Program-made: the position numbers and the translations under genes
Notes under the pieces: generated by a model
What the model was told of the DNA's origin: nothing
The model's input: only the letters and a program-made list of their open reading frames with translations
Database searches by the model: none
Assembly (NCBI GenBank): GCA_021772055.1
Contig: JAETNR010000024.1
Span: forward strand, 1 to 60,353
From: Blautia sp.
Lineage (GTDB): Bacteria; Bacillota; Clostridia; Lachnospirales; Lachnospiraceae
Direction of reading: 5' to 3'
DNA: 60,353 bases
In this document: one piece after another, positions 1 through 60,353 of the stretch
Numbering within the stretch: position 1 is the stretch's first letter
How the letters are laid out: each line of letters starts with the position of its first letter

Positions 1-108
1 CCAGCTATTTTCGTACCAGATACAGAGAAATGTCCATCCGTTTGGCCCATTCTGCTGAGATATAAAGCTAAAAAATCCTTGAAAAATAAGGGAAAAAGAC
101 TTGACTAA

Positions 109-501
109 ATAGGGAGCGGTAATGATCGAAAGCTGACAGAACTCTTATCGGATCTGTTATTTGATACGATTAGTTTTCATGATTATGCGGAAAGCTTTTA
201 TCATGCATTTGTAACAGGGCTGCTCACCGGAGCCGGTTATATTGTGGAATCCAATTATGAGAACGGGCTGGGCAGGTCGGATATTGTGATCAAAGATCGC
301 AGGAATCGCCGCGCCGTGGTGATCGAAGCCAAGACTGCTGCATCGGAAGCGGCGATGGAGAAAGAATGTCTGGGGGCTTTGAAGCAGATTGAAAAAAATC
401 AGTATGCAAGAAAGATTGAGCGGAGCGGATTTAAAAAAGTAATCCGGTATGGAATTGCGTTTTATAAAAAAGAATGTCTGGTGAAGGCGGCAGAAGAATA
501 A
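109..501 (+). pseudogene. C-terminal remnant of a PD-(D/E)XK nuclease-domain protein
   Basis: The open frame begins right after a stop at 106-108 and has no good start codon or ribosome site; the first usable start is a GTG at 244. The translation carries the tail of the nuclease-like domain found at the C-terminus of AAA-ATPase-like proteins (PF08011/DUF1703 group): an SDIVI segment followed by VIEAK, which is the PD-(D/E)XK signature. About 130 codons remain of a family usually over 500 aa. Positions 1-108 are also open in this frame but not recognisable. I infer a decayed gene whose 5' part is lost. The family call is fairly secure; whether any product is made is unlikely. Confidence 0.6.
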
Positions 502-528
502 TCTTTTTGCAAAATTTCCAATCTCCTA

Positions 529-557
529 TTGAAATTAGCATCCTATAGAGTTATAAT
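529..557 (+). promoter_or_regulatory. Promoter of the FMN riboswitch/ribU transcript
   Basis: TTGAAA at 529-534 and a perfect TATAAT at 552-557 are separated by 17 bases, about 20 bases before the riboswitch begins. This is a textbook sigma-A promoter. Confidence 0.7.
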
Positions 558-578
558 GACAGACGAATAAAAGAAAAT

Positions 579-712
579 TCTTCGGGGCAGGGTGACTGAG
601 GTCTTGCTAAGACAGTCGGAATTCCCTACCGGCGGTATAGTCCGCGAGCCGCTTTGGCGGTTGATTTGGTGAAATTCCAAAACCGACAGTATAGTCTGGA
701 TGAGAGAAGAAC
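579..712 (+). ncRNA. FMN riboswitch (RFN element)
   Basis: The conserved RFN blocks appear in order: GGGGCAGGGTG near 584, AATTCCCTACCGGCGGT near 620, GCGAGCC near 644, TTGGTGAAATTCCAAAACC near 666-684 and GTCTGGATGAGAGAAGA near 694-710. This aptamer binds flavin mononucleotide. It lies between a sigma-A promoter and a strong terminator hairpin ahead of the riboflavin importer gene, so high FMN is expected to stop transcription of ribU. Confidence 0.95.
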
Positions 713-736
713 ACGCTTATTTCATACGTGCTCAAT

Positions 737-769
737 GCCCCGGGAAGATAATTTCCGGGGCTCTTTTTT
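737..769 (+). terminator. Riboswitch-controlled intrinsic terminator
   Basis: GCCCCGGGAA (737-746) pairs with TTCCGGGGC (753-761) and is followed by a run of T. It lies between the FMN aptamer and ribU, so it is the expression platform of the riboswitch. Confidence 0.85.
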
Positions 770-840
770 GCAAGCAGGAATTTTCTTTTACAGGCGGATA
801 TAGTCCGTAAAGAATATTTCTAAAAAAGGAGAGAGAAAGT

Positions 841-1476
841 ATGAGTGAACAGGTATTGAGAAATGGAAATGTAATGGAAAGAAGCCGCACCAGGTCGATC
901 ACGCAGATCGCCATGCTTGGAGCGGTTGCCGGTATTTTGATGAATCTGGAATTTCCCCTTCCCTTCCTGGCACCGTCTTTTTATCAGCTGGACTTCTCGG
1001 AAGTTCCGGTCCTTCTGGCTTCTTTTGCCATGGGACCTGTGGCCGGCGTGCTGACAGAACTGGTAAAAATCCTGGTGCATCTGGTAACCAAAGGGACAAT
1101 AACAGCAGGCGTAGGTGATCTTGCCAATTTTATCTTCGGATGCGCCTTTGTTGTTCCGGCAGGGATGATCTACCGCTTCCATAATGTGAAAAGCAGAAAA
1201 CATGCCGTTGTGGGAATGGCAGTCGGTACAGTGCTGACTTCTGTTGTCGCATGTTTTATCAATGCATTTTTCCTTTTGCCTGCATACGGAAAAGCATTCA
1301 ATATGCCGGTGGAAGCATTCATTGAGATGGGAACTGCAGTGCACAGTTCCGTCCATAACCTGTTGGGATTTGCAGCACTGATCATTTTGCCGTTTAACCT
1401 TTTTAAATTTACCCTTACTTCCCTGATCGTGTTCCTGATCTATAAGAGAATACGCGTGGTATTAAAGGGAGACTGA
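841..1476 (+). CDS. ribU: Riboflavin ECF transporter substrate-binding subunit RibU
   Basis: A 211-aa membrane protein with about six hydrophobic segments after a short polar N-terminus that includes TRSITQIAML. It is the S component that binds riboflavin in the membrane and works with a shared ECF energising module (EcfA, EcfA', EcfT) encoded elsewhere. Assignment rests on the family-typical sequence (LEFPLPFLAPSFYQLDFSEV, the segment ending in DFSEVP) and on its position directly behind an FMN riboswitch. The start ATG follows AAAGGAGAGAG. The gene is monocistronic, closed by a hairpin at 1507. Length is normal for RibU. Confidence 0.93.
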   Translation: MSEQVLRNGNVMERSRTRSITQIAMLGAVAGILMNLEFPLPFLAPSFYQLDFSEVPVLLASFAMGPVAGVLTELVKILVHLVTKGTITAGVGDLANFIFGCAFVVPAGMIYRFHNVKSRKHAVVGMAVGTVLTSVVACFINAFFLLPAYGKAFNMPVEAFIEMGTAVHSSVHNLLGFAALIILPFNLFKFTLTSLIVFLIYKRIRVVLKGD

Positions 1477-1506
1477 TTGTCAGGAAAATTTTAAATATGT
1501 TGTGAG

Positions 1507-1554
1507 AATACGCTCTGTTTTATTCTGAGGAATGATGCAGAGCGTATTTTTTTA
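1507..1554 (+). terminator. Intrinsic terminator after ribU
   Basis: AATACGCTCTG (1507-1517) and CAGAGCGTATT (1538-1548) form a perfect 11-bp stem followed by T residues. Confidence 0.9.
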
Positions 1555-1843
1555 TACGGGAAACTTTTCTGTACTATCTGGAAATGTAACACTGCTTGAT
1601 TCCTATCAATGAATTATTGTAAATCTTCTGTTATTTTGGAATTAGATGCTTTATAATATGGATAAGCAAGAAAAATGATAGCAGGCAAATAGAAGATATA
1701 TAGAAAGATGGGAGGGAACAGTAACGAATAATGCAGGAAAAATATAAAAAAGATGCCATATGTCCTTTCTTAATGAGTGATTTTGGGTTATTCTATAAAA
1801 AGAAGAATAAAATGTTTGTAAGAATAAGAAAAGGATGGGGGAT
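1555..1843. other. Intergenic stretch before deoB
   Basis: AT-rich sequence with no gene I can support. A TATAAT-like box lies near 1652 without a good -35 partner. The deoB promoter is presumably here but I cannot place it. Confidence 0.4.
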
Positions 1844-3034
1844 ATGATGAAGTATAAAAGAATTTTTACCATTGTAATTGATTCATTTGGAATCGGTGCT
1901 ATGCCCAATGCAGCAGAATATGATGATGAAGGGTGCGATACCTGCGGGCATATTGACCAGGCGGTTTCGGAATTTCGTATTCCTAATCTTGTAAAACTCG
2001 GGCTTGGAAGACTGCATCCGCTCACTCATGCAGGGAATGCGGAGGAGATTCTGGGCTATCAGGCAAGGCTTCTGGAGGCAAGTGTGGGGAAGGATACCAT
2101 GACCGGACACTGGGAGTTGATGGGACTTCATATTACAAAGCCTTTTAAGACTTTTACAGAAACAGGTTTTCCGAAAGAACTGATGGATGAGCTTTCCAGA
2201 AGGACTGGAAGAACCATTATTGGGAATAAAAGTGCCAGCGGGACGGAAATCCTGGAGGAGCTGGCGGAAGAGGAAATTGCCACAGGCCATATGATCGTCT
2301 ATACTTCTGCGGATTCCGTACTGCAGATCTGTGGGAATGAGGAGACCTTCGGCCTTGAGGAACTGTATCGGTGCTGCGAAATTGCCAGGGAAATCACCAT
2401 GAAGGACGAATGGAAGGTGGGCAGAGTCATTGCCCGTCCATATGTGGGAAAGAAGCGTGGGGAGTTCCGTCGGACCTCCAACCGTCACGACTATGCGTTA
2501 AAACCGGATGGAAAAACAGCCCTGGATGCTTTAAAAGCAGGCGGGTATGAAGTTGTCAGCGTAGGAAAAATCAAGGATATTTTTGACGGAGAGGGAATTA
2601 CCAGGGCATACAAATCCAAAAGCAGTGTCCATGGCATGGAACAGACTATTGAGAGACAGGAAGAGGATTTCTGTGGACTTGTATTTACCAATCTGGTTGA
2701 TTTTGATGCGCTATGGGGACACAGGCGGGATACTTTGGGATATGCCCGGGAGCTTGAAAAGTTCGATGAAAAGCTGGGAGTGTTCCTTTCCAACATGAGA
2801 GAGGATGATCTTCTCATGGTCACGGCAGACCATGGAAATGACCCCACTTTTAAGGGAACAGACCATACGAAGGAAATGGTGCCGCTTTTGATGTATTCTC
2901 CATCCATGAAGGAGGGCAGGGTGCTGAAAGACCAGGATACCTTCGCAGTTGTGGGAGCTACTATTGCGGATAATTTCCAGGTGGAAATGCCACAGGGAAC
3001 CATCGGAAGTTCACTGCTGGATGAATTGAAATAA
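1844..3034 (+). CDS. deoB: Phosphopentomutase
   Basis: DeoB interconverts ribose-1-phosphate/deoxyribose-1-phosphate and the 5-phosphates, linking nucleoside salvage to central metabolism in the cytoplasm. The protein (about 396 aa, normal length) has the alkaline-phosphatase-fold metal motifs: [12 protein letters not shown] near the N-terminus, [10 protein letters not shown], and near the C-terminus [18 protein letters not shown], whose Asp and His residues bind two Mn ions. A frame start also exists at 1835, but the ATG at 1844 (or 1847) is better spaced after AAGGATGGGGG. No nucleoside phosphorylase or deoC is adjacent; the gene stands alone between terminators. Confidence 0.96.
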
Positions 3035-3046
3035 GGCAGCGGAACG

Positions 3047-3088
3047 GAAGAACCGGACAGTGAAAGACAACTGCCGGTTCTTCTTTTT
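3047..3088 (+). terminator. Intrinsic terminator after deoB
   Basis: GAAGAACCGG (from 3047) pairs with CCGGTTCTTC (to 3083), followed by TTTTTC. Confidence 0.88.
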
Positions 3089-3183
3089 CACTGCGGTTTT
3101 TTTGTGCTGAAACGCCATATATTTCCGGCTGCAGACTATGATACGTGCAGCCGGGAACCAGCGGACTGTGCAGGATTACGATA

Positions 3184-3448
3184 TTAAAAACAGTTGTAAT
3201 TTTCAGCGTGCCAATCCAGTTCATTTGCCAGATTTTCAGCGGTGTTATTTTGAAGCTTAACCCCCAACAGTTCATTCACAGGCACTTCCAACAAATCAGC
3301 AATACTGATTCAGGACATCCGCATCCGGAACGGATAAGCCTTTTTCCCACTTTGAAACGGTCTGCCTGATCACATGCAGTTTTACTGCCATTTCTTCCTG
3401 ACGGATTCCTTTTGCTTTTCTGGCATTTTTCATATTTTCATTTATCAT
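3184..3448 (-). pseudogene. Frameshifted XRE-family helix-turn-helix regulator
   Basis: Read on the minus strand from an ATG at 3448 (AAAGGATGG upstream), the product has a classic XRE HTH: NARKAKGIRQEEMAVKL, then RQTVSKWEKGLSVPDADVL. Right after this the frame meets a stop (NQYC*). Shifting the frame restores the family consensus IADLLEVPVNELLG and runs to a TAA at 3184-3186. One frameshift near residue 51 therefore breaks the gene. Even if joined it would be only about 88 aa, a bare HTH domain without a sensor domain. It could be a real sequence lesion or a sequencing error. Confidence 0.7.
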
Positions 3449-3504
3449 TTTTTGCACCATCCTTTCGCCGCCATTATAGCTGATATTCTATTCTGAAGAC
3501 AAGC

Positions 3505-3790
3505 AACGAAAATTAACATGGGAAATTATCTGAAATTGTGGAATCCAATATAAGCTCCAAAAGATGAAAAAAAATTTTGACAAAACGAAAGTGAAAAAAG
3601 GATAAAACAAAAACGAAAGTAAACGAAAACGCTGAGAAATACGGAGATTCCTGCAGAATGAAATTTAATTCGAAATTCAAAAACGAAAGTGATAAGGTTT
3701 CGAATTGGACATAATGCATAGAATAGCAGACGAAAAATGACAAAAAATTAGTAAAAATCACTTGACAAACGAAAGAAAATGAAATAATAT
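3505..3790 (+). promoter_or_regulatory. Promoter with a multi-copy CGAAA operator array
   Basis: TTGACA (3762-3767), 17-base spacer and TAATAT (3785-3790) form a strong promoter ahead of the DeoR operon. Upstream and inside it are at least eight CGAAA units on the same strand, starting at 3507, 3586, 3614, 3624, 3671, 3684, 3731 and 3770, several of them as ACGAAAGT. The last one lies in the promoter spacer. DeoR-family repressors (AgaR- and GlpR-like) are known to bind repeated TTTCG/CGAAA sites, so this is probably the operator of the regulator encoded just downstream. Confidence 0.75.
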
Positions 3791-3863
3791 GCAATTAAAC
3801 AAAATTAAAAGAAAACAAATGAAAGACAATAAAAGGCCAATTTATTGTCAGGGGAAAATAAAC

Positions 3864-4628
3864 ATGTTTATTGAAGAAAGAAAAGAAAAAATCTTAAATT
3901 TTGTTGAGAGGAACACTTCAGTTACAGTACGGGAGCTTTGTGATATTTTCCAGGTTTCCGAAGTTACGATCCGCAAAGACTTAAAAGAATTGGGAAATGA
4001 AGGGCTGCTGATCCGGACTCATGGGGGAGCAGTGAAGCTAAAAGAGACTGCATTCGAGCAGAATCAGACGGACAAGGGGAAGGAGCGAATTCAGGAAAAA
4101 CACAGAATTGCCAAGTTGGCATATCAGGAGATTCATGATTCCGAAACGATCATACTGGATGCAGGGACGACCACGCAGGAGCTTGCAAAGATTATAAAAA
4201 AAGGCGAGAAAAAGCTGACCGTGATTACCAATGCACTGAACATTGCAAATGAATTACTGGAAAGTTCAAACGTAGAAGTGATTGTTGCAGGGGGATATTT
4301 AAGAAAAAATATTTTATCCTGCGTGGGGGCTTTTACAGAGGATATTTTCGGTAATCTGATTGCGGACAGAGTTTTTCTTGGGATTAATAATATCAGCGTG
4401 GAATACGGACTGACAACACCCAATATGCAGGAGTGCAAGGTAAAGCAGACCATGCTTCAGGCTGCCAGAAAAAAGTACCTGTTGGTGGACAGCAGTAAAT
4501 TCAAAACAAATTCTTTATATCGGATATGCTGGTTTAAGGATTTTAACATGATCATCACAGATGATGGAATTGACAAATCCTATGCAGCCAGAATATACGA
4601 AAAAGGCGGAAATATTACAATCAGTTAA
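3864..4628 (+). CDS. DeoR-family transcriptional regulator of the sugar/DhaK operon
   Basis: A 254-aa protein: an N-terminal DeoR winged helix (MFIEERKEKIL, then VSEVTIRKDLKELGNEGLL and RTHGGAV) and a C-terminal DeoRC sugar-phosphate sensing domain (LDAGTTTQELAK, VITNALNIANEL, ADRVFLGI). The frame stays open up to 3789, but that start overlaps the -10 box; the ATG at 3864 behind CAGGGGAAAATAAAC matches the family N-terminus. It is the first gene of the operon and is followed after 28 bases by the binding protein. Expected role: a repressor released by a phosphorylated intermediate of the pathway, acting on the CGAAA sites upstream (autoregulation). The ligand is unknown. Confidence 0.9.
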   Translation: MFIEERKEKILNFVERNTSVTVRELCDIFQVSEVTIRKDLKELGNEGLLIRTHGGAVKLKETAFEQNQTDKGKERIQEKHRIAKLAYQEIHDSETIILDAGTTTQELAKIIKKGEKKLTVITNALNIANELLESSNVEVIVAGGYLRKNILSCVGAFTEDIFGNLIADRVFLGINNISVEYGLTTPNMQECKVKQTMLQAARKKYLLVDSSKFKTNSLYRICWFKDFNMIITDDGIDKSYAARIYEKGGNITIS

Positions 4629-4656
4629 TCAAAAACAAACATCTAGGAGGAGAAGG

Positions 4657-5616
4657 ATGAAATTCAAAAAAGTATTATCAGGGGCAATGACATTTGCATT
4701 AGCAGCAGCTATGCTGACAGGATTTGGCGGCAGCACCGCAGTGATGGCGGCAGAAAATACAGAGGAAGCAGACCTTTCTGATATCACCATTGGCATTTCT
4801 ATTTTTACCAGAACCCATGTATTCTATAATCGCGTAGAAGAAGCAATGCAGCAGAAATGTGATGAACTGGGAGTGGAGGCTATCTTCATGGATGCTGATA
4901 CAGACAGCGAAAAACAGTTATCTCAGGTACAGGATTTTATTACCCAGGAAGTGGACGCTATTGTAATCTGTCCGGTTTCTACTGCAGGAAGCAAACGTTG
5001 CCTGGAACTGGCAGATGAAGCAGGAATCCCGCTTCTGACTGCCTTTACAAAATCAGATGCAGAGTCCCTCTGCCATCTTGGAACCGACGAAAATGTAGGC
5101 GGCAAACTTGCAGGCGAATTTATCGAAAAAACACTTCCGGATGGTGGACAACTTGCAATCATTACTTATGATGATGTGGAAAACTGTGTATTAAGAGCAG
5201 AAGGCTGTAAAGAATATCTGACTGAAAAATGCCCGGATATCGAAGTGGTTGATGAACAGAATTATCAGGGTGATGCAGAAAAAGCGTCTGCTATTACCCA
5301 GGACTTCCTTTTAAAATACCCGGATCTGGATATGATTTTTGCAGTTGGCGATCCTGCTGCAATGAGTGCTTACACTATCATCAACGGCGCAGGAAAAGAA
5401 ATCAAGGTATTGGGCTATGACGGAAACCCGGAAGCAATCAATGAGATCGCTAAGGGCGGCAACTGGGTAGCAGATATTGCACAGGATCCGGAAGGAATTG
5501 GCGCAGCTATGATCGAATGTGCAGTAAAGGCGCTGAAGGGCGAAGAAATTCCGAAGGAAAATTATATTGAACCATATGTGATCGATGGAGAAAATGTAGA
5601 GCAGTATTTAGACTAA
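4657..5616 (+). CDS. Sugar ABC transporter substrate-binding protein (RbsB type)
   Basis: A 319-aa extracellular receptor with a periplasmic-binding-protein type 1 (ribose/galactose) fold: TIGISIFTRTHVFYNRVEEA, DADTDSEKQLSQVQDFI, VDAIVICPVS, VLGYDGNPEAINEIAKG. The signal peptide ends in LTGFGGSTAVMAAEN. The spot where Gram-positive binding proteins normally have a lipobox cysteine (LTGC) reads LTGF, so the likely processing is by signal peptidase I after the AVMA/A region, giving a secreted rather than lipid-anchored form. The start at 4657 follows TAGGAGGAG; the frame extends upstream into the deoR-like gene but that is not used. Substrate unknown; its partners are the next two genes. Confidence 0.88.
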   Translation: MKFKKVLSGAMTFALAAAMLTGFGGSTAVMAAENTEEADLSDITIGISIFTRTHVFYNRVEEAMQQKCDELGVEAIFMDADTDSEKQLSQVQDFITQEVDAIVICPVSTAGSKRCLELADEAGIPLLTAFTKSDAESLCHLGTDENVGGKLAGEFIEKTLPDGGQLAIITYDDVENCVLRAEGCKEYLTEKCPDIEVVDEQNYQGDAEKASAITQDFLLKYPDLDMIFAVGDPAAMSAYTIINGAGKEIKVLGYDGNPEAINEIAKGGNWVADIAQDPEGIGAAMIECAVKALKGEEIPKENYIEPYVIDGENVEQYLD

Positions 5617-5623
5617 ATACATA

Positions 5624-5650
5624 AGGAGCTGCTTAAAATAAGCAGCTCCT
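5624..5650 (+). terminator. Intercistronic stem-loop after the binding-protein gene
   Basis: AGGAGCTGCTTA (5624-5635) and TAAGCAGCTCCT (5639-5650) form a perfect 12-bp stem with a 3-base loop. It has no long T run, so it probably stabilises the upstream mRNA or attenuates, giving more binding protein than transporter core. Confidence 0.75.
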
Positions 5651-5671
5651 GCTTATTAACGGGGTGTTATT

Positions 5672-7162
5672 ATGAAACCGATCATTAGCATGAAAAATAT
5701 TGAAAAAGAATTTCCGGGAGTAAAGGCACTGGCAAATGTCAGTATTGATTTTTATCCGGGAGAAGTTCACGCGCTTTTGGGGGAAAATGGTGCCGGAAAA
5801 TCCACACTGATCAAGATTATCAGCGGTGTATATCAAAAAGACAGAGGAGAAATGACCTTTGAGGGGGAAGAATGCAGATTTTCCAATGCGAGGCAGGCTT
5901 TGAAGGCAGGAATCAGTGTGATCCATCGGGAACTGAGTATTGTACCGGATCTGACTGTAGGAGAAAATATTTATCTGGGTCGTGAAATTAGAAAATATGG
6001 AAAGTTCCTGGATAAAAAGGAAATGAACCGCCATGTGGGAGAGATTCTGGAATCTCTGGATATGAAAATAAAGCCTACGGACAGGATGAGTGCTTTAAGT
6101 ACTGCACAAAAGCAGATGGTAGAGATCGCAAGGGCCGTTTCCCAGAATGCAAAGGTGGTCATTATGGATGAACCAACCTCTTCTATTTCGGATTATGAGG
6201 TAGAAGCATTGTTTAAAGTGATCCATAAACTGAAGAAGGAAAAGGTCGCAATTATTTATATCTCGCACAGGCTGAAAGAACTGTTTGAAATCGGAGATAA
6301 GGTTTCGATTCTGCGGGATGGACATTATATGAAAACATTAAATATCAGTGAGACGAACGAAGAAGAGCTGGTTTCCCTGATGGTAGGAAGAGAAATCAAA
6401 ACCTTTCTGGAAAGGGAAGAAATCAAAGAACGAAAAGAAGTTTTATCCTTAAAAAAGGTGTCAAGAGAAAAATCGTATCAGGATATTTCCCTCTCTGTAA
6501 AAGAGGGAGAAATCGTGGGAATCGCAGGCCTGATAGGAGCGGGAAGAACAGAAGTTTTACGGGGGATTTTCGGTATGGAACCCTTTGAAGAGGGGAAAAT
6601 GGAGCTTTATGGTGAGACTGTCAGAATGAACAATCCGAGACAGGCGATCAAAGCCGGAATCGGGCTGGTGCCGGAGGATCGGCGCAGTCAGGGCCTGATG
6701 CTTAAGAAGAGTGTAGAAGATAATATTACACTTCCAAGTTTAAAGGAAAATTCGAAAAAAGGATTTATAGATTTTGCATGGGAGGCAGGCAGTAGCAAAG
6801 AATATGTGGAAAAACTGTCTATAAAAACGCCTGATATTTCTACAAAAACAGGAAACCTAAGTGGAGGAAACCAGCAGAAGATCGTGATTGCAAAATGGCT
6901 TCTTGCAGGAACAAAAATTCTGCTTTTGGATGAGCCTACAAGGGGAATCGATGTGGGAGCGAAATTCGAGATTTATCAGCTTATGGAAGAATTTACCAGA
7001 TCGGGAGGCTGTATCCTGGTAGTTTCCTCAGAGCTTCCGGAATTAATTGGAATCTGTGACAGAATCTATGTAATGTGTGAAGGAAAAATAACGGGATGTC
7101 TGGATAACAAAGACCTGACAGAGACTGCAATCATGCGTCTGGCAAGTACGAATGAAAATTAG
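5672..7162 (+). CDS. Sugar ABC transporter ATP-binding protein (RbsA type)
   Basis: A 496-aa protein with two fused nucleotide-binding domains, the usual length for RbsA/MglA. The N-terminal half has Walker A GENGAGKST, the signature region LSTAQKQMVEIARA and Walker B VVIMDEPTSS. The C-terminal half has the typically degenerate Walker A GLIGAGRTE, the signature LSGGNQQK and ILLLDEPTRGIDVGAK. It powers the CUT2-family importer made with the preceding binding protein and the following permease. It begins 55 bases after the binding-protein gene, beyond the stem-loop. Confidence 0.94.
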   Translation: MKPIISMKNIEKEFPGVKALANVSIDFYPGEVHALLGENGAGKSTLIKIISGVYQKDRGEMTFEGEECRFSNARQALKAGISVIHRELSIVPDLTVGENIYLGREIRKYGKFLDKKEMNRHVGEILESLDMKIKPTDRMSALSTAQKQMVEIARAVSQNAKVVIMDEPTSSISDYEVEALFKVIHKLKKEKVAIIYISHRLKELFEIGDKVSILRDGHYMKTLNISETNEEELVSLMVGREIKTFLEREEIKERKEVLSLKKVSREKSYQDISLSVKEGEIVGIAGLIGAGRTEVLRGIFGMEPFEEGKMELYGETVRMNNPRQAIKAGIGLVPEDRRSQGLMLKKSVEDNITLPSLKENSKKGFIDFAWEAGSSKEYVEKLSIKTPDISTKTGNLSGGNQQKIVIAKWLLAGTKILLLDEPTRGIDVGAKFEIYQLMEEFTRSGGCILVVSSELPELIGICDRIYVMCEGKITGCLDNKDLTETAIMRLASTNEN

Positions 7163-7172
7163 AGGTGGGACA

Positions 7173-8135
7173 ATGGGTGCAAGATTTGACTTAAAGAATT
7201 TTTTGAAAAAATATGCGTTGATTCTTTTTTTGATCGTGATGTGTGCCGTGATCATTATTGTGGAACCGCGATTTCTGACGGTTGCAAACTTTATTAATGT
7301 GCTGATACAGGTGTCTATCAATGCTTTTATCGCAACAGGGATGACCTTTGTGCTTTTAACGGGCGGCATTGATCTTTCTGTAGGACCGATTTGTGCGCTG
7401 ACCGGAATTCTGGGAGCTCTTTTGATGAAATCACTGCCTTCCATGAATGTGGGATTTACCCTCTTGATCGGAATTCTTCTGTCAGTGGTGATGGCAGTTG
7501 TGGCAGGGGGAATCACTTCCATTATCATCTGCAGATTTAAAGTGGCTCCTTTTATTGCAACGCTGGCGATGCTGAATATTGCCAGAGGCGTATGCTATCT
7601 TCTGACTAACAGTAAACCGGTTTATGAGCTGCCGGACAGCCTTGTGTGGATTGGACAGGGTTATGTGGGGCCGATTCCTTTCATTGTCATTCTCACGGTG
7701 GTAGTACTGGTACTTGCTTACATTATTTTGAGCAAGACGGTGTACGGAAAATATGTTTACGCAGTGGGAAGCAGCGAAGAGGTGGCGAAGCTGAATGGAA
7801 TCAATGTGGCTGGAATTAAAACTTCCGTATATATGATAAGCGCCGGTTTATCTGCATTTGCAGGAATCTGTCTTTGTGCGAAAATCGGAACCGGCCAGCC
7901 CGGAGCCGCGGAAGGTTATGAGCTGAATGCAATTGCAGCGGCTGTTATGGGCGGCATCAGCCTTACAGGCGGAAGCGGAAAGATCTCCAACACGATCATC
8001 GGTATTATCGCTATCGGAATTATCAATAACGGGCTGAGCCTGATGCAGGTAAATTCCTACTGGCAGAAAGTTGCTATGGGTGTTATTATTGCATTTGCCG
8101 CTATTATGGGCCGATTGAAAGTGAAGGAAGAGTAG
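7173..8135 (+). CDS. Sugar ABC transporter permease (RbsC type)
   Basis: A 320-aa polytopic membrane protein of the branched-chain/ribose permease family: TGMTFVLLTGGIDLSVGPI, GGITSIIICRFKVAPFIATL, GAAEGYELNAIAAAVMGG. About eight to ten membrane segments. ATG 7152 is possible and overlaps the ATPase gene, but ATG 7173 follows GAGGTGGGACA and is preferred. It probably works as a homodimer with the upstream ATPase. The substrate is set by the operon: a sugar or polyol handled by the downstream kinase and aldolase genes. Confidence 0.92.
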   Translation: MGARFDLKNFLKKYALILFLIVMCAVIIIVEPRFLTVANFINVLIQVSINAFIATGMTFVLLTGGIDLSVGPICALTGILGALLMKSLPSMNVGFTLLIGILLSVVMAVVAGGITSIIICRFKVAPFIATLAMLNIARGVCYLLTNSKPVYELPDSLVWIGQGYVGPIPFIVILTVVVLVLAYIILSKTVYGKYVYAVGSSEEVAKLNGINVAGIKTSVYMISAGLSAFAGICLCAKIGTGQPGAAEGYELNAIAAAVMGGISLTGGSGKISNTIIGIIAIGIINNGLSLMQVNSYWQKVAMGVIIAFAAIMGRLKVKEE

Positions 8136-8146
8136 GAGTAAAAGAT

Positions 8147-9145
8147 ATGGTTGTCATAAAAAATGAGCCGGAAAAAATGGTAGAGGAAATGATGGAGGGA
8201 TATCTGAACTCCAATCCCGGATTATTCCAGCGGATTCCGGATACCCGGGCCATCATGACAAAAGGAAAGAAAAACAGAGTTCTTGTGCTGGCAGGCGGAG
8301 GTGCAGGATGTGAACCGATGTATATCGGATATGCGGGACTTGGAATGGCAGATGTGCTGGTGAGCGGAAATATTTTTGCCGCTCCGCCGGCAACCATGAT
8401 CTACCGTGCCCTTCATTATCTGAATCCGCAGATGGGAGTGCTTTTAATAACCGGGAATTACGTGGGGGATGTATTAAACTATGAGCTGGCCTGCGAACTA
8501 TGCAGCTATGACGGAATTCAGGCAAAAGCACTTTTTGTAAAAGACGATGTTCTCCACTATCCGGAAGAGCAAAAGGAGCTTCGGCGGGGAATCGGCGGTA
8601 TTATGAATATTATCAAGCTTGCAGCAGGAGCGGCAGGGGAAGGACTTCCTCTGGAAGAGGTGGAAAGGATCGCCGGAAAAGGCGCCGATTCCATCGGAAC
8701 CGTTTCCGTGACCTTCTGGCCAGGATACCGTCCGGAAACAGGCATGCCTATGTATGAAATGGAAGAGAATATGATCGAGTTCGGCATGGGTTTTAACGGA
8801 GAGCCTGGAAAAGAAAAGATGGAAATGCCTTCAGCAGATGTATTAGCGGAGAAAATTCTGGATTCCTGTATTGGTTCCGTGAAAGCAAAAAAGGGTGATG
8901 AGGTATTGGTGGTGGTAAACGGAAAGGGAGCTACCTCCCCCATGGAGCTGAACATTCTGGCGAACAGTATTCTGAAGAATCTGAATGAGCGGGGAATCCG
9001 GGTATTTCACACAGAGACAGGAAACTTCTTTACCGCGCCCGGGATGGGCGGCGTAAGCGTCACAGTGATGAAACTGGATGAGGAGCTGAAAAAGTATTAT
9101 CACAAGGATTCCTGGACTCCCATGTATTCATATAAGGCAATTTAG
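8147..9145 (+). CDS. DhaK-family kinase subunit lacking both catalytic histidines
   Basis: A 332-aa protein aligned end to end with the dihydroxyacetone kinase subunit DhaK (Dak1 domain). In E. coli DhaK, His56 and Asp109 act in catalysis and His218 binds dihydroxyacetone covalently. Here the motif GGGSGHEP reads GGGAGCEP (Cys55) and GIHGEPG reads GFNGEPG (Asn217), while the Asp in NYVGDVLNYE is kept. The partner DhaL gene follows 8 bases later and looks intact; no DhaM phosphotransfer gene is present, so ATP is the likely donor. Family knowledge plus the lost covalent His suggests a substrate other than dihydroxyacetone, perhaps a different ketose or polyol. Substrate unproven; a non-kinase role cannot be excluded. 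Confidence 0.85.
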   Translation: MVVIKNEPEKMVEEMMEGYLNSNPGLFQRIPDTRAIMTKGKKNRVLVLAGGGAGCEPMYIGYAGLGMADVLVSGNIFAAPPATMIYRALHYLNPQMGVLLITGNYVGDVLNYELACELCSYDGIQAKALFVKDDVLHYPEEQKELRRGIGGIMNIIKLAAGAAGEGLPLEEVERIAGKGADSIGTVSVTFWPGYRPETGMPMYEMEENMIEFGMGFNGEPGKEKMEMPSADVLAEKILDSCIGSVKAKKGDEVLVVVNGKGATSPMELNILANSILKNLNERGIRVFHTETGNFFTAPGMGGVSVTVMKLDEELKKYYHKDSWTPMYSYKAI

Positions 9146-9153
9146 GAGGTACT

Positions 9154-9801
9154 ATGCGGCTGACAATAGAAGAAACCAAAGAAATGCTGAACTTTATGGC
9201 GGATAAGATCATCAGTCAGGAGCCGATGCTGACAGAGATTGATTCCAAAATAGGGGACGGTGACCATGGAATCGGAATGAAAATCGGTTTTACAGCATTA
9301 AAAGAACAGCTTCCGGATGTGGAGCCAAAGAGCATTAATGACTTATTCAAATGGACCGGAATGACAATACTGGATGCCATGGGCGGAGCCTCCGGAGTGA
9401 TTTTCGGTACGCTGTTTATCAGCGGCTACACAGCGGTGGAAAAGGTGGATTATCTGGATCTTGGCATCCTGGCGGAAATGCTTGAAAAATCCCTGGAGGC
9501 CATTAAAATCAGAGGAAAAGCAAAGCTGGGAGATAAGACGATGGTGGATAGTCTGGAACCTGCAGTCCGCGCATTGTCGGAGATGGCCGGCAAAAAAAGC
9601 AGTTTCCGTGACGGAACGGCTGCGGCTGCAAAAGCTGCCTGGCAGGGTGTGGAGCTTACCAAAAAATATGAGGCAAAGAAGGGAAGGGCACAGTCTTACG
9701 GTAATCGATCCGTAGGTTTACCGGATCCTGGAGCAGTTTCTGCCGCTATAATAATGGAGGGGATTGCAGAATTTATTGAGAAAAGGGAGGAAGTTTTGTG
9801 A
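9154..9801 (+). CDS. DhaL-family (Dak2) nucleotide-binding kinase subunit
   Basis: A 215-aa all-helical Dak2-domain protein that holds ATP/ADP for its DhaK partner. The Mg-binding aspartates are present in IGDGDHGIGM, followed by MGGASGVIFGTLF, GDKTMVDSLEPAV and RAQSYGNRSVGLPDPGA, all matching the family. Eight bases separate it from the DhaK-like gene, and its stop overlaps the next gene's GTG start by four bases (GTGA). In contrast to its partner it shows no catalytic loss, which argues that the pair is a working kinase with changed substrate. Confidence 0.9.
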   Translation: MRLTIEETKEMLNFMADKIISQEPMLTEIDSKIGDGDHGIGMKIGFTALKEQLPDVEPKSINDLFKWTGMTILDAMGGASGVIFGTLFISGYTAVEKVDYLDLGILAEMLEKSLEAIKIRGKAKLGDKTMVDSLEPAVRALSEMAGKKSSFRDGTAAAAKAAWQGVELTKKYEAKKGRAQSYGNRSVGLPDPGAVSAAIIMEGIAEFIEKREEVL

Positions 9802-11030
9802 CATCAAGAGAACGGGTGAGAAAAGCTATTTCACATCAGGAGCCGGACAGAGTACCTATTGATATCGGGGGAACCAAAATTACAGGGATCCACATTGATG
9901 AATATATTAAAATATCGAAATATCTGGGCATTGACGCAGAGCTTCCAAGGTGCTATGAACAATTTCAGATGTTGGCGCATGTGGAAGAACCGGTGAGAAG
10001 ATGGCTTCATGGGGATGTGATCCAGCTGGAGAATTTAACAGAAACCTGGGGTTACAAAAATCAAGACTGGAAAATCTGGGAAAACACAGCAGGAAACAAA
10101 ATCCTCATGCCTGGGCAGTTTGCGTACAGAACCGATGCAGAGGGAAATATTCAGCTTTTAGACGCATCCGGGAAACACGCAGCCACAATGGCAGCTACAG
10201 GGGGATATTTTGAACGTCTTCCCAATCCGCCAGTTGATTTTACAACGGATTTTGTATTTGCAGACATTGAAAAATTCAGAAAGTCTATTCCGATCTATTT
10301 AGACGAGGAACTTAAGATACTGGAAAAGCGGGCAAAACTGATGTATGAGACAACGGATTACTCCATCCACGGCGGAGCTTTGAAAGGAAAACTGGGAACA
10401 ACAGGAGTCTTTGCTGGACATTATTTCACAGAATGGCTGTGTATCCTGGCTGCGGAACCGGAGTATGCAGGGGAGCTTCTGGAGGCTGCGGCAGATGCGG
10501 CAGTGGAAAATATCAGTCTGTATCTTCAGGCAGTGGGAAAATATATTGATACCATTTTGATTTCCACCACGGATTTTGGCACGCAGACAGGGGAACTGTT
10601 CAGCCCGGAAATTTTTCATGACCTGTATATGCCAAATTATAAAAAGATGTGCGAGTATGTACATAAAAATTCAGATGTAAAGACCATGTTCCACAGCTGC
10701 GGTTCGATCAGAAATATCATTCCTTACTTTATAGAGGCGGGCTGTGATATTCTGAATCCCATTCAGGCGAATTCTTACAGAATGGATCCGGGAGAGCTGA
10801 AAAAGGAATTTGGAGATCAGTTAGTATTTTGGGGGGCCGGAGTTGACAGCCAGACGGTTTATCCTTCGGGAGATGCGCAGATGGTTCGAAACCAGGTGAA
10901 GGAACGCCTGGAGATCCTCATGCCTGGCGGAGGCTGTGTCTTTTCACCGATTCATAATACACAGTATGATGTTCCGGTAGAAAATATAGAAGCATTCGTG
11001 CAGACGGTCCTTACATACGGAAAGTATTAA
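9798..11030 (+). CDS. Uroporphyrinogen decarboxylase-family protein (MtaA/HemE-like fold)
   Basis: A 410-aa TIM-barrel protein of the UroD/methylcobamide:CoM methyltransferase superfamily: MTSRERVRKAISHQEPDRVP at the start, FHSCGSI in the middle, and GGGCVFSPIHNTQYDVP near the end. The H-x-C plus distant Cys arrangement resembles the zinc site of corrinoid-linked methyltransferases rather than true haem-pathway HemE. The start is the GTG overlapping dhaL (GTGA), behind GGGAGGAAG. Such proteins occur in carbohydrate operons of anaerobes with unknown function. In this operon it may act on a demethylated or otherwise modified sugar derivative; that is inference only. No corrinoid protein gene is nearby. 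Confidence 0.75.
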   Translation: MTSRERVRKAISHQEPDRVPIDIGGTKITGIHIDEYIKISKYLGIDAELPRCYEQFQMLAHVEEPVRRWLHGDVIQLENLTETWGYKNQDWKIWENTAGNKILMPGQFAYRTDAEGNIQLLDASGKHAATMAATGGYFERLPNPPVDFTTDFVFADIEKFRKSIPIYLDEELKILEKRAKLMYETTDYSIHGGALKGKLGTTGVFAGHYFTEWLCILAAEPEYAGELLEAAADAAVENISLYLQAVGKYIDTILISTTDFGTQTGELFSPEIFHDLYMPNYKKMCEYVHKNSDVKTMFHSCGSIRNIIPYFIEAGCDILNPIQANSYRMDPGELKKEFGDQLVFWGAGVDSQTVYPSGDAQMVRNQVKERLEILMPGGGCVFSPIHNTQYDVPVENIEAFVQTVLTYGKY

Positions 11031-11042
11031 AGAGGGTATTGT

Positions 11043-11993
11043 ATGATTGCAGCGATTAATTTAAATCCATGTATTGACTTAAGTATTCAGGTGCAGGGAT
11101 TTCAGTATGGAGAATTAAACAGGGTTCTGGAGTCCAGAAGTGATCCATCCGGAAAAGGAATCAACGTAGGAATTGCCCTGAAAAATCTGGGACGTGAAGT
11201 AAAGTGCCTGGGGTTTAATTACAGAGATAATGGAGATGCATTGAAAGCAGTTCTGGAACAGAAAGAGATCGGCCACCGTTTTGTGGAGGTGGATGGAAGG
11301 CTTCGGATAAATGTGAAAATTCTGGATACAGTTTCCAGCGTTATGACAGAAATGAATGAGCAGGGCGGAAAAGTCCGGAAAGAAGATGTGTGTTCCCTGC
11401 GGAAGATGATCCGGGAGGAGACGGAAGACAGCGGGATCGTAGTGATCGGAGGCAGTGTGCCAAACGGAGTAGAAAAAGAAATCTACAGAGAGATTATCAG
11501 CGACCTGTCCGGAAAAGGAAAAAGAATCATCCTGGATGCAGAAAAAGAGCTTTTGGAAGAGGGAGTGAAGGCAAAACCCTATCTCATAAAACCGAATTTG
11601 TATGAGCTGGAGACTACATTTCAAAGAAAATGCAAAGACATTGGGGAGGTAGTACTGGCAGCCAGGGATATCATCCGCCAGGGCGTACAGGTGGTGTGTG
11701 TGTCTATGGGAGAGAAAGGGGCTGTGATCTGCAGCGAAGAGGCAGCCTATTATGCGCCTGCGATTCCTCTGGATATCAAGGGGTATCAGGGCGCCGGGGA
11801 CTCTATGGTAGCGGGAATCTGCTGCGCACTGGAAGAAAAGAAGGATATCCGGGAAATGCTGCGATACGGTATGGCGGCTTCGGCTGCATCTCTTATACGG
11901 GAAGGAACACAGCTGTGCGAGAAGCAGACCTTTGATAAATACCTGGAGCAGATAGAGATTAGAGAGGTGGGGGAAAAGTATGCCGCTGGTTGA
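11043..11993 (+). CDS. PfkB-family sugar-phosphate kinase (FruK/LacC-like)
   Basis: A 316-aa ribokinase-fold enzyme like 1-phosphofructokinase and tagatose-6-phosphate kinase. The N-terminus (LNPCIDLSIQV, then DPSGKGINVGIALKNLG) binds the sugar phosphate, and KGYQGAGDSMVAG holds the catalytic Asp and anion hole. It likely makes a ketose bisphosphate from a monophosphate supplied by the DhaK/DhaL pair. Its end overlaps the aldolase gene by 14 bases, which supports consecutive steps: bisphosphate formation then aldol cleavage. The exact sugar is not visible in the sequence. Confidence 0.86.
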   Translation: MIAAINLNPCIDLSIQVQGFQYGELNRVLESRSDPSGKGINVGIALKNLGREVKCLGFNYRDNGDALKAVLEQKEIGHRFVEVDGRLRINVKILDTVSSVMTEMNEQGGKVRKEDVCSLRKMIREETEDSGIVVIGGSVPNGVEKEIYREIISDLSGKGKRIILDAEKELLEEGVKAKPYLIKPNLYELETTFQRKCKDIGEVVLAARDIIRQGVQVVCVSMGEKGAVICSEEAAYYAPAIPLDIKGYQGAGDSMVAGICCALEEKKDIREMLRYGMAASAASLIREGTQLCEKQTFDKYLEQIEIREVGEKYAAG

Positions 11994-12813
11994 TGGAAAA
12001 AGTTTATTGTTGGAGGCACAGAGAAAACATAAGGCAATTCCGGCTTTTAATGTGGAGAATATGGAATTTGTCCAGGGTGTGGTAAGTGCTGCCGAAAAAA
12101 TGGAGTACCCGGTCATTATCCAGACCACTCCTTCTACTGTACGGTATGCCTCTGTGGAATACTTTGCTGCGATAGTGAAATGCGCAGCAGAAAAAAGCAC
12201 TGCCAGAATCGCGCTTCATCTGGATCATGGAGATTCTCTGCAGTTGGCAGCAGATGCCATGGCAGCAGGATACACCTCCGTCATGATTGATGGCTCGAAG
12301 CTTCCTTTTGCGGAAAATATGGAATTGACGAAAAGTGTAACAAAAAAAGCGGCAGGCTATGGGGTTTCTGTAGAAGCGGAGCTTGGCACAGTGGGAGGCA
12401 AAGAGGATTCCGCAAGCTGTTCCCAAATACTGTATACAGATGCGGAGGAAGCAGCGGAGTTTGTAGAAAAAACCGGCGTAGACAGTCTGGCAGTGGCTAT
12501 AGGAACGGCGCATGGTTTCTATAAAGGGGAACCAAAGCTGAATCTGAAACGCCTTGAAGAAATCAGGAACAAAGTAGAGATTCCCCTGGTTCTTCACGGA
12601 ACTTCCGGCGTTCCCTACGAGACAGTGCAAAAATGTATAGAGCTTGGAATCTGTAAGGTGAATTATGCAACAGATCTTAGAAAGGCGTTTACGGAAGCCG
12701 TAAAAGCAAATTTTTCCGCTGAGGGCGTAGATCCAAAGAAATATCTGGGGGCAGGAAGGCAAGCGGTGGAAGCTGCGGCAGTGGAAAGAATCAGAATCTG
12801 CCGCCTGGGATGA
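11980..12813 (+). CDS. Class II ketose-bisphosphate aldolase (FbaA/GatY/IolJ family)
   Basis: A 277-aa zinc aldolase. HLDHG carries the catalytic Asp and a zinc His, VEAELGTVGG a metal ligand Glu, IGTAHGFYKGEP and VLHGTSGVP the other zinc histidines. Cleaves a ketose bisphosphate into dihydroxyacetone phosphate and an aldehyde (phosphate). The family includes fructose-, tagatose- and deoxy-ketogluconate-phosphate aldolases. Because no iolJ is found in the inositol operon 1 kb downstream, this gene could also serve that route, but the overlap with the PfkB gene ties it first to the DhaK operon. Last gene of that operon. Confidence 0.9.
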   Translation: MPLVDGKSLLLEAQRKHKAIPAFNVENMEFVQGVVSAAEKMEYPVIIQTTPSTVRYASVEYFAAIVKCAAEKSTARIALHLDHGDSLQLAADAMAAGYTSVMIDGSKLPFAENMELTKSVTKKAAGYGVSVEAELGTVGGKEDSASCSQILYTDAEEAAEFVEKTGVDSLAVAIGTAHGFYKGEPKLNLKRLEEIRNKVEIPLVLHGTSGVPYETVQKCIELGICKVNYATDLRKAFTEAVKANFSAEGVDPKKYLGAGRQAVEAAAVERIRICRLG

Positions 12814-12915
12814 GGATGCCTGAATTTCCAAAAACATGGTTGTGGACAGCTGCGAATGAGGATATAATTAAAGAGGCAAAAGAATAGATTTTGTTTAAAG
12901 CAGTAGGAGGATACC

Positions 12916-13530
12916 ATGGGACAGATCAATCATGTGGAAAAACTGACCGATAATCGTTACGTAAACTTATATAGTGTACAGGCAACCAGTATACATAACA
13001 CGCCGGTAGCTTATTTTGTGGCATCCAGGGCGAAAAGCATCGGCGAAATGAAGCTTAAGACAAAGAAGAATAAACCGGATGGTGTGATCATTTACAGCAT
13101 CTACGGGGAGAAAAAGGACAAGGTTGTTCTGGTACGGCAGTATCGCTATACATTGGATGACTATATCTATGAGTTTCCTGCAGGTCTGGTAGAGCCGGGA
13201 GAGGATTTCCATGAGGGTGCAGTAAGGGAGCTTTATGAGGAAACAGGGCTTACGTTATCCCCTCTCAAGGTGGATGCTGCTTATGAAAAGCCGTACTTTA
13301 CCACCATTGGCATGACGGATGAATCCTGTGCCACAGTCTACGGCTATGCCAGCGGAGAAATCAGTACGGCGGCCCAGGAAGACAGCGAAGAAATCGAGGT
13401 AGTCATTGCGGACAGGGAAGAAGTGAAACGGATTCTGCGGGAAGAAAATGTGGCGATCATGTGTGCCTACATGCTGATGCACTTTCTGCAGGATGAGGAA
13501 CCCTTTGGCTTCCTAAAAAGCTTAAAATAA
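12916..13530 (+). CDS. Nudix hydrolase (ADP-ribose pyrophosphatase type)
   Basis: A 204-aa protein with a complete Nudix box in the order G-x5-E-x7-R-E-L-x-E-E-x-G-L (GLVEPGEDFHEGAVRELYEE, then TGL). Such enzymes hydrolyse nucleoside diphosphate sugars such as ADP-ribose in the cytoplasm. GTAGGAGGATACC precedes the ATG. It sits about 100 bases after the aldolase gene and is closed by a terminator, so it could be read through from the sugar operon or have its own promoter in that gap. No link to sugar catabolism is evident. Confidence 0.9.
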   Translation: MGQINHVEKLTDNRYVNLYSVQATSIHNTPVAYFVASRAKSIGEMKLKTKKNKPDGVIIYSIYGEKKDKVVLVRQYRYTLDDYIYEFPAGLVEPGEDFHEGAVRELYEETGLTLSPLKVDAAYEKPYFTTIGMTDESCATVYGYASGEISTAAQEDSEEIEVVIADREEVKRILREENVAIMCAYMLMHFLQDEEPFGFLKSLK

Positions 13531-13556
13531 GAAAAACTCCGGTTTGATCCATAATG

Positions 13557-13590
13557 AAAAGCACGCAGAGGATTGCGTGCTTTTTGTTGT
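13557..13590 (+). terminator. Intrinsic terminator after the Nudix gene
   Basis: AAAAGCACGC (13557-13566) pairs with GCGTGCTTTT (13575-13584), followed by T-rich sequence. Confidence 0.85.
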
Positions 13591-13714
13591 TTTTATATAA
13601 AACAACAAGGAAATCAGGATTTTAATACTCAGAAAATTTTGCAAGATAATAGCACAAAAAATACATGGAAAATATGTGCATTCTGTAGAAAAAAATATAA
13701 TTCCGGAAAAAATA

Positions 13715-13791
13715 TTGCACATAAATTATGCGTGTGATAATATAAAAGCACAAACAAAATAAAACATAAGCACGCTAAAAGCACGCACCTG
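13715..13791 (+). promoter_or_regulatory. iol operon promoter with AAGCAC repeats
   Basis: TTGCAC (13715-13720), 17-base spacer and TAATAT (13738-13743) make a good promoter. Just downstream, in the expected 5' leader, are three direct AAGCAC units near 13747, 13769 and 13780; the last two read AAGCACGC and are 11 bases apart, one helical turn. This looks like an operator for a repressor bound to one DNA face. No iolR-type gene is adjacent. Confidence 0.65.
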
Positions 13792-13875
13792 CAACAAGCG
13801 TATGCAGAAGAAACGCGATACTGCGGTAAATAGTACAGAAGTATGAGCGTTGTTTCTGCCAGGAAAGGAGAATAC

Positions 13876-14775
13876 ATGTTTCAGAAAGAAAAAGTAAAAC
13901 TTGGCATTGCACCTATTGCATGGACAAACGACGATCTGCCGGATCTTGGAAAAGAGAATACATTTGAACAGTGTGTCAGTGAGATGGCACTTGCAGGATT
14001 CACCGGTTCTGAGGTGGGAAATAAATACCCGAAAGATCCTGCGGTCCTGAAAAAAGCCTTAGAGCTTCGCGGTGTGGAAATCTGTAATCAGTGGTTTTCT
14101 TCCTTTTTAATTACCAAACCTTTTGAAGAAGTGGAAAAGGATTTCCGCGCACAGCTTGCATTTTTGAAAGAAATGGGAGCCAAGGTAATAGGAGCTTCCG
14201 AACAGAGCTATAGCGTACAGGGGAAAGAAGATACCCCGATCTTCGGACATAAATATGTGATGAATGATGAAGAATGGAAGATTTTCTGTGACGGAATGAA
14301 CCGCCTTGGAAAAATTGCAAAAGAAGAATACGGCATCAGCCTTACCTTCCATCATCATATGGGAACAGTAGTCCAGAACCCGGATGAGGTTCAGCGCATG
14401 ATGGACAATACAGATCCGCAATATGTAAGTCTTCTGTATGATACAGGACATTTCGCATACTGCGGTGCAGATCCTTTGGAAATGGTAGAAAAATATGCAG
14501 ACAGAATCAAACATGTACACCTGAAAGACATCCGTCCGGAAATCGTGGAGAAGGTAAAAAAAGAAAACTTAAGCTTTCTGGAAGGTGTCCGCCTGGGAAC
14601 CTTCACAGTACCGGGAGACGGCTGTATTGACTTTGATTCTATCTTTAAGGTACTGGAAGCGAATTCCTATGAGGGATATATGCTGGTAGAGGCAGAGCAG
14701 GATCCTGCCAAAGCAAACCCATTGGAATATGCGAAAAAGGCAAGAGCATTTATCTCAGAAAAAACAGGTTTATAA
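13876..14775 (+). CDS. iolE: myo-Inosose-2 dehydratase
   Basis: A 299-aa TIM-barrel protein of the xylose-isomerase-like family. It removes water from 2-keto-myo-inositol (scyllo-inosose) to give 3D-trihydroxycyclohexane-1,2-dione, the second step of inositol breakdown. Family-typical segments include LGIAPIAWTNDDLPDLG, TFHHHMGTVVQ, YDTGHFAYCGADPLEM and HVHLKDIRPEI, which bring the metal-binding Glu/Asp/His residues. AGGAAAGGAGAATAC precedes the ATG. It is the first gene of the iol operon, followed after 38 bases by iolG. Confidence 0.93.
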   Translation: MFQKEKVKLGIAPIAWTNDDLPDLGKENTFEQCVSEMALAGFTGSEVGNKYPKDPAVLKKALELRGVEICNQWFSSFLITKPFEEVEKDFRAQLAFLKEMGAKVIGASEQSYSVQGKEDTPIFGHKYVMNDEEWKIFCDGMNRLGKIAKEEYGISLTFHHHMGTVVQNPDEVQRMMDNTDPQYVSLLYDTGHFAYCGADPLEMVEKYADRIKHVHLKDIRPEIVEKVKKENLSFLEGVRLGTFTVPGDGCIDFDSIFKVLEANSYEGYMLVEAEQDPAKANPLEYAKKARAFISEKTGL

Positions 14776-14813
14776 ACGAAAGCATAATTCAAAGAGAAAA
14801 GGAGATTTCGGCT

Positions 14814-15827
14814 ATGGTTAACGTAGGAATTATCGGCGCAGGAAGAATTGGAAAGGTACACGTAGAGAGCATCTGCACACAGGTACCAAATGCTACAGTG
14901 AAACTTTTGGCAGACCCTTTTATGACAGAAGAGACAGCAGCCTGGGCAAAGAGCATGGGCGTTCTTGGAACAACGAAAGACTATAAGGAAATTCTGGCAG
15001 ACCCGGAAATTGATGCAGTTTTAATCTGCTCCTCTACAGATACCCATTCCCCTATTTCTGTAGAAGCCATTAAAGCAGGAAAGCATGTTTTCTGTGAAAA
15101 ACCAATCGACCATGATGTAGAGAAAATCAAAGAAGTAGTGGAAGCGTTAAAAGAAAATCCTGTGAAATACCAGGTAGGCTTTAACCGCAGATTTGACCAT
15201 AATTTTGAAGCCGTTCAGCGGGCTGTGGCAGACGGAAAAGTGGGAGATGTACATGTAATTAAGATTACCTCCAGAGATCCGGAGCCGCCATGTGCAGAAT
15301 ATGTGAAAGTATCCGGCGGTATGTTTCTGGATATGACGATTCATGATTTTGATATGGTCAGATTTCTTGCAGGCTGTAATGCAGAGGAAGTTTATGTACA
15401 GGGTGCAGTGCTGGTGGATCCCGCCATTGGGGAAGCCGGTGATATCGATACGGCAGTGATCACTCTGAAAATGGAAAATGGAGCCATTGCAGTGATCGAC
15501 AATTCCAGAAAAGCAGTTTACGGATATGACCAGAGAGCAGAAGTATTCGGTTCTAAGGGAATGGCTGCTGTTTCCAACGATTCCGGATCTTCCGCAGTTA
15601 TCAGCAATGCAGATGGAGTTACAGGGGAGAAGCCGCTGTACTTCTTCCTGGAACGCTATATGGAGGCTTATGCAAAAGAAATCAAATGCTTTGTGAAAGC
15701 AATTGAAGAGGATACCGATACTCCTCTTGGTGTTATGGACGGACTGTGGCCTGTACTGATGGGTCTTGCAGCAAAGAAGTCTCTGGAAGAGCACAGACCT
15801 GTAAAAATTTCTGAAATTTCCATGTGA
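14814..15827 (+). CDS. iolG: myo-Inositol 2-dehydrogenase
   Basis: A 337-aa GFO/IDH/MocA oxidoreductase with an N-terminal Rossmann motif (GIIGAGRIGKVH), the CEKPID motif with the catalytic Lys, and GGMFLDMTIHDFDMVRF, whose Asp and His complete the active site. It oxidises myo-inositol (or a related inositol) with NAD+ to 2-keto-myo-inositol, the first pathway step. The ATG follows AAAAGGAGATTTCGGCT. Placement second after iolE and before iolC supports the assignment over other family members. Confidence 0.93.
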   Translation: MVNVGIIGAGRIGKVHVESICTQVPNATVKLLADPFMTEETAAWAKSMGVLGTTKDYKEILADPEIDAVLICSSTDTHSPISVEAIKAGKHVFCEKPIDHDVEKIKEVVEALKENPVKYQVGFNRRFDHNFEAVQRAVADGKVGDVHVIKITSRDPEPPCAEYVKVSGGMFLDMTIHDFDMVRFLAGCNAEEVYVQGAVLVDPAIGEAGDIDTAVITLKMENGAIAVIDNSRKAVYGYDQRAEVFGSKGMAAVSNDSGSSAVISNADGVTGEKPLYFFLERYMEAYAKEIKCFVKAIEEDTDTPLGVMDGLWPVLMGLAAKKSLEEHRPVKISEISM

Positions 15828-15914
15828 GGATAGCAGGGCGAAACATCCCATGGAAGCTGGTTCCCATCAGCAGCAGCTGAAAACGGTTCCGGGAGAAGGA
15901 CGGAGGAGAAATTC

Positions 15915-16949
15915 ATGAAATATATTCAGTTTGACCAATCAAGAGAATTGGATCTGGTTCTCTTAGGAAGGGTTGCCATTGATTTTAACCCTGCCTACAG
16001 TGAACAGGTAAAAGAAGAATTCAAACCATTAAAGAAAGTTCATTATTTTGAGAAATTTGTAGGAGGTTCTCCTGCCAATATTGCAGTAGGTGTTACCCAT
16101 CACGGATTAAAAGCCGGCTTTATCGGAAAAGTATCGGATGACCAGTTCGGGGAATTTGTGGTGGATTATTTTCAGGAACAGGGAATAGACACCTCATGCA
16201 TTTCCAAATGCACCAATGGGGAGAAGCTTGGCCTCACCTTTACGGAAATGCTTTCTTCCAGTGAAAGCAGCATTCTGATGTACCGGAACCGTATTGCAGA
16301 TCTTCAGCTTCATGTGGATGACATTAAAGAAGACTATATCAAAAGTGCAAAAGCCCTTCTGATTTCCGGTACAGCACTGGCGGAAAGTCCCTCCAGAGAG
16401 GCTGCAATCAAAGCAGTCATGCTGGCAAAAAAGAACGGCACCAGGATTATTTTTGATATTGATTACAGAGCCTATAACTGGAAAAACAGCGATGAAATAT
16501 CCATCTACTATTCTATTATTGCCAAAGAGGCAGACATTATCATGGGCTCCAGAGAAGAGTTTGACCTGACGGAGAAACTGATTCGTCCGGGAATGACAGA
16601 TGAAGAGAGTGCTGCATACTGGCAGAGTTACCACGCAAAAGTCGTGGTAATCAAACATGGAATGAAGGGCTCTGCTGCCTATACTTGTGACGGCCAGAAA
16701 TTCAGCATAAAACCTTTCCCTGTAGAAGCCAGGAAGGGATTTGGCGGCGGAGACGGATACGCTGCCGGGTTCCTGTACGGTCTTTACAAGGGCTGGGAAA
16801 TGATCGACTGCCTGGAATTCGGTTCCGCAGAAGCGTCCATGATGGTAAAGAGCAACAACTGCTCCGACTCCCTTCCGGGGCCTGAGGAAGTCCATGCATT
16901 TATTAAAGAAGAAAAAGAAAAGTTCGGTGAAATGATCGCAAGAGTTTAG
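15915..16949 (+). CDS. iolC: 5-Dehydro-2-deoxygluconokinase
   Basis: A 344-aa ribokinase-family protein that phosphorylates 5-dehydro-2-deoxy-D-gluconate, step five of the iol pathway. N-terminal GRVAIDFNPAY and FVGGSPANIAVGVTHHGLKA define the family. The ATP/anion-hole motif, normally GAGD, reads GGGD (KGFGGGDGYAAGF); the catalytic Asp is kept, so activity is likely. It starts 87 bases after iolG behind ACGGAGGAGAAATTC. No fused DUF2090 domain, so this is the short form of the enzyme. Confidence 0.92.
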   Translation: MKYIQFDQSRELDLVLLGRVAIDFNPAYSEQVKEEFKPLKKVHYFEKFVGGSPANIAVGVTHHGLKAGFIGKVSDDQFGEFVVDYFQEQGIDTSCISKCTNGEKLGLTFTEMLSSSESSILMYRNRIADLQLHVDDIKEDYIKSAKALLISGTALAESPSREAAIKAVMLAKKNGTRIIFDIDYRAYNWKNSDEISIYYSIIAKEADIIMGSREEFDLTEKLIRPGMTDEESAAYWQSYHAKVVVIKHGMKGSAAYTCDGQKFSIKPFPVEARKGFGGGDGYAAGFLYGLYKGWEMIDCLEFGSAEASMMVKSNNCSDSLPGPEEVHAFIKEEKEKFGEMIARV

Positions 16950-16971
16950 CAGATAAGAAAGGAATAGATCA

Positions 16972-18903
16972 ATGGCAAAGACAATTCGAATGACTGCCGC
17001 ACAGGCAATCGTGAAATTTTTGGATAATCAGTATGTGTCCATGGACGGGAAGGAAACAAAGTTTGTAGAAGGATTCTTCACGATCTTCGGACATGGAATC
17101 GCCGTAGGACTAGGGGAGGCTTTGGACACAAATCCCGGAGAACTGCGGGTACTTCAGGGAAGAAACGAACAGGGAATGTGCCATACAGCTATTGCTTTTG
17201 CTAAGCAGAACTGCCGCAGAAAAATTATTGCCTGCGCATCTTCCATAGGGCCTGGAGCTGCAAACATGGTAACCGCCTGCGCTACTGCCACGGTAAACAA
17301 CATTCCCCTTCTGGTATTTCCGGCAGATACCTTTGCATCCAGGCAGCCGGATCCGGTTCTGCAGCAGCTGGAACAGAGCAGCAGCCTTGCAGTCACCACC
17401 AACGATGCTTTCCGTCCGGTCTGCAAATACTGGGACAGGATCACAAGACCGGAAATGGTCATGACAGCATTGATTAATGCAATGAGAGTCCTTACGGATC
17501 CTGCAGAAACAGGTGCCTGCTGTATCGGACTTTGCCAGGATGTGGAAGGAGAATCCTATGATTTCCCGGAATATTTCTTTAAAAAACGGGTACATAGGAT
17601 TACAAGACCTGCTCCGGTAGAGGAGGAACTGGAAGATATTGCTAATGTGATTGCAAATGCCAAAAAGCCGCTGATCATTGTAGGCGGAGGCGTGCGCTAC
17701 AGCGAAGCAGGCGAGACAGTGGAAAAATTCTGTGAAGAATTCAGGATTCCTTTTGGAGAGACACAGGCAGGGAAAAGTGCATGTAAGTCCAGCCATCCCT
17801 ACTGCCTTGGGGGAATCGGGGTAACAGGTACCTATGCTTCCAATCTGATCGCAAAGGACGCAGATGCCGTAATTGCCATTGGTACCAGAATGTCTGATTT
17901 TACCACAAGCTCCAAGCATTTATTCAGAAATGAAGCGATACAGTTTGTTTCCATCAATAACTGCAGATACCATGCATACAAGATGGATGCCGTAAAGGCA
18001 GTGGGAGATGCAAAAGTGGCTTTGGAAGCCCTGGCAGCAAAACTTCGGAGCATGGGATACTGTTCCGGATATACCACTGAAATAGAGGATGCCAAGAAAG
18101 CCTGGGATGAGGAAATGGTTCGCCTTTCCGGAATTACTTATACAGGAGAGGATTTTGAGCCGCTGATCAAGGCAAGAGATCCGAGAACCATTCCGGAATT
18201 TGTGAAACTGACAGAAGGAAAACTTACCCAGACTGCAGCTCTTGCCTGCATCCGCAGAGTTATTGACCAGGATGCGGTGATCATCACGGCAGGCGGATCC
18301 CTTCCAAGCTGCATGCAGCGTATGTGGACGACGGACAAAAGAGGGGGATATCATGCAGAATACGGATATTCCTGTATGGGATATGAAGTGGCTGCAACAC
18401 TTGGGGTAAAATTTGCGGAGCCGGATCATGAGGTTTATTGTGTAGTAGGAGACTCCAGTTTCCAGATGCTCCACAGCGAGATCATGACCATTATGCAGGA
18501 GCGCCAGAAAGTAAATATTCTGATCTTTGACAACTGCGGTTTTGGATGCATCAACAATCTGGAAATGAACCACGGAATCGGAAGCCTTGCAACAGAATTC
18601 CGTTATACAGACGGCAGAAAGCCATGTGGTGATCTGATTCCTGTAGATTATGCAAAAGTCGGCGAGGGCTATGGCCTGAAAACTTATACATGCAAGACCA
18701 TTCAGGAGCTTGAGGCAGCTTTGGAAGATGCCAAGAAGCAGGAAATCGCCTGCCTTTTTGACCTGAAAGTGATCCCTAAGACCATGACAGACGGCTATGA
18801 GTCCTGGTGGGATGTGGGAATTGCCACCACATCTGCAAAAGAAGAGGTACGAAAAGCCTGTGAGGGTGTATTGAAGGGACGAAGCGAAGCGAGAGCTTAC
18901 TAG
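16972..18903 (+). CDS. iolD: 3D-(3,5/4)-trihydroxycyclohexane-1,2-dione hydrolase
   Basis: A 643-aa thiamine-diphosphate enzyme of the acetolactate-synthase fold that opens the inositol ring to 5-deoxy-glucuronate. Three domains are visible: N-terminal Pyr domain (FGHGIAVGLGEAL, GRNEQGMCHTAIAFAK), a central domain (KKPLIIVGGGVRYSEAGE) and a C-terminal PP domain with the ThDP motif starting GDSSFQMLHSE and ending DNCGFGCINN. Length matches IolD. It begins 22 bases after iolC. A 23-base hairpin lies between it and iolB. Confidence 0.95.
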   Translation: MAKTIRMTAAQAIVKFLDNQYVSMDGKETKFVEGFFTIFGHGIAVGLGEALDTNPGELRVLQGRNEQGMCHTAIAFAKQNCRRKIIACASSIGPGAANMVTACATATVNNIPLLVFPADTFASRQPDPVLQQLEQSSSLAVTTNDAFRPVCKYWDRITRPEMVMTALINAMRVLTDPAETGACCIGLCQDVEGESYDFPEYFFKKRVHRITRPAPVEEELEDIANVIANAKKPLIIVGGGVRYSEAGETVEKFCEEFRIPFGETQAGKSACKSSHPYCLGGIGVTGTYASNLIAKDADAVIAIGTRMSDFTTSSKHLFRNEAIQFVSINNCRYHAYKMDAVKAVGDAKVALEALAAKLRSMGYCSGYTTEIEDAKKAWDEEMVRLSGITYTGEDFEPLIKARDPRTIPEFVKLTEGKLTQTAALACIRRVIDQDAVIITAGGSLPSCMQRMWTTDKRGGYHAEYGYSCMGYEVAATLGVKFAEPDHEVYCVVGDSSFQMLHSEIMTIMQERQKVNILIFDNCGFGCINNLEMNHGIGSLATEFRYTDGRKPCGDLIPVDYAKVGEGYGLKTYTCKTIQELEAALEDAKKQEIACLFDLKVIPKTMTDGYESWWDVGIATTSAKEEVRKACEGVLKGRSEARAY

Positions 18904-18912
18904 GAAAAAGAA

Positions 18913-18935
18913 ATCTGCCGCAGCAGGCGGCAGAT
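18913..18935 (+). other. Intercistronic hairpin between iolD and iolB
   Basis: ATCTGCCG (18913-18920) pairs with CGGCAGAT (18928-18935). No T run follows, so it is more likely an mRNA stability or processing element than a terminator; a ribosome site AAGGAG follows it directly. Confidence 0.55.
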
Positions 18936-18949
18936 ATAAGGAGAAAAAG

Positions 18950-19735
18950 ATGGGAAGTTTATTTGGATATCCGGATTTTGATGAAACGGGTGAAATGATT
19001 TTAACCACCTATGACAATGCATATAAAGAAATGCTGATGGATATTCGTGTGTACCGGATGAAAGCAGGGGAATCCCGGAAATTCGGACGCACGGGGGAAG
19101 AGACGGCAGTTCTTCTCCTGTCCGGAGTGCTGACTTATGAATGGGGAAAAGAAAAGGAGACTGTCTCCAGAGCAGATGTATTTACAGAAGGGCCTTATGC
19201 ACTTCACCTTTGCCAGGGGGAAGAGACTCTGGTAACTGCACAGGAGGACACGGAGATCCTGGTACAGTGTACGAAAAATGAGAAAAAGTTTCCGGCCCGC
19301 CTTTATACACCCAAGGATGCGCCCTGGGGTTATTCCTGCAAAGGAAAATTCGGAAATGTGGCAAACCGCCGTGTAAATACGATTTTTGATCATGATATCT
19401 GCCCGGAATCCAATATGGTTTTGGGAGAGGTATTAAATGACAGAGGAAACTGGTCAGGCTATCTGCCTCACAGGCATCCCCAGCCGGAAACTTATTTCTT
19501 TAAATTCGACAGGCCTGAGGGATTTGGCGCAAGCTTTGTGGGAGATCAGGTTTTTAAAAGTGTAAACAACAGTTTTTCCGCTATTCCCGGAGGGGAACTT
19601 CATCCCCAGGCAGCAGCGCCGGGCTTCCAGATGTATACCTGCTGGATGATCCGCCATCTGGATGGAAATCCCTGGCTGCAGACAGACCGCTGCGAGGATG
19701 AAAGATATGTGTGGATGCATGATGCACAGTTTTAG
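18950..19735 (+). CDS. iolB: 5-Deoxy-glucuronate isomerase
   Basis: A 261-aa cupin-fold enzyme that isomerises 5-deoxy-glucuronate to 5-dehydro-2-deoxygluconate, between IolD and IolC in the pathway. The metal-binding cupin motif is seen in YLPHRHPQPETYFFKFDRPE, with the conserved FGASFVGDQVFKSVNNSF following. The ATG follows ATAAGGAGAAAAAG. It lies between iolD and the alcohol dehydrogenase gene (18-base gap), so it is in the same operon. Confidence 0.93.
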   Translation: MGSLFGYPDFDETGEMILTTYDNAYKEMLMDIRVYRMKAGESRKFGRTGEETAVLLLSGVLTYEWGKEKETVSRADVFTEGPYALHLCQGEETLVTAQEDTEILVQCTKNEKKFPARLYTPKDAPWGYSCKGKFGNVANRRVNTIFDHDICPESNMVLGEVLNDRGNWSGYLPHRHPQPETYFFKFDRPEGFGASFVGDQVFKSVNNSFSAIPGGELHPQAAAPGFQMYTCWMIRHLDGNPWLQTDRCEDERYVWMHDAQF

Positions 19736-19753
19736 AAAAGGGAGAAAATAATT

Positions 19754-20911
19754 ATGGCAAGAGAATTTATCGTACCCGGGCAGATAATCACAGGAAGCGG
19801 AGCTCTTGAAATGGCCAGCCCTGTGCTTTCCGGCTTTGGGAAAAAGGCAATGATCGTAACGGATAAAGTGATGATCAGTCTGGGAAATTGTGCAAAATTG
19901 GAGAAGATCCTGCAGGATGCGGGAATTCTATACACCATTTACTCTGAAATTACCGGCGAGCCGACAGATGTAATGATTGAAAACGGATTGAAACAGTACA
20001 AAGAAGAAAACTGTGATTTTCTCATCGCATTGGGAGGAGGAAGCCCTATAGATTCCATGAAAGCCATAGGCTCCCTTACTGCAAACGGCGGGTGTATTTC
20101 CGATTATATGGGAAAGACCATAGATGTACCCATGCCGCCTATGGCAGCGATTCCAACTACCGCAGGAACCGGATCGGAAGCGACGCAGTTTACCATTATT
20201 ACAGATACCAAAAAAGATATTAAAATGCTGTTAAAGGGAAAAGTACTGATGCCTGATCTTGCGGTGATCGATCCTCAGTTTACCATGACTGCACCGCCAA
20301 AGATTACTGCAGCAACAGGCCTGGACGCTTTTTGCCATGCAGTGGAGGCATATACTTCTAAAAAAGCGCAGACTTTATCTGACACCTTTGCCGTATCGGC
20401 AGTAAAGCGTATTTTTCAGTATCTTCCTACTGCATTCCATAACGGAACAGATGAGGAAGCCAGGATTCAGATGTCTGTAGCCGCCCTGGAAGCCGGAATT
20501 GCTTTTAATAATGCATCGGTTACCCTGATTCACGGCATGAGCCGTCCTATCGGTGCTTTGTTCCATGTAGCTCATGGCCTGTCCAATGCCATGCTGATCA
20601 AGGTTTGCCTGAAGTATGCATTGCCAGGGGCTTATGATAGATTTGCCGCTCTTGGAAGGGCAGTGGGCGTGGCAGGAAATGAGGATTCCGATAAGGAAGC
20701 AAGTGAAAAATTCCTGGAAGCTGCCATTGCTTTAACCAGGGAGCTTGAGACACCGACGCTTGCCGAGTATGGAATTGAAAAAGGTGCATTCTTTGAGGTA
20801 ATCGAAAAGATGGCACATGATGCCATGGAAAGCGGAAGCCCTCAGAATACAAGAAGAGCGATTGCTCAGAAAGATGTGGAGAAGCTTTATAAGGAGCTTT
20901 GGGAAGAATAA
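19754..20911 (+). CDS. Iron-containing alcohol dehydrogenase of the iol operon
   Basis: A 385-aa group III (Fe-type) alcohol dehydrogenase. NAD-binding is shown by ALGGGSPIDSMKAIG, and the metal ligands by GLDAFCHAVEAY and MSRPIGALFHVAHGLSNAM. It is the last gene before a terminator and only 18 bases after iolB, so it probably handles an aldehyde made in inositol breakdown. Malonic semialdehyde is the classical end product and no iolA gene (its dehydrogenase) is present; reduction to 3-hydroxypropionate is therefore my favoured but unproven role. A general butanol/lactaldehyde-type dehydrogenase is the alternative. Confidence 0.88.
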   Translation: MAREFIVPGQIITGSGALEMASPVLSGFGKKAMIVTDKVMISLGNCAKLEKILQDAGILYTIYSEITGEPTDVMIENGLKQYKEENCDFLIALGGGSPIDSMKAIGSLTANGGCISDYMGKTIDVPMPPMAAIPTTAGTGSEATQFTIITDTKKDIKMLLKGKVLMPDLAVIDPQFTMTAPPKITAATGLDAFCHAVEAYTSKKAQTLSDTFAVSAVKRIFQYLPTAFHNGTDEEARIQMSVAALEAGIAFNNASVTLIHGMSRPIGALFHVAHGLSNAMLIKVCLKYALPGAYDRFAALGRAVGVAGNEDSDKEASEKFLEAAIALTRELETPTLAEYGIEKGAFFEVIEKMAHDAMESGSPQNTRRAIAQKDVEKLYKELWEE

Positions 20912-20922
20912 AAAAGATGGAG

Positions 20923-20956
20923 AAGGCTGTTGAAGAATGACTTCAACAGCCTTTTG
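20923..20956 (+). terminator. Intrinsic terminator of the iol operon
   Basis: AAGGCTGTTGAAG (20923-20935) and CTTCAACAGCCTT (20941-20953) form a perfect 13-bp stem followed by TT. Confidence 0.88.
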
Positions 20957-21049
20957 ACATATATAGAATCGAATAGATTCATATTTAGTCATATTCACTA
21001 TTCGTACCGCATAGCAATATGAAAAATAACATCATTTTGATTAATTTGA

Positions 21050-21078
21050 TTGACTTTTTCTTTTCTGTGTTGTACAAT
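21050..21078 (+). promoter_or_regulatory. Promoter of the CUT1 sugar importer operon
   Basis: TTGACT (21050-21055) and TACAAT (21073-21078) with a 17-base spacer. It lies inside an upstream open frame, showing that the binding-protein gene must start later, at 21148. Confidence 0.72.
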
Positions 21079-21147
21079 TTGACCATAACACAGGAACTGC
21101 GTGCGTTGAAGCAGTCACCTGATATAACTAAAAGGAGGATTATAGCT

Positions 21148-22368
21148 ATGAACAAGAAATTTTTAGCAGTTGCAACAATTGCCGCAATGGTGGCTGCCGT
21201 TCCTACCGTTTGTTATGCAGATGATACTGAAGTGAATGTGATCGCTGCAGAGTATGGCCAGAACACAGCAGAGTGGTGGGCAAACTTTGTAGAAGATTTC
21301 AACAAAGACAACCCTGGAATTAAGCTGAATGTAGAAGTTGTTTCATGGAATGACATCTACACAGTTGTGAATACGCGAATCCAGGGAAATAACGCACCGG
21401 ATATCCTTAATATTGATGTATTTGCGGATTATCAGGCTGATGGGCTTCTTCTTCCTGCACAGGATTATGTTTCGGAAGAAACTTATGCAAAGATGTATCC
21501 GTCCTTCCTGGAACAGTCCGTGGTAGATGATGTTGTATGGGCGGTTCCCGATCTTGCTTCTGCAAGGGCGCTTTACTACAACGTAGATATTCTTGAAGCT
21601 GCAGGCGTGGAGCCTCCTTCCACATGGGAAGAGCTTACTGCCGCATGCGAAGCGATTAAAGCATATGATGACAGCATTTATCCTTGGGGCATTGATATGA
21701 CAACGGATGAAGGCCAGGCGGCATTTGCTTACTACACCTGGAACAACGGCGGCGGATTCGTGGACGAGAACGGTGAGTGGGCACTGAACAGTGCAGAAAA
21801 CGTAGAGGCAATTGAATATGCTATTAATCTTGTAAAATCCGGTTATACCAATAGTGATCCTGCAAATGATACGCGTTACGATCTGCAGGATATGTTCGGA
21901 GCAGGCCAGGTTGCCATGGTAATTGCACCGAACAGTCTTCCTACCTATATTGCAGAGGGCGGACATGAAGTAAACTATGCCGTAGCTTCTATTCCCTGCA
22001 ATAAGGGAGAATCTGTATCAGCAGGCGTTATGGATCGTTTCATGTGCTTTGACAATGGCTATTCTGATGAGGAACTGGCAGCGATCACCACATTCTTTGA
22101 TTATTTCTATGAAGATGCACGTTATTCCGAGTGGGTTCTTATGGAGGGATTCCTTCCTGCAACAATGGCAGGCGGAGAAGCGGTAGCTGCTGCTGATGAA
22201 AGCATGGCTGCATGGGTCGATATCGTAGGCTCCAGCAAATTCTATCCGACTGCTAAGGCTGAATGGGCAGATGTAAAACAGGGCGTGATCGATGCAGAGC
22301 AGAGAGCACTTCTTGGAGAAGATGTTCAGACTTTGTTAGATGAACTGCAGGCTGATATTGCAGGCTGA
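21148..22368 (+). CDS. Extracellular solute-binding protein, family 1 (CUT1)
   Basis: A 406-aa secreted MalE-like receptor. The signal peptide MNKKFLAVATIAAMVAAVPT is followed by VCYA-DD, a signal peptidase I site, again without a lipobox. Mature segments such as NAPDILNIDVFADYQADGLL and PDLASARALYYNVDILEAAG are family-typical. The start at 2114 8 (ATG after AAAGGAGGATT) lies downstream of the promoter. Two permease genes follow, but no ATPase gene, so a shared MsmK-like ATPase is expected. Location behind the iol operon suggests inositol or a related compound as substrate, but its own promoter and the terminator between keep that open. Confidence 0.88.
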   Translation: MNKKFLAVATIAAMVAAVPTVCYADDTEVNVIAAEYGQNTAEWWANFVEDFNKDNPGIKLNVEVVSWNDIYTVVNTRIQGNNAPDILNIDVFADYQADGLLLPAQDYVSEETYAKMYPSFLEQSVVDDVVWAVPDLASARALYYNVDILEAAGVEPPSTWEELTAACEAIKAYDDSIYPWGIDMTTDEGQAAFAYYTWNNGGGFVDENGEWALNSAENVEAIEYAINLVKSGYTNSDPANDTRYDLQDMFGAGQVAMVIAPNSLPTYIAEGGHEVNYAVASIPCNKGESVSAGVMDRFMCFDNGYSDEELAAITTFFDYFYEDARYSEWVLMEGFLPATMAGGEAVAAADESMAAWVDIVGSSKFYPTAKAEWADVKQGVIDAEQRALLGEDVQTLLDELQADIAG

Positions 22369-22408
22369 TTCTGATGATCAGGACTGATTTCACAAAATGA
22401 GAACAGAG

Positions 22409-22438
22409 AGCCGGGCTGTAAAATGGTCCGGCTTTTTG
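22409..22438 (+). terminator. Attenuator-like hairpin after the binding-protein gene
   Basis: AGCCGG (22409-22414) pairs with CCGGCT (22428-22433), followed by TTTTG. It probably limits read-through into the permease genes. Confidence 0.65.
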
Positions 22439-22538
22439 TTGCAAGGTATATCTGAGAGGCAGTCCGGCGGATTTTTTGACATTTTAAGCTTATTGGAAGA
22501 CAATTTCTGTAAATATGACTCTGAATTGGCGGTGAAAT

Positions 22539-23429
22539 ATGAAAAAGAAGAAAATATTAAAAACAGTCACTCCTTATCTCTGGCTGCTTCCGAGTATATT
22601 ATTAATGCTGATTTTTATCCTTTTCCCGATTTTTGAAGTGTTCCGCACATCCTTAAGTGAAGTGAGCAGAGCGGGGATTATCAAGGGATTTGCAGGATTA
22701 GACAATTTCACAAAAGTAATTAAGGGATCCACATTTGGTCTGGTATTAAAAAATACGGTGATTTGGACTATTGTGGTGGTGGGTCTGTCTACCCTGATCG
22801 GCTTTGCACTTGCCATGGTTCTGAATAATGAATTCCGCGGAAGAAAAATTGCCCGTGCCATTGTGGTATTTCCGTGGGCAACTTCCCTGATCATTCAGGC
22901 AGGCGTGTGGAAATTTATCATTGATTCAGACTATGGTACTTTAAATACCCTTTTTATGAAGCTGGGGCTGATCAGTAAGCCTATGAACTGGACGCCTACT
23001 CCCGGTGCTTATTTTGCATGGGAATGCTGGGTAGGTATTTTTGTAACGATACCTTTTGTGACGTTCTGCGTGCTTTCGGGGCTGCAGAGTATTGATGCGT
23101 CATATTATGAATCTGCAACTGTGGACGGGGCAGGTTTTTGGGATAAGCTTTTGCATATCACTTTGCCATTGGTAAAATCCTCCCTTACAGTCAGTACAGT
23201 TCTGAATATTATTTATGTATTCAATTCCTTCCCCATCATCTGGACCATCACCAAGGGTGACCCGGCCAACAGAACAGATACGCTGGTTACCTATCTGTAT
23301 AAACAGGCCTTTTATAAAGGAAGGACCGGAGAGGCTGCAGCTATTTCCGTGATCGGATTTATAATCCTTTGTGTCTGTGCTTCGGTTTATATGGTTATTT
23401 CCTTGAGAAAGGAGGAGCAGGATGCGTAA
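22539..23429 (+). CDS. Sugar ABC transporter permease (MalF-like)
   Basis: A 296-aa inner-membrane protein with about six hydrophobic segments (PYLWLLPSILLMLIFILFPI at the start) and the EAA-loop region near SIDASYYESATVDGAGFWDK, which docks the ATPase. Forms a heterodimer with the next gene's product. The ribosome site is weak (GGCGGTG), and it starts about 170 bases after the binding-protein gene. Overlaps the next gene by 8 bases. Confidence 0.9.
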   Translation: MKKKKILKTVTPYLWLLPSILLMLIFILFPIFEVFRTSLSEVSRAGIIKGFAGLDNFTKVIKGSTFGLVLKNTVIWTIVVVGLSTLIGFALAMVLNNEFRGRKIARAIVVFPWATSLIIQAGVWKFIIDSDYGTLNTLFMKLGLISKPMNWTPTPGAYFAWECWVGIFVTIPFVTFCVLSGLQSIDASYYESATVDGAGFWDKLLHITLPLVKSSLTVSTVLNIIYVFNSFPIIWTITKGDPANRTDTLVTYLYKQAFYKGRTGEAAAISVIGFIILCVCASVYMVISLRKEEQDA

Positions 23430-24294
23430 GTCAAAAGAAAAGATTTATATAAAAAAGGCAAGTACTCCGAAAGAAAAGACCCTTCGGGTCCTGCTTTATG
23501 TGACGGTGCTTCTGCTGGTACTTGTAACTCTGTACCCGTATTTTGTGATGTTTACGACTGCATTGAAATCCCGTGCGGAAATTTACTCCATGAAAGGGAC
23601 GCTGCTTCCCATTGAATGGGAGTGGGAGAATTTCACAAATATCTGGAAGCTGGCGCCTCTGGCACGCTATTTCATGAATTCTATCGTGGTTTCCGGAGGG
23701 GCTACGGCAATTGCTATTATCTGCGGAATTCCGGCTGCGTATGCGCTGTCCCGTATGAAATTCAGGGGGAAAAAGTTTTTCCTTGGGCTGGTGATCGTTT
23801 CGCAGATGTTCGCACCTGTTGTATTGCTGGTGGGAATTTATAAGATTATGAGTATGTTCCATCTGACAGATACCCTCCTGGCACTGGTATTTATCAATGC
23901 TGCATTTAACCAGGCATTTGCGATCTGGCTTTTACGGGGGACATTTATGTCAATTTCTCCGGAGATGGAGCAGGCGGCAACCATTGATGGCTGTAATCAG
24001 GTACAGGCCATGATTAAGGTTCTGCTTCCCGTGGCGGCTCCCGGAATTGTAACGGCGCTGATCTTTGTGTTTATCAATGCATGGAATGAATATACAGTGG
24101 CGCTGACCCTGATTTCCAGTGATATTCTGAAGCCGCTTACGGTAGGGATAACCGTATTTAACGGCTACAATATGATTGAGTGGCAGTATTTGTTTGCATC
24201 CTCGCTGTTTGCGACGATACCGGTTGTGGCACTTTTTATATGCATTGAGAAACATCTGGTAGGCGGTTTGACTTCCGGCGGAGTAAAAGGATAA
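23422..24294 (+). CDS. Sugar ABC transporter permease (MalG-like)
   Basis: A 290-aa permease, partner of the preceding gene. The EAA loop is seen as SPEMEQAATIDGCNQVQAMI. Six membrane segments, positively charged N-terminus. The start lies within the end of the upstream permease gene behind AGAAAGGAGGAGCAGG, so translation is coupled. A strong terminator follows; no ATP-binding subunit is encoded in the operon. Confidence 0.9.
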   Translation: MRKSKEKIYIKKASTPKEKTLRVLLYVTVLLLVLVTLYPYFVMFTTALKSRAEIYSMKGTLLPIEWEWENFTNIWKLAPLARYFMNSIVVSGGATAIAIICGIPAAYALSRMKFRGKKFFLGLVIVSQMFAPVVLLVGIYKIMSMFHLTDTLLALVFINAAFNQAFAIWLLRGTFMSISPEMEQAATIDGCNQVQAMIKVLLPVAAPGIVTALIFVFINAWNEYTVALTLISSDILKPLTVGITVFNGYNMIEWQYLFASSLFATIPVVALFICIEKHLVGGLTSGGVKG

Positions 24295-24308
24295 ATGGTA
24301 TAAAAAAT

Positions 24309-24348
24309 CGGCCTTCTGCCCTGTATGGGGCGGAGGGCCGGTTTTTTG
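24309..24348 (+). terminator. Intrinsic terminator after the CUT1 operon
   Basis: CGGCCTTCTGCCC (24309-24321) pairs with GGGGCGGAGGGCCG (24327-24340) and is followed by TTTTTT. Confidence 0.88.
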
Positions 24349-24465
24349 TCAATAGTACATGAAAAAAAAGCCTCGTTGTTTTTTTTAATCATCTGGAGAG
24401 ATGTTGGGTGTTACGGGGCGGATCACATTCATAAATTAGAGAGAATGAAATAAAGAGAGACTTCC

Positions 24466-25347
24466 ATGGCTGATCAGAAAATAGATAATCTTTTAAATCT
24501 TGCAATGGATTCTACACCTCAGGAGCGGGAAAAATCCTGGAATTTGAATGTTGGATATGATGAAGCGCTACAATTGTGGGATGTGGTGGTGAAATACAGC
24601 GGTGGTGAGGAGGGACTTTCCGGGGAGGGAATCACAGTAGTGCCGCTGCTTGGTGGATATGCGGTGGTGACATTGCCGGAGAGTGCACTGGAGGCATATT
24701 CCGAAAGGACACAGATTGAATTTATCGAGAAGCCGAAGAGACTGTATTTCAGTGATTACCAGGCGAATTTTGCAAGCTGTATTACACCTGTGCAGAGCGG
24801 CAGTGTCTTGCCGGGAATGGGAGACGGGGGGCTTTCCGGGCGGGGAATCCTGATTGGAATCGTGGATTCCGGTGTGGATTACAGGCACCGGGATTTTTGT
24901 AATGCAGATGGAACTACCCGGATTTTAAAACTGTGGGATCAGAGCGGTGTGGCGGAGCAGGAGCAGACGTGGCCCCGCAGGCCGCCCAAAGGATATGCAC
25001 TGGGGGTGGAATATACGCAGGATATGATCAACGCTGCCCTTAAACTGCCTGCATCAGAAGGATATCAGATTGTACCGGAGCGGGATTTCAGCGGTCATGG
25101 AACTTCGGTTCTTGGAATTGCGGCGGGAAACGGCAGGGCTTCCGATGGGGTGAACAGAGGCGTTGCATATGAAAGCGATATTATTGCCGTTAAATTAGGA
25201 ATTCCCAGGGAAAATTCTTTTCCAAGAACTACGGAGCTGATGCAGGGAATTGATTATCTGGTGCGGCAGGCCCTTGCTCTTGGACGGCCGATGGTGATCA
25301 ACATCAGCTTTGGAAATAATTATGGCTCCCATGAGCCTTGTAATTAG
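24466..25347 (+). pseudogene. N-terminal half of a subtilisin-like protease, split by a mobile element
   Basis: Native codons run to 25332 and the frame then reads five element-derived residues before TAG. The part is an S8 family peptidase like the clostridial Csp-type subtilases: a prodomain-like start, then the catalytic Asp in GIVDSGVDYRHRDF and the catalytic His in DFSGHGTSVLGIAAGNG. The strand ending NISFGNNYGSH is continued exactly by RGDSLLETYID at 41498. The missing catalytic Ser is in that distal part. The original enzyme was probably a cytoplasmic or spore-associated protease; no signal peptide is seen. Confidence 0.92.
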
Positions 25348-25354
25348 GGGAAGA
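25321..25354. other. Left attachment site of the integrated element (attL)
   Basis: Host sequence ends in GGCTCC followed by the crossover bases CA (25330-25331). The element side then carries the arm TTGTAATTAGGGGAAGA (25338-25354), which mirrors the arm at the right end. See the right site at 41471-41506. Confidence 0.82.
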
Positions 25355-25400
25355 ATAAAGAAAACATTGATGTTTCCTGCATTTGCGGACATTCAGTGTT

Positions 25401-25571
25401 TTACTTTTTTTCATCATTGGTTGTAATTTTAGTCTTATAATACTCTGTCAGAATCATGTTGATCTGCTGAGAACGTGTACGGAAGTTTTCTTTCGCATCT
25501 TTATCAATCTCAGCGACAAGTTCTTTGGAGAGAGTAGTATAGACTTGGACATTGTTGGAACTGATAGCCAT
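25401..25571 (-). CDS. Small ribbon-helix-helix DNA-binding protein
   Basis: A 56-aa protein read from the ATG at 25571, behind the strong site CGGAGGTG. The sequence starts MAISSNNVQVYTTLSKELV and continues with FRTRSQQINMILTEYYKT: one beta strand followed by two helices, as in Arc/CopG regulators. It is the outermost gene at the left end, beside attL. Such proteins often regulate excision, partition or antitoxin genes; here no toxin partner is fused, so a role in controlling the element is likely but unproven. Confidence 0.75.
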   Translation of the reverse strand: MAISSNNVQVYTTLSKELVAEIDKDAKENFRTRSQQINMILTEYYKTKITTNDEKK

Positions 25572-25695
25572 GTGGCACCTCCGGTTTAATATAATAGCCT
25601 TATTCTACCATACATCTTTGGGATGGGCAATCTTAACCGAAAACAGATGCATTATTTGATATAGATTCACATAAACTAAAAAGGATATATTCACC

Positions 25696-25724
25696 TTGAC
25701 AAACTTGTTTGGAAAGGCTATGAT
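25696..25724 (+). promoter_or_regulatory. Strong promoter of the small RNA before the AbiF-like gene
   Basis: Perfect TTGACA (25696-25701), 17-base spacer and TATGAT (25719-25724). Transcription would begin near 25731, right at the structured RNA, about 110 bases before the toxin gene start. Confidence 0.8.
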
Positions 25725-25730
25725 ATATCC

Positions 25731-25796
25731 AGTGATCGCACTATGGAAACTTGAGAAGCCCATAGTCCGGAAGGCTCCTGCGGGAGCCTTTCGTTA
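25731..25796 (+). ncRNA. Candidate antitoxin RNA of the AbiF-type system
   Basis: About 65 bases between a consensus promoter and the AbiF-like gene. It folds into a stem ACTATGG (25740-25746) with CCATAGT (25760-25766), and then a terminator-like hairpin GGCTCC (25773-25778) with GGAGCC (25783-25788) followed by TTTCGTT. There is no open frame or ribosome site inside. AbiF-type HEPN toxins are reported to be controlled by an adjacent structured RNA, so this is the expected partner. RNA identity and ends are inferred. Confidence 0.75.
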
Positions 25797-25841
25797 TTTA
25801 TGGAAATAAATTTGCAGAATTAATGAAAGGTGGTGGAAGAC

Positions 25842-26783
25842 TTGGAGAAAAAGCAATTTCTAACATATGATGAACAGATTACTTTTCTGGAAGAAAAGAA
25901 AGGTCTGATGATTTCTGACAAAGAATATGCAAAAAAGATATTGCTTAAAATCGGGTATTTTCCACTGATTAACGGATATAAAGAAGTCTTTAAGCAGTCG
26001 ATCAATGATCAGTTCCAGAAGGGAACAACGTTTGAAGATATATATGAGTTGTATAGCTTTGATAATGAATTAAGAAATATTTTTCTCAAATACATACTAA
26101 TGGCAGAACGAAATATAAAATCATCGTTATCATATCATTTTTGCAAAGAATATGGAGATTTGCAGTCAGACTATCTGAGCGTGAACAATTATGATTATAC
26201 TGGCAAGAAGAAAAATGTCATAAATAAAATGGTAAAGATTATGTCTGGGCAGTTACGATATGACAGCGATTATGTTTATATTCGGCATTATATGACTACA
26301 TACCAATATGTTCCATTGTGGGTGTTAATGAACGTTCTTACGATTGGACAGTTATCAAAAATATATGCCAGTCAGAAAGGTCGTATACAGATTAAAGTCT
26401 GCCAGGACTTTGGTCCTCTGAAAGTAAATGAGATGGGTAAAATGCTGGCGGTTATGACAAAGTTCAGAAATGTTTGTGCTCATAATGATCGTCTGTTTGA
26501 TTTTCGTACAAAAGATGCATTGTTGGATAGAAATATTTATGAACGCTTATTGATTCCTAAAGAAAAAGGTCGTTACAAATATGGTAAGAATGATCTCTAT
26601 GCACAGGTTATTATTTTAAAATTATTATTATCAGATGAAGATTTCCGTGTTTTCTTTCATGATTTAAAAGTATGCTTCAAAAAGCATCCGATACATAAAG
26701 AAATACTTGAGAAAATGGGATTCCCAGAGAACTGGGAACGGATTGGGAGAATCAAGAAATATACAAAATCAGATATGTATTAA
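25842..26783 (+). CDS. AbiF/AbiD-type abortive-infection protein (HEPN RNase-like)
   Basis: About 313 aa, Abi_2 family (PF07751). The region from residue about 200 contains FRNVCAHNDRLF, an R-x4-H HEPN motif (Arg209, His214) typical of RNA-cutting toxins. Conserved upstream blocks include KIGYFPLINGYKE, YELYSFDNELRNIF and PLWVLMNVLTIGQLSKIY. Earlier GTG starts exist at 25830 and 25833, but TTG 25842 is best spaced after AAAGGTGG and fits the family start. It lies just downstream of a structured small RNA with its own promoter. Expected role: toxin that cuts cellular RNA upon phage attack unless restrained by the RNA; it may also stabilise the element. Confidence 0.87.
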   Translation: MEKKQFLTYDEQITFLEEKKGLMISDKEYAKKILLKIGYFPLINGYKEVFKQSINDQFQKGTTFEDIYELYSFDNELRNIFLKYILMAERNIKSSLSYHFCKEYGDLQSDYLSVNNYDYTGKKKNVINKMVKIMSGQLRYDSDYVYIRHYMTTYQYVPLWVLMNVLTIGQLSKIYASQKGRIQIKVCQDFGPLKVNEMGKMLAVMTKFRNVCAHNDRLFDFRTKDALLDRNIYERLLIPKEKGRYKYGKNDLYAQVIILKLLLSDEDFRVFFHDLKVCFKKHPIHKEILEKMGFPENWERIGRIKKYTKSDMY

Positions 26784-26791
26784 ATTTTTAC

Positions 26792-26839
26792 AGGACTGTT
26801 GTTTGATAGAAAATGTATCATCTATGGAGCAACAGTCCT
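26792..26839 (+). terminator. Hairpin after the AbiF-like gene
   Basis: AGGACTGTTG (26792-26801) and CAACAGTCCT (26830-26839) form a 10-bp stem followed by TTTAAG. It lies between convergent genes and may stop transcription both ways. Confidence 0.7.
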
Positions 26840-26865
26840 TTAAGTTATAGTCCTTTTTATGAGAA

Positions 26866-28575
26866 CTATAGTTCCATATCATGTGATTTTCTCTTAGACC
26901 GGACAGGCTGATTTCTTCGCGTTTCCTGTTTCTTTTGATATTCAAGTTCCCATGCCCGATGAGAAAAAACATCAGGATCCTCCACATTAAGATAGTCTAC
27001 CTCTTCGGCTGCAATGTCACGGCGGTGATAGTCATAATATTTACCAAAAGTTGCTTTGAGTTGGGCAATCAGATTATCCCGGAAATCTGGGCGGATCTGG
27101 ATTCGGGTGTCCAATAATTCAAGATATTGCCCTGGTTCCGAAAGAAATGATTCCTCACGGAAAGCCGCTGCATCTTTTTTGAGTTGTGCTTTGAGCGTAA
27201 CATCCTGAGAATCCAGTACATCCAGATTCTTGTTCATCTGGTCATATTTCTTAGAAAGATTGATCATGTCTTTATCTGTGGAACACTCTGCCTGAAATAT
27301 GAGCTGCTCTTTCCGGGATTTCAGTTCTTCTATTTCTTCCGTTACTGTGGTTAGCTGTTGATTCAATTTTATATGCTGGATAGGATTCAGAATACGGGTT
27401 TTATCCTTCTGTAAATTCAGTTCTTTCTTTTCAGCGATTTTGGCTTTGAGCTTTTTCTTAACGGTATTGTATTTATTCAGGATGGGATGAAAGTGCTGTA
27501 TCCAGTCATGGATCACTTCTTTTTGCATTTCATTGTGAAGCAAATGATATTGAGTAAATATCATATGCTTTCGGATGGCTTCCATCGTTTCTGCAATGAC
27601 AGGAATAGATCTTTCCACTGCCTGTGCCAGCTTAGCAACCTGTGCTTTTAATTCCCGGAGCATTTTATTATCGGCACGAATCTGGCGGTTGATTTCACAA
27701 CGGTCGGATATTATACCTTTCTTTTCCATATTCTGTGCGATATAGCCCTCATGAATGGTAGGCTGTTCGGTGATTCCCTGATCTGCAAAGCTGCGGTGAT
27801 CGATGGATGCGTGTATCTGATTTTGAGAAAGCATTTTATTTACAGCCTCTGCCCAATTTTCTCTCCAGAGACAGATTTGCTCTTCGCTGTTCCACCTCTC
27901 GGAAATGGGATTTTGCCTGCCGTATCGGGTGCTTTTCGGATGCTTGTCTACACGCTCGTATCCTTTTTCCAGTGCTGTAGATGGAGTCAGATATATTTTC
28001 TTCTTGCCTGCCTGATAACGGTATTGCTTCTCCCATCCTTCCTTTTGTGCTTCTTTAAATTCCGCGGCAGTAAATCCTTTTTCTTTACCATCCTTTATAC
28101 AAAGATATTCTTTTTCTGTTTTATACTGCCATGTCCCGTTTTCGTTCAATGGACGGACAGTAAGAAGAATGTGTGCATGGGGGTTGTAACCGTCGGTATC
28201 GTGGATGGCAAAGTCGGCACACATTCCCAAATCTACAAAGTTCTTTTGAATAAAATCCCGAAGGAGAGAGATGTTGCTGTCGGTATCCAGTTCTATGGGA
28301 AGAGCTACAACAAATTCTCTCGCCAGTCGGCTGTCTTTTGTTTTTTCAGCAGCCTCCACAGCATTCCAGTGCTGCTCTCGGTTCTTCCATTCAGGTGGAG
28401 CTATTGGTGGAAGCATTACTTCCTGATATACCAGCCCATGTTTTCGGGTATAGTCATGCTGGATGCCATCATAATCATTGTACATCCGGCTACAGCTCAT
28501 ATAGGCGGAAGCGGCAACGGCAGATCGCCCGGAGCCCCGGCTGACAACCTTGGCTTCCATATGGTAAATTGCCAT
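26866..28575 (-). CDS. MobA/MobL-family relaxase
   Basis: About 569 aa. The N-terminal relaxase domain shows motif I in MAIYHMEAKVVSRGSGRSAV and the metal-binding histidines in NPHAHILLTVR; REFVVALP is also typical. The C-terminal half is a long helical, partly coiled-coil tail. It nicks the transfer origin and pilots the strand during conjugation using another element's secretion machinery. An ATG at 28581 is in frame, but 28575 is better spaced from AAAGGAGG. Its likely target, a MOB_Q-type oriT, lies 290 bases upstream. This relaxase class matches that oriT class. Confidence 0.92.
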   Translation of the reverse strand: MAIYHMEAKVVSRGSGRSAVAASAYMSCSRMYNDYDGIQHDYTRKHGLVYQEVMLPPIAPPEWKNREQHWNAVEAAEKTKDSRLAREFVVALPIELDTDSNISLLRDFIQKNFVDLGMCADFAIHDTDGYNPHAHILLTVRPLNENGTWQYKTEKEYLCIKDGKEKGFTAAEFKEAQKEGWEKQYRYQAGKKKIYLTPSTALEKGYERVDKHPKSTRYGRQNPISERWNSEEQICLWRENWAEAVNKMLSQNQIHASIDHRSFADQGITEQPTIHEGYIAQNMEKKGIISDRCEINRQIRADNKMLRELKAQVAKLAQAVERSIPVIAETMEAIRKHMIFTQYHLLHNEMQKEVIHDWIQHFHPILNKYNTVKKKLKAKIAEKKELNLQKDKTRILNPIQHIKLNQQLTTVTEEIEELKSRKEQLIFQAECSTDKDMINLSKKYDQMNKNLDVLDSQDVTLKAQLKKDAAAFREESFLSEPGQYLELLDTRIQIRPDFRDNLIAQLKATFGKYYDYHRRDIAAEEVDYLNVEDPDVFSHRAWELEYQKKQETRRNQPVRSKRKSHDMEL

Positions 28576-28635
28576 AGGCATGAACCTCCTTTCTGTGATG
28601 GTGTATGATTTGAATTTGTCTTTTATGGGGCTGTG

Positions 28636-28658
28636 GTTTTATTCAAAACTGAATAAAA
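28636..28658. repeat. Inverted repeat upstream of the relaxase gene
   Basis: TTTTATTC and GAATAAAA face each other across a short spacer (AAAACT). It could be a regulatory site for the mob operon or part of the transfer region. No function is shown. Confidence 0.5.
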
Positions 28659-28806
28659 GTTGCCGGTGGCAGGTTTTATCAGGCAGTCATATCCGGTAAA
28701 TGTTTTTAGCCGAGTGTTTCGGAAAAGCCGAAATACTTACAATCGGATAGAAGAAGATTGTAATGGCTGCATAGCCGGTGTTGCCTGCAACAGCGGATAG
28801 CCCTCG

Positions 28807-28880
28807 GCAGAGCGCACGAGCCTGACCAACGGGAAGGATACCACCGCCTCTTTGAGGTGGTGAGTAAGTGCGCCCTTCGG
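28807..28880. other. Origin of transfer (oriT), MOB_Q type
   Basis: CCACCGCCTC-TTT-GAGGTGG forms a hairpin at 28841-28860, directly followed by TAAGTGCGCCCT at 28865-28876. This layout, inverted repeat followed by TAAGTGCGCCCT, is the hallmark of the RSF1010/R1162 family oriT, where the relaxase nicks within the conserved run. An outer pair GCGCAC (28812-28817) and GTGCGC (28868-28873) also faces it. It lies between the DUF3847 gene and the relaxase gene, as expected. Confidence 0.82.
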
Positions 28881-28897
28881 GAGTAAAATATCATTAT

Positions 28898-29119
28898 CTA
28901 CAGTCCTTGTAGCCGGATCATCAGTTCCCGCTTCAGGAGATCCAAATCCATTTCCCGGATATGTGGAGCAACGCTTTCCAGAATTGCTCCTTCCTGGATC
29001 AATCGGTGCGTTCTAGTGTTACGTTCTTTCCTGCGGTTCCTTGCTTCGGCTTCCTCCTGTCGGTGTTTTGCCTGTAAAAGTGCTTTTTCTTCGGATGTCA
29101 TTGTTTTTTTATTTGCCAT
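28898..29119 (-). CDS. DUF3847-type small mobilization accessory protein
   Basis: A 73-aa, highly charged helical protein (KALLQAKHRQEEAEARNRRK, then LIQEGAILESVAPHI). This type sits beside MobL relaxases in clostridial elements and resembles MobC-like accessory factors in position. It is separated from the relaxase gene by the oriT, so it may help form the relaxosome. The ATG follows AAGGAGACGCC. Confidence 0.75.
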   Translation of the reverse strand: MANKKTMTSEEKALLQAKHRQEEAEARNRRKERNTRTHRLIQEGAILESVAPHIREMDLDLLKRELMIRLQGL

Positions 29120-29206
29120 ATCTGGCGTCTCCTTTTCTATGCCCGTATCCGGGCTTTTTGGTCTTACAATTCTTTAAATTGGTACTGTTTTGAATAGTCA
29201 GTGGCA

Positions 29207-29250
29207 GTGATACTTTCTCCCATGTCTGGAAAGGGAGATTGCAGTATCAC
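29207..29250. repeat. Nested inverted repeat between rep and mob genes
   Basis: GTGATACT (29207-29214) pairs with AGTATCAC (29243-29250), and inside it TCTCCC (29216-29221) pairs with GGGAGA (29233-29238). It lies in the 190-base gap between the DnaC-like and DUF3847 genes. It could be a terminator-like structure, a single-strand origin or a protein site. Confidence 0.6.
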
Positions 29251-29310
29251 CGCCTGAGAATAGTGGTAATAATGCGGTAACATTTCCTGAATTAATTAGT
29301 ACTGGATTCA

Positions 29311-30144
29311 TTACAGCAGTATTTTCTTCGCTTCCTGTAGATTGGCAGAGGCATTGTCCTGCCGGATGTTGCGGTTGTTGATCCGGATGGGGGCACACCG
29401 TTCAAGAATCCGGTCGTAAATTCTTCTATGTGCCACGTCAGGTGCATTATTCAGTTCCGTCAATGTGAGATTGGTGGTTACAATCAGCGGTTTTTTGCTG
29501 CGGTAACGGCTGTCGATCACATTGAATACCTGTTCAAGGGCAAATTCAGAATTGCGTTCAATCCCTAGGTCATCAATGATTAGCAGGCTGTATCGGTTCA
29601 GACTGTCAATGAACTGGTTCCTGTCTTCGAAGTGCATTCCGGTCAGGGTATTCAGGATCTGGGAGAAATTCGTCATCAGCACCGGAACGCCTTTTTCCAG
29701 GAGGGCATTGGCAATACAGCCAGCAAAGAAGGATTTCCCGGTACCGACATTTCCCCAGAGGAGAAGGCCGGAGGATCTGGCTTTCATATCTTCCCAGTTC
29801 TCCACATATTTGTGGGCGTATGCCATCTCCGGGTTGATGCCGTTATCTTTGTCAAATGTATAATCATAGAGTGCCTTATCCTGTAATCCGCTGGCTTTCA
29901 TCCGCTCGATTTCTGCCTGTTCCTCCAGCAGTTTCCGTCTGGTTTCTTCCTGGTCATAGAGTTCCTGCTGGCATTTGCACCGAATGGGCGGCATGAATAC
30001 CCTGCCCTGCAAGGTGTACCTGCCCTGCCGGGGTGTATGGCATTTGGCGCAGTAGATCAGGCGGTCGGATTCATGAAAATATTCATCCGGCTGCAATTCT
30101 CTGGTTGGGGTCTGATTGGTCAGTTCTTCTGTTAACTTTCTCAT
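29311..30144 (-). CDS. DnaC/IstB-like ATPase (helicase-loader type)
   Basis: A 277-aa AAA+ protein with Walker A GNVGTGKSFFAGCIANALL and Walker B LLIIDDLGIERNSE, plus an N-terminal zinc-finger-like region (CAKCHTPRQ, CKC). This family loads the replicative helicase onto origins. The gene overlaps the RepA gene by four bases (ATGA), forming a replication operon with it. Supports autonomous replication of the excised element. Confidence 0.88.
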   Translation of the reverse strand: MRKLTEELTNQTPTRELQPDEYFHESDRLIYCAKCHTPRQGRYTLQGRVFMPPIRCKCQQELYDQEETRRKLLEEQAEIERMKASGLQDKALYDYTFDKDNGINPEMAYAHKYVENWEDMKARSSGLLLWGNVGTGKSFFAGCIANALLEKGVPVLMTNFSQILNTLTGMHFEDRNQFIDSLNRYSLLIIDDLGIERNSEFALEQVFNVIDSRYRSKKPLIVTTNLTLTELNNAPDVAHRRIYDRILERCAPIRINNRNIRQDNASANLQEAKKILL

Positions 30145-30857
30145 AATGTTTCGTACTCCTCACTTTCGTAAATGCTTTGCCGGGAAGGAGGATTGTCCTG
30201 TCTTGCCCAGCTGATGATGGTGGCTGCATGGTTCTGGTAGTACTTTCCGGTGGAGGCCATGTAGCCGGATAAACGTTCGATATATTCCTGCCAGTCTGAA
30301 ACCGACTGCCTGACTTCTTCCAGTTCCTTTTCTGACAGGAATACATTTTGAAATTTTCCATAGGGGGAGCGCTTCCCCTGACTCTCTCTTTTGGATAAAT
30401 CGTTCTTAGTTCTCTCTTTCTTATTACTGGACAGTTTTCTGTCTGTCTCAGGGAAAGAATCCTGTCTGTCAGCAGGATAGTTTTCTGTCTGTCTCGGGGA
30501 AAGAATCCTGTTTGTCTGGCAGAAAGCCCTTTCCGGGAATTTTATATAGATCCGGTTGGGATGCCCCGCTCCCTGACGTTTCCGAAGGATCAGATCCTGC
30601 CTTTCCAGTGCGGCCAGGGATGTTTTGATTGTCATCTGGCTTTTATGGAGAACCTCAGCCATTGCTTCGATGGTAAAGTAGAGGAACACATGCCCGGATG
30701 TATCTGTCCAGCCTTCGTTTTTCAGGGAGAGCCTTGCACGGTCAAGCAGGACCATATAAAGCAGCTTGGTTGTTTCATTCAGCTCCATATCCAGAAGAAA
30801 CCGGGGGAATACCATATAGGGCGGCAGTCTGGTGTTTTCTGTCAGAAATTCCGTCAT
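30141..30857 (-). CDS. RepA_N-type replication initiator
   Basis: A 238-aa protein whose N-terminus (RLPPYMVFPRFLLDMELNET, then TTKLLYMVLLDRARLSLKN) matches the RepA_N DNA-binding domain found in plasmids and integrative elements of Firmicutes. A winged helix is seen in TIEAMAEVLHKSQMTIKTSL. The C-terminal part is variable, as usual for these proteins. It is translationally coupled to the DnaC-like gene downstream. Expected role: initiation at an origin, commonly located inside the rep gene itself. Confidence 0.87.
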   Translation of the reverse strand: MTEFLTENTRLPPYMVFPRFLLDMELNETTKLLYMVLLDRARLSLKNEGWTDTSGHVFLYFTIEAMAEVLHKSQMTIKTSLAALERQDLILRKRQGAGHPNRIYIKFPERAFCQTNRILSPRQTENYPADRQDSFPETDRKLSSNKKERTKNDLSKRESQGKRSPYGKFQNVFLSEKELEEVRQSVSDWQEYIERLSGYMASTGKYYQNHAATIISWARQDNPPSRQSIYESEEYETL

Positions 30858-30881
30858 GTGTCCACCTCCTTTGCGTCCTGG

Positions 30882-31769
30882 TTATTCTCCGAGGAAATCC
30901 CAGTCTACATCTGTTTCTGGGGCTGCTTCTTCGTGGGGCGTTAAGGATACCCTGCTTTGGGGCTCCCTTTGTGCCATCCCTGCTGTCAGACCGGAAAGGA
31001 AGAGGGGAAGCGTTTGGTTCAGGCTCTTTTCCACGGCTTCTATAATCTGAGCGACAAAACGTTCTTCCCGTTCCCGAGTTTCCAGATATGGGGTGGAGAT
31101 ATCCGCTGCTTTGAACCGCAGAACCTGTTCTACTGTGGCTTCTTCGATCTTTACACCGAACCGGTCGAGGATGGAATTCTTTGCTGCAATCATGCACTGG
31201 TTAACCCCGAATTTTTCTGTCCAGCAACGGCTTTCCTGTGCTTTTTTATTGTTGATATACAGGATGTTCATGGTGCCGTTCCCGATATTTGCAAGGAGAT
31301 TGGTGCCTTTCAGAGTACTCAGAAGGTTTACGATTGCGGGGTATCCCTGTGGATAAAGGCTGCATCCAACAAAGCGGATGTGGTAATCCTTGTTGTTGAA
31401 GCGGTAGCTGACTTCTGAATTTTGAAGCAGATAGGAGCGAAATTCTTCCCGCTGGTTTCGGATCCATGTCAGGGGAAGCCCGGCAGCCAGATGGACATCT
31501 GCTTCCTGGATAGAAAAGACGTTCAGTTCCCTTGCCACTGCCATCAGTGTCAGGAGATAATAGTCTTCATCCATCGCTTTGTCCGGGATAAATTCCTTGT
31601 GTCCTTCGCCGATCCGGTAATAGGTGCCATTATATTCCAGAATGTTCCCGGTGAAAATCGGCTCTGTTTCGTAAGCTGTGATTCCGGTGGGCATGACAGT
31701 GTTTGCAGTCTTAATGTTGCCGTAGCCATGATCCACGGCGATGATTTTTGTGTTTTTGATTTCTCTCAT
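30882..31769 (-). CDS. ParM/StbA-type plasmid segregation actin
   Basis: A 295-aa actin-like ATPase. Phosphate-binding loop 1 is IIAVDHGYGNIKTAN, loop 2 is NIGNGTMNILYINN and the adenosine site includes FLSGLTAGM. The frame is open upstream, but ATG 31769 behind ATGGAGGGATT gives the normal start. Such filaments push plasmid copies apart. It is 24 bases upstream of repA in the same transcription unit. No separate ParR is recognised; the ribbon-helix-helix protein at the left end is a possible but distant candidate. Confidence 0.87.
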   Translation of the reverse strand: MREIKNTKIIAVDHGYGNIKTANTVMPTGITAYETEPIFTGNILEYNGTYYRIGEGHKEFIPDKAMDEDYYLLTLMAVARELNVFSIQEADVHLAAGLPLTWIRNQREEFRSYLLQNSEVSYRFNNKDYHIRFVGCSLYPQGYPAIVNLLSTLKGTNLLANIGNGTMNILYINNKKAQESRCWTEKFGVNQCMIAAKNSILDRFGVKIEEATVEQVLRFKAADISTPYLETREREERFVAQIIEAVEKSLNQTLPLFLSGLTAGMAQREPQSRVSLTPHEEAAPETDVDWDFLGE

Positions 31770-32034
31770 AAAAAATCCCTCCATTTTTGTATTGATTTCC
31801 CTGGCAGTTCGTACCTGCGTGGTACTGGTCTGCTTTGGGAAAAGCATACAAAAAATGGAGAGATAAGGCATTGAGAGGAAATTGAGTTTGAATTGATTTA
31901 TAATGATAGCAGTTGTTGTGGATAATGAACGTGTGTCTGTATTTGAAGGGCTATACATATCTGTTTAGAAAGAAAATTTTATGATATACTTTGTCTGAAA
32001 ATTTAAGTAACAGAAAGAGAGGTCAAGACATAAC

Positions 32035-32559
32035 ATGATTGAGATAAGAAGAGCAGGATGCGGAGAAGAACATACGATTTTAGAATTTTATTGTCAATTG
32101 ATTGATCATATGCAGGATACAGAGTATCCTCTCAGATGGAAAAAGGGTGTATATCCTGTATTGTCGGATATTGCTGGTGCTTTGAATATGGGGGCATTAT
32201 ATGTAGCAGAGGAGGATGGTAACATAGCAGGAGCGTTTATTGTGAACCACATCCAGGGAGAGGGATATCAGTTAGTAGACTGGAATATAAAGGGCAGTGA
32301 CACAGAGATTGCAGTGCTTCATCTTCTGGCGACCGCTCCAGAATGCCAGGGAAAAGGAATCGGAAGAAAAATGTTGGAGAAAGCAGTGGAAATCTGTAGA
32401 AGTGAAAATGTTAGTTCCATTCGTCTGGATACACTCCCATGGAATCTGCCCGGAAAGAGACTATATGAAAGTTTTGGATTTCAGTATAAAGGAGATATCA
32501 AACTGGACTATCCGTCTACCGGAAAAATATCTTTTAGTATGTATGAATTTGATTTGTAA
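32035..32559 (+). CDS. GNAT-family N-acetyltransferase
   Basis: A 174-aa single-domain acetyltransferase. The acetyl-CoA loop is in LLATAPECQGKGIGRKMLEK (the Q-x-x-G-x-G motif QGKGIG), followed by NLPGKRLYESFGF, typical of motif B. Acceptor unknown; small-molecule resistance or protein modification are both possible. Cargo gene, oriented opposite to the replication genes, closed by a hairpin at 32588. Confidence 0.85.
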   Translation: MIEIRRAGCGEEHTILEFYCQLIDHMQDTEYPLRWKKGVYPVLSDIAGALNMGALYVAEEDGNIAGAFIVNHIQGEGYQLVDWNIKGSDTEIAVLHLLATAPECQGKGIGRKMLEKAVEICRSENVSSIRLDTLPWNLPGKRLYESFGFQYKGDIKLDYPSTGKISFSMYEFDL

Positions 32560-32587
32560 TAATATTATGAGAAAGATGAATCATATC

Positions 32588-32628
32588 AAAAAGGCGTCTC
32601 CATAAAACCGTGGAGGTGCCTTTTCTTT
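32588..32628 (+). terminator. Terminator after the GNAT gene
   Basis: AAAAGGC-GTCTCCA (32588-32602) pairs with TGGAGGTGCCTTTT (32611-32624), followed by CTTT. The stem is symmetric enough to serve the convergent AraC gene too. Confidence 0.8.
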
Positions 32629-32649
32629 CGGGAAATATGGTAAACGGGT

Positions 32650-33552
32650 TTACAGAAAGTGTTTCTGTTTCCGATATTCTGTTGGGGTTAACTTGTAGCG
32701 TTTTTTGAATAATCTGCAGAAATAGTCAACGTTATGAAATCCTGTCTCAGAAGAAATGAGACTGACTTTTTTCTCGGTTTTTGAAAGCAACTGACCGGCC
32801 TGTTTTAAACGGTAATTAATGAGATAGTTAACCGGCGTTATATGTAAATATTTCCGAAACAGATTCAAAGCGGTACTCTTACTGACCATTGCCTGTTCTG
32901 CAATGTCATCCAATGAGATACTCCGTGAGTAATTCAGGTGGATAAATTGCATCATGAGCTGTAAACGGGCTTGAGAAGCAGTGGAATGCTCCTGGTGTTC
33001 TTCCGGGTATGAAATGTCGGTATTTTCAGATATCTCCAGCCAGAGATTCTGAAGGAGAGAACTGGTAAGGAGTTCTTTGGTTGAAACGGAATCCTGTGCA
33101 GAAATAATTTGCCGCATGACAGATAAAACCTTTGCCTGCCAGCATATTTCTTTATGAAATATGAGAAATGGCAGTGGGGAAGAAATAATCGGAAGAATAT
33201 ATTTCTGATAAATCAGGCTGTCGCGAGGGGCAATAAAAGAAGGCATAAATACGAAATTGGGAATGAGGGCTTTTGATGGAGAATAAAAGCGATGGAGTAC
33301 CTTTGTATTAATGAAGATCCCATTTCCTTCGGTTAAATCAAATCGGTCTTCTCCAATCCAGAAAGTAACGGTTCCGGATTCAATAAAAATAAATTCCAAT
33401 TCTGTATGCCAGTGCCATTCGATACAGTTGAAATCAAAAACGGACAGATCTTCATAATAAAACTGGAAAGGATAGAGATTGCTTCCGTGCTGAACTGCCT
33501 CCATTAAATCTTCATCTGTAATGATTTTCGTATAGGTTGTATTTATATTCAT
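32650..33552 (-). CDS. AraC-family transcriptional regulator
   Basis: A 300-aa regulator: an N-terminal cupin sensor (WHWHTELEFIFIESGTVTFW, then GNGIFINTKVLHRFY) and a C-terminal double helix-turn-helix (SLDDIAEQAMVSKSTALNLF and VSLISSETGFHNVDYFCRLF). ATG 33552 follows AAGGAAGTTTCT; an upstream in-frame ATG lacks a ribosome site. It is divergent from the MFS transporter unit, and the AT-rich 110 bases between probably hold both promoters and its binding site. It probably activates uptake of the sensed compound. Confidence 0.88.
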   Translation of the reverse strand: MNINTTYTKIITDEDLMEAVQHGSNLYPFQFYYEDLSVFDFNCIEWHWHTELEFIFIESGTVTFWIGEDRFDLTEGNGIFINTKVLHRFYSPSKALIPNFVFMPSFIAPRDSLIYQKYILPIISSPLPFLIFHKEICWQAKVLSVMRQIISAQDSVSTKELLTSSLLQNLWLEISENTDISYPEEHQEHSTASQARLQLMMQFIHLNYSRSISLDDIAEQAMVSKSTALNLFRKYLHITPVNYLINYRLKQAGQLLSKTEKKVSLISSETGFHNVDYFCRLFKKRYKLTPTEYRKQKHFL

Positions 33553-33668
33553 AGAAACTTCCTTCTTTGAAACATACTTTACGATATTATACAATAAATA
33601 TCAGAAATAATTCAATGAAAACAACAGAATTATATTATATAATTCAATAAAAAATGAGGTGAAAGGAT

Positions 33669-33728
33669 ATGATGTTTAAATGGTTACATGAAAGTAAAAT
33701 AAGGATGGTGATTCCTGATATTTTATGA
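33669..33728 (+). CDS. 19-residue upstream open frame before the MFS unit
   Basis: ATG 33669 follows GAGGTGAAAGGAT, a good ribosome site. The 19-residue frame (MMFKWLHESKIRMVIPDIL) ends in a TGA that overlaps the next start as ATGA. It may be a leader peptide coupling translation to the following small gene. Not recognised. Confidence 0.4.
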   Translation: MMFKWLHESKIRMVIPDIL

Positions 33729-33934
33729 GAACAATAGTGAAGATAGAGAATTCCGTATACGGAAAGAGTCTTTCTATGTATGTAGACAGTACGAGTAAAG
33801 TAAATGAATTAATGCTCGATCTGATAGAGGCAGGATTTACCGTTGACTATGAGCCTCGTTATATATCGGGAAATTATGAAGGATGCTTTCTGTGTGAGGA
33901 TGGAAATGTGATTAAAATATGTTGTAGAAAATAA
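33725..33934 (+). CDS. Small uncharacterised protein before the MFS transporter
   Basis: A 69-aa protein, not recognised. It begins MRTIVKIENSVYGKSLSMYV and has two cysteine-containing stretches near the end (GCFLCEDG, KICCRK). No ribosome site of its own; its start overlaps the stop of a 19-residue frame, so it is probably translated by coupling. It is 17 bases before the MFS gene. Confidence 0.5.
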   Translation: MRTIVKIENSVYGKSLSMYVDSTSKVNELMLDLIEAGFTVDYEPRYISGNYEGCFLCEDGNVIKICCRK

Positions 33935-33950
33935 AAGAGGAGTGATGACC

Positions 33951-35129
33951 ATGCCAAATTATCGAAAAACAAAAAGAGCCTGTTATATGGGATTTATTAC
34001 ACAGGCAATTGCAGCTAATTTTGCCCCATTGTTATTTTTAAAATTTCATAATGATTATCAGATTACACTTGGAAAAATCGCATTGATTTCTACCTGCTTT
34101 TTCCTTACACAGTTGTTGGTAGACTTGTTTTGTGCAAAGTTTGTGGACAAAATAGGGTATCGTATCTGTATTGTTGCTTCTGAGGTATGTTCCGCAGCAG
34201 GATTGGTTGGTCTGGCTTTTCTGCCGGAGCTTTTGCCGGAACCGTTTGTTGGAATTATCCTGAGTGTGATTGTATATGCAGTCGGAAGTGGTCTGATTGA
34301 AGTGCTTTGCAGCCCGATCGTAGAGGCGTGTCCATTTGATAACAAAGAGGCAACGATGAGTCTGCTTCACTCTTTTTATTGTTGGGGAGCAGTGGGAACG
34401 ATTGTGATCTCCACACTGTTTTTTGCAGTGTTTGGCGTGGACAGCTGGAAATGGCTGGCTGTATTATGGGCACTTGTTCCGGCCATAAATATCTATAATT
34501 TTGCAACCTGCCCGATTGAGCATTTGGTAGATGAGGGGCAGGGAATGGGAATAAAGGAACTGTTTCGCAAACCTCTTTTCTGGCTTTCCATATGCTTAAT
34601 GATCTGCTCCGGTGCATCAGAACTGGCTATGGCACAATGGGCATCTGCTTATGCGGAGGCTGCTCTGGGACTGTCAAAGACAATTGGCGATCTGGCCGGT
34701 CCCTGCATGTTTGCTGTTACAATGGGAATCAGTCGTGTGATTTTCGGAAAATATGGTGATAAAATAGATCTGATGAAATTTATGACCGGATCCGGAATTT
34801 TATGTGTGATATGCTACCTGCTGGCTTCTGTTTCGTCGAATCCGATAACAGGTTTGATTGGATGTATTATCTGTGGTTTTTCTGTTGGGATTATGTGGCC
34901 CGGCACAATCAGTATTTCATCAGAAAGATTTCCGGCAGGTGGAACGGCTATGTTTGCTTTGCTTGCTATGGCGGGGGATCTGGGTGGAAGCATAGGTCCG
35001 GGGATTGTTGGACGTGTTACACAAAGTGCTGGAGACAATATTCGTGCAGGTATGGGAGTTGGACTTTTGTTCCCGGTTACTTTATTGATCATGCTTTTTA
35101 TTTTTGCAAGGCAAAAGAATCATAAATGA
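33951..35129 (+). CDS. MFS transporter (sugar-transporter-like)
   Basis: A 392-aa polytopic membrane protein with about twelve segments. MFS motif A is suggested by LFCAKFVDKIGYRICIVAS between segments 2 and 3, and GISRVIFGKYGDKIDLMKF marks the equivalent loop in the second half. It resembles fucose/glucose-type MFS permeases of gut Firmicutes. Starts at GTG 33942 or ATG 33951; the latter is 8 bases after GAGGAG. The AraC gene is divergent. Substrate unknown; import of a sugar sensed by the AraC cupin is likely. Confidence 0.85.
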   Translation: MPNYRKTKRACYMGFITQAIAANFAPLLFLKFHNDYQITLGKIALISTCFFLTQLLVDLFCAKFVDKIGYRICIVASEVCSAAGLVGLAFLPELLPEPFVGIILSVIVYAVGSGLIEVLCSPIVEACPFDNKEATMSLLHSFYCWGAVGTIVISTLFFAVFGVDSWKWLAVLWALVPAINIYNFATCPIEHLVDEGQGMGIKELFRKPLFWLSICLMICSGASELAMAQWASAYAEAALGLSKTIGDLAGPCMFAVTMGISRVIFGKYGDKIDLMKFMTGSGILCVICYLLASVSSNPITGLIGCIICGFSVGIMWPGTISISSERFPAGGTAMFALLAMAGDLGGSIGPGIVGRVTQSAGDNIRAGMGVGLLFPVTLLIMLFIFARQKNHK

Positions 35130-35132
35130 AAT

Positions 35133-35193
35133 TTTTTCCCAAAAGTGGGAAAAAGGCTGAGAATAGTCAACGGCGGATAATGATGTCCGCCGT
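35133..35193. terminator. Two terminator hairpins between convergent MFS and STAND genes
   Basis: TTTTTCCCA (35133-35141) pairs with TGGGAAAAA (35146-35154). A second stem ACGGCGGA (35170-35177) pairs with TCCGCCGT (35186-35193). Together they can stop transcription from both sides. Confidence 0.75.
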
Positions 35194-35266
35194 AAATTTA
35201 TTTCTGTTTATTTATTGAAGCCAAGATGCCTTTGGCCAGTGCGATACTAATCTGTGGGTACAATTC

Positions 35267-37096
35267 CTAAATTTCCTGACATTTTTCTTCAATCAATTCC
35301 GGCTCATCTGCCCAGACATCCTCATAGATTTTCATAGCCTTTTTGAAATGGGTTTTAGCCTGTGAGATATTTGCTGTAATCAGGCAGATATTTCCCATGG
35401 CTTCCTGCACCTGTGCATAATCCAGACAGTGATCGGAATTATAGTCTTTGATAATCTGTGCCAGTTTCTGGAGAGCCGACATTGCCCGCTCTGGTTCCTG
35501 CATTTCTGTCAATAAGGCGGCGTAATTGTTGATCTGCGGGATACTGTCATTGGTGTAAAGCAGCTTATACTGTTCCAGTAGCAAGATACCCTTTTCCATG
35601 TGTCCTTTTGCAAATTCTGTCTGACCGTTTATGCGATAAAGACCTCCAAGATTGGCATGAAGGTTGGAAACAAGGTGGGCATTACCGTCTGTGGTTTCTT
35701 TGATTTGCGCAAGTGCTTCTTTTTCCAGCTTGATGGCTTTTTCTGGTTTTGTTTCCATTGTTGCCTGGTAATCCAGCAACAGTGCACGGTCAGAAGAGGT
35801 GCCATGATTATTTCCTTTCAAAAGTTGTTTCAATTCCCGGATAATTTCTTTCATACCTTTCTGGTAGTGGTATTTCTCCATATATGGGAAGACATCCTCT
35901 AAAAATAGAAGGTATTTGGATATATCATCTTTTTCAATCAGGTGAATGATATTTTCCACTGTCTGGAACATTTTTTTGTAATAGTTGACTTCCGTGCCGT
36001 GCATCAAACATATTTTTTGAAGAGAATCCAATAAAGTGTGGCAGGTTGTGACGGAAGGTCTGGTTTCAGAAAGGGCGATTTCCTGAATCATTGGGTGCAG
36101 GGAAATGGTATGCCGGGTGTTTGCCTGCACAAAACCTGTCTCAATCAGGTCATTGATGTCATTTAAAGTAGTTTGTCCAAGCCAGTCAGCAAAGATACGG
36201 GCGGAAATACCGGCAGGAGGCAGAAAACACAGATCACGCATAATATCCTGTTGTTCTTGTGAAATGGAATAAAGGGAGAACAGGGTGTGAATATGGTTAT
36301 AGTAAGTTACCTTGCTGTTCTGTCCGTCCTTGATGGCGTTGATTTTGTCTTCATTTTCAAGGGACGCCTTTTCCTCCCGGAGTTTTTCCAGTAATTGCTT
36401 TGGAGGTAAAATCCCATTTTCCAGAAGTTTTGCTGCCAGTTCTACCGCAAAGGTATGGCGGTGAACGGTTTGTATAATCTCTTCTACAAGTGTCCGGTGT
36501 TCTTCTGCTTCCGAATAAAATGAAGATGCCAGCTGAAACAAACTGGAGGGTTCCTGTATTTCTTTTAGCTGCAGAATGCAATGTCCATCAAATTTACTTC
36601 TTGTCGTAAATAGAACCCGGCAGCGGTATTTCAACACTACCGATAGAAAACTGTCCTGTGTAGCAGTCACATTGAAATTATCTATGATGAGCAGGGTATC
36701 ATCCTTCAGAGAGCGAAGAAAACGGTTGTGTTTTCGGAAACGTTCTTCTTTGCAGTCTTCTGGCAGATCGTCAGTGAAATCCATATCTGTAACTGACTGA
36801 TGTAAATCTCCGGTATATTCGACATAAAGGATGTTGGTATAATATTTTTTGTATTGTTTCGCATATGCTTTCGCCATCTCACTCTTTCCGATTCCGGCAA
36901 TCCCATAGAGAAATACTTTGCTGTTTTCTTCCAACATTGTATGTAACTCTCCCAGTTCTTCTTCCCTTCCAACAAAATGACGGCACGGCCTGGGCACTTC
37001 ACTGTCCATGATATAATCCAGGACAACCGGGGAGAGGGCACCGCCTGCGATCAGTTTCTGATTTCTGGTATCCCTTTTAACAAATTGACGCTCCAT
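35267..37096 (-). CDS. STAND (NB-ARC-like) ATPase with C-terminal TPR repeats
   Basis: A 609-aa protein. Order: VGREEELGELHTMLEE (entry to the domain), Walker A YGIAGIGKSEMA, Walker B LLIIDNFNVT, sensor RVLFTTRSKFD, a winged-helix region near residues 280-340, then helical TPR-like repeats to the end (LVSNLHANLGGLYRINGQTE, VQEAMGNICLITANISQAKT). STAND proteins oligomerise on sensing a ligand and act in defence or regulation. No effector domain is visible at this end. The ATG at 37096 lacks a ribosome site; the frame stays open upstream and joins the next feature through a frameshift. The functional form was probably about 750 aa. Confidence 0.82.
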   Translation of the reverse strand: MERQFVKRDTRNQKLIAGGALSPVVLDYIMDSEVPRPCRHFVGREEELGELHTMLEENSKVFLYGIAGIGKSEMAKAYAKQYKKYYTNILYVEYTGDLHQSVTDMDFTDDLPEDCKEERFRKHNRFLRSLKDDTLLIIDNFNVTATQDSFLSVVLKYRCRVLFTTRSKFDGHCILQLKEIQEPSSLFQLASSFYSEAEEHRTLVEEIIQTVHRHTFAVELAAKLLENGILPPKQLLEKLREEKASLENEDKINAIKDGQNSKVTYYNHIHTLFSLYSISQEQQDIMRDLCFLPPAGISARIFADWLGQTTLNDINDLIETGFVQANTRHTISLHPMIQEIALSETRPSVTTCHTLLDSLQKICLMHGTEVNYYKKMFQTVENIIHLIEKDDISKYLLFLEDVFPYMEKYHYQKGMKEIIRELKQLLKGNNHGTSSDRALLLDYQATMETKPEKAIKLEKEALAQIKETTDGNAHLVSNLHANLGGLYRINGQTEFAKGHMEKGILLLEQYKLLYTNDSIPQINNYAALLTEMQEPERAMSALQKLAQIIKDYNSDHCLDYAQVQEAMGNICLITANISQAKTHFKKAMKIYEDVWADEPELIEEKCQEI

Positions 37097-37107
37097 ACCA
37101 AAGGAGA

Positions 37108-37539
37108 TCAGCTTTGCCAGAAACAGGAGCCGTGATCCGCAGGTTTGTACAGTAATGCCAGTTTGTTCTTTTTCGCTCCAGAGATGGTGGGATCCTGCAT
37201 AAACAGGGTGTAGACATCCTGCAGTGCCTTGCTGCAGTCGGTCATCAGTGGCAGAAGATTTTGCTGTATTGTTTCAGCCAGTTTTTCCTGCTTACTTGGT
37301 TTGGCATAGTAAGTAGAGATTTTAGGGCTGATCTTCGCCTGTCCTGTCATCCACCGGCAGACAAGCCCATTATCAAAAGAAAAATCTTTGCTTTCCGGGC
37401 TGTCCATAAAATCCTCAAATACTTCATATAAAAATTCAGGCTGGCTCATCTGGTTACTTTCGCTGATATGATTTTTTAAACATGTCATTATAGAGCTAAA
37501 ATCGCATCGATCCAATTGCAATCCCACCTTTCGTATCAT
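37108..37539 (-). pseudogene. N-terminal domain of the STAND protein, separated by a frameshift
   Basis: 143 codons of a helical domain I do not recognise (SQPEFLYEVFEDFMDS, LVCRWMTGQAKISPKI, NLLPLMTDCSKALQDVYTLF). It ends GSCFWQS*, but the overlapping frame continues as FLAKLISFGMERQFV into the STAND gene. A one-base loss near 37115-37120 explains the break; no slippery heptamer is seen. AAAGGTGG lies inside the frame, so translation may begin at an in-frame TTG around 37515-37521 rather than at the ATG. It could be the effector or sensor domain of the protein. Confidence 0.6.
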
Positions 37540-37700
37540 TTCTTCTTTTATCTGGTACTACATTTCTTTTATCATAGCACAAACATATGTTCTGCACAAT
37601 GGTATTTCAATATTGTGAACAAAAGTAACAGGGAAACAGTCAATCTGCTCTCAATTTCCATTCAATGCATTTTGTTTAATAAATAGTTAGAATCGAGTCA

Positions 37701-37858
37701 GGCTTTCGAAAGCCGAATTCAATTCATACAGAACTTTTTAAGAACGCCTCCGGCGTTCTTGCCGCGGCACGGCTGGGCACGAAGTGCTCTACTGCTTGAC
37801 GTGCCTGCGATCCGCCGGAGGTTACAACTTTCAGCAGAGGAAATTTGCTGAAAGTTGT
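37701..37858 (+). ncRNA. Highly structured leader before the TnpW-like gene
   Basis: A 160-base GC-rich region in an AT-rich context packed with inverted repeats: GGCTTTCGAAAGCC (palindrome, 37701-37714), AAGAACGCC with GGCGTTCTT (37740-37760), CCTCCGGCG (37747-37755) with CGCCGGAGG (37813-37821), and ACAACTTTCAGCA with TGCTGAAAGTTGT (37824-37858, 13 bp perfect). The CCTCCGGCG element can pair either locally or with the distant copy, so two exclusive folds exist. It could be a regulatory RNA, a regulated leader or a recombination site. Confidence 0.5.
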
Positions 37859-37914
37859 ACAATCCTGCCGGCATAGGATGTAAAGAGGACTGTATGCTGA
37901 AGGAGGCATATAGC

Positions 37915-38121
37915 ATGAAAACGTTATTCGTTCCCGCAGAGCAGACAGTAACATCAATGGAAACTCGGTGTGCAGACAACAGCTATGAAGAATCTGACAA
38001 GATTCAAAATGAAATGGTAAGTTATGAGCATGATGGGTATCAGGTTCGTGTACATTTCAATGGTAATAAAACATTAATGCAGTGTATACAGAACCTGGTG
38101 GAACGAAGAATTGGAGGTTGA
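37915..38121 (+). CDS. Small transposon-encoded protein (TnpW-like)
   Basis: A 68-aa protein starting MKTLFVPAEQTVTSMETR, with a C-terminal part (YQVRVHFNGNKTLMQCIQNL) resembling the small TnpW-type proteins that precede large serine recombinases in clostridial elements. ATG 37915 follows AAGGAGGCATATAGC; the upstream frame from 37855 runs through the hairpin and is not used. It lies 76 bases before the first recombinase. Probably an accessory or excision-control factor; the function of TnpW proteins is not settled. Confidence 0.65.
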   Translation: MKTLFVPAEQTVTSMETRCADNSYEESDKIQNEMVSYEHDGYQVRVHFNGNKTLMQCIQNLVERRIGG

Positions 38122-38197
38122 TTTTATCCAACTTCTATTGCAAGATAAAGACAATTAAAGACAATGACCATACAAGACTAAAGAAAAGAGGGATAGG

Positions 38198-39787
38198 ATG
38201 TATCAGGCAGGTGTTTATTGTCGCATTTCCATAGAGGAGCAGAAAAAGGAGGGTGAATACAGCAACAGTATTCACTCTCAGATTCAAATGGCAAGGGATT
38301 ATATTGCTGATCATGGAGATATTGTGGAAGTAAAAGTCTATGCAGATGACGGAGCTTCAGGAAGTAATTTTGACAGAACGGAATTTCGAAGAATGCTTGC
38401 AGATATTGAGCTGGGTGTCATCAATATGGTAATTCTGAAAGATGTATCGAGGCTGGGAAGAGAACATATTGATACCAATTATTATCTGGGCAAATATTTC
38501 CCGGAGAAACGGATTCGGGTCGTATCACTTCTGGATCATTATGATTCTTCTGTTGCTGCTTATGATGAACTGCTGGAAATTAAGACATTGTTAAATGATA
38601 TGTATCTGAGAGATACGTCAAAAAAAATCAAGACCACGATTCAGGCAAAAAGAAGCATGGGAGAATACACTCCCAAAGAGCCGCCATTTGGTTATGTGAA
38701 AAGCAAAACAATTCGTAATCATCTGGAAGTCGATACTTATGCAGCAGAGATTGTTGGCAGGATTTACAGAATGTATCTGGACGGTTCCGGCTGTACGGTA
38801 ATTTGCAGAGTTCTGAATGAAGATCACATTCCATCTCCGGCAAAGTATAAAAAAGAGGTTTTGAAAAGCGGATACGCATGGGATGTGGGAAAAGGCGTAT
38901 GGACACCTGCAACTGTAAGAAGTATCTTGAAAAATCCGGTGTACACGGGTGCGGTCGTCATCAGAAAATATGATAAGCCTTCGTATAAGCTGAGTTATCG
39001 AAAGGCAATTCCGCTGGAAGAACTGGAACTGATACCGGATGCACATGAAGCAATTATCTCAAAAGAAGATTTTGAGCAGGCTCAACAAATTAGAAAAGAA
39101 CACCGGGTTCCTTATTTTGATAAAAATAAGGAACCGCACAAGTATGTTGGAATGCTTTTTTGCGGAAAATGTAAAACAGCTATGCGCAAGCGGTATCTGG
39201 CTTCACATGATGGGTATGACGGATATATGTGTGGATTTCATCAAAAGATGGGTCAGAATTATTGCGAACTGAATCATATTACATTTGAAAAGTTGGATGA
39301 ACTGGTGGTATTTGCAATTAATCAGCAGTTAAAACAAATGCGGAGTGACCTGAAAAATCTGGAATCTCACCTCGAACAGCAGAAACCGGAAATGGATAGT
39401 AAAATTGCTCGTTTAGAGGCAAAAATGGAGAGAAATACAGGATATCGGAAAAAGGCTTATGAACAGTTTATGGACGATGTCCTTTCCAAAGAGGAGTATC
39501 TGGAACTAAAACAGATGTATGAAAATGAAAATAAACAATATCAAAAAGAACTGCAGAAGCTGAAAAACACGGAGCAAGAGCAAATGGCAGCTGTAAAGGA
39601 TACAGAAAAATGGTTGGAGAATTTCAGCCGTAGAAAATTGACGGTGAAACATCTGACGAGAGAAGTTCTTGTTGAGTTAATAGACAGGATTTATGTGTAT
39701 CCGAATCAGAAAATAGACATTTACTTTAAATTCGCTTCTGAGGATGGCTCCGTAGAAAAAATAATACAGAAAGACGGTGTGGTATGA
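38198..39787 (+). CDS. Large serine recombinase 1
   Basis: A 529-aa integrase: resolvase catalytic domain (YCRISIEEQ with Ser11 as nucleophile, then KDVSRLGREHIDTNYYLGKY), recombinase domain with WTPATVRSILKNPVYTGAVV, a zinc ribbon (CGKCKTAMRKR then MCGFHQKMGQNYC) and a coiled coil around residues 380-490. It cuts and joins DNA at att sites with a 2-base overlap. The next recombinase overlaps it by four bases. The pair lies at the right end, next to attR. Confidence 0.94.
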   Translation: MYQAGVYCRISIEEQKKEGEYSNSIHSQIQMARDYIADHGDIVEVKVYADDGASGSNFDRTEFRRMLADIELGVINMVILKDVSRLGREHIDTNYYLGKYFPEKRIRVVSLLDHYDSSVAAYDELLEIKTLLNDMYLRDTSKKIKTTIQAKRSMGEYTPKEPPFGYVKSKTIRNHLEVDTYAAEIVGRIYRMYLDGSGCTVICRVLNEDHIPSPAKYKKEVLKSGYAWDVGKGVWTPATVRSILKNPVYTGAVVIRKYDKPSYKLSYRKAIPLEELELIPDAHEAIISKEDFEQAQQIRKEHRVPYFDKNKEPHKYVGMLFCGKCKTAMRKRYLASHDGYDGYMCGFHQKMGQNYCELNHITFEKLDELVVFAINQQLKQMRSDLKNLESHLEQQKPEMDSKIARLEAKMERNTGYRKKAYEQFMDDVLSKEEYLELKQMYENENKQYQKELQKLKNTEQEQMAAVKDTEKWLENFSRRKLTVKHLTREVLVELIDRIYVYPNQKIDIYFKFASEDGSVEKIIQKDGVV

Positions 39788-41376
39788 TGTATCAAATGGC
39801 AGCGTACTGTCGTCTCTCAAAGGACGATGGAGAGAATAAAATCAGTGAAAGTATTGAAAACCAGATGAAACTGATCCGTGAATATGTGAGTAAATCGGAT
39901 GATCTGGAGATTGCAGAGATTTATATTGACGATGGTTATTCTGGGCTTTATTTTGCAAACAGACCGGAATTTCAGAGGATGATGGAGGATATTTACAAAG
40001 GAAAAATTCAGGGAGTGATTACAAAAGATATTTCCCGTCTTGGGCGTGAGCATATTGAAACCAGTAATTACATAGAGCGAGTGTTTCCTTCTCTCGGTAT
40101 TCGTTATATAGCAATTCTGGATGGGGTGGACTCTGTTTCTCACAGCAATGAAGAACTGGCACAGTTTAAGACCTTATTTAACGATATGTACAGCCGAGAC
40201 ATATCCAAGAAAATCAGAGGTGCGCTTTCCGCACAGAAAAAACGAGGTCAGTTCATGTCTGGATTTGCGCCATATGGATATATCAAAGATCCGAAAGATA
40301 AACATCATTTCCTTGTGGATGAAGAAGCGGCAAAGGTGGTACGGAAAATATTTTACATGTATCTGGAAGGCTATTCCAGAGATGGAATTGCGAAAAAACT
40401 GAATGAAGAAGGAATCCTGACACCATCTGAGTATAAAAGAAAAGTTCAGGGGCTCAAGTATTCTAATGCAAAGGAAAAGGTAGGTGCAAAAGGCTGGGCA
40501 TACCCAACCATCAATGTGATTTTAAGAAACCGGGTCTACACAGGAGCTATGGTACAGCATAAGTCAGAAAAGATTTCCTACAAAGTGGAGAAATATCATT
40601 ATATTCCAGAAGAACAACAGTATATTGTGGATGGAATGCATGACTCTATCATCAGCAAGGATACTTTTGATCAGGCACAGGAAATAATGAAAAGACGAAC
40701 ACGGGCATCGGGATTTCATAGTGAAGTGAAAAAAGTCAATCCGTATGCGGGTATTCTTGTCTGCGGTGACTGTGGATATAATCTCCAGAGAGTAACCTGC
40801 CGGGATGGTTATGAGTGTGGTTCCTATCATAAAAAGGGAAATACGATCTGTTATTCTCATTTTATTAAGAAAGAAGTTCTGGATTCCATTGTGAAAAATG
40901 AAATTCAAAGACAAGCGAAACTGGCACTGAAAGAAAGTGATAAGGATGAAATACTAAAAGTGGCAGATCGCAGGAAGGAGGTGCAAAGAAGGTGTGAAGA
41001 AGCGGATCAGCGGATAGAACGCCTGCAGACGGAATTGGCAGGGGTTCAGAAATATAAAAAGAAAACTTATGAAAATTATGTGGATGGCGTTCTGGATAAA
41101 GAAGAATATCTCTCCTATAAGGCAGAATATGAAAAACAGGATCAGGATATTCGAGAGAAAATCCAACAGGCAGAACAGGAAAAAGACAGTTTTGGAGAAG
41201 CCGAGGGGGCTTACGAAAACTGGATAGAAAAATTTATCAAATACGGAACGTTATCAGAGGTAACACGAGAAATTGTGACAGAGTTGATTGACAAAATTAT
41301 AGTGAATGGGGATATGAGCATTGATATTGTATTTAAATATCAGTCACCTTATCCGGTAGAAAAAATGGCAGTGTAA
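39784..41376 (+). CDS. Large serine recombinase 2
   Basis: A 530-aa paralogue of the preceding gene. Catalytic motif YCRLSKDDGENKISESIENQ and KDISRLGREHIETSNYI; recombinase domain WAYPTINVILRNRVYTGAMV; zinc ribbon CGDCGYNLQRVTC to GNTIC; coiled coil at 390-490. The start ATG overlaps the upstream stop (ATGA), so both proteins are made together. All catalytic residues (Ser and the Arg pair) are visible in both, suggesting that both are active or form a heteromeric enzyme. Confidence 0.94.
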   Translation: MMYQMAAYCRLSKDDGENKISESIENQMKLIREYVSKSDDLEIAEIYIDDGYSGLYFANRPEFQRMMEDIYKGKIQGVITKDISRLGREHIETSNYIERVFPSLGIRYIAILDGVDSVSHSNEELAQFKTLFNDMYSRDISKKIRGALSAQKKRGQFMSGFAPYGYIKDPKDKHHFLVDEEAAKVVRKIFYMYLEGYSRDGIAKKLNEEGILTPSEYKRKVQGLKYSNAKEKVGAKGWAYPTINVILRNRVYTGAMVQHKSEKISYKVEKYHYIPEEQQYIVDGMHDSIISKDTFDQAQEIMKRRTRASGFHSEVKKVNPYAGILVCGDCGYNLQRVTCRDGYECGSYHKKGNTICYSHFIKKEVLDSIVKNEIQRQAKLALKESDKDEILKVADRRKEVQRRCEEADQRIERLQTELAGVQKYKKKTYENYVDGVLDKEEYLSYKAEYEKQDQDIREKIQQAEQEKDSFGEAEGAYENWIEKFIKYGTLSEVTREIVTELIDKIIVNGDMSIDIVFKYQSPYPVEKMAV

Positions 41377-41406
41377 CCGAATAAGCGGCGGAGCAGCTAT
41401 TCGGTT
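41375..41406 (+). terminator. Hairpin after the recombinase genes
   Basis: ACCGAATA pairs with TATTCGGT around a GC-rich loop, directly behind the stop of recombinase 2. No long T run, so it is a modest terminator. Confidence 0.6.
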
Positions 41407-41470
41407 ATGAGCAAGTAACGAAGTGGATTGCGAATATCCGCTTTACAAACTGCAATTTTTTTTTATAGTA

Positions 41471-41506
41471 TCTTTCCCCTAGTTATAATGAACACATAGA
41501 GGAGAC
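41471..41506. other. Right attachment site of the integrated element (attR)
   Basis: The element arm (complement TTATAACTAGGGGAAAGA, 41471-41488) mirrors the left arm TTGTAATTAGGGGAAGA. Joining both ends gives a near-palindrome whose exact centre is the CA at 41495-41496, the same bases shared with the left junction. Host sequence resumes with TAGAGGAGACTC. Confidence 0.82.
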
Positions 41507-42259
41507 TCTCTTCTGGAAACCTATATTGATACGGTGTCCAATATGGGACGTCTTGTCATTTGTGCAGGGACAGGAAATAACGGGAATGACAATCTGCATA
41601 CAGCAGGTCAGGTTATGGGAGAGGAGATCAAGGAAATCGAATTGGGAGTAAGTCCATACGAGTCAGTGCTGAATGTGCAGCTCTGGAAAGCCTATGCAGA
41701 TGAGATTGAGATTTTTCTGGAGCACCCGTCAGGGACGAGAATTGGCCCTCTGTATGAAGAACTTGGTCCTCAGCGGTACAGTATTGGAAATACGGAGCTT
41801 TTAATTTATTATGGGAAACCGGGGCCTTTTCAGATCACACAGGAAATCTATTTTGACTTTATCCCTCGCGGAAATTATGTGGACAGCGGTGTCTGGAAGA
41901 TGATTCTCCGGGGAAGAAATATCCGGGAAGGGGAATATTATCTCTGGCTTCCCGGCGGGGGTGCTTTAAACCCTAATACCGGCTTTTTCCTGCCTCAGGC
42001 GCAGGGAACTTTAACGATTCCATCCACCGCATCCAGGGTAATTACAGTGGGAGCTTATGACTCCCGTCTGAATACCTATGCGGATTTTTCCGGAAGGGGA
42101 AGCGTGAACCTGATTTACCGGAAACCGGATCTTGCCGCACCGGGAGTAGACATTATTGCGCCTGTTCCCGGCGGAAATTACGCCTCTGTTACCGGAACCT
42201 CCTTTGCCGCTCCTTTTGTCAGCGGCGCGGCTGCGCTTTTGATGGAATGGGGGGAATGA
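41498..42259 (+). pseudogene. Distal part of the split subtilisin-like protease, 3'-truncated
   Basis: In frame with the left half: RGDSLLETYIDTVSNMGR continues from NYGSH. It holds the inserted beta domain between His and Ser typical of this S8 group and the catalytic Ser in TGTSFAAPFVSGAAALLMEW. It then ends WGE*, where family members normally continue for about 40-50 residues, so the C-terminus is lost at about 42255. Excision of the element would thus restore the triad but not the C-terminus. Confidence 0.88.
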
Positions 42260-42548
42260 GTTATTATATTGTTAAGTTAGAAAGAACCCAGTAAATATAA
42301 GGGTTTCGCAGACTTTTGTCCTACGAAAAAATAAAAAATATCATGATAATTTTGAGGATGAGTACAGGTATCAGAGTCAAAATTTAGTGGTGAAAAGGCA
42401 GTTTGCAATAATATTACTCACAGTAGTCAGAGTATAAATTTGGTAGGTGATTATGTAATGCAGTTTTTCTTTCCCGCCCAGAAGAATAATGTATTTATGT
42501 AGCAATGTTTAGAGTTATGTTTGCGAGGCAAAACGAAAGAAAGGTGGC
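42260..42548. other. Scar sequence after the subtilase
   Basis: AT-rich sequence with no gene. It contains the stretch ACCCAGTAAATATAAGGGT followed by TTCGCAG near 42289-42313, an att-like inverted repeat, and then runs into the 5'-truncated response regulator. Confidence 0.4.
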
Positions 42549-43082
42549 TGTGATCTGGTTCTTCTTGACTGTAACTTACCGGATGGAACAGGGTTTGAAT
42601 TTTGCAAAGAGGTTCGGAGTTACAGCAATATTCCGATTATTATGCTGGCAGCTCGTGATACAGAGCTGGATGAGATAAAGGCTTTGGAATTAGGAGTAAA
42701 TGATTACTTGTTAAAACCATTTTCTCTTGGAGTATTAAAGGCAAGAATGAAGCGGATTTTTCAGGAAAAAACGGAAAGTACGAAAATTATCTCAGGAGAA
42801 TCAAGCATAGATCAGAGTGTCTGTAAAGTATATAAACGAGGCGAAGAGATTTCACTTAGCAAATTGGAATACCGTCTGTTATTGTATTTGGTTGAGAATA
42901 AGAACCATATCCTTTCTAAAGAGCAGATTTTAGAGAAAATATGGGATAGTGATGGGAAATATGTAGATAACAATACGGTGTCTGTGAATATCAGCAGACT
43001 TCGTACAAAGATAGAGGATGATATATCGAAACCAAAATGGATTCAAACAGTTCATGGAATCGGATATATCTGGAAGGAATAA
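42549..43082 (+). pseudogene. OmpR-type response regulator, 5'-truncated
   Basis: The frame begins inside the receiver domain at the phosphorylated Asp (DLVLLDCNLPDGTGFEFCKE), lacking the first 45 or so residues with the acidic pair; no start codon or ribosome site exists there. The rest is intact: KALELGVNDYLLKPFSLG, and a winged-helix output domain ending in VSVNISRLRTKIEDD and QTVHGIGYIWKE. It belonged to a BceR/VanR-like two-component system, with the next gene as its kinase. Confidence 0.85.
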
Positions 43083-43086
43083 AAAG

Positions 43087-43992
43087 ATGTGGATTACGAT
43101 AATTTTAGCAGTTCTTTTGTGCTTGTCGATTGTATATAGCATATATCAAAAGAGAAAAACGTATCGCTTGATTGACCGTTTGCTGGATCGTGTGTTAAGC
43201 CGGGAAATGATTGTATCTTCTGATCTGGAAGAAGGAGAATATTCTGCCCTTGTCAGTAAAATCAAACAGATACAGGAAGTGCTTGGCAAGCATGCTAATA
43301 GGGTGGAACAAGAAAAAGAACAGGTTAAAAGCTTGGTATCCAATATGTCTCATCAATTAAAAACGCCCCTAGCGAATATTTCTCTTTATGCGGAAATTTT
43401 AAGTAAAGAGGAAATTACGCAAGAACGGAAAACAGTGTTTTCTGAAAAGGTGCAACGACAGGTTGACAAACTGAGCTGGATTGTGGAATCTTTATCGAAG
43501 ATGGTAAAGTTGGAGCAAAATATTGATGGCTTCGAAGGGAAAGCAATAGGAATAAAGCAGACTATTTTAGGTGCAGTAGATACGATGTATGAGAAACTGG
43601 AGAAAAAGGAAATCAACTTTACATTGGAAGCATTTGAGGACAGATTATTGTATCATAATCGTAAATGCACAGCAGAAGTATTTGTAAATTTGTTAGAAAA
43701 TGCTGTTAAGTACATAGATAGAGGAGGAACAATTTCCATTCGTGTAAAAAACTATGATTTATATACAGAAATTCAGATTGTAGATAATGGGCATGGTATC
43801 CGGCAGGAGAAAATGACAGATATATTAAAACGATTTTATAGAAGCCCAGAAGTTGAGAATATGTAAGGTTCCGGTATTGGCTTGTATCTTTCTAATCTGA
43901 TTTTGGAAAAAGAGAAAGGATATATGACGGTAGATTCCGAGTATGGAAAGGGCAGTTGTTTTTCTGTGTTCTTACAAAACTGTAAGAACTAA
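43087..43992 (+). pseudogene. Sensor histidine kinase with an internal stop
   Basis: A short intramembrane-sensing kinase: an N-terminal hydrophobic segment, the phosphoacceptor motif MSHQLKTPLANISLYAEIL, and ATP-binding boxes FVNLLENAVKYI and QIVDNGHGI. At codon 260 a TAA interrupts ...PEVENM*GSGIGLYLSNLI, removing the G2 box, which continues in the same frame to a stop at 43992. A GAA-to-TAA change is the simplest cause. It is part of the decayed operon with the ABC transporter genes. Confidence 0.86.
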
Positions 43993-44065
43993 TCATCTGT
44001 TTGTAAAGAAATTGCAAGATACAGCAGTTATACTGGATGTATTAAGAAAAGAGGAGTGATGACGG

Positions 44066-44776
44066 ATGAGTATTTTAGAATTACAAAATGTTGAGAAAAT
44101 ATATGGAGAAAAAGATAATCAGGTAACGGCATTACGGGATATCAATCTAAAAGTAAAAGAAGGCGAGTTTGTTGCCATTGTAGGTACATCTGGTTCAGGC
44201 AAATCTACTTGTCTTAATTTAATTGGTGGTCTGGATAATCCGACAAGTGGACAGATTTTTATAAAGAATAAAGAGATTGGTTCTCTTTCAAGAAAAGAAC
44301 TGACGATTTTTCGTAGAAGAAATATTGGATTTGTATTCCAGAATTATAGCTTAATGCCTGTGTTGAATGTGTATGATAACATAGCATTACCGGTAACATT
44401 TGACCGTGGAAAACATATCAATCGTAAATATATCGAAGAATTGTTACAGGAACTGGGTATTTGGGAAAAACGTAAGAAATATCCAGACGAATTATCCGGA
44501 GGTCAGCAGTAAAGAGTTGCAATCGCCAGAGCTTTGGCAAATAAACCAAGCATCCTGCTTTGCGATGAACCGACAGGTAATTTGGACTCAGCTACAACCA
44601 TTGAGGTTATGGGATTATTAAAAGCGAGTTGTCTCAATTATAATCAGACGATTCTCATGGTAACGCATAATGAAGCCATTGCACAGACTTGCGACAGAGT
44701 AATTCATATCGAAGATGGTCAGATTGTTGCTGGAAAGAGAATGTTTCCGGCAAAAGGCGGTGATGTCGTATGTTAA
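44066..44776 (+). pseudogene. ABC transporter ATPase (BceA/LolD-like) with an internal stop
   Basis: Walker A GTSGSGKSTCLNLIGG and the signature LSGGQQ are followed directly by TAA at codon 149, where the consensus demands Gln (GGQQQRVAIARAL). The same frame then goes on with RVAIARALANKPSILLCDEP and THNEAIA to 44776. A CAA-to-TAA change is the likely cause. These ATPases serve antimicrobial-peptide detoxification with FtsX-type permeases. Nonfunctional as read. Confidence 0.88.
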
Positions 44777-45096
44777 AACTAGCATGGAAATATATGCGGT
44801 ATTACAAGAGCCAAACGTTTGCAATTTTTGCGAGTATTCTATTAACAGCGTCATTGCTTTCTGGGATTTCTTCCTTGATTTACAGCAGTCAGAAAAGCGA
44901 TCTTGCAAACAGTAAGACCATTTACGGAGACTGGCACTATTATATAGAAACGGACAAGAAGCTTTTCGATTCTGTAGAAAGCGGTGAGAAAGGGAAAGGA
45001 TATGCACTGGAACAGTGTGGAAAGATGGCAGCCAATGAAGGCGTTGTGATCGATGGAAAAGAGTATCGATTTAATGAGTCTGGAGCTGTGCAATAA
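44770..45096 (+). pseudogene. FtsX-like permease fragment fused to a cell-wall-binding repeat end
   Basis: The first 75-80 residues (MLKLAWKYMRYYKSQTFAIF, then a membrane segment and DWHYYIETDKKLFDSV) match the N-terminus of BceB/FtsX-type permeases, which normally exceed 600 aa. The end (GVVIDGKEYRFNESGAVQ*) instead resembles a choline/cell-wall-binding repeat with the IDGKxYxFNxSGAM pattern. I infer an in-frame deletion joint near 44990-45020 between two unrelated genes. Confidence 0.65.
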
Positions 45097-45167
45097 ATGA
45101 ACATATCGCATTTTCATCGTAAAGAAAATTGAAGAAACGCGGTTTTCCAAGTTTAAACAGGGGCTAA

Positions 45168-45219
45168 GCCCCTTGACTTTTAATCAAGTTGTCCGGGGTT
45201 CGAATCCCCGCACGCTCAT
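45168..45219 (+). tRNA. 3' part of a tRNA-Lys(TTT), 5' half missing
   Basis: The anticodon arm CTTGA-CTTTTAA-TCAAG carries anticodon TTT, followed by a variable loop, the T arm CCGGGGTTCGAATCCCCG and the acceptor strand CACGCTCA. The matching 5' acceptor strand GAGCGTG and the D arm are absent; the sequence before it is unrelated. It is thus a partial copy, such as is left at an integration site when an element uses the tRNA 3' end, or the edge of a deletion. Probably not functional. Confidence 0.8.
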
Positions 45220-45296
45220 GAATGAAGAACAGTGGAAACTCAAGTATAGCAAGGGTTTCCGCTATTTTTGTGTTGCATAGAAAATATGAAATTCTA

Positions 45297-45345
45297 AAAA
45301 TCCCCATGGTAATATCTAAAATCCCCATATTTCAAAAAAAATTCA
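45297..45345 (+). promoter_or_regulatory. Operator-like repeats before the glycan transporter operon
   Basis: AAAATCCCCAT occurs at 45297-45307 and 45318-45328, exactly 21 bases apart, two helical turns. The same block is repeated upstream of the binding-protein gene at 47277-47330. The direct repeat at this spacing fits an AraC-type response regulator such as the YesN protein encoded downstream. Confidence 0.65.
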
Positions 45346-45403
45346 CAATGCTAAAATAAAATCATAAAACAAAAGGAAAATTTAATAGAAAGGTTTGAGG
45401 GCT

Positions 45404-46345
45404 ATGGTTGCAGTAAAAAAACAGGGATCAGGTTTAAAACATACCGGTCCGCGGAATCATTTCAAAAAGTATTGGCCGTATTATGTGATGTTGCTTCCGG
45501 GAATTATTTACATTGTGATGTTTAAATATATTCCGATGATGGGAAGTGTGATCGCATTTAAAGATTATTCGGCTTATCAAGGAATTTGGGCTAGTCCATG
45601 GTGTGGATTAGATAATTTCAAGAAATTATTTCAATATCCGGATTTTTATAAGATATTGAAAAATACACTTGTTTTGGGAATTTTGAAAACTGTTTTGACA
45701 TTTCCGATTCCGGTAATCTTGGCATTGATGTTAAATGAGATTCGAAATGCAAAAGTGAAAAAAATTGTACAGACAATCATTTGTATTCCGTACTTTGTTT
45801 CATGGGTTGTAGTAGGAGGATTGGTATTTGATATTTGCGGAGTCGGAGGATTATTCAATAATGTGAGAGAATTTTTCGGAATGGATCCGCTTTTGGTTAT
45901 GCAGAAGGAGAGTTGGTTCAGACCGATTTATGTTCTTTCTACAATATGGAAAGAATCAGGATGGGGAACGGTTGTTTATTTAGCAGCGATCAGCAGTATA
46001 GATCCGAGCTTGTATGAATCAGCGGCAATTGATGGAGCATCTCGATTCCAGAAGATGCGTTACATTACATTTCCACTTTTGATTCCGACAGTATTGACAT
46101 TACTTCTTCTTAATATAGGAAGTTTCCTGACGCTTGGATTTGATCAGGTATATAACTTGTATACACCGATGACATATGCCGTAGCGGATATTTTTGATAC
46201 CTATGTATTCCGTGTGGGAATTCAGCAGGCACAGTATAGTTTTGCAACAGCGGTTGGTTTATTCCAGTCAGTAGTCGGATTGATTATGGTTGTAACATTT
46301 AATAAGATTGCAAATAAAATTTCGGATGATGGAGGGCTGTGGTAA
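45404..46345 (+). CDS. Carbohydrate ABC transporter permease (LplB family)
   Basis: A 313-aa permease of the polysaccharide/oligosaccharide CUT1 subgroup: YWPYYVMLLPGIIYIVMFKY and FKDYSAYQGIWASPWCGLDN at the start, and an EAA loop in SIDPSLYESAAIDGASRFQK. Six membrane segments. ATG 45404 follows AAGGTTTGAGG. Its stop overlaps the next permease start. No ATPase gene is in the operon. Substrate is likely an oligosaccharide released by the hydrolases of the locus. Confidence 0.92.
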   Translation: MVAVKKQGSGLKHTGPRNHFKKYWPYYVMLLPGIIYIVMFKYIPMMGSVIAFKDYSAYQGIWASPWCGLDNFKKLFQYPDFYKILKNTLVLGILKTVLTFPIPVILALMLNEIRNAKVKKIVQTIICIPYFVSWVVVGGLVFDICGVGGLFNNVREFFGMDPLLVMQKESWFRPIYVLSTIWKESGWGTVVYLAAISSIDPSLYESAAIDGASRFQKMRYITFPLLIPTVLTLLLLNIGSFLTLGFDQVYNLYTPMTYAVADIFDTYVFRVGIQQAQYSFATAVGLFQSVVGLIMVVTFNKIANKISDDGGLW

Positions 46346-47238
46346 TGAAAAGTCAAAAAAATATATCACATGTGCGTGAATCTGCGAAAGATAAAGCTTT
46401 TGGAGGAATAGTAACAGTAATTCTAATTTTGTTTGCGGTTATTACAGCGATTCCATTGATTTCTGAGCTTGCTGTTTCATTGAGTTCCAAAACGGCATCT
46501 CAGATGAATATGATTAATTTACTTCCGGTAGAATTTACATTGGATTCATGGAAATACCTTCTTGGAAACGGCGGAATATGGAAACCATTTCTTATATCAG
46601 TGTCATCAACTGTGATCGGAGTAGTGATTGCGTTAGTAATTAATGTATTGATGGCATATCCGTTATCAAAAACGGAATTTAAAGCTTCAAAGTATATCAT
46701 GTTGTTTGTTGTATTTACTATGATATTTGCAGCGCCGAAAGTACCGTATTTCTTAACACTCCGTTCATATGGACTGTACAATAACTACTGGGTACTGATC
46801 CTTCCTCATATTTTGACGGCGTATAATTTGATTATTATGAGGACATTTTTTAAGCAGTTTCCGAAAGAACTGGAAGAAGCTGCGATGATCGACGGATGTG
46901 GAAAGTTTCGAATTTTATTTCAAATCGTGCTTCCGGCTTCTAAAGCAGTGCTTGCAACAGTAGGACTGTTCTATGGGGTTACAATGTGGAATCAGTATGA
47001 ACATCCGATGATGTTTATTCAGAATATGGATTTGTTCCCATTGCAGATGAAGATTCGTTCAATCGTAGATGGCGGAAGTGAATTGCAGGCAATCACAATG
47101 ATGCAGACTGCGAACTATACACCGGCAACATTGAGTGCGGTGGCGGTTGTATTTGCGATTATTCCGATTCTGATCGCGTACCCATGGCTTCAGAAATATT
47201 TTGCAAAAGGGGCTATGCTTGGTTCTGTAAAAGGCTGA
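46345..47238 (+). CDS. Carbohydrate ABC transporter permease (YtcP family)
   Basis: A 297-aa partner permease: SELAVSLSSKTASQMNMINL and the EAA loop FPKELEEAAMIDGCGKFRIL. ATG 46345 follows GGAGGGCTGTGGT and overlaps the upstream stop by one base. Together with the LplB-type subunit it forms the membrane channel. The C-terminus LQKYFAKGAMLGSVKG is the usual end of the family. Confidence 0.92.
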   Translation: MKSQKNISHVRESAKDKAFGGIVTVILILFAVITAIPLISELAVSLSSKTASQMNMINLLPVEFTLDSWKYLLGNGGIWKPFLISVSSTVIGVVIALVINVLMAYPLSKTEFKASKYIMLFVVFTMIFAAPKVPYFLTLRSYGLYNNYWVLILPHILTAYNLIIMRTFFKQFPKELEEAAMIDGCGKFRILFQIVLPASKAVLATVGLFYGVTMWNQYEHPMMFIQNMDLFPLQMKIRSIVDGGSELQAITMMQTANYTPATLSAVAVVFAIIPILIAYPWLQKYFAKGAMLGSVKG

Positions 47239-47276
47239 TAAAGAAAAAGGGATTTTAAGTATCCGTCAAAAAACTA

Positions 47277-47330
47277 AAAAAAGTCATGGCAATACCTAAA
47301 ATCCCCATATTTAAAATCAAAAATCCCGAT
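47277..47330 (+). promoter_or_regulatory. Second copy of the operator-like repeats, before the binding-protein gene
   Basis: AAAATCCCCAT at 47298-47308, a degenerate copy 21 bases upstream (47277-47287, AAAAAAGTCAT) and AAAATCCCGAT at 47320-47330. The flanks also match the 45.3-kb copy (CTAAAATCCCCATATTT and CAATA/TAATA parts). So the binding-protein gene has its own regulated promoter within the transporter locus. Confidence 0.65.
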
Positions 47331-47386
47331 GTTAGAATAAAAACATCAAAAAACAGTACAAATAAAAAAGAAAAGAGGAGCATGTT

Positions 47387-48964
47387 ATGAAAAACAAGTA
47401 TGTGAAAAGACTACTGAGTGTTATGGCTGCTACGGCAATGGTTGTCTCCATGTTGTCGGGATGCGGATCATCCGGTGGAGATGAAGGGAAAAAAGAAGCC
47501 GGAAAAGAGGCGGCTGCATCTGATGAAGACATCGAAGTGTGGGGAACCAATACAGGTTATCTTCCGGTAGAAGAGGGAAGCGAACTTTATAATTTGTACA
47601 AAGAAAAAATCGGTGTCGGAATTGTACAGCCATATGTGGAATGGAATGGTGGAGAAACTTATCTGGAACAGTTGAATCTGAGAATCGCGGCAGGGGACAT
47701 GCCGGACATGTTCAGTCCATACAATGGAATTGAATCGGAATTGATCGAGAGCGGAGCGCTGTTAGACTTGACAGATCTTCTTCCGGAAAAGGCGCCTCAT
47801 TTGTGGGAAAGTGTTCCGGAAGAAGTGTGGGATGCTGTCAGAGCGAATGATCCAACCGGAGAAAACAGAATCTATGTGATTCCTCAAGTGTTGGAATACG
47901 GACGGAATGGCGCGATGATCCGCCAAGACTGGTTGGATAATTTGGGATTAGAAATGCCGACAACACAGGAAGAGTTCGTAGAGGTACTTCGTGCATTTAA
48001 GAATGACGATCCGAATGGAAATGGGGCGGCTGATGAAATTCCAACCGGAGGACGTGAAGAAGCAAGATGGATGGGACAACTTTTTGGTCAGTATGGTATT
48101 GCAATGTGGGAAGGTTATCCGCAGTGGGATATTTATGACGGAGAATTGACGTATTCCGCAGTAACAGAGAATATGAAAGATTGTCTTGAATGGATGTCTG
48201 AATTATATGCAGAAGGTTTGGTTGATCCGGAAACACTTTTGAATGATAAGTCGGCATGGGATGGAAAGATCAATTCAGGCGTGGTTGGTATCTGGGAGCA
48301 TCTTCCACAGGAATGTTACAACTATGCAGAAAATATTTACAATGGTACGGGTGTAAAACCGGAAATCGCAATTCTTCCGGCAATTTCCGCACCGGGATAT
48401 GAAGGTTTCTACACAGCACGTCAGATGAATGGCGGAGCATATGTAGTGGCAAATACAGATGATGAAGAAAAAATCGATAAAATTATGAAAGTATTGGATG
48501 CATACGGAAACAAAGATTTGTGGATGGACTTCTATAATGGTGTGGAAGGGATGCATTATGAAATGGTAGACGGCGAAGCAGTTCGTCTTCCAGATGATCC
48601 GTCTTCTCAGCAGAATCTTGTTTTAGCACCATATAACAACATTGCAACAATTGATTTCCAGGTAGACGTACTCTCAACACAGTTGACAGAAGAACGTGAG
48701 TGGTCTGTATCACAGGCGATCAAGAATGTGCAGGAAAATCAAGAATATGTGAAAACTTTTGCCGGAGACGGTATGCCGGAATCTATTTACAATGATTATC
48801 CGGATATTGGAAACCGTACACTTTATGTAGAGTATGCAACGAAGATCATTACCGGTGAATATTCCATCGATAAGTTTGATGAATTTGTTGAAAAATGGTA
48901 TGCATCAGGCGGAGAAGAAGTAACAAAACTGGCTAGAGAATGGTATGCTAATAAAACAAAATAA
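47387..48964 (+). CDS. Lipoprotein extracellular solute-binding protein (LplA type)
   Basis: A 525-aa receptor with a real lipobox (MVVSMLSGCGSSGG), so it is lipid-anchored at the outer membrane surface of the cell. Long version of family 1 binding proteins associated with LplB/YtcP permeases; PYNGIESELIESGALLDLTD and ENRIYVIPQVLEYGRNGAMI are characteristic. AAAGAGGAGCATGTT precedes the ATG. It binds an oligosaccharide for the two upstream permeases. A terminator at 49005 follows it, which may favour high expression relative to downstream enzyme genes. Confidence 0.92.
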   Translation: MKNKYVKRLLSVMAATAMVVSMLSGCGSSGGDEGKKEAGKEAAASDEDIEVWGTNTGYLPVEEGSELYNLYKEKIGVGIVQPYVEWNGGETYLEQLNLRIAAGDMPDMFSPYNGIESELIESGALLDLTDLLPEKAPHLWESVPEEVWDAVRANDPTGENRIYVIPQVLEYGRNGAMIRQDWLDNLGLEMPTTQEEFVEVLRAFKNDDPNGNGAADEIPTGGREEARWMGQLFGQYGIAMWEGYPQWDIYDGELTYSAVTENMKDCLEWMSELYAEGLVDPETLLNDKSAWDGKINSGVVGIWEHLPQECYNYAENIYNGTGVKPEIAILPAISAPGYEGFYTARQMNGGAYVVANTDDEEKIDKIMKVLDAYGNKDLWMDFYNGVEGMHYEMVDGEAVRLPDDPSSQQNLVLAPYNNIATIDFQVDVLSTQLTEEREWSVSQAIKNVQENQEYVKTFAGDGMPESIYNDYPDIGNRTLYVEYATKIITGEYSIDKFDEFVEKWYASGGEEVTKLAREWYANKTK

Positions 48965-49004
48965 ACAGAGTATACATCCTGAGTAATACTCTGAAGGAAA
49001 GTGG

Positions 49005-49049
49005 TCAGGAGTTCAGGGAGTGATAGATTCTTTGGACTCCTGATTTTTA
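49005..49049 (+). terminator. Terminator after the binding-protein gene
   Basis: TCAGGAGTTCA (49005-49015) pairs with TGGACTCCTGA (49033-49043), followed by TTTTT. Confidence 0.82.
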
Positions 49050-49079
49050 TTCAACACAAAGATAGGAAAGGAATAAAAA

Positions 49080-50555
49080 ATGAAAGCGCAGTGTTATAAT
49101 CCTTATCTTCCTCTATGGGAGTATATTCCGGATGGTGAACCACATGTGTTTGGAGAAAGAATTTATATTTACGGAAGTCATGATCGGGCAGGCGGTATAA
49201 AATATTGTATGAATGATTATGTCTGCTGGTCAGCAGATGTTTTGGAGCTGAGTCAGTGGCAATATGAAGGAGTAATTTATAAAAAAGATCAAGATCCACG
49301 GATGAAAGACGGTACAAGAGAATTATGGGCTCCGGATGTAGTGAAGGGAAAGGATGGAAGGTTTTATTTATATTATTGTCCAAATGGAGACGGAGAAGAA
49401 ATCGGAGTAGCGGTTTGTGATAAGCCTGCCGGAAGATATGAATTTTATGGAATCGTACAGGATAAAAACGGAGAACAGATTGGAAAACGAGAAGGGGATA
49501 TATGGCAGTTTGATCCGGGAATATTTATTGATGATGATGGTGAAATCTATCTATATTCCGGAAATGGTCCGAAGACAGAAAAGGACATAGGGAAAACACC
49601 GAAAAAATCATGTGTGATGAAATTGCATGATGATATGTTGACAATAAAAGAAGAACCTCGTCAATTACTTCCGATTTTAGGAGAAGCGGAAGGAACCGGA
49701 TTTGAAGGACATGAATTTTTTGAAGCAAGTTCTATCCGGAAAATTAATGGAAAATATTATCTTATTTATTCTTCCGTAAAATCCAGAGAACTTTGTTATG
49801 CAGTGAGTGATTGTCCGGATCGAGGTTATCGATACGGCGGAGTCATATCCGATAATTCAGGGATCATGGAAAGTGAAGGGCAGAATCGGATGCAGATCAT
49901 GTGGGGAAACAACCATGGAGGGATTGAAAAAATTCAGGGGCAATGGTATGTGTTCTATCACCGCCCGACAAACAAGACACAGTTTTCCAGACAAGGATGC
50001 GCGGAACCGATTACATTTTTGGAGGATGGAAGAATAGAGCAGGCGGAGATGACATCTCAAGGAATGAATGGAAAACCATTGGCTGGAAAAGGTACATTTC
50101 CAGCGGCGATTGCTTGTATTTTACATGGAAAAGATGAACCGGGAATTTCCGAACCGGCAACAAAAAATCAACCGTATGTGACGCAGGACAGACCGGATTT
50201 TTCACAAGAAGAAGTTCGGGTGTGGTATGAAAATAGAGAGAATACTCCGTATCCCTATATTATGGAAATCAAAGACAGAACAGTAGTTGGGTATAAATAT
50301 TTTCATTTACATAAGCTGCATACAATTTCGGTAAAAGTCAGACATGCAGAAGGCGAATTATATGTTAAAATGATTGAAAAAGAGAAGTCAGAAGAAATCG
50401 AAATCTGTCGGATTTTATTGAAAGCATCGGAAGAGTGGACAGAATTTTGTACAGAAATTTCACCTGAAGTTTTGAAGGAAGAAAAAATAGGAACACTTTT
50501 GTTTTCTTATCAGGGAAGCGGTAATTTAGAGTTTCTGGAATTCTCTTTATATTGA
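49080..50555 (+). CDS. GH43-family glycoside hydrolase
   Basis: A 491-aa cytoplasmic enzyme without signal peptide. The five-bladed propeller shows NPYLPLWEYIPDGEPHVF (catalytic base Asp), QFDPGIFIDDDGEIYLYSG (transition-state Asp) and FFEASSIRKINGKYYLIYSS (acid Glu). The last 130 residues form a beta domain, probably a carbohydrate-binding module. Family enzymes release arabinose or xylose from plant oligosaccharides. It starts behind AGGAAAGGAAT and is followed by the kinase gene. Confidence 0.9.
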   Translation: MKAQCYNPYLPLWEYIPDGEPHVFGERIYIYGSHDRAGGIKYCMNDYVCWSADVLELSQWQYEGVIYKKDQDPRMKDGTRELWAPDVVKGKDGRFYLYYCPNGDGEEIGVAVCDKPAGRYEFYGIVQDKNGEQIGKREGDIWQFDPGIFIDDDGEIYLYSGNGPKTEKDIGKTPKKSCVMKLHDDMLTIKEEPRQLLPILGEAEGTGFEGHEFFEASSIRKINGKYYLIYSSVKSRELCYAVSDCPDRGYRYGGVISDNSGIMESEGQNRMQIMWGNNHGGIEKIQGQWYVFYHRPTNKTQFSRQGCAEPITFLEDGRIEQAEMTSQGMNGKPLAGKGTFPAAIACILHGKDEPGISEPATKNQPYVTQDRPDFSQEEVRVWYENRENTPYPYIMEIKDRTVVGYKYFHLHKLHTISVKVRHAEGELYVKMIEKEKSEEIEICRILLKASEEWTEFCTEISPEVLKEEKIGTLLFSYQGSGNLEFLEFSLY

Positions 50556-50576
50556 AAAATAGAAGGGAATGAGTGT

Positions 50577-52382
50577 GTGGGAAAGGTGAAAAAAATCTGG
50601 AATCAATTGAATATGGCGGCAAAATTAATTTTTGTGTTTTCCCTTGTCAGTGTAATTCCATTGATTATCAGCAGTTTTGTACTGTATCGGATCTCGGTCG
50701 ACAGCCTGGAAGCATCGATGGAGGAGACAACGTCTATTTTTAGTTCGCAGATCGCATCAGATATGAATGCTTTTGTGGGGGCTTATGATTCTTTGACACG
50801 TTCACTTCTTGTGAATGATGAGTTGATGGAAAATCTTGCGACAGATATTCCGATTTCAGAACAAATTGAAAACAAATTATATTATCGGCAGATCATCACA
50901 AAATTGATGACATTACAACAAGAAATTTTATCAGTCACGATCATGAATGAAGAAGGCGAATATTATCAATATGATCGTAACGGAAAAACTGTGGATTACG
51001 AGAAACTGATGGAACAGCCGTGGCTTCGGGAGCAGAAAGATCAGTCAGAAACATTATTTGTTTCACGATTGCATGACTGTTCCTATTACGACAGAAATAA
51101 AGATCAGATTATGGTGACTTTCGGAAGAAAAGTATATGATTTTACCGGGCGATATAAAGGAATGATCTTGATTGATCTGTCACCTGCGAGTTTGGTCAAG
51201 TTGAGTGATGCATTTTTATTGGAACGAAATCAGTATAATATTAAGATCAATATTACGGATGCAGCAGGTGGATTGATCTATGATTCCGATATTTCCAGTG
51301 GAAGGGTAAATTATAACGAGATCGATCAAGAAGAACTTCTGATGTATCAAAAGAATTCGGAAAATTATCTTGTGATAGAAAATACGACAGAAAAGCTTGG
51401 AATGAAAGTGAATACAGTGATTCCGAGAAGTAAAATGTTTCTGCGAATCAGTTTTATCCAGAAGGTGACAGTTATCCTTGTTGTAATTTTGATCTTAGTG
51501 ATCATTGCGGTATCCATTTTATTTAGTGGGGATATGGTGCGATTGATTCGGAAACTTCAAGGCAGTATGAAGCGACTGGAAGAGGGGAATTATGATTTGA
51601 TAGAAGAGTCTGTGGGAAACGATGAAATTGGAAGCCTTGTACAGAGTTATAATCATATGGTTGTGAAAATGAAGTCATTGATCGAAGAGGTGTATGCTGC
51701 AGGAATCCGACAGAAGAATGCACAGTTTTTAGCTCTGCGAACTCAGATCAACCCACATTTTTTATTTAATACATTAGAGTCAATTCGGATTAAGGCGATT
51801 TTAAATGGAGATGATACCGTGGCGGATATGGTCAAGATTTTGGCAAAGATGTTTCGTACGGTACTGGAAAGCGATAAGAAAAATTATCATGTACAAGATG
51901 AGATGGAAAATATCCGTTCTTATATTCAATTGCAAAATATCCGTTTTGATAATGTGATCACATTGGAGGAAGAGATTGAGCCGGAGATTTATCAGGCAAA
52001 AATTATGTCGATTTTATTCCAGCCAGTTGTAGAGAATAGTTTTAAATATGGAAGCAGGGAAAGCGGCGTGCCGATCCGTATTTCGATTTGCGGAAGAATG
52101 GAGAAAGAAAAACAAATGGTTTTTACAATCGCTGATAATGGAGTCGGAATGAGCAAAGAACGATTAGCTGAGGTGAGAGAAGAACTTTTAAGGGAACAGA
52201 GCGGAGTGTTGAGTGAACAACAAGAAATAGATAAAGAACAGCAAAAAACTTCACATCGAATTGGGCTGAAAAATATCGCAGAGCGAATTCGTCTCCGTTA
52301 TGGAAGTGAAGGAAGTTTGAATATATTATCCAGTGATGAGAACGGAACCGTAATCGAGATTCGGATTCCGTATACAGGGTGA
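50577..52382 (+). CDS. YesM-type sensor histidine kinase
   Basis: About 600 aa from a GTG start behind GAAGGGAATGAGT. Order: a membrane segment near residues 17-38, an extracellular sensing domain, a second membrane segment around 300 (VTVILVVILILVIIAVSILF), a HAMP region, the His-kinase motif QINPHFLFNTLESIRIKAIL and ATPase boxes FQPVVENSFKYGSR and IADNGVGMSKER. It probably senses the extracellular glycan or a bound receptor and phosphorylates the YesN-like product of the next gene. Confidence 0.92.
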   Translation: MGKVKKIWNQLNMAAKLIFVFSLVSVIPLIISSFVLYRISVDSLEASMEETTSIFSSQIASDMNAFVGAYDSLTRSLLVNDELMENLATDIPISEQIENKLYYRQIITKLMTLQQEILSVTIMNEEGEYYQYDRNGKTVDYEKLMEQPWLREQKDQSETLFVSRLHDCSYYDRNKDQIMVTFGRKVYDFTGRYKGMILIDLSPASLVKLSDAFLLERNQYNIKINITDAAGGLIYDSDISSGRVNYNEIDQEELLMYQKNSENYLVIENTTEKLGMKVNTVIPRSKMFLRISFIQKVTVILVVILILVIIAVSILFSGDMVRLIRKLQGSMKRLEEGNYDLIEESVGNDEIGSLVQSYNHMVVKMKSLIEEVYAAGIRQKNAQFLALRTQINPHFLFNTLESIRIKAILNGDDTVADMVKILAKMFRTVLESDKKNYHVQDEMENIRSYIQLQNIRFDNVITLEEEIEPEIYQAKIMSILFQPVVENSFKYGSRESGVPIRISICGRMEKEKQMVFTIADNGVGMSKERLAEVREELLREQSGVLSEQQEIDKEQQKTSHRIGLKNIAERIRLRYGSEGSLNILSSDENGTVIEIRIPYTG

Positions 52383-52400
52383 GGGAAAGAGGAAAACGCG

Positions 52401-54002
52401 ATGACATATAAAATATTAATCGTAGAGGATGAAAAGGAGAAGGCAAAGGGAATTGCCTATCTTGTGGAAAAATATAATCCACTTTGTACTCCTGTAAAAT
52501 TAGCGCATGACGGAGAAAAAGGGTATGAAATGGCTTTGGAGTATCAGCCGGATATTATTTTGACGGATATACGTATGCCGGTGATGGATGGTTTGGAGAT
52601 GATACGCGCTTTGCGTGCCCGGAATTTGCAGACAGAATTTATTGTGCTGAGTGGTTATGCAGAGTTTAGTTATGCCAAAAAAGCAATTGAATTAGGTGTT
52701 AGAGACTTTATTACAAAGCCGGTGGATGAATCAGAGCTGAATACGACATTGGATAAGGTATGTAAGGAGATTGCAGATCGAAAAAATTCGGAAGATTCAT
52801 TGAATAAAATGAATGATGATATGCGTAATTATGCGCTGCGTGATTTTTTAACAGGCGGAGTGGATCAACATTATACAGTACGCGAATATTTGGAAGAACA
52901 ACATGTTTTAGAGAAGTCCCGGCAGTTTACATGTATGGTCGTGGAATGGGAAGGAGAAACGGAAGCAGTATTTGAAAAGGCGGAAGTTGAAAATACGGAG
53001 ACGGACGGTTTGTATTGGATAGAAGATTGTTTTCTGTATGGTGTGAAAACCGGGCGTACACAGATAACAGTGATACTTGCAGCTGATAATCTTGATGTGG
53101 AGAAAAAACGGAAACTGGCAGAACAAATATTGGATGAGATGAAAAGAAAGTCTGTACTTCCGGAAGCATGTAGTTTTGGCGTTGGAAATAGCTATGTGGA
53201 ATATACGCAGCTTCCGAATGCGTATGAAGAGGCAAGAGTTGCCTTAAATTATAGAATCTTAAAGGGAAGTAAGACCGTGATTTTGTATGAAGAATTATAT
53301 GATATGGAAAATCGTACTGATCTGATCACTGAAAAGGAGATGGAACAACTAAAAGAGCGGATCGATCGGTTTGATCAGGATGGATTTCATATCGCAGTAA
53401 AAGGAATTTTCAAGCGGGTGCTTTCCGAAAACCAATTATCGCTCCCGGAGTTACAAAAATTAAGTTTGAATATCGTTTTGTTAGGTCTTCATAACATTCC
53501 GACGGCACAGTTACAAATGAATGAATATTTTGGGAAAAATTTATTTACGCTGAAGAGCATCGAAAAATTTAAGACGATCGAGCAGTTGGAAAACTGGATT
53601 ATCAACATGGTGAGCAGTATGAATGAAGTAATGCTGAAAGATAGTGTTCCGAAGAAGAAAGATGTTATAGCAGAAGCGAAGGATTATATTCGTCAGCATT
53701 ATAATCAAAATATTACATTGAATGATATTTCTAAGCAGTTTTTTATTAATCCATATTATTTTAGCCAGTTGTTTAAGAAAAAGACCGGAATGACTTATCA
53801 AAATTATTTAATCAGTTATCGGATCGATCGGGCAAAAAAACTTCTGGTTGAGACAGATCTTCGGATTTACGAAGTTTGTAAATTGGTTGGTTACAATGAT
53901 GTGAACCATTTTAATCAAGTTTTTGACAGAGCGGAAGGAATGAAGCCGAGCGAATTTCGTCAGCGTTATAAGCAGGAAGAGGAAGAAAATTATGAATTCT
54001 AA
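52401..54002 (+). CDS. YesN-type response regulator with AraC output domain
   Basis: A 533-aa regulator. The receiver domain carries the phospho-Asp in QPDIILTDIRMPVMDGLEM. The C-terminus is an AraC double helix-turn-helix: NQNITLNDISKQFFINPYYF and KLVGYNDVNHFNQVFDRAEG. It starts 18 bases after the kinase gene and overlaps the next hydrolase gene by 11 bases. The AAAATCCCCAT direct repeats before the permease and binding-protein genes are its probable target, since AraC dimers bind such repeats. Confidence 0.92.
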   Translation: MTYKILIVEDEKEKAKGIAYLVEKYNPLCTPVKLAHDGEKGYEMALEYQPDIILTDIRMPVMDGLEMIRALRARNLQTEFIVLSGYAEFSYAKKAIELGVRDFITKPVDESELNTTLDKVCKEIADRKNSEDSLNKMNDDMRNYALRDFLTGGVDQHYTVREYLEEQHVLEKSRQFTCMVVEWEGETEAVFEKAEVENTETDGLYWIEDCFLYGVKTGRTQITVILAADNLDVEKKRKLAEQILDEMKRKSVLPEACSFGVGNSYVEYTQLPNAYEEARVALNYRILKGSKTVILYEELYDMENRTDLITEKEMEQLKERIDRFDQDGFHIAVKGIFKRVLSENQLSLPELQKLSLNIVLLGLHNIPTAQLQMNEYFGKNLFTLKSIEKFKTIEQLENWIINMVSSMNEVMLKDSVPKKKDVIAEAKDYIRQHYNQNITLNDISKQFFINPYYFSQLFKKKTGMTYQNYLISYRIDRAKKLLVETDLRIYEVCKLVGYNDVNHFNQVFDRAEGMKPSEFRQRYKQEEEENYEF

Positions 54003-56679
54003 AATAAAAAAGTTATTGAAAGGACAGATGGAAAATTATATTTTTCCATTTTTCTGGCAGCATGGAGAAGAAGAGTCTGTGCTACGGGAGTATATGAAAG
54101 TAATCTATGATTCTAACATTCGGGCTGTCTGTGTGGAAAGCCGTCCACATCCGGATTTTGTCGGAGAGGCATGGTGGCGCGATATGGATATTATTTTGGA
54201 TGAAGCAAGAACACGAGGGATGAAAGTATGGATTCTGGATGACAGCCATTTCCCGACAGGGTATTGTAACGGAAGTATGGAAGAAAAACCGGACGCGTGT
54301 CGAAGATGGTTTCTGACATATAAAGTGTTGGGGGAAGTGCAGGAAGGACAGGAGGAGGTCTGGACATCAAATGAGTATGAGAGCGTAAACCCATTTGAAC
54401 CAACATGGATTGAAAGTTATTTTCATATGTCATTTGAAACATTTTCGGATGATCGATGGCTTGGCGCTGTGGCGGTGAAAAAGAATGGAAGTGGTGTGGA
54501 TAACCTTCTTGTTTTGAATGCAGAAGGGGGAAAACTTTCGTTTCGTTCAGAGGATGGAGTGTGGAAGATTTATTCTTGTCAATTAACGAGGAATCGGGGA
54601 CCACATAGAAATTATATGAATATGTTGGATGAAGAGGCGTGCCGAACATTGATTGAAACAGTGTACGAGCCGCATTACGAGCATTATGCAAAAGATTTCG
54701 GAACAACAATTGCCGGTTTCTTTTCCGATGAACCGGAGATCGGAAATGGACATCTTTACGAAATGGATCGAAAGATTTATGAAAATGAAGATCAACCGTG
54801 GAGTCAGGAATTACAGCATGATCTGGAAAACCGATGGGGAAAAGATTATTTGAAATATCTGCCGCTTTTATGGGAAGCGGAATTTGAAGAAAATCTGACT
54901 GCGAAGGTGCGGTATGGATATATGGATCTGGTGACACGGCGTGTAGAAATGGATTTTTCAAAACAGATTGGTAACTGGTGTCGGGATCATGGTGTGCAGT
55001 ATATCGGACACTTGATTGAAGATAACAATCAACATGCGCGGTGTGGTTCCAGTCTGGGGCATTTTTTTCGAGGACTTTCAGGACAGGATATGTCAGGAAT
55101 CGATGATATTGGCGGTCAGGTAATCCCACAGGGAGAAGACATAGAATATATTTCGCATTTGGGGACGAAGCGAGATGGAGAATTTTATCATTTTGCATTG
55201 GGACGATTAGCATCCAGCGCCGCGGCGATTGATTCTCGGAAACAGGATCGGTCGATGTGTGAGATTTTCGGAAACTACGGTTGGAAAGAGGGCGTACGGT
55301 TGGAAGTATATTTGGCGGATCATTTTATGGTACGCGGAATCAATCATTTCGTTCCGCATGCATTTTCGGCAAAAGCGTTTCCGGATCCGGATTGTCCGCC
55401 ACATTTTTATGCGCATGGACATAATCCGCAGTATCGCCATTTTGGTGAGCTGATGAAATATATGAACAGAGTCTGCAACTTGATCAGTGGTGGAAGACAT
55501 GAAAGCGAAGCGGCGATATTATATCATGGAGAAGCAGAGTGGACGGGAAAGAAATGTATGTATATACAAGAACCGGCGCGTGTGTTGACAGAGGCACAGA
55601 TAGGGTTTGATTTTGTACCGTCTGACATATTTATGGATGATGTATATCAAACAGATTTGACGCAAGGGTTGAAGGTATATAAACAGAAGTATCAGATTTT
55701 AATCATTCCGGAATGTGATTACATAACAGAAGAAACAGCGAAAGCTGTGGTGTTGCTTGGGGAAAAAGGATTTCCATGTGTCTTTTTAGAGAATTATCCG
55801 AAAGGAATATGCAGTAAGATCGATGTGGAAGCAGAACGGACACTTCTTGAAAAGGTAAAAGAATATGCGGAAATCGTTTCTCTTTCTGCCCTTGTGAAAC
55901 ATATGAAAGAGCGACAGATACCGAATTTGCAGATCGCTCCGGCAAACAAAATGATCCGGAGTTATCAATATTACGGTGATCCCGAAATACTGTATCTCGT
56001 CAATGAAGGTACGACAACTTATGAAGGAAAAGTATATCTTTCAGAGCGGGCGGAAACTTGTTATCGGTATGAAGCGTGGGAAAATCATTTGGAATCTGTT
56101 AGCAGTCAGTGTACGGAAAATGGATTGGAAATTTCCGTTCGGATTGAACCGGGAAAAAGTTGGATCCTTGTGTTAGATGAATTGCATGAAAAAGATTGTA
56201 GATTGGCAAGTAGTTTTTCCTGTAATGATAGAGTTAAGTTAAAAAGTGGATGGAAACGTTCCGTTTGTTCCGGGATAGAGTATCCAAAATTCGGGGAAGC
56301 GGAAGAAGTGTCTTTGCCGGATTTGGCAGAAAAGGAACTTCCGGAATTTGCGGGAGTGCTGCGTTATGAATATAATATTCAGAAGGAAGAAGATTGGAAA
56401 AATACAGAAACGATTCTGGAAATTACCGATGCGGGAGAAGCGGTGCAAGTATTTGTAAATGGATGCGATTGCGGAATCCGAATCGTACCTCCGTATCGAT
56501 ATGAAATCGGAATGTTATTACATTCCGGAGAAAATCAGATTGCGATCGAAGTGGCGACAACTTTAGAACGACAGATTCCACCGAAGAATAAACCGGAAGA
56601 CTGGAAGCCGCAGAATCACGTCGGATTATCCGGAGAAGTGTATTTGTGTACATTAGAGAATGGAAAAGGAGAAAAATAA
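53992..56679 (+). CDS. Large glycoside hydrolase, GH106/GH2-like
   Basis: An 895-aa cytoplasmic protein. The first half has a TIM-barrel-like layout: VCVESRPHPDFVGEAWWRDM, ILDDSHFPTGYCNGSM, FFSDEPEIGNG (likely catalytic acidic residues) and HLIEDNNQHARCGSS. The C-terminal 150 residues look like a galactose-binding jelly-roll (VLRYEYNIQKEEDWKNTETI, HSGENQIAIEVATTL). This resembles hydrolases annotated as GH106 (rhamnosidase) or GH2-type, but I cannot place the family firmly. It is read from the overlap with the YesN gene, behind AGGAAGAGGAAG, and its stop overlaps the GH1 start. Confidence 0.65.
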   Translation: MNSKIKKLLKGQMENYIFPFFWQHGEEESVLREYMKVIYDSNIRAVCVESRPHPDFVGEAWWRDMDIILDEARTRGMKVWILDDSHFPTGYCNGSMEEKPDACRRWFLTYKVLGEVQEGQEEVWTSNEYESVNPFEPTWIESYFHMSFETFSDDRWLGAVAVKKNGSGVDNLLVLNAEGGKLSFRSEDGVWKIYSCQLTRNRGPHRNYMNMLDEEACRTLIETVYEPHYEHYAKDFGTTIAGFFSDEPEIGNGHLYEMDRKIYENEDQPWSQELQHDLENRWGKDYLKYLPLLWEAEFEENLTAKVRYGYMDLVTRRVEMDFSKQIGNWCRDHGVQYIGHLIEDNNQHARCGSSLGHFFRGLSGQDMSGIDDIGGQVIPQGEDIEYISHLGTKRDGEFYHFALGRLASSAAAIDSRKQDRSMCEIFGNYGWKEGVRLEVYLADHFMVRGINHFVPHAFSAKAFPDPDCPPHFYAHGHNPQYRHFGELMKYMNRVCNLISGGRHESEAAILYHGEAEWTGKKCMYIQEPARVLTEAQIGFDFVPSDIFMDDVYQTDLTQGLKVYKQKYQILIIPECDYITEETAKAVVLLGEKGFPCVFLENYPKGICSKIDVEAERTLLEKVKEYAEIVSLSALVKHMKERQIPNLQIAPANKMIRSYQYYGDPEILYLVNEGTTTYEGKVYLSERAETCYRYEAWENHLESVSSQCTENGLEISVRIEPGKSWILVLDELHEKDCRLASSFSCNDRVKLKSGWKRSVCSGIEYPKFGEAEEVSLPDLAEKELPEFAGVLRYEYNIQKEEDWKNTETILEITDAGEAVQVFVNGCDCGIRIVPPYRYEIGMLLHSGENQIAIEVATTLERQIPPKNKPEDWKPQNHVGLSGEVYLCTLENGKGEK

Positions 56680-58019
56680 TGATGAAGCAATTTCCAAAAG
56701 ATTTTTTATGGGGAGCGGCAAGCGCATCTTTTCAGGTAGAAGGAGCAAGAAATGAAGGTGGGAAAACAGACAGTATCTGGGATGCGACAAGTGCGGGACA
56801 TATCAAGCGTAATGTGAATGGGGACGTAACTTGCGATCACTATCACCGTTATAAAGAAGATGTGGCTTTGATGAAAGAACTTGGGTTGAAATCTTATCGG
56901 TTTTCGATCAGTTGGCCACGTGTAATGCCGAAACGTGGCGTGATCAATGGAGTAGGAATCCAATTTTATCAAGATTTGGTTGATGAATTATTAAAAGCGG
57001 GAATAGAGCCGCTCTGCACATTATATCACTGGGATCTTCCTATGTGGATTTACAACGAGGGCGGTTGGGAAAATCCACAGATTGTAAAAGAATTTATGGA
57101 GTATGTGCAGGCAGTGGTAGATGCACTTTCAGATCGGGTGCGTTATTGGATGACATTTAATGAACCGGCATGTTTTATCGGATTTGGATTGTTTGACGGA
57201 AGGCAGGCACCGTTTCGGATCAATCGTATGGAGAAAGAACAGAAATTCCGTGATTTGGCACGAATTAGTAAAAATGTGCTGCTCAGTCATGGGGAAGCAG
57301 TACGGATTATCCGCAGTCGGTCAAAACAGTCAGATCCGCAGATTGGATTTGCGTTAAATGCACGGAATTTTATACCGAGCGATCAGGCGGAAGCTGCAAT
57401 AGAAGAGGCAAGAAGAAAAATGTTTGATATAGAAGAAGGAACTTTTATGGCGGCGAATTGGTGGGCGGATTCGATGATTCTTGGAAAAGCGCCGAAGTAT
57501 CTGGAAGATGTGCTTACAGAAGAGGATTTAAAAGTAATTTGCCAACCGTTAGATTTCTTTGGTTATAATGTGTATTTTGCCAGCAATTATAATGCAGACA
57601 GACAAGAGCCAGACAATGGCTGGGAAGGAATGCCGCGGACACAGACCGGGTGGGCAATCACACCGGAAGTGCTGTACTGGTCACCGAAATTTTTATACGA
57701 GCGGTATCATCTTCCGATCTTGATTACGGAAAATGGTATGTCGAATCTTGATTTTGTGATGCGTGACGGTAAAGTGCACGATCCACAGCGGATTGACTAT
57801 ATGGATCAATATTTGCATGAATTTTATCATGCAATGGAAGACGGAGTTCCGATCATAGGATATACGGCGTGGTCGATCATGGATAATCTCGAATGGGCAG
57901 AAGGATTCGATCCACGTTTTGGGCTGATTTATGTGGACTATCGGACGCAGGAGCGGACTCCAAAAGATTCTTTTTATTGGTATCAAAATGTGATCAAAAA
58001 GAATGGATTGGAAGATTAG
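56679..58019 (+). CDS. GH1-family beta-glucosidase/galactosidase
   Basis: A 446-aa GH1 enzyme: FPKDFLWGAASASFQVEGA at the N-terminus, acid/base Glu in YWMTFNEPACF and nucleophile Glu in PILITENGMSN. WSIMDNLEWAEGFDPRFGL and TPKDSFYWYQNVI complete the family pattern. No signal peptide, so it acts on imported beta-linked oligosaccharides. The ATG at 56679 shares a base with the previous stop and follows AAAGGAG. It lacks the CELAD phosphate-binding site expected in phospho-beta-glucosidases, in line with ABC rather than PTS uptake. Confidence 0.93.
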   Translation: MMKQFPKDFLWGAASASFQVEGARNEGGKTDSIWDATSAGHIKRNVNGDVTCDHYHRYKEDVALMKELGLKSYRFSISWPRVMPKRGVINGVGIQFYQDLVDELLKAGIEPLCTLYHWDLPMWIYNEGGWENPQIVKEFMEYVQAVVDALSDRVRYWMTFNEPACFIGFGLFDGRQAPFRINRMEKEQKFRDLARISKNVLLSHGEAVRIIRSRSKQSDPQIGFALNARNFIPSDQAEAAIEEARRKMFDIEEGTFMAANWWADSMILGKAPKYLEDVLTEEDLKVICQPLDFFGYNVYFASNYNADRQEPDNGWEGMPRTQTGWAITPEVLYWSPKFLYERYHLPILITENGMSNLDFVMRDGKVHDPQRIDYMDQYLHEFYHAMEDGVPIIGYTAWSIMDNLEWAEGFDPRFGLIYVDYRTQERTPKDSFYWYQNVIKKNGLED

Positions 58020-58025
58020 CGTTAT

Positions 58026-58396
58026 TTATAAGTCCAAATATTTTCGGTATTGCAGCAGGGTGATGTGTTTCCTTCAAAAGTCGTTTCGCTTCATTGATCC
58101 TTAATTGGTTGAGATAGTCTTTCGGAGAAGAACCGGTGTATTTGCGAAATTCTCTGGTCAGATGTGTACTGCTGATCCCGAATTGTCGAGTGAGTGTATT
58201 GATGGTAATAGAATCTGCCAGAGAAGTTTTCATAAATAAAATAATATCTTCGATCGTGGAACGCTGCATTGTATGTGCAAGATCTTGTCCCATTAAAAGA
58301 TCAGTTAATAAGATATGGAATAAGCAGGAAATTTTATATTCTGTATAAGGCAGGATCTTCTGTGTGTTTTTTAAAATCGTATTAAAATAATTAAGG
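58026..58396 (-). pseudogene. AraC regulator remnant with truncation and internal deletion
   Basis: Minus-strand frame from about 58396 (NYFNTILKNTQKILPYTEYK, then QRSTIEDIILFMK) includes the first AraC helix-turn-helix (SITINTLTRQFGISSTHLTR) and PKDYLNQLRINEAKRLLKET. Then about 25-30 residues with the second recognition helix are missing, and the normal end TLLQYRKYLDL* appears in another frame. The N-terminal sensor domain is also lost. It must have regulated the adjacent divergent GH42 gene. Confidence 0.7.
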
Positions 58397-58407
58397 TGGG
58401 AGAAAAA

Positions 58408-60000
58408 ATGAATAGGAAACAGAATTTTAAATGGAATAATTTATCACTTGTAGTATGTTACTATCCGGAACACTGGGATAGAAATCTTATCGGCTGGCAG
58501 ATTGATAATGAGTTGAATTGCGAAATTGATGAGTATTATTCAGAGAGTGATAATTTAGCTTTTCGTAAATTTCTGATAGAAAAATACAAAACATTGGATG
58601 CTTTGAATGAAGCTTGGGGAACAGTATTTTGGAATCAGAATTATAATGACTGGAATCAGGTGTTTGTTCCAAGAACGACAATCAATGATATGGTAAATCC
58701 GCATTTGAAGTTGGATTTTATAAGATTTATTTCAGAGAGTGCGATCAGATATTGCAGAATGCAAAGTGATATTCTTCGACTGTATGTAAAGGAAGGCGAT
58801 TTTATCACTACAAATGGCATGTTTTCCAATTTAGATAACCATAAAATGCAGGATACTTGTTTGGATGTGTATACGTATGATAGTTATCCGAATTTTGCAT
58901 ATTGTATGAAAGAAAATCCACGACAGAACGGGACGTTAAATGACAGAAAGTGGAGTCGGAATTTAATGGAAGTTCGTTCAATCTGTCCACATTTCGGTAT
59001 TATGGAACAGCAATCAGGAGCGAATGGATGGAATACATTATCAGATGCGCCGGCTCCAAAACCGGGACAGATGATGTTGTGGACAATGCAAAGCATTATG
59101 CATGGTGCGGATTACGTTAGCTTTTTTCGGTGGAGAACAGTAACAAAGGGCACAGAAATGTATTGGCATGGTATTTTGGATTATGATAATATTTTGGACA
59201 CGCAGTTGGATATATGGCATGGTCGAATAGCGGATAGTAGCGAAATGGAGATATTTGTGGCTTCTCAGTTAAAGCATACCCCGATGGATTCTGCTTATAT
59301 ACGAGAAAATACACAGGCAGAAGAACTAAAAAAATATAAAGTACTTATTTATCCACATGCAGAAATTTTGACAGAAAAAACAGTCGGGGTATTAGAAGAT
59401 TATGTGCATCAAGGCGGATGTCTGATCATCGGGGCGCGAACCGGACAGAAAGATAGAAATGGTCAGTGTGTCATGAAGCAAATGCTGGGAATCTTGGCAC
59501 CGCTTACGCAGTCAGAGGTGAAAGAATTTACATTGATCGGTCCGGATGATGATGTGTTTATGAATTGAAGCGGAAAACAAGTAGAGACCGGTGTATTTAA
59601 TGATATTTTGAGCATTAATGGTGAGGAGGCGAAGGTGCTTGCTAATTATGATGGAAATTATTATGTAGGAAGACCGGCGCTGATTGAAACAAAAGTAGGA
59701 GAAGGAAAAGTTCTTCATTTTGGAGGTACTTTTACCAGAAAAAATGTGGAAGTGTTTTTAGAATATACCGGAGTTCTGGAACCGTTTTCTGATTTGATAA
59801 AGGCATCAAAAGAATGTGAAATTGCGGTAAGAAGTAAAAATGGAAAAAGATATTTGTTTGTATTGAATTTTGCAAAAACGAGTCAAGAAATTGGGTTGAA
59901 TAGAAGTGTTACGGATATGGATACAAAGGAAATCGTAAAAGGAACCGTTGTACTTGCACCTTATGAAACAAAGGTTTATCGACTTGAAGAGGAATTGTAA
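58408..60000 (+). pseudogene. GH42 beta-galactosidase with internal deletion and nonsense codon
   Basis: ATG 58408 follows AAGGTGGGAG. The start VVCYYPEHWD is joined directly to NLIGWQIDNELNCE, whereas intact GH42 enzymes have about 130-150 residues between these two motifs, so an in-frame deletion near 58470-58480 removed part of the barrel. The acid/base Glu (DNELN) and nucleophile region (FGIMEQQSG) remain. A TGA at 59566-59568 lies where Trp is expected (FMN*SGKQVETGVFND), and the rest runs in frame to 60000. The gene cannot make a functional enzyme. Confidence 0.85.
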
Positions 60001-60078
60001 AAAGCGAAAGAGAGAGAAAAGGGAAAGAAGAATGTTAGTGTCAGCGGATAAAGGGCAATTGTCCTTTGCTCACTGATG

Positions 60079-60250
60079 TTAAGCACGGATTCGTTTGCGA
60101 TAGTCTTAAAGAGGTGTTTCGCCATATGTCTGCTTTAAAAAGCCGATAAAAGTGGCTGCGGTTTGAAAAACCAAGTTCTTCGATGATCGCAGAAATACTT
60201 TTATCGGTATCTGTAAGAATCTGTCTTGCTTCATCAAGGTAAATGAAAAA
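60079..60250 (-). pseudogene. Fragment of another AraC-type regulator
   Basis: On the minus strand FIYLDEARQILTDTDKSIS and IIEELGFSNRSHFYRLFK match the second helix-turn-helix of AraC proteins. An extra A then shifts the frame; the other frame continues QTYGETPL*DYRKRIRA*, with an in-frame stop. Only about 55 codons remain. The upstream end stops at the IS200-like sequence, which probably removed the rest. Confidence 0.65.
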
Positions 60251-60255
60251 GTCTT

Positions 60256-60353
60256 TTAATCCCCCATCTGAGATGGGGGAACAGGCAAAGCCGTAGCGTT
60301 GCGTGGAGTATAAAAAACTCCTATGCTATAATGATATTGGTTTCGCAGGCCAT
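60256..60353 (+). mobile_element. Left end of an IS200/IS605-like element (cut by the window edge)
   Basis: A subterminal perfect hairpin, TCCCCCATCT (60260-60269) with AGATGGGGGA (60271-60280), is typical of the single-strand recognition structures of IS200/IS605 elements. An extended -10 promoter (TGCTATAAT, 60325-60332 region) follows and the sequence ends in CCAT, probably at the start of a TnpA gene outside the window. The assignment rests on this layout, not on a visible transposase. Confidence 0.45.

What the first reader, a model, noticed from the sequence alone, without database searches (positions are those of the whole stretch)
25696..26783. AbiF-type HEPN toxin behind a promoter-driven structured RNA: candidate RNA-controlled toxin-antitoxin unit
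Seen: a consensus promoter (TTGACA, 17 bases, TATGAT), a 65-base RNA region with two hairpins and no frame, then an Abi_2 protein with an R-x4-H motif (RNVCAH). Known: HEPN motifs mark RNA-cutting toxins, and AbiF-like proteins with neighbouring structured RNAs have been proposed as relatives and possible ancestors of Cas13. Inference: here the RNA acts as antitoxin and the pair protects or stabilises the mobile element.
Basis: partly seen in the sequence, partly recalled or inferred. Interest (0 to 1): 0.85.

Follow-up and report, generated by a model that had tools for sequence, protein, structure and literature searches.

The report
AbiF antitoxin RNA that phages copy
A bacterial mobile element carries a gene for a predicted RNA-cutting toxin behind a small structured RNA gene that likely keeps the toxin silent, and the same kind of RNA occurs without any such toxin gene on dozens of phage contigs, some of them inside clusters of tRNA genes, where it would act as a decoy that disarms the host's toxin.

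Summary
A consensus promoter (25696-25724), a two-hairpin RNA (25731-25793) and an Abi_2/AbiF-family HEPN protein (25842-26783; R209-H214 motif) sit at the left end of a 16-kb integrative element that interrupts a subtilase gene. Such modules are published as RNA-controlled toxins (AbiF/RCd22; PbAbiF-AbiFr, PDB 8vz6). New: this RNA is not Rfam's abiF RNA (RF03085; no match at E<=10) but another hairpin class. Over 54 sequences its outer stem pairs in 378 of 378 cells, with double-sided changes in 6 of 7 pairs. It goes with one half of the AbiF protein tree, RF03085 with the other. In 299 family genomes 35 of 68 RNA hits precede an Abi_2 gene; the other 33 do not, some beside abiF remnants. Viral contigs mostly carry the RNA without toxin: 13 of 20 for this class, 55 of 56 RF03085-type places (6 of 13 and 15 of 56 within 100 nt of a tRNA gene). 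Eight of eight named phage records with RF03085-like RNAs, among them Bacillus SBSphiJ7 and phiNIT1, lack Abi_2. Best reading: the RNA silences AbiF, and phages carry copies as decoys. Neither step is tested by experiment.

The parts
25696..25724 (+). sigma-70 type promoter TTGACA-17-TATGAT
   Evidence: 34 of 35 related loci (one of them, L047, with a broken abiF) have a promoter of at least 9/12 ending 6-7 nt before the RNA model start, random positions 1.6%
25730..25770 (+). R1 RNA: conserved leader AGUGAUCGC, outer stem 25740-25746/25760-25766, 5' bulge AAA, inner stem 25750-25752/25756-25758, triloop
25768..25793 (+). second hairpin, intrinsic-terminator-like (UGCG tetraloop)
25842..26783 (+). 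AbiF/AbiD-family (Abi_2) HEPN protein, 313 aa from TTG 25842 (317 aa from GTG 25830)
26466..26483 (+). HEPN motif R-N-V-C-A-H (R209-H214)
   Evidence: read
25401..25571 (-). 56-aa ORF divergent from the RNA gene, in a stretch whose DNA is conserved at the left end of related elements; ribbon-helix-helix-like by eye only
   Evidence: no profile result (one search failed and was not repeated)
25333..41500 (.). integrative, probably mobilisable element (approximate ends) with the module at its left end; MobA/MobL 26866-28581, RepA_N 30141-30857, actin-like 30882-31958, serine recombinase 38198-39787; a second recombinase-like ORF 39784-41376 by eye only
   Evidence: uninterrupted gene in relatives
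24466..25332 (+). left part of the interrupted CspB-like subtilase gene (right part about 41501-42260)

Best explanation
The locus is a small structured RNA gene followed by an AbiF-family HEPN gene, which likely work as an RNA antitoxin and an RNA-cutting toxin, and toxin-less copies of this kind of RNA on phages would act as decoys that switch the toxin off. Shown here: the order of promoter, RNA and gene; the covarying hairpin; its link to one AbiF clade; its presence without the gene in bacteria and on phages; the predicted fold. Inferred: one transcript starts near 25731, most of it stops at the 25768-25793 hairpin, and read-through makes the toxin mRNA; the RNA's leader, 5' bulge and loop, conserved although unpaired, hold the AbiF dimer inactive, as published for AbiF-Cd/RCd22 and PbAbiF-AbiFr; when infection upsets host transcription the RNA is lost first and AbiF cuts RNA, arresting the cell; a phage that brings the RNA re-silences the toxin. 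In five contigs (two distinct phage sequences) the RNA begins exactly after a tRNA-Met CCA, at the nucleotide where the window's promoter is predicted to start it.
For: Abi_2 158 bits; nearest solved chain 8vz6 by sequence, 1.2e-13, and by fold, TM 0.79/0.82, from a model with pLDDT 94.2. RNA: 94.5% of cells paired on 22 distinct rows, 96.7% on 54, covariation 0.552 against at most 0.178 when slid. 35 of 68 RNA hits in 299 genomes have an Abi_2 domain match 44-245 nt downstream on the same strand. Tree of 92 proteins: all 48 R1 rows lie in one half, all 11 RF03085 rows in the other. abiF remnants beside intact RNA in 4 of 12 solo loci by tblastn, 2 more by eye. Viral scans: 12 of 14 contigs toxin-less; all 14 pair 7 of 7 although the pattern fixes only one of the seven pairs, while 20 chance matches of a looser pattern pair 1-6 of 7. 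RF03085 type: 55 of 56 without AbiF within 1.6 kb, 49 of 49 contigs searched without Abi_2, 15 of 56 within 100 nt of a tRNA against 5.8% at random positions. Eight of eight named phage records lack Abi_2. Toxicity, RNA binding and neutralisation for the homologous C. difficile pair: PMC12373285 (abstract, passages, first part of the discussion).
Against: No expression, toxicity or binding data for this locus. [quoted passage not shown] No pseudoknot is supported. Five Bacilli relatives with upstream DNA present (L032-L036), and L101, L106 and L115, show no R1 match, so not every related AbiF has this RNA. Of 33 unlinked bacterial hits, 2 are second copies next to an AbiF gene, 14 were not read, and the weakest scores (23-30 bits) may be false. 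Some solo RNAs are clearly leftovers of decayed modules, so not every solo copy need be a decoy. Viral counts hold near-copies: L139/L143/L144, L135/L145 and L138/L140 are three phage types, and 5 of the 15 tRNA-adjacent RF03085-type places are near-identical. Of the 24 RF03085-pattern matches that failed the pairing rule, 5 also lie by tRNAs. Only 13 of 20 viral loci tested reach Rfam's gathering score, and only 1 of 8 named phages reaches E<=0.01. Hosts of the metagenomic phages are unknown, and viral contigs may be fragments.
Confidence: 0.8

Rival explanations
1. The RNA is only a cis leader: an attenuator or riboswitch-like element that controls abiF transcription and has no role as a separate RNA.
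For: Terminator between promoter and gene; reported attenuation in RCd22 and a short terminated AbiD1 transcript (PMC12373285, passages).
Against: The hairpin and leader stand fully paired on phages and in bacteria with no Abi_2 gene to control. RCd22 is active in trans (PMC12373285, abstract).
Confidence: 0.1
2. Solo copies on phages are leftovers of lost AbiF modules without a function of their own.
For: Bacterial solo copies with abiF fragments; at G263:C10 an RNA with a broken abiF lies 129 nt past a stretch that matches the same subtilase flank.
Against: No AbiF match in the solo phage loci tested (14 R1 loci; 55 RF03085-type places); intact pairing; recurrent placement by tRNAs and in different contexts and phage groups; the own promoter is missing in 11 of 12 R1 phage copies given, as if re-wired to another transcript.
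Confidence: 0.2
3. The phage RNAs have another job (for example in tRNA-array processing or phage gene control), and AbiF systems recruited this RNA later.
For: Another small RNA of unknown role (skipping-rope) lies near tRNAs in two of the eight named phages; solo copies outnumber linked ones on viral contigs.
Against: Two different hairpin classes, each tied to its own half of the AbiF tree, both show the same solo behaviour.
Confidence: 0.13
4. The RNA is a guide that directs AbiF to target RNAs, Cas13-like.
For: Proposed kinship of AbiD/F and Cas13 (PMC12165695, passages).
Against: No variable spacer-like segment: the unpaired positions are the conserved ones.
Confidence: 0.03

Closest known systems
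AbiF-Cd / RCd22 of C. difficile prophage phi027 (PMC12373285)
   Same: Abi_2 toxin, promoter-RNA-terminator-gene order, RNxCAH motif, RNA antitoxin reported active in cis and trans
   Different: RCd22 carries two RF03085 motifs; the window RNA is one copy of a different hairpin class not found by that model
PbAbiF-AbiFr (PDB 8vz6; Zilberzwige-Tal et al., known here only through citing papers and the PDB entry)
   Same: fold (TM about 0.8), catalytic R and H
   Different: 21% identical over the fold alignment; RNA architecture not compared
Rfam abiF RNA RF03085
   Same: small hairpin RNA linked to Abi_2 genes; also solo on phages
   Different: RF03085: outer stem, inner stem, long loop and a 6-nt 3' bulge. 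Window class: conserved single-stranded leader, 3-nt 5' bulge, 3-bp inner stem, triloop, separate terminator
ToxIN and other type III toxin-antitoxin systems
   Same: RNA antitoxin, attenuating terminator, toxin downstream
   Different: different toxin family and tandem RNA repeats; here HEPN and a single copy
Phage escape from type III TA by pseudo-antitoxin RNA (pseudo-ToxI, recalled) or by TifA (start of abstract in the listing, PMC10853763)
   Same: phage product neutralises or mimics the antitoxin of an RNA-controlled toxin
   Different: here conserved RNA genes on many phages, some in tRNA arrays, for AbiF
abiF sRNA in cyanophage S-CREM1 (PMC9964418, passages)
   Same: a phage with an abiF RNA
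   Different: there noted as a conserved sRNA probably functional in infection; the passages seen propose no anti-AbiF role

Membership tests
AbiF/AbiD (Abi_2) HEPN proteins | Abi_2 profile over the curated cut-off | tested here: met
   158.3 bits against 25.6
AbiF/AbiD (Abi_2) HEPN proteins | R-N-x3-H catalytic motif | tested here: met
   R209, N210, A213, H214 invariant in 30 rows
AbiF/AbiD (Abi_2) HEPN proteins | fold of the solved PbAbiF | tested here: met
   8vz6_A E 1.1e-10, TM 0.79/0.82
AbiF/AbiD (Abi_2) HEPN proteins | RNase activity and toxicity | not testable with these tools
   needs expression
Rfam abiF RNA RF03085 | match to the covariance model | tested here: not met
   absent at E<=10 in the region and in the own genome (where 150 of 1302 first-look candidates were scored)
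Type III toxin-antitoxin | RNA gene with promoter and terminator directly before the toxin gene | tested here: met
   by sequence:
Type III toxin-antitoxin | antitoxin made of tandem repeats | tested here: not met
   one R1 copy in the window; so called type-III-like only
Type III toxin-antitoxin | RNA binds and neutralises the toxin | not testable with these tools
   shown for AbiF-Cd/RCd22 (PMC12373285), not here
Phage RNA anti-defence decoy | defence RNA present on phages without the defence gene | tested here: met
   12 of 14 R1 contigs, 49 of 49 RF03085-type contigs searched and 8 of 8 named phage records lack Abi_2; contigs may be fragments
Phage RNA anti-defence decoy | phage RNA blocks the defence during infection | not testable with these tools
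   needs phage deletion test

The most novel reading that the evidence does not exclude
Phages of many kinds carry RNA-only anti-AbiF genes: toxin-less copies of two structurally different AbiF antitoxin RNA classes, part of them wired into tRNA arrays so that tRNA processing would release them with the native 5' end, so that infection brings its own antitoxin. The window's RNA founds the second class, absent from Rfam.
Probability: 0.55. Interest if true: 0.9.

Novelty: new variant of a known kind. Interest (0 to 1): 0.77.

Why it matters
AbiF toxins are regarded as kin of the ancestor of Cas13. A second, different antitoxin RNA class tied to a distinct half of the AbiF tree suggests that RNA and protein diversified together, which bears on how a toxin-silencing RNA could become a guide. 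Toxin-less antitoxin RNAs on phages, some of them laboratory phages of B. subtilis, would be a widespread RNA-based counter-defence, easily overlooked because such genes go unannotated (no abiF feature is listed in the stretches read of the eight named records), and would give one more reason why phage tRNA arrays hold non-tRNA RNAs. It can be tested with existing phages.

Tried and rejected
A leader-loop pseudoknot: not supported (pairs no better than shuffles). RNA as an RF03085 member: rejected. Guide RNA: no variable segment. Rfam hits Atu_C8 and sroH in the region: far below cut-offs. PADLOC does not separate AbiD from AbiF (AbiD for 9 of 9). A relaxed viral pattern gave 21 further contigs, of which 20 were chance matches. 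BLAST with short R1 queries against named phages gave chance hits (3 records; 42 records) apart from two fecal phage contigs that the model confirms; the RF03085 type gave better ones. Streptococcal satellites and a phage, an L. wadei plasmid and a Listeria phage have AbiF genes but no R1 match. Papers: Weinberg et al. 2017 is not held (DOI from recall); Zilberzwige-Tal et al. did not appear in listings 10 and 22 and I did not look it up by id; so whether either describes this RNA class or phage solo copies is unknown to me. Of the papers listed by searches (capped lists in 22, 31 and 136), none that I looked into proposes phage abiF RNAs as anti-AbiF decoys.

Full report
Observation. The window holds TTGACA-17-TATGAT at 25696-25724 (11 promoter-like sites in the scanned stretch against 7.5 in shuffles), a 73-nt stretch that only 1 of 200 shuffles matches in folding energy, a terminator-like second hairpin at 25768-25793 and an ORF (GTG 25830 or TTG 25842 to 26783) that matches Pfam Abi_2 at 158.3 bits and PADLOC AbiD. 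Numbered from TTG 25842, R209, N210, A213 and H214 are invariant in a 30-row alignment. The nearest solved chain is 8vz6 (PbAbiF), by sequence at 1.2e-13 and by fold at TM 0.79/0.82 from an AlphaFold model with mean pLDDT 94.2.

The RNA is a class of its own. Rfam's abiF model RF03085 does not match the region at E<=10 or the own genome, yet matches near more distant AbiF genes. Fifty-four relatives were fetched with the protein. Model R1 finds the RNA in 35 of the 54 loci at 33.7 bits or more; of the other 19, five are cut at a contig start (L038-L040, L042, L045), five are Bacilli with upstream DNA but no match (L032-L036) and nine are remote. The RNA has a leader AGUGAUCGC, an outer stem, a 3-nt 5' bulge, a 3-bp inner stem and a triloop. 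On 22 distinct rows, picked because the motif was visible, 94.5% of cells pair and the covariation score is 0.499 against at most 0.174 when partners are slid; two L037 rows seem misaligned there and count against. On 54 distinct rows, some of them chosen by the model itself, the outer stem pairs in all 378 cells, six of its seven pairs change on both sides, and the score is 0.552 against at most 0.178. A leader-loop pseudoknot is not supported.

Linkage. 299 genomes drawn evenly from the family gave 68 R1 hits in 51 genomes; Abi_2 gave 137 hits in 91. Of the 68, 35 lie 44-245 nt before an Abi_2 domain match on the same strand. Conversely, of 62 Abi_2 hits of at least 140 bits 29 had an R1 hit; the 33 others mostly carry other RNAs or none visible. 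In 34 of 35 related loci (L047 among them, with a broken abiF) a promoter of at least 9 of 12 ends 6-7 nt before the RNA model (random positions 1.6%). In a 291-genome draw from the class, 10 genomes had a hit, five of them outside the family. A tree of 92 AbiF proteins (quick method, midpoint root, long-branch warnings; six near-copies dropped and six loci without a usable ORF) splits in two at SH-aLRT 100: all 48 R1 rows on one side, all 11 RF03085 rows on the other. Labels of L112-L114 rest on weak scores of 14.6-20 bits, L112's RNA lying after the gene; several RF03085 labels lie under the gathering score. The three unlabelled rows in the 50-row R1 subclade (L038-L040) are cut at contig ends.

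RNA without toxin in bacteria. Thirty-three of the 68 hits have no Abi_2 downstream; two of these are second copies beside an AbiF gene (G171, G017). I read 12 of them first: four show abiF fragments by tblastn and two more by eye, six none; seven more were fetched and read without a remnant search, one of these being the G171 second copy; 14 were not read. In [Ruminococcus] torques ATCC 27756 (L047) a gene that looks by eye like an IS200-type transposase lies between an intact RNA and a truncated abiF. Retained RNA beside a lost toxin gene is what an antitoxin would leave. The lower-scoring hits may include false ones.

RNA without toxin in phages. A pattern that fixes unpaired positions, and of the seven outer pairs only the invariant G-C, found 14 IMG/VR contigs. 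Two carry AbiF downstream, 12 do not, and Abi_2 is absent from those 12 whole contigs. All 14 outer stems pair 7 of 7; a looser pattern added 21 contigs, of which one pairs 7 of 7 and scores 47.1 bits (L169, no Abi_2 on its contig) and 20 pair 1-6 of 7 and are chance. A third pattern, designed from AbiF-linked sequences, found 5 contigs, all with AbiF. So 13 of 20 R1-positive IMG/VR contigs are toxin-less, with near-copies among them (L139/L143/L144, L135/L145, L138/L140). Among phage contigs of the INPHARED collection three have RNA and AbiF (L127, L128, L182) and one 4-kb contig the RNA alone (L183). Phage hallmark genes lie on several solo contigs (terminase, portal, endolysin, integrase). 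Six of the 13 lie within 100 nt of a tRNA. In L139, L143, L144 and in L135, L145 (two phage sequences) the RNA follows the encoded CCA of a tRNA-Met directly and precedes a tRNA-Arg, so that tRNA processing would free it at the nucleotide where the window's promoter is predicted to start it (inference). L139 also encodes a tRNA-His guanylyltransferase.

The sister class behaves alike. Of these, 56 have at least 5 of 6 outer pairs; 55 of the 56 have no AbiF match within 1.6 kb (five of the 55 have under 900 nt downstream), and none of the 49 contigs I submitted (of 55) holds Abi_2. Fifteen of the 56 lie within 100 nt of a tRNA on the same strand, five of these near-identical to one another, against 5.8% at random positions of the same loci; 5 of the 24 that failed the pairing rule also do. 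Rfam's own cut-off confirms 13 of 20 loci tested. BLAST of one such RNA against named phages listed 45 records, 35 of them Bacillus. Of eight records read (six, two), all lack Abi_2 over the whole record (the SBSphiJ1 and J7 records are marked partial). In P59, Lactobacillus P1, Brevundimonas Bajun and Rhizobium RHEph21 the RNA is within 100 nt of a tRNA, in phiNIT1 between tRNAs some 500 nt or more away. Rfam reports RF03085 at E<=0.01 in only one of the eight, though the core is visible in the sequences.

Mechanism. Published work on the homologous C. difficile pair reports a growth defect from AbiF, repression by RCd22 in cis and in trans, direct binding, and loss of toxicity in R202/H207 mutants (PMC12373285; abstract, passages and first part of the discussion read). 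A review describes the PbAbiF-AbiFr complex (PMC12737573, passages). By homology I infer the same here. The conserved unpaired leader, bulge and loop are the likely protein contacts. Phage copies would then be decoys; this is inference, at about 0.55. The main alternatives are leftovers of lost modules and an unknown phage function.

Mobile element. Six relatives have the subtilase gene uninterrupted: homology to the left flank ends at 25331 and to the right flank resumes at 41493-41501, so the element spans about 25333-41500. It has MobA/MobL, RepA_N, an actin-like protein and a serine recombinase, with a second recombinase-like ORF by eye. L307 and L314 share the element's left end up to 25656; L307 has other sequence after it and one search found no R1 RNA on that contig, so the module looks optional; L314 was not followed. 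Stabilisation or defence of the element is plausible but untested.

Prior print. The abiF RNA in cyanophage S-CREM1 was reported without an anti-AbiF reading in the passages I saw (PMC9964418). Searches showed me no paper proposing phage abiF RNAs as decoys or describing the R1 class; two relevant papers could not be read.

Noticed in passing
window 574-715 (+): FMN riboswitch, 104.3 bits.
   Followed up: no
window 35267-37096 and 37108-37539 (-): STAND/NB-ARC-like ATPase with a TPR match and a small neighbouring ORF on the same element; possibly a second defence module.
   Followed up: no
L098, L116, L117, L118 upstream of AbiF genes: A third upstream RNA-like pattern (AACAGAGUUGCC...) by eye that neither RF03085 nor R1 detects.
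   Followed up: no
L129, L130, L133, L053, L041 (streptococcal satellites and phage, Ruoffia, Avacholeplasma): Upstream of their AbiF genes a hairpin with a 5' bulge and a short inner stem, same topology as R1 by eye but not found by the model.
   Followed up: partly
L077 (1501 and 2567), L078 (1118 and 55), L127 (231 and 1321), L112 (1543), L037 (4810 and 4891): AbiF genes flanked by R1 RNA on both sides, followed by a weak match only (L112), or preceded by two tandem copies (L037).
   Followed up: partly
L047 4159-5230 ([Ruminococcus] torques ATCC 27756): Transposase-like gene (by eye) between an intact R1 RNA and a truncated abiF.
   Followed up: no
L317 3005-3075, L320 1929-1998: Skipping-rope RNA (RF02924) in the same phage tRNA regions as the abiF-like RNA.
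   Followed up: no
L139 12087-12911: Phage tRNA-His guanylyltransferase (Thg1) on the contig whose tRNA array holds the R1 RNA.
   Followed up: no
L056 (G000:C42:3-335): A second, contig-edge-truncated Abi_2 gene in the own genome.
   Followed up: no
L086, downstream of the solo RNA: Solo R1 RNA followed by a small ORF and a zeta-toxin-like start by eye.
   Followed up: no
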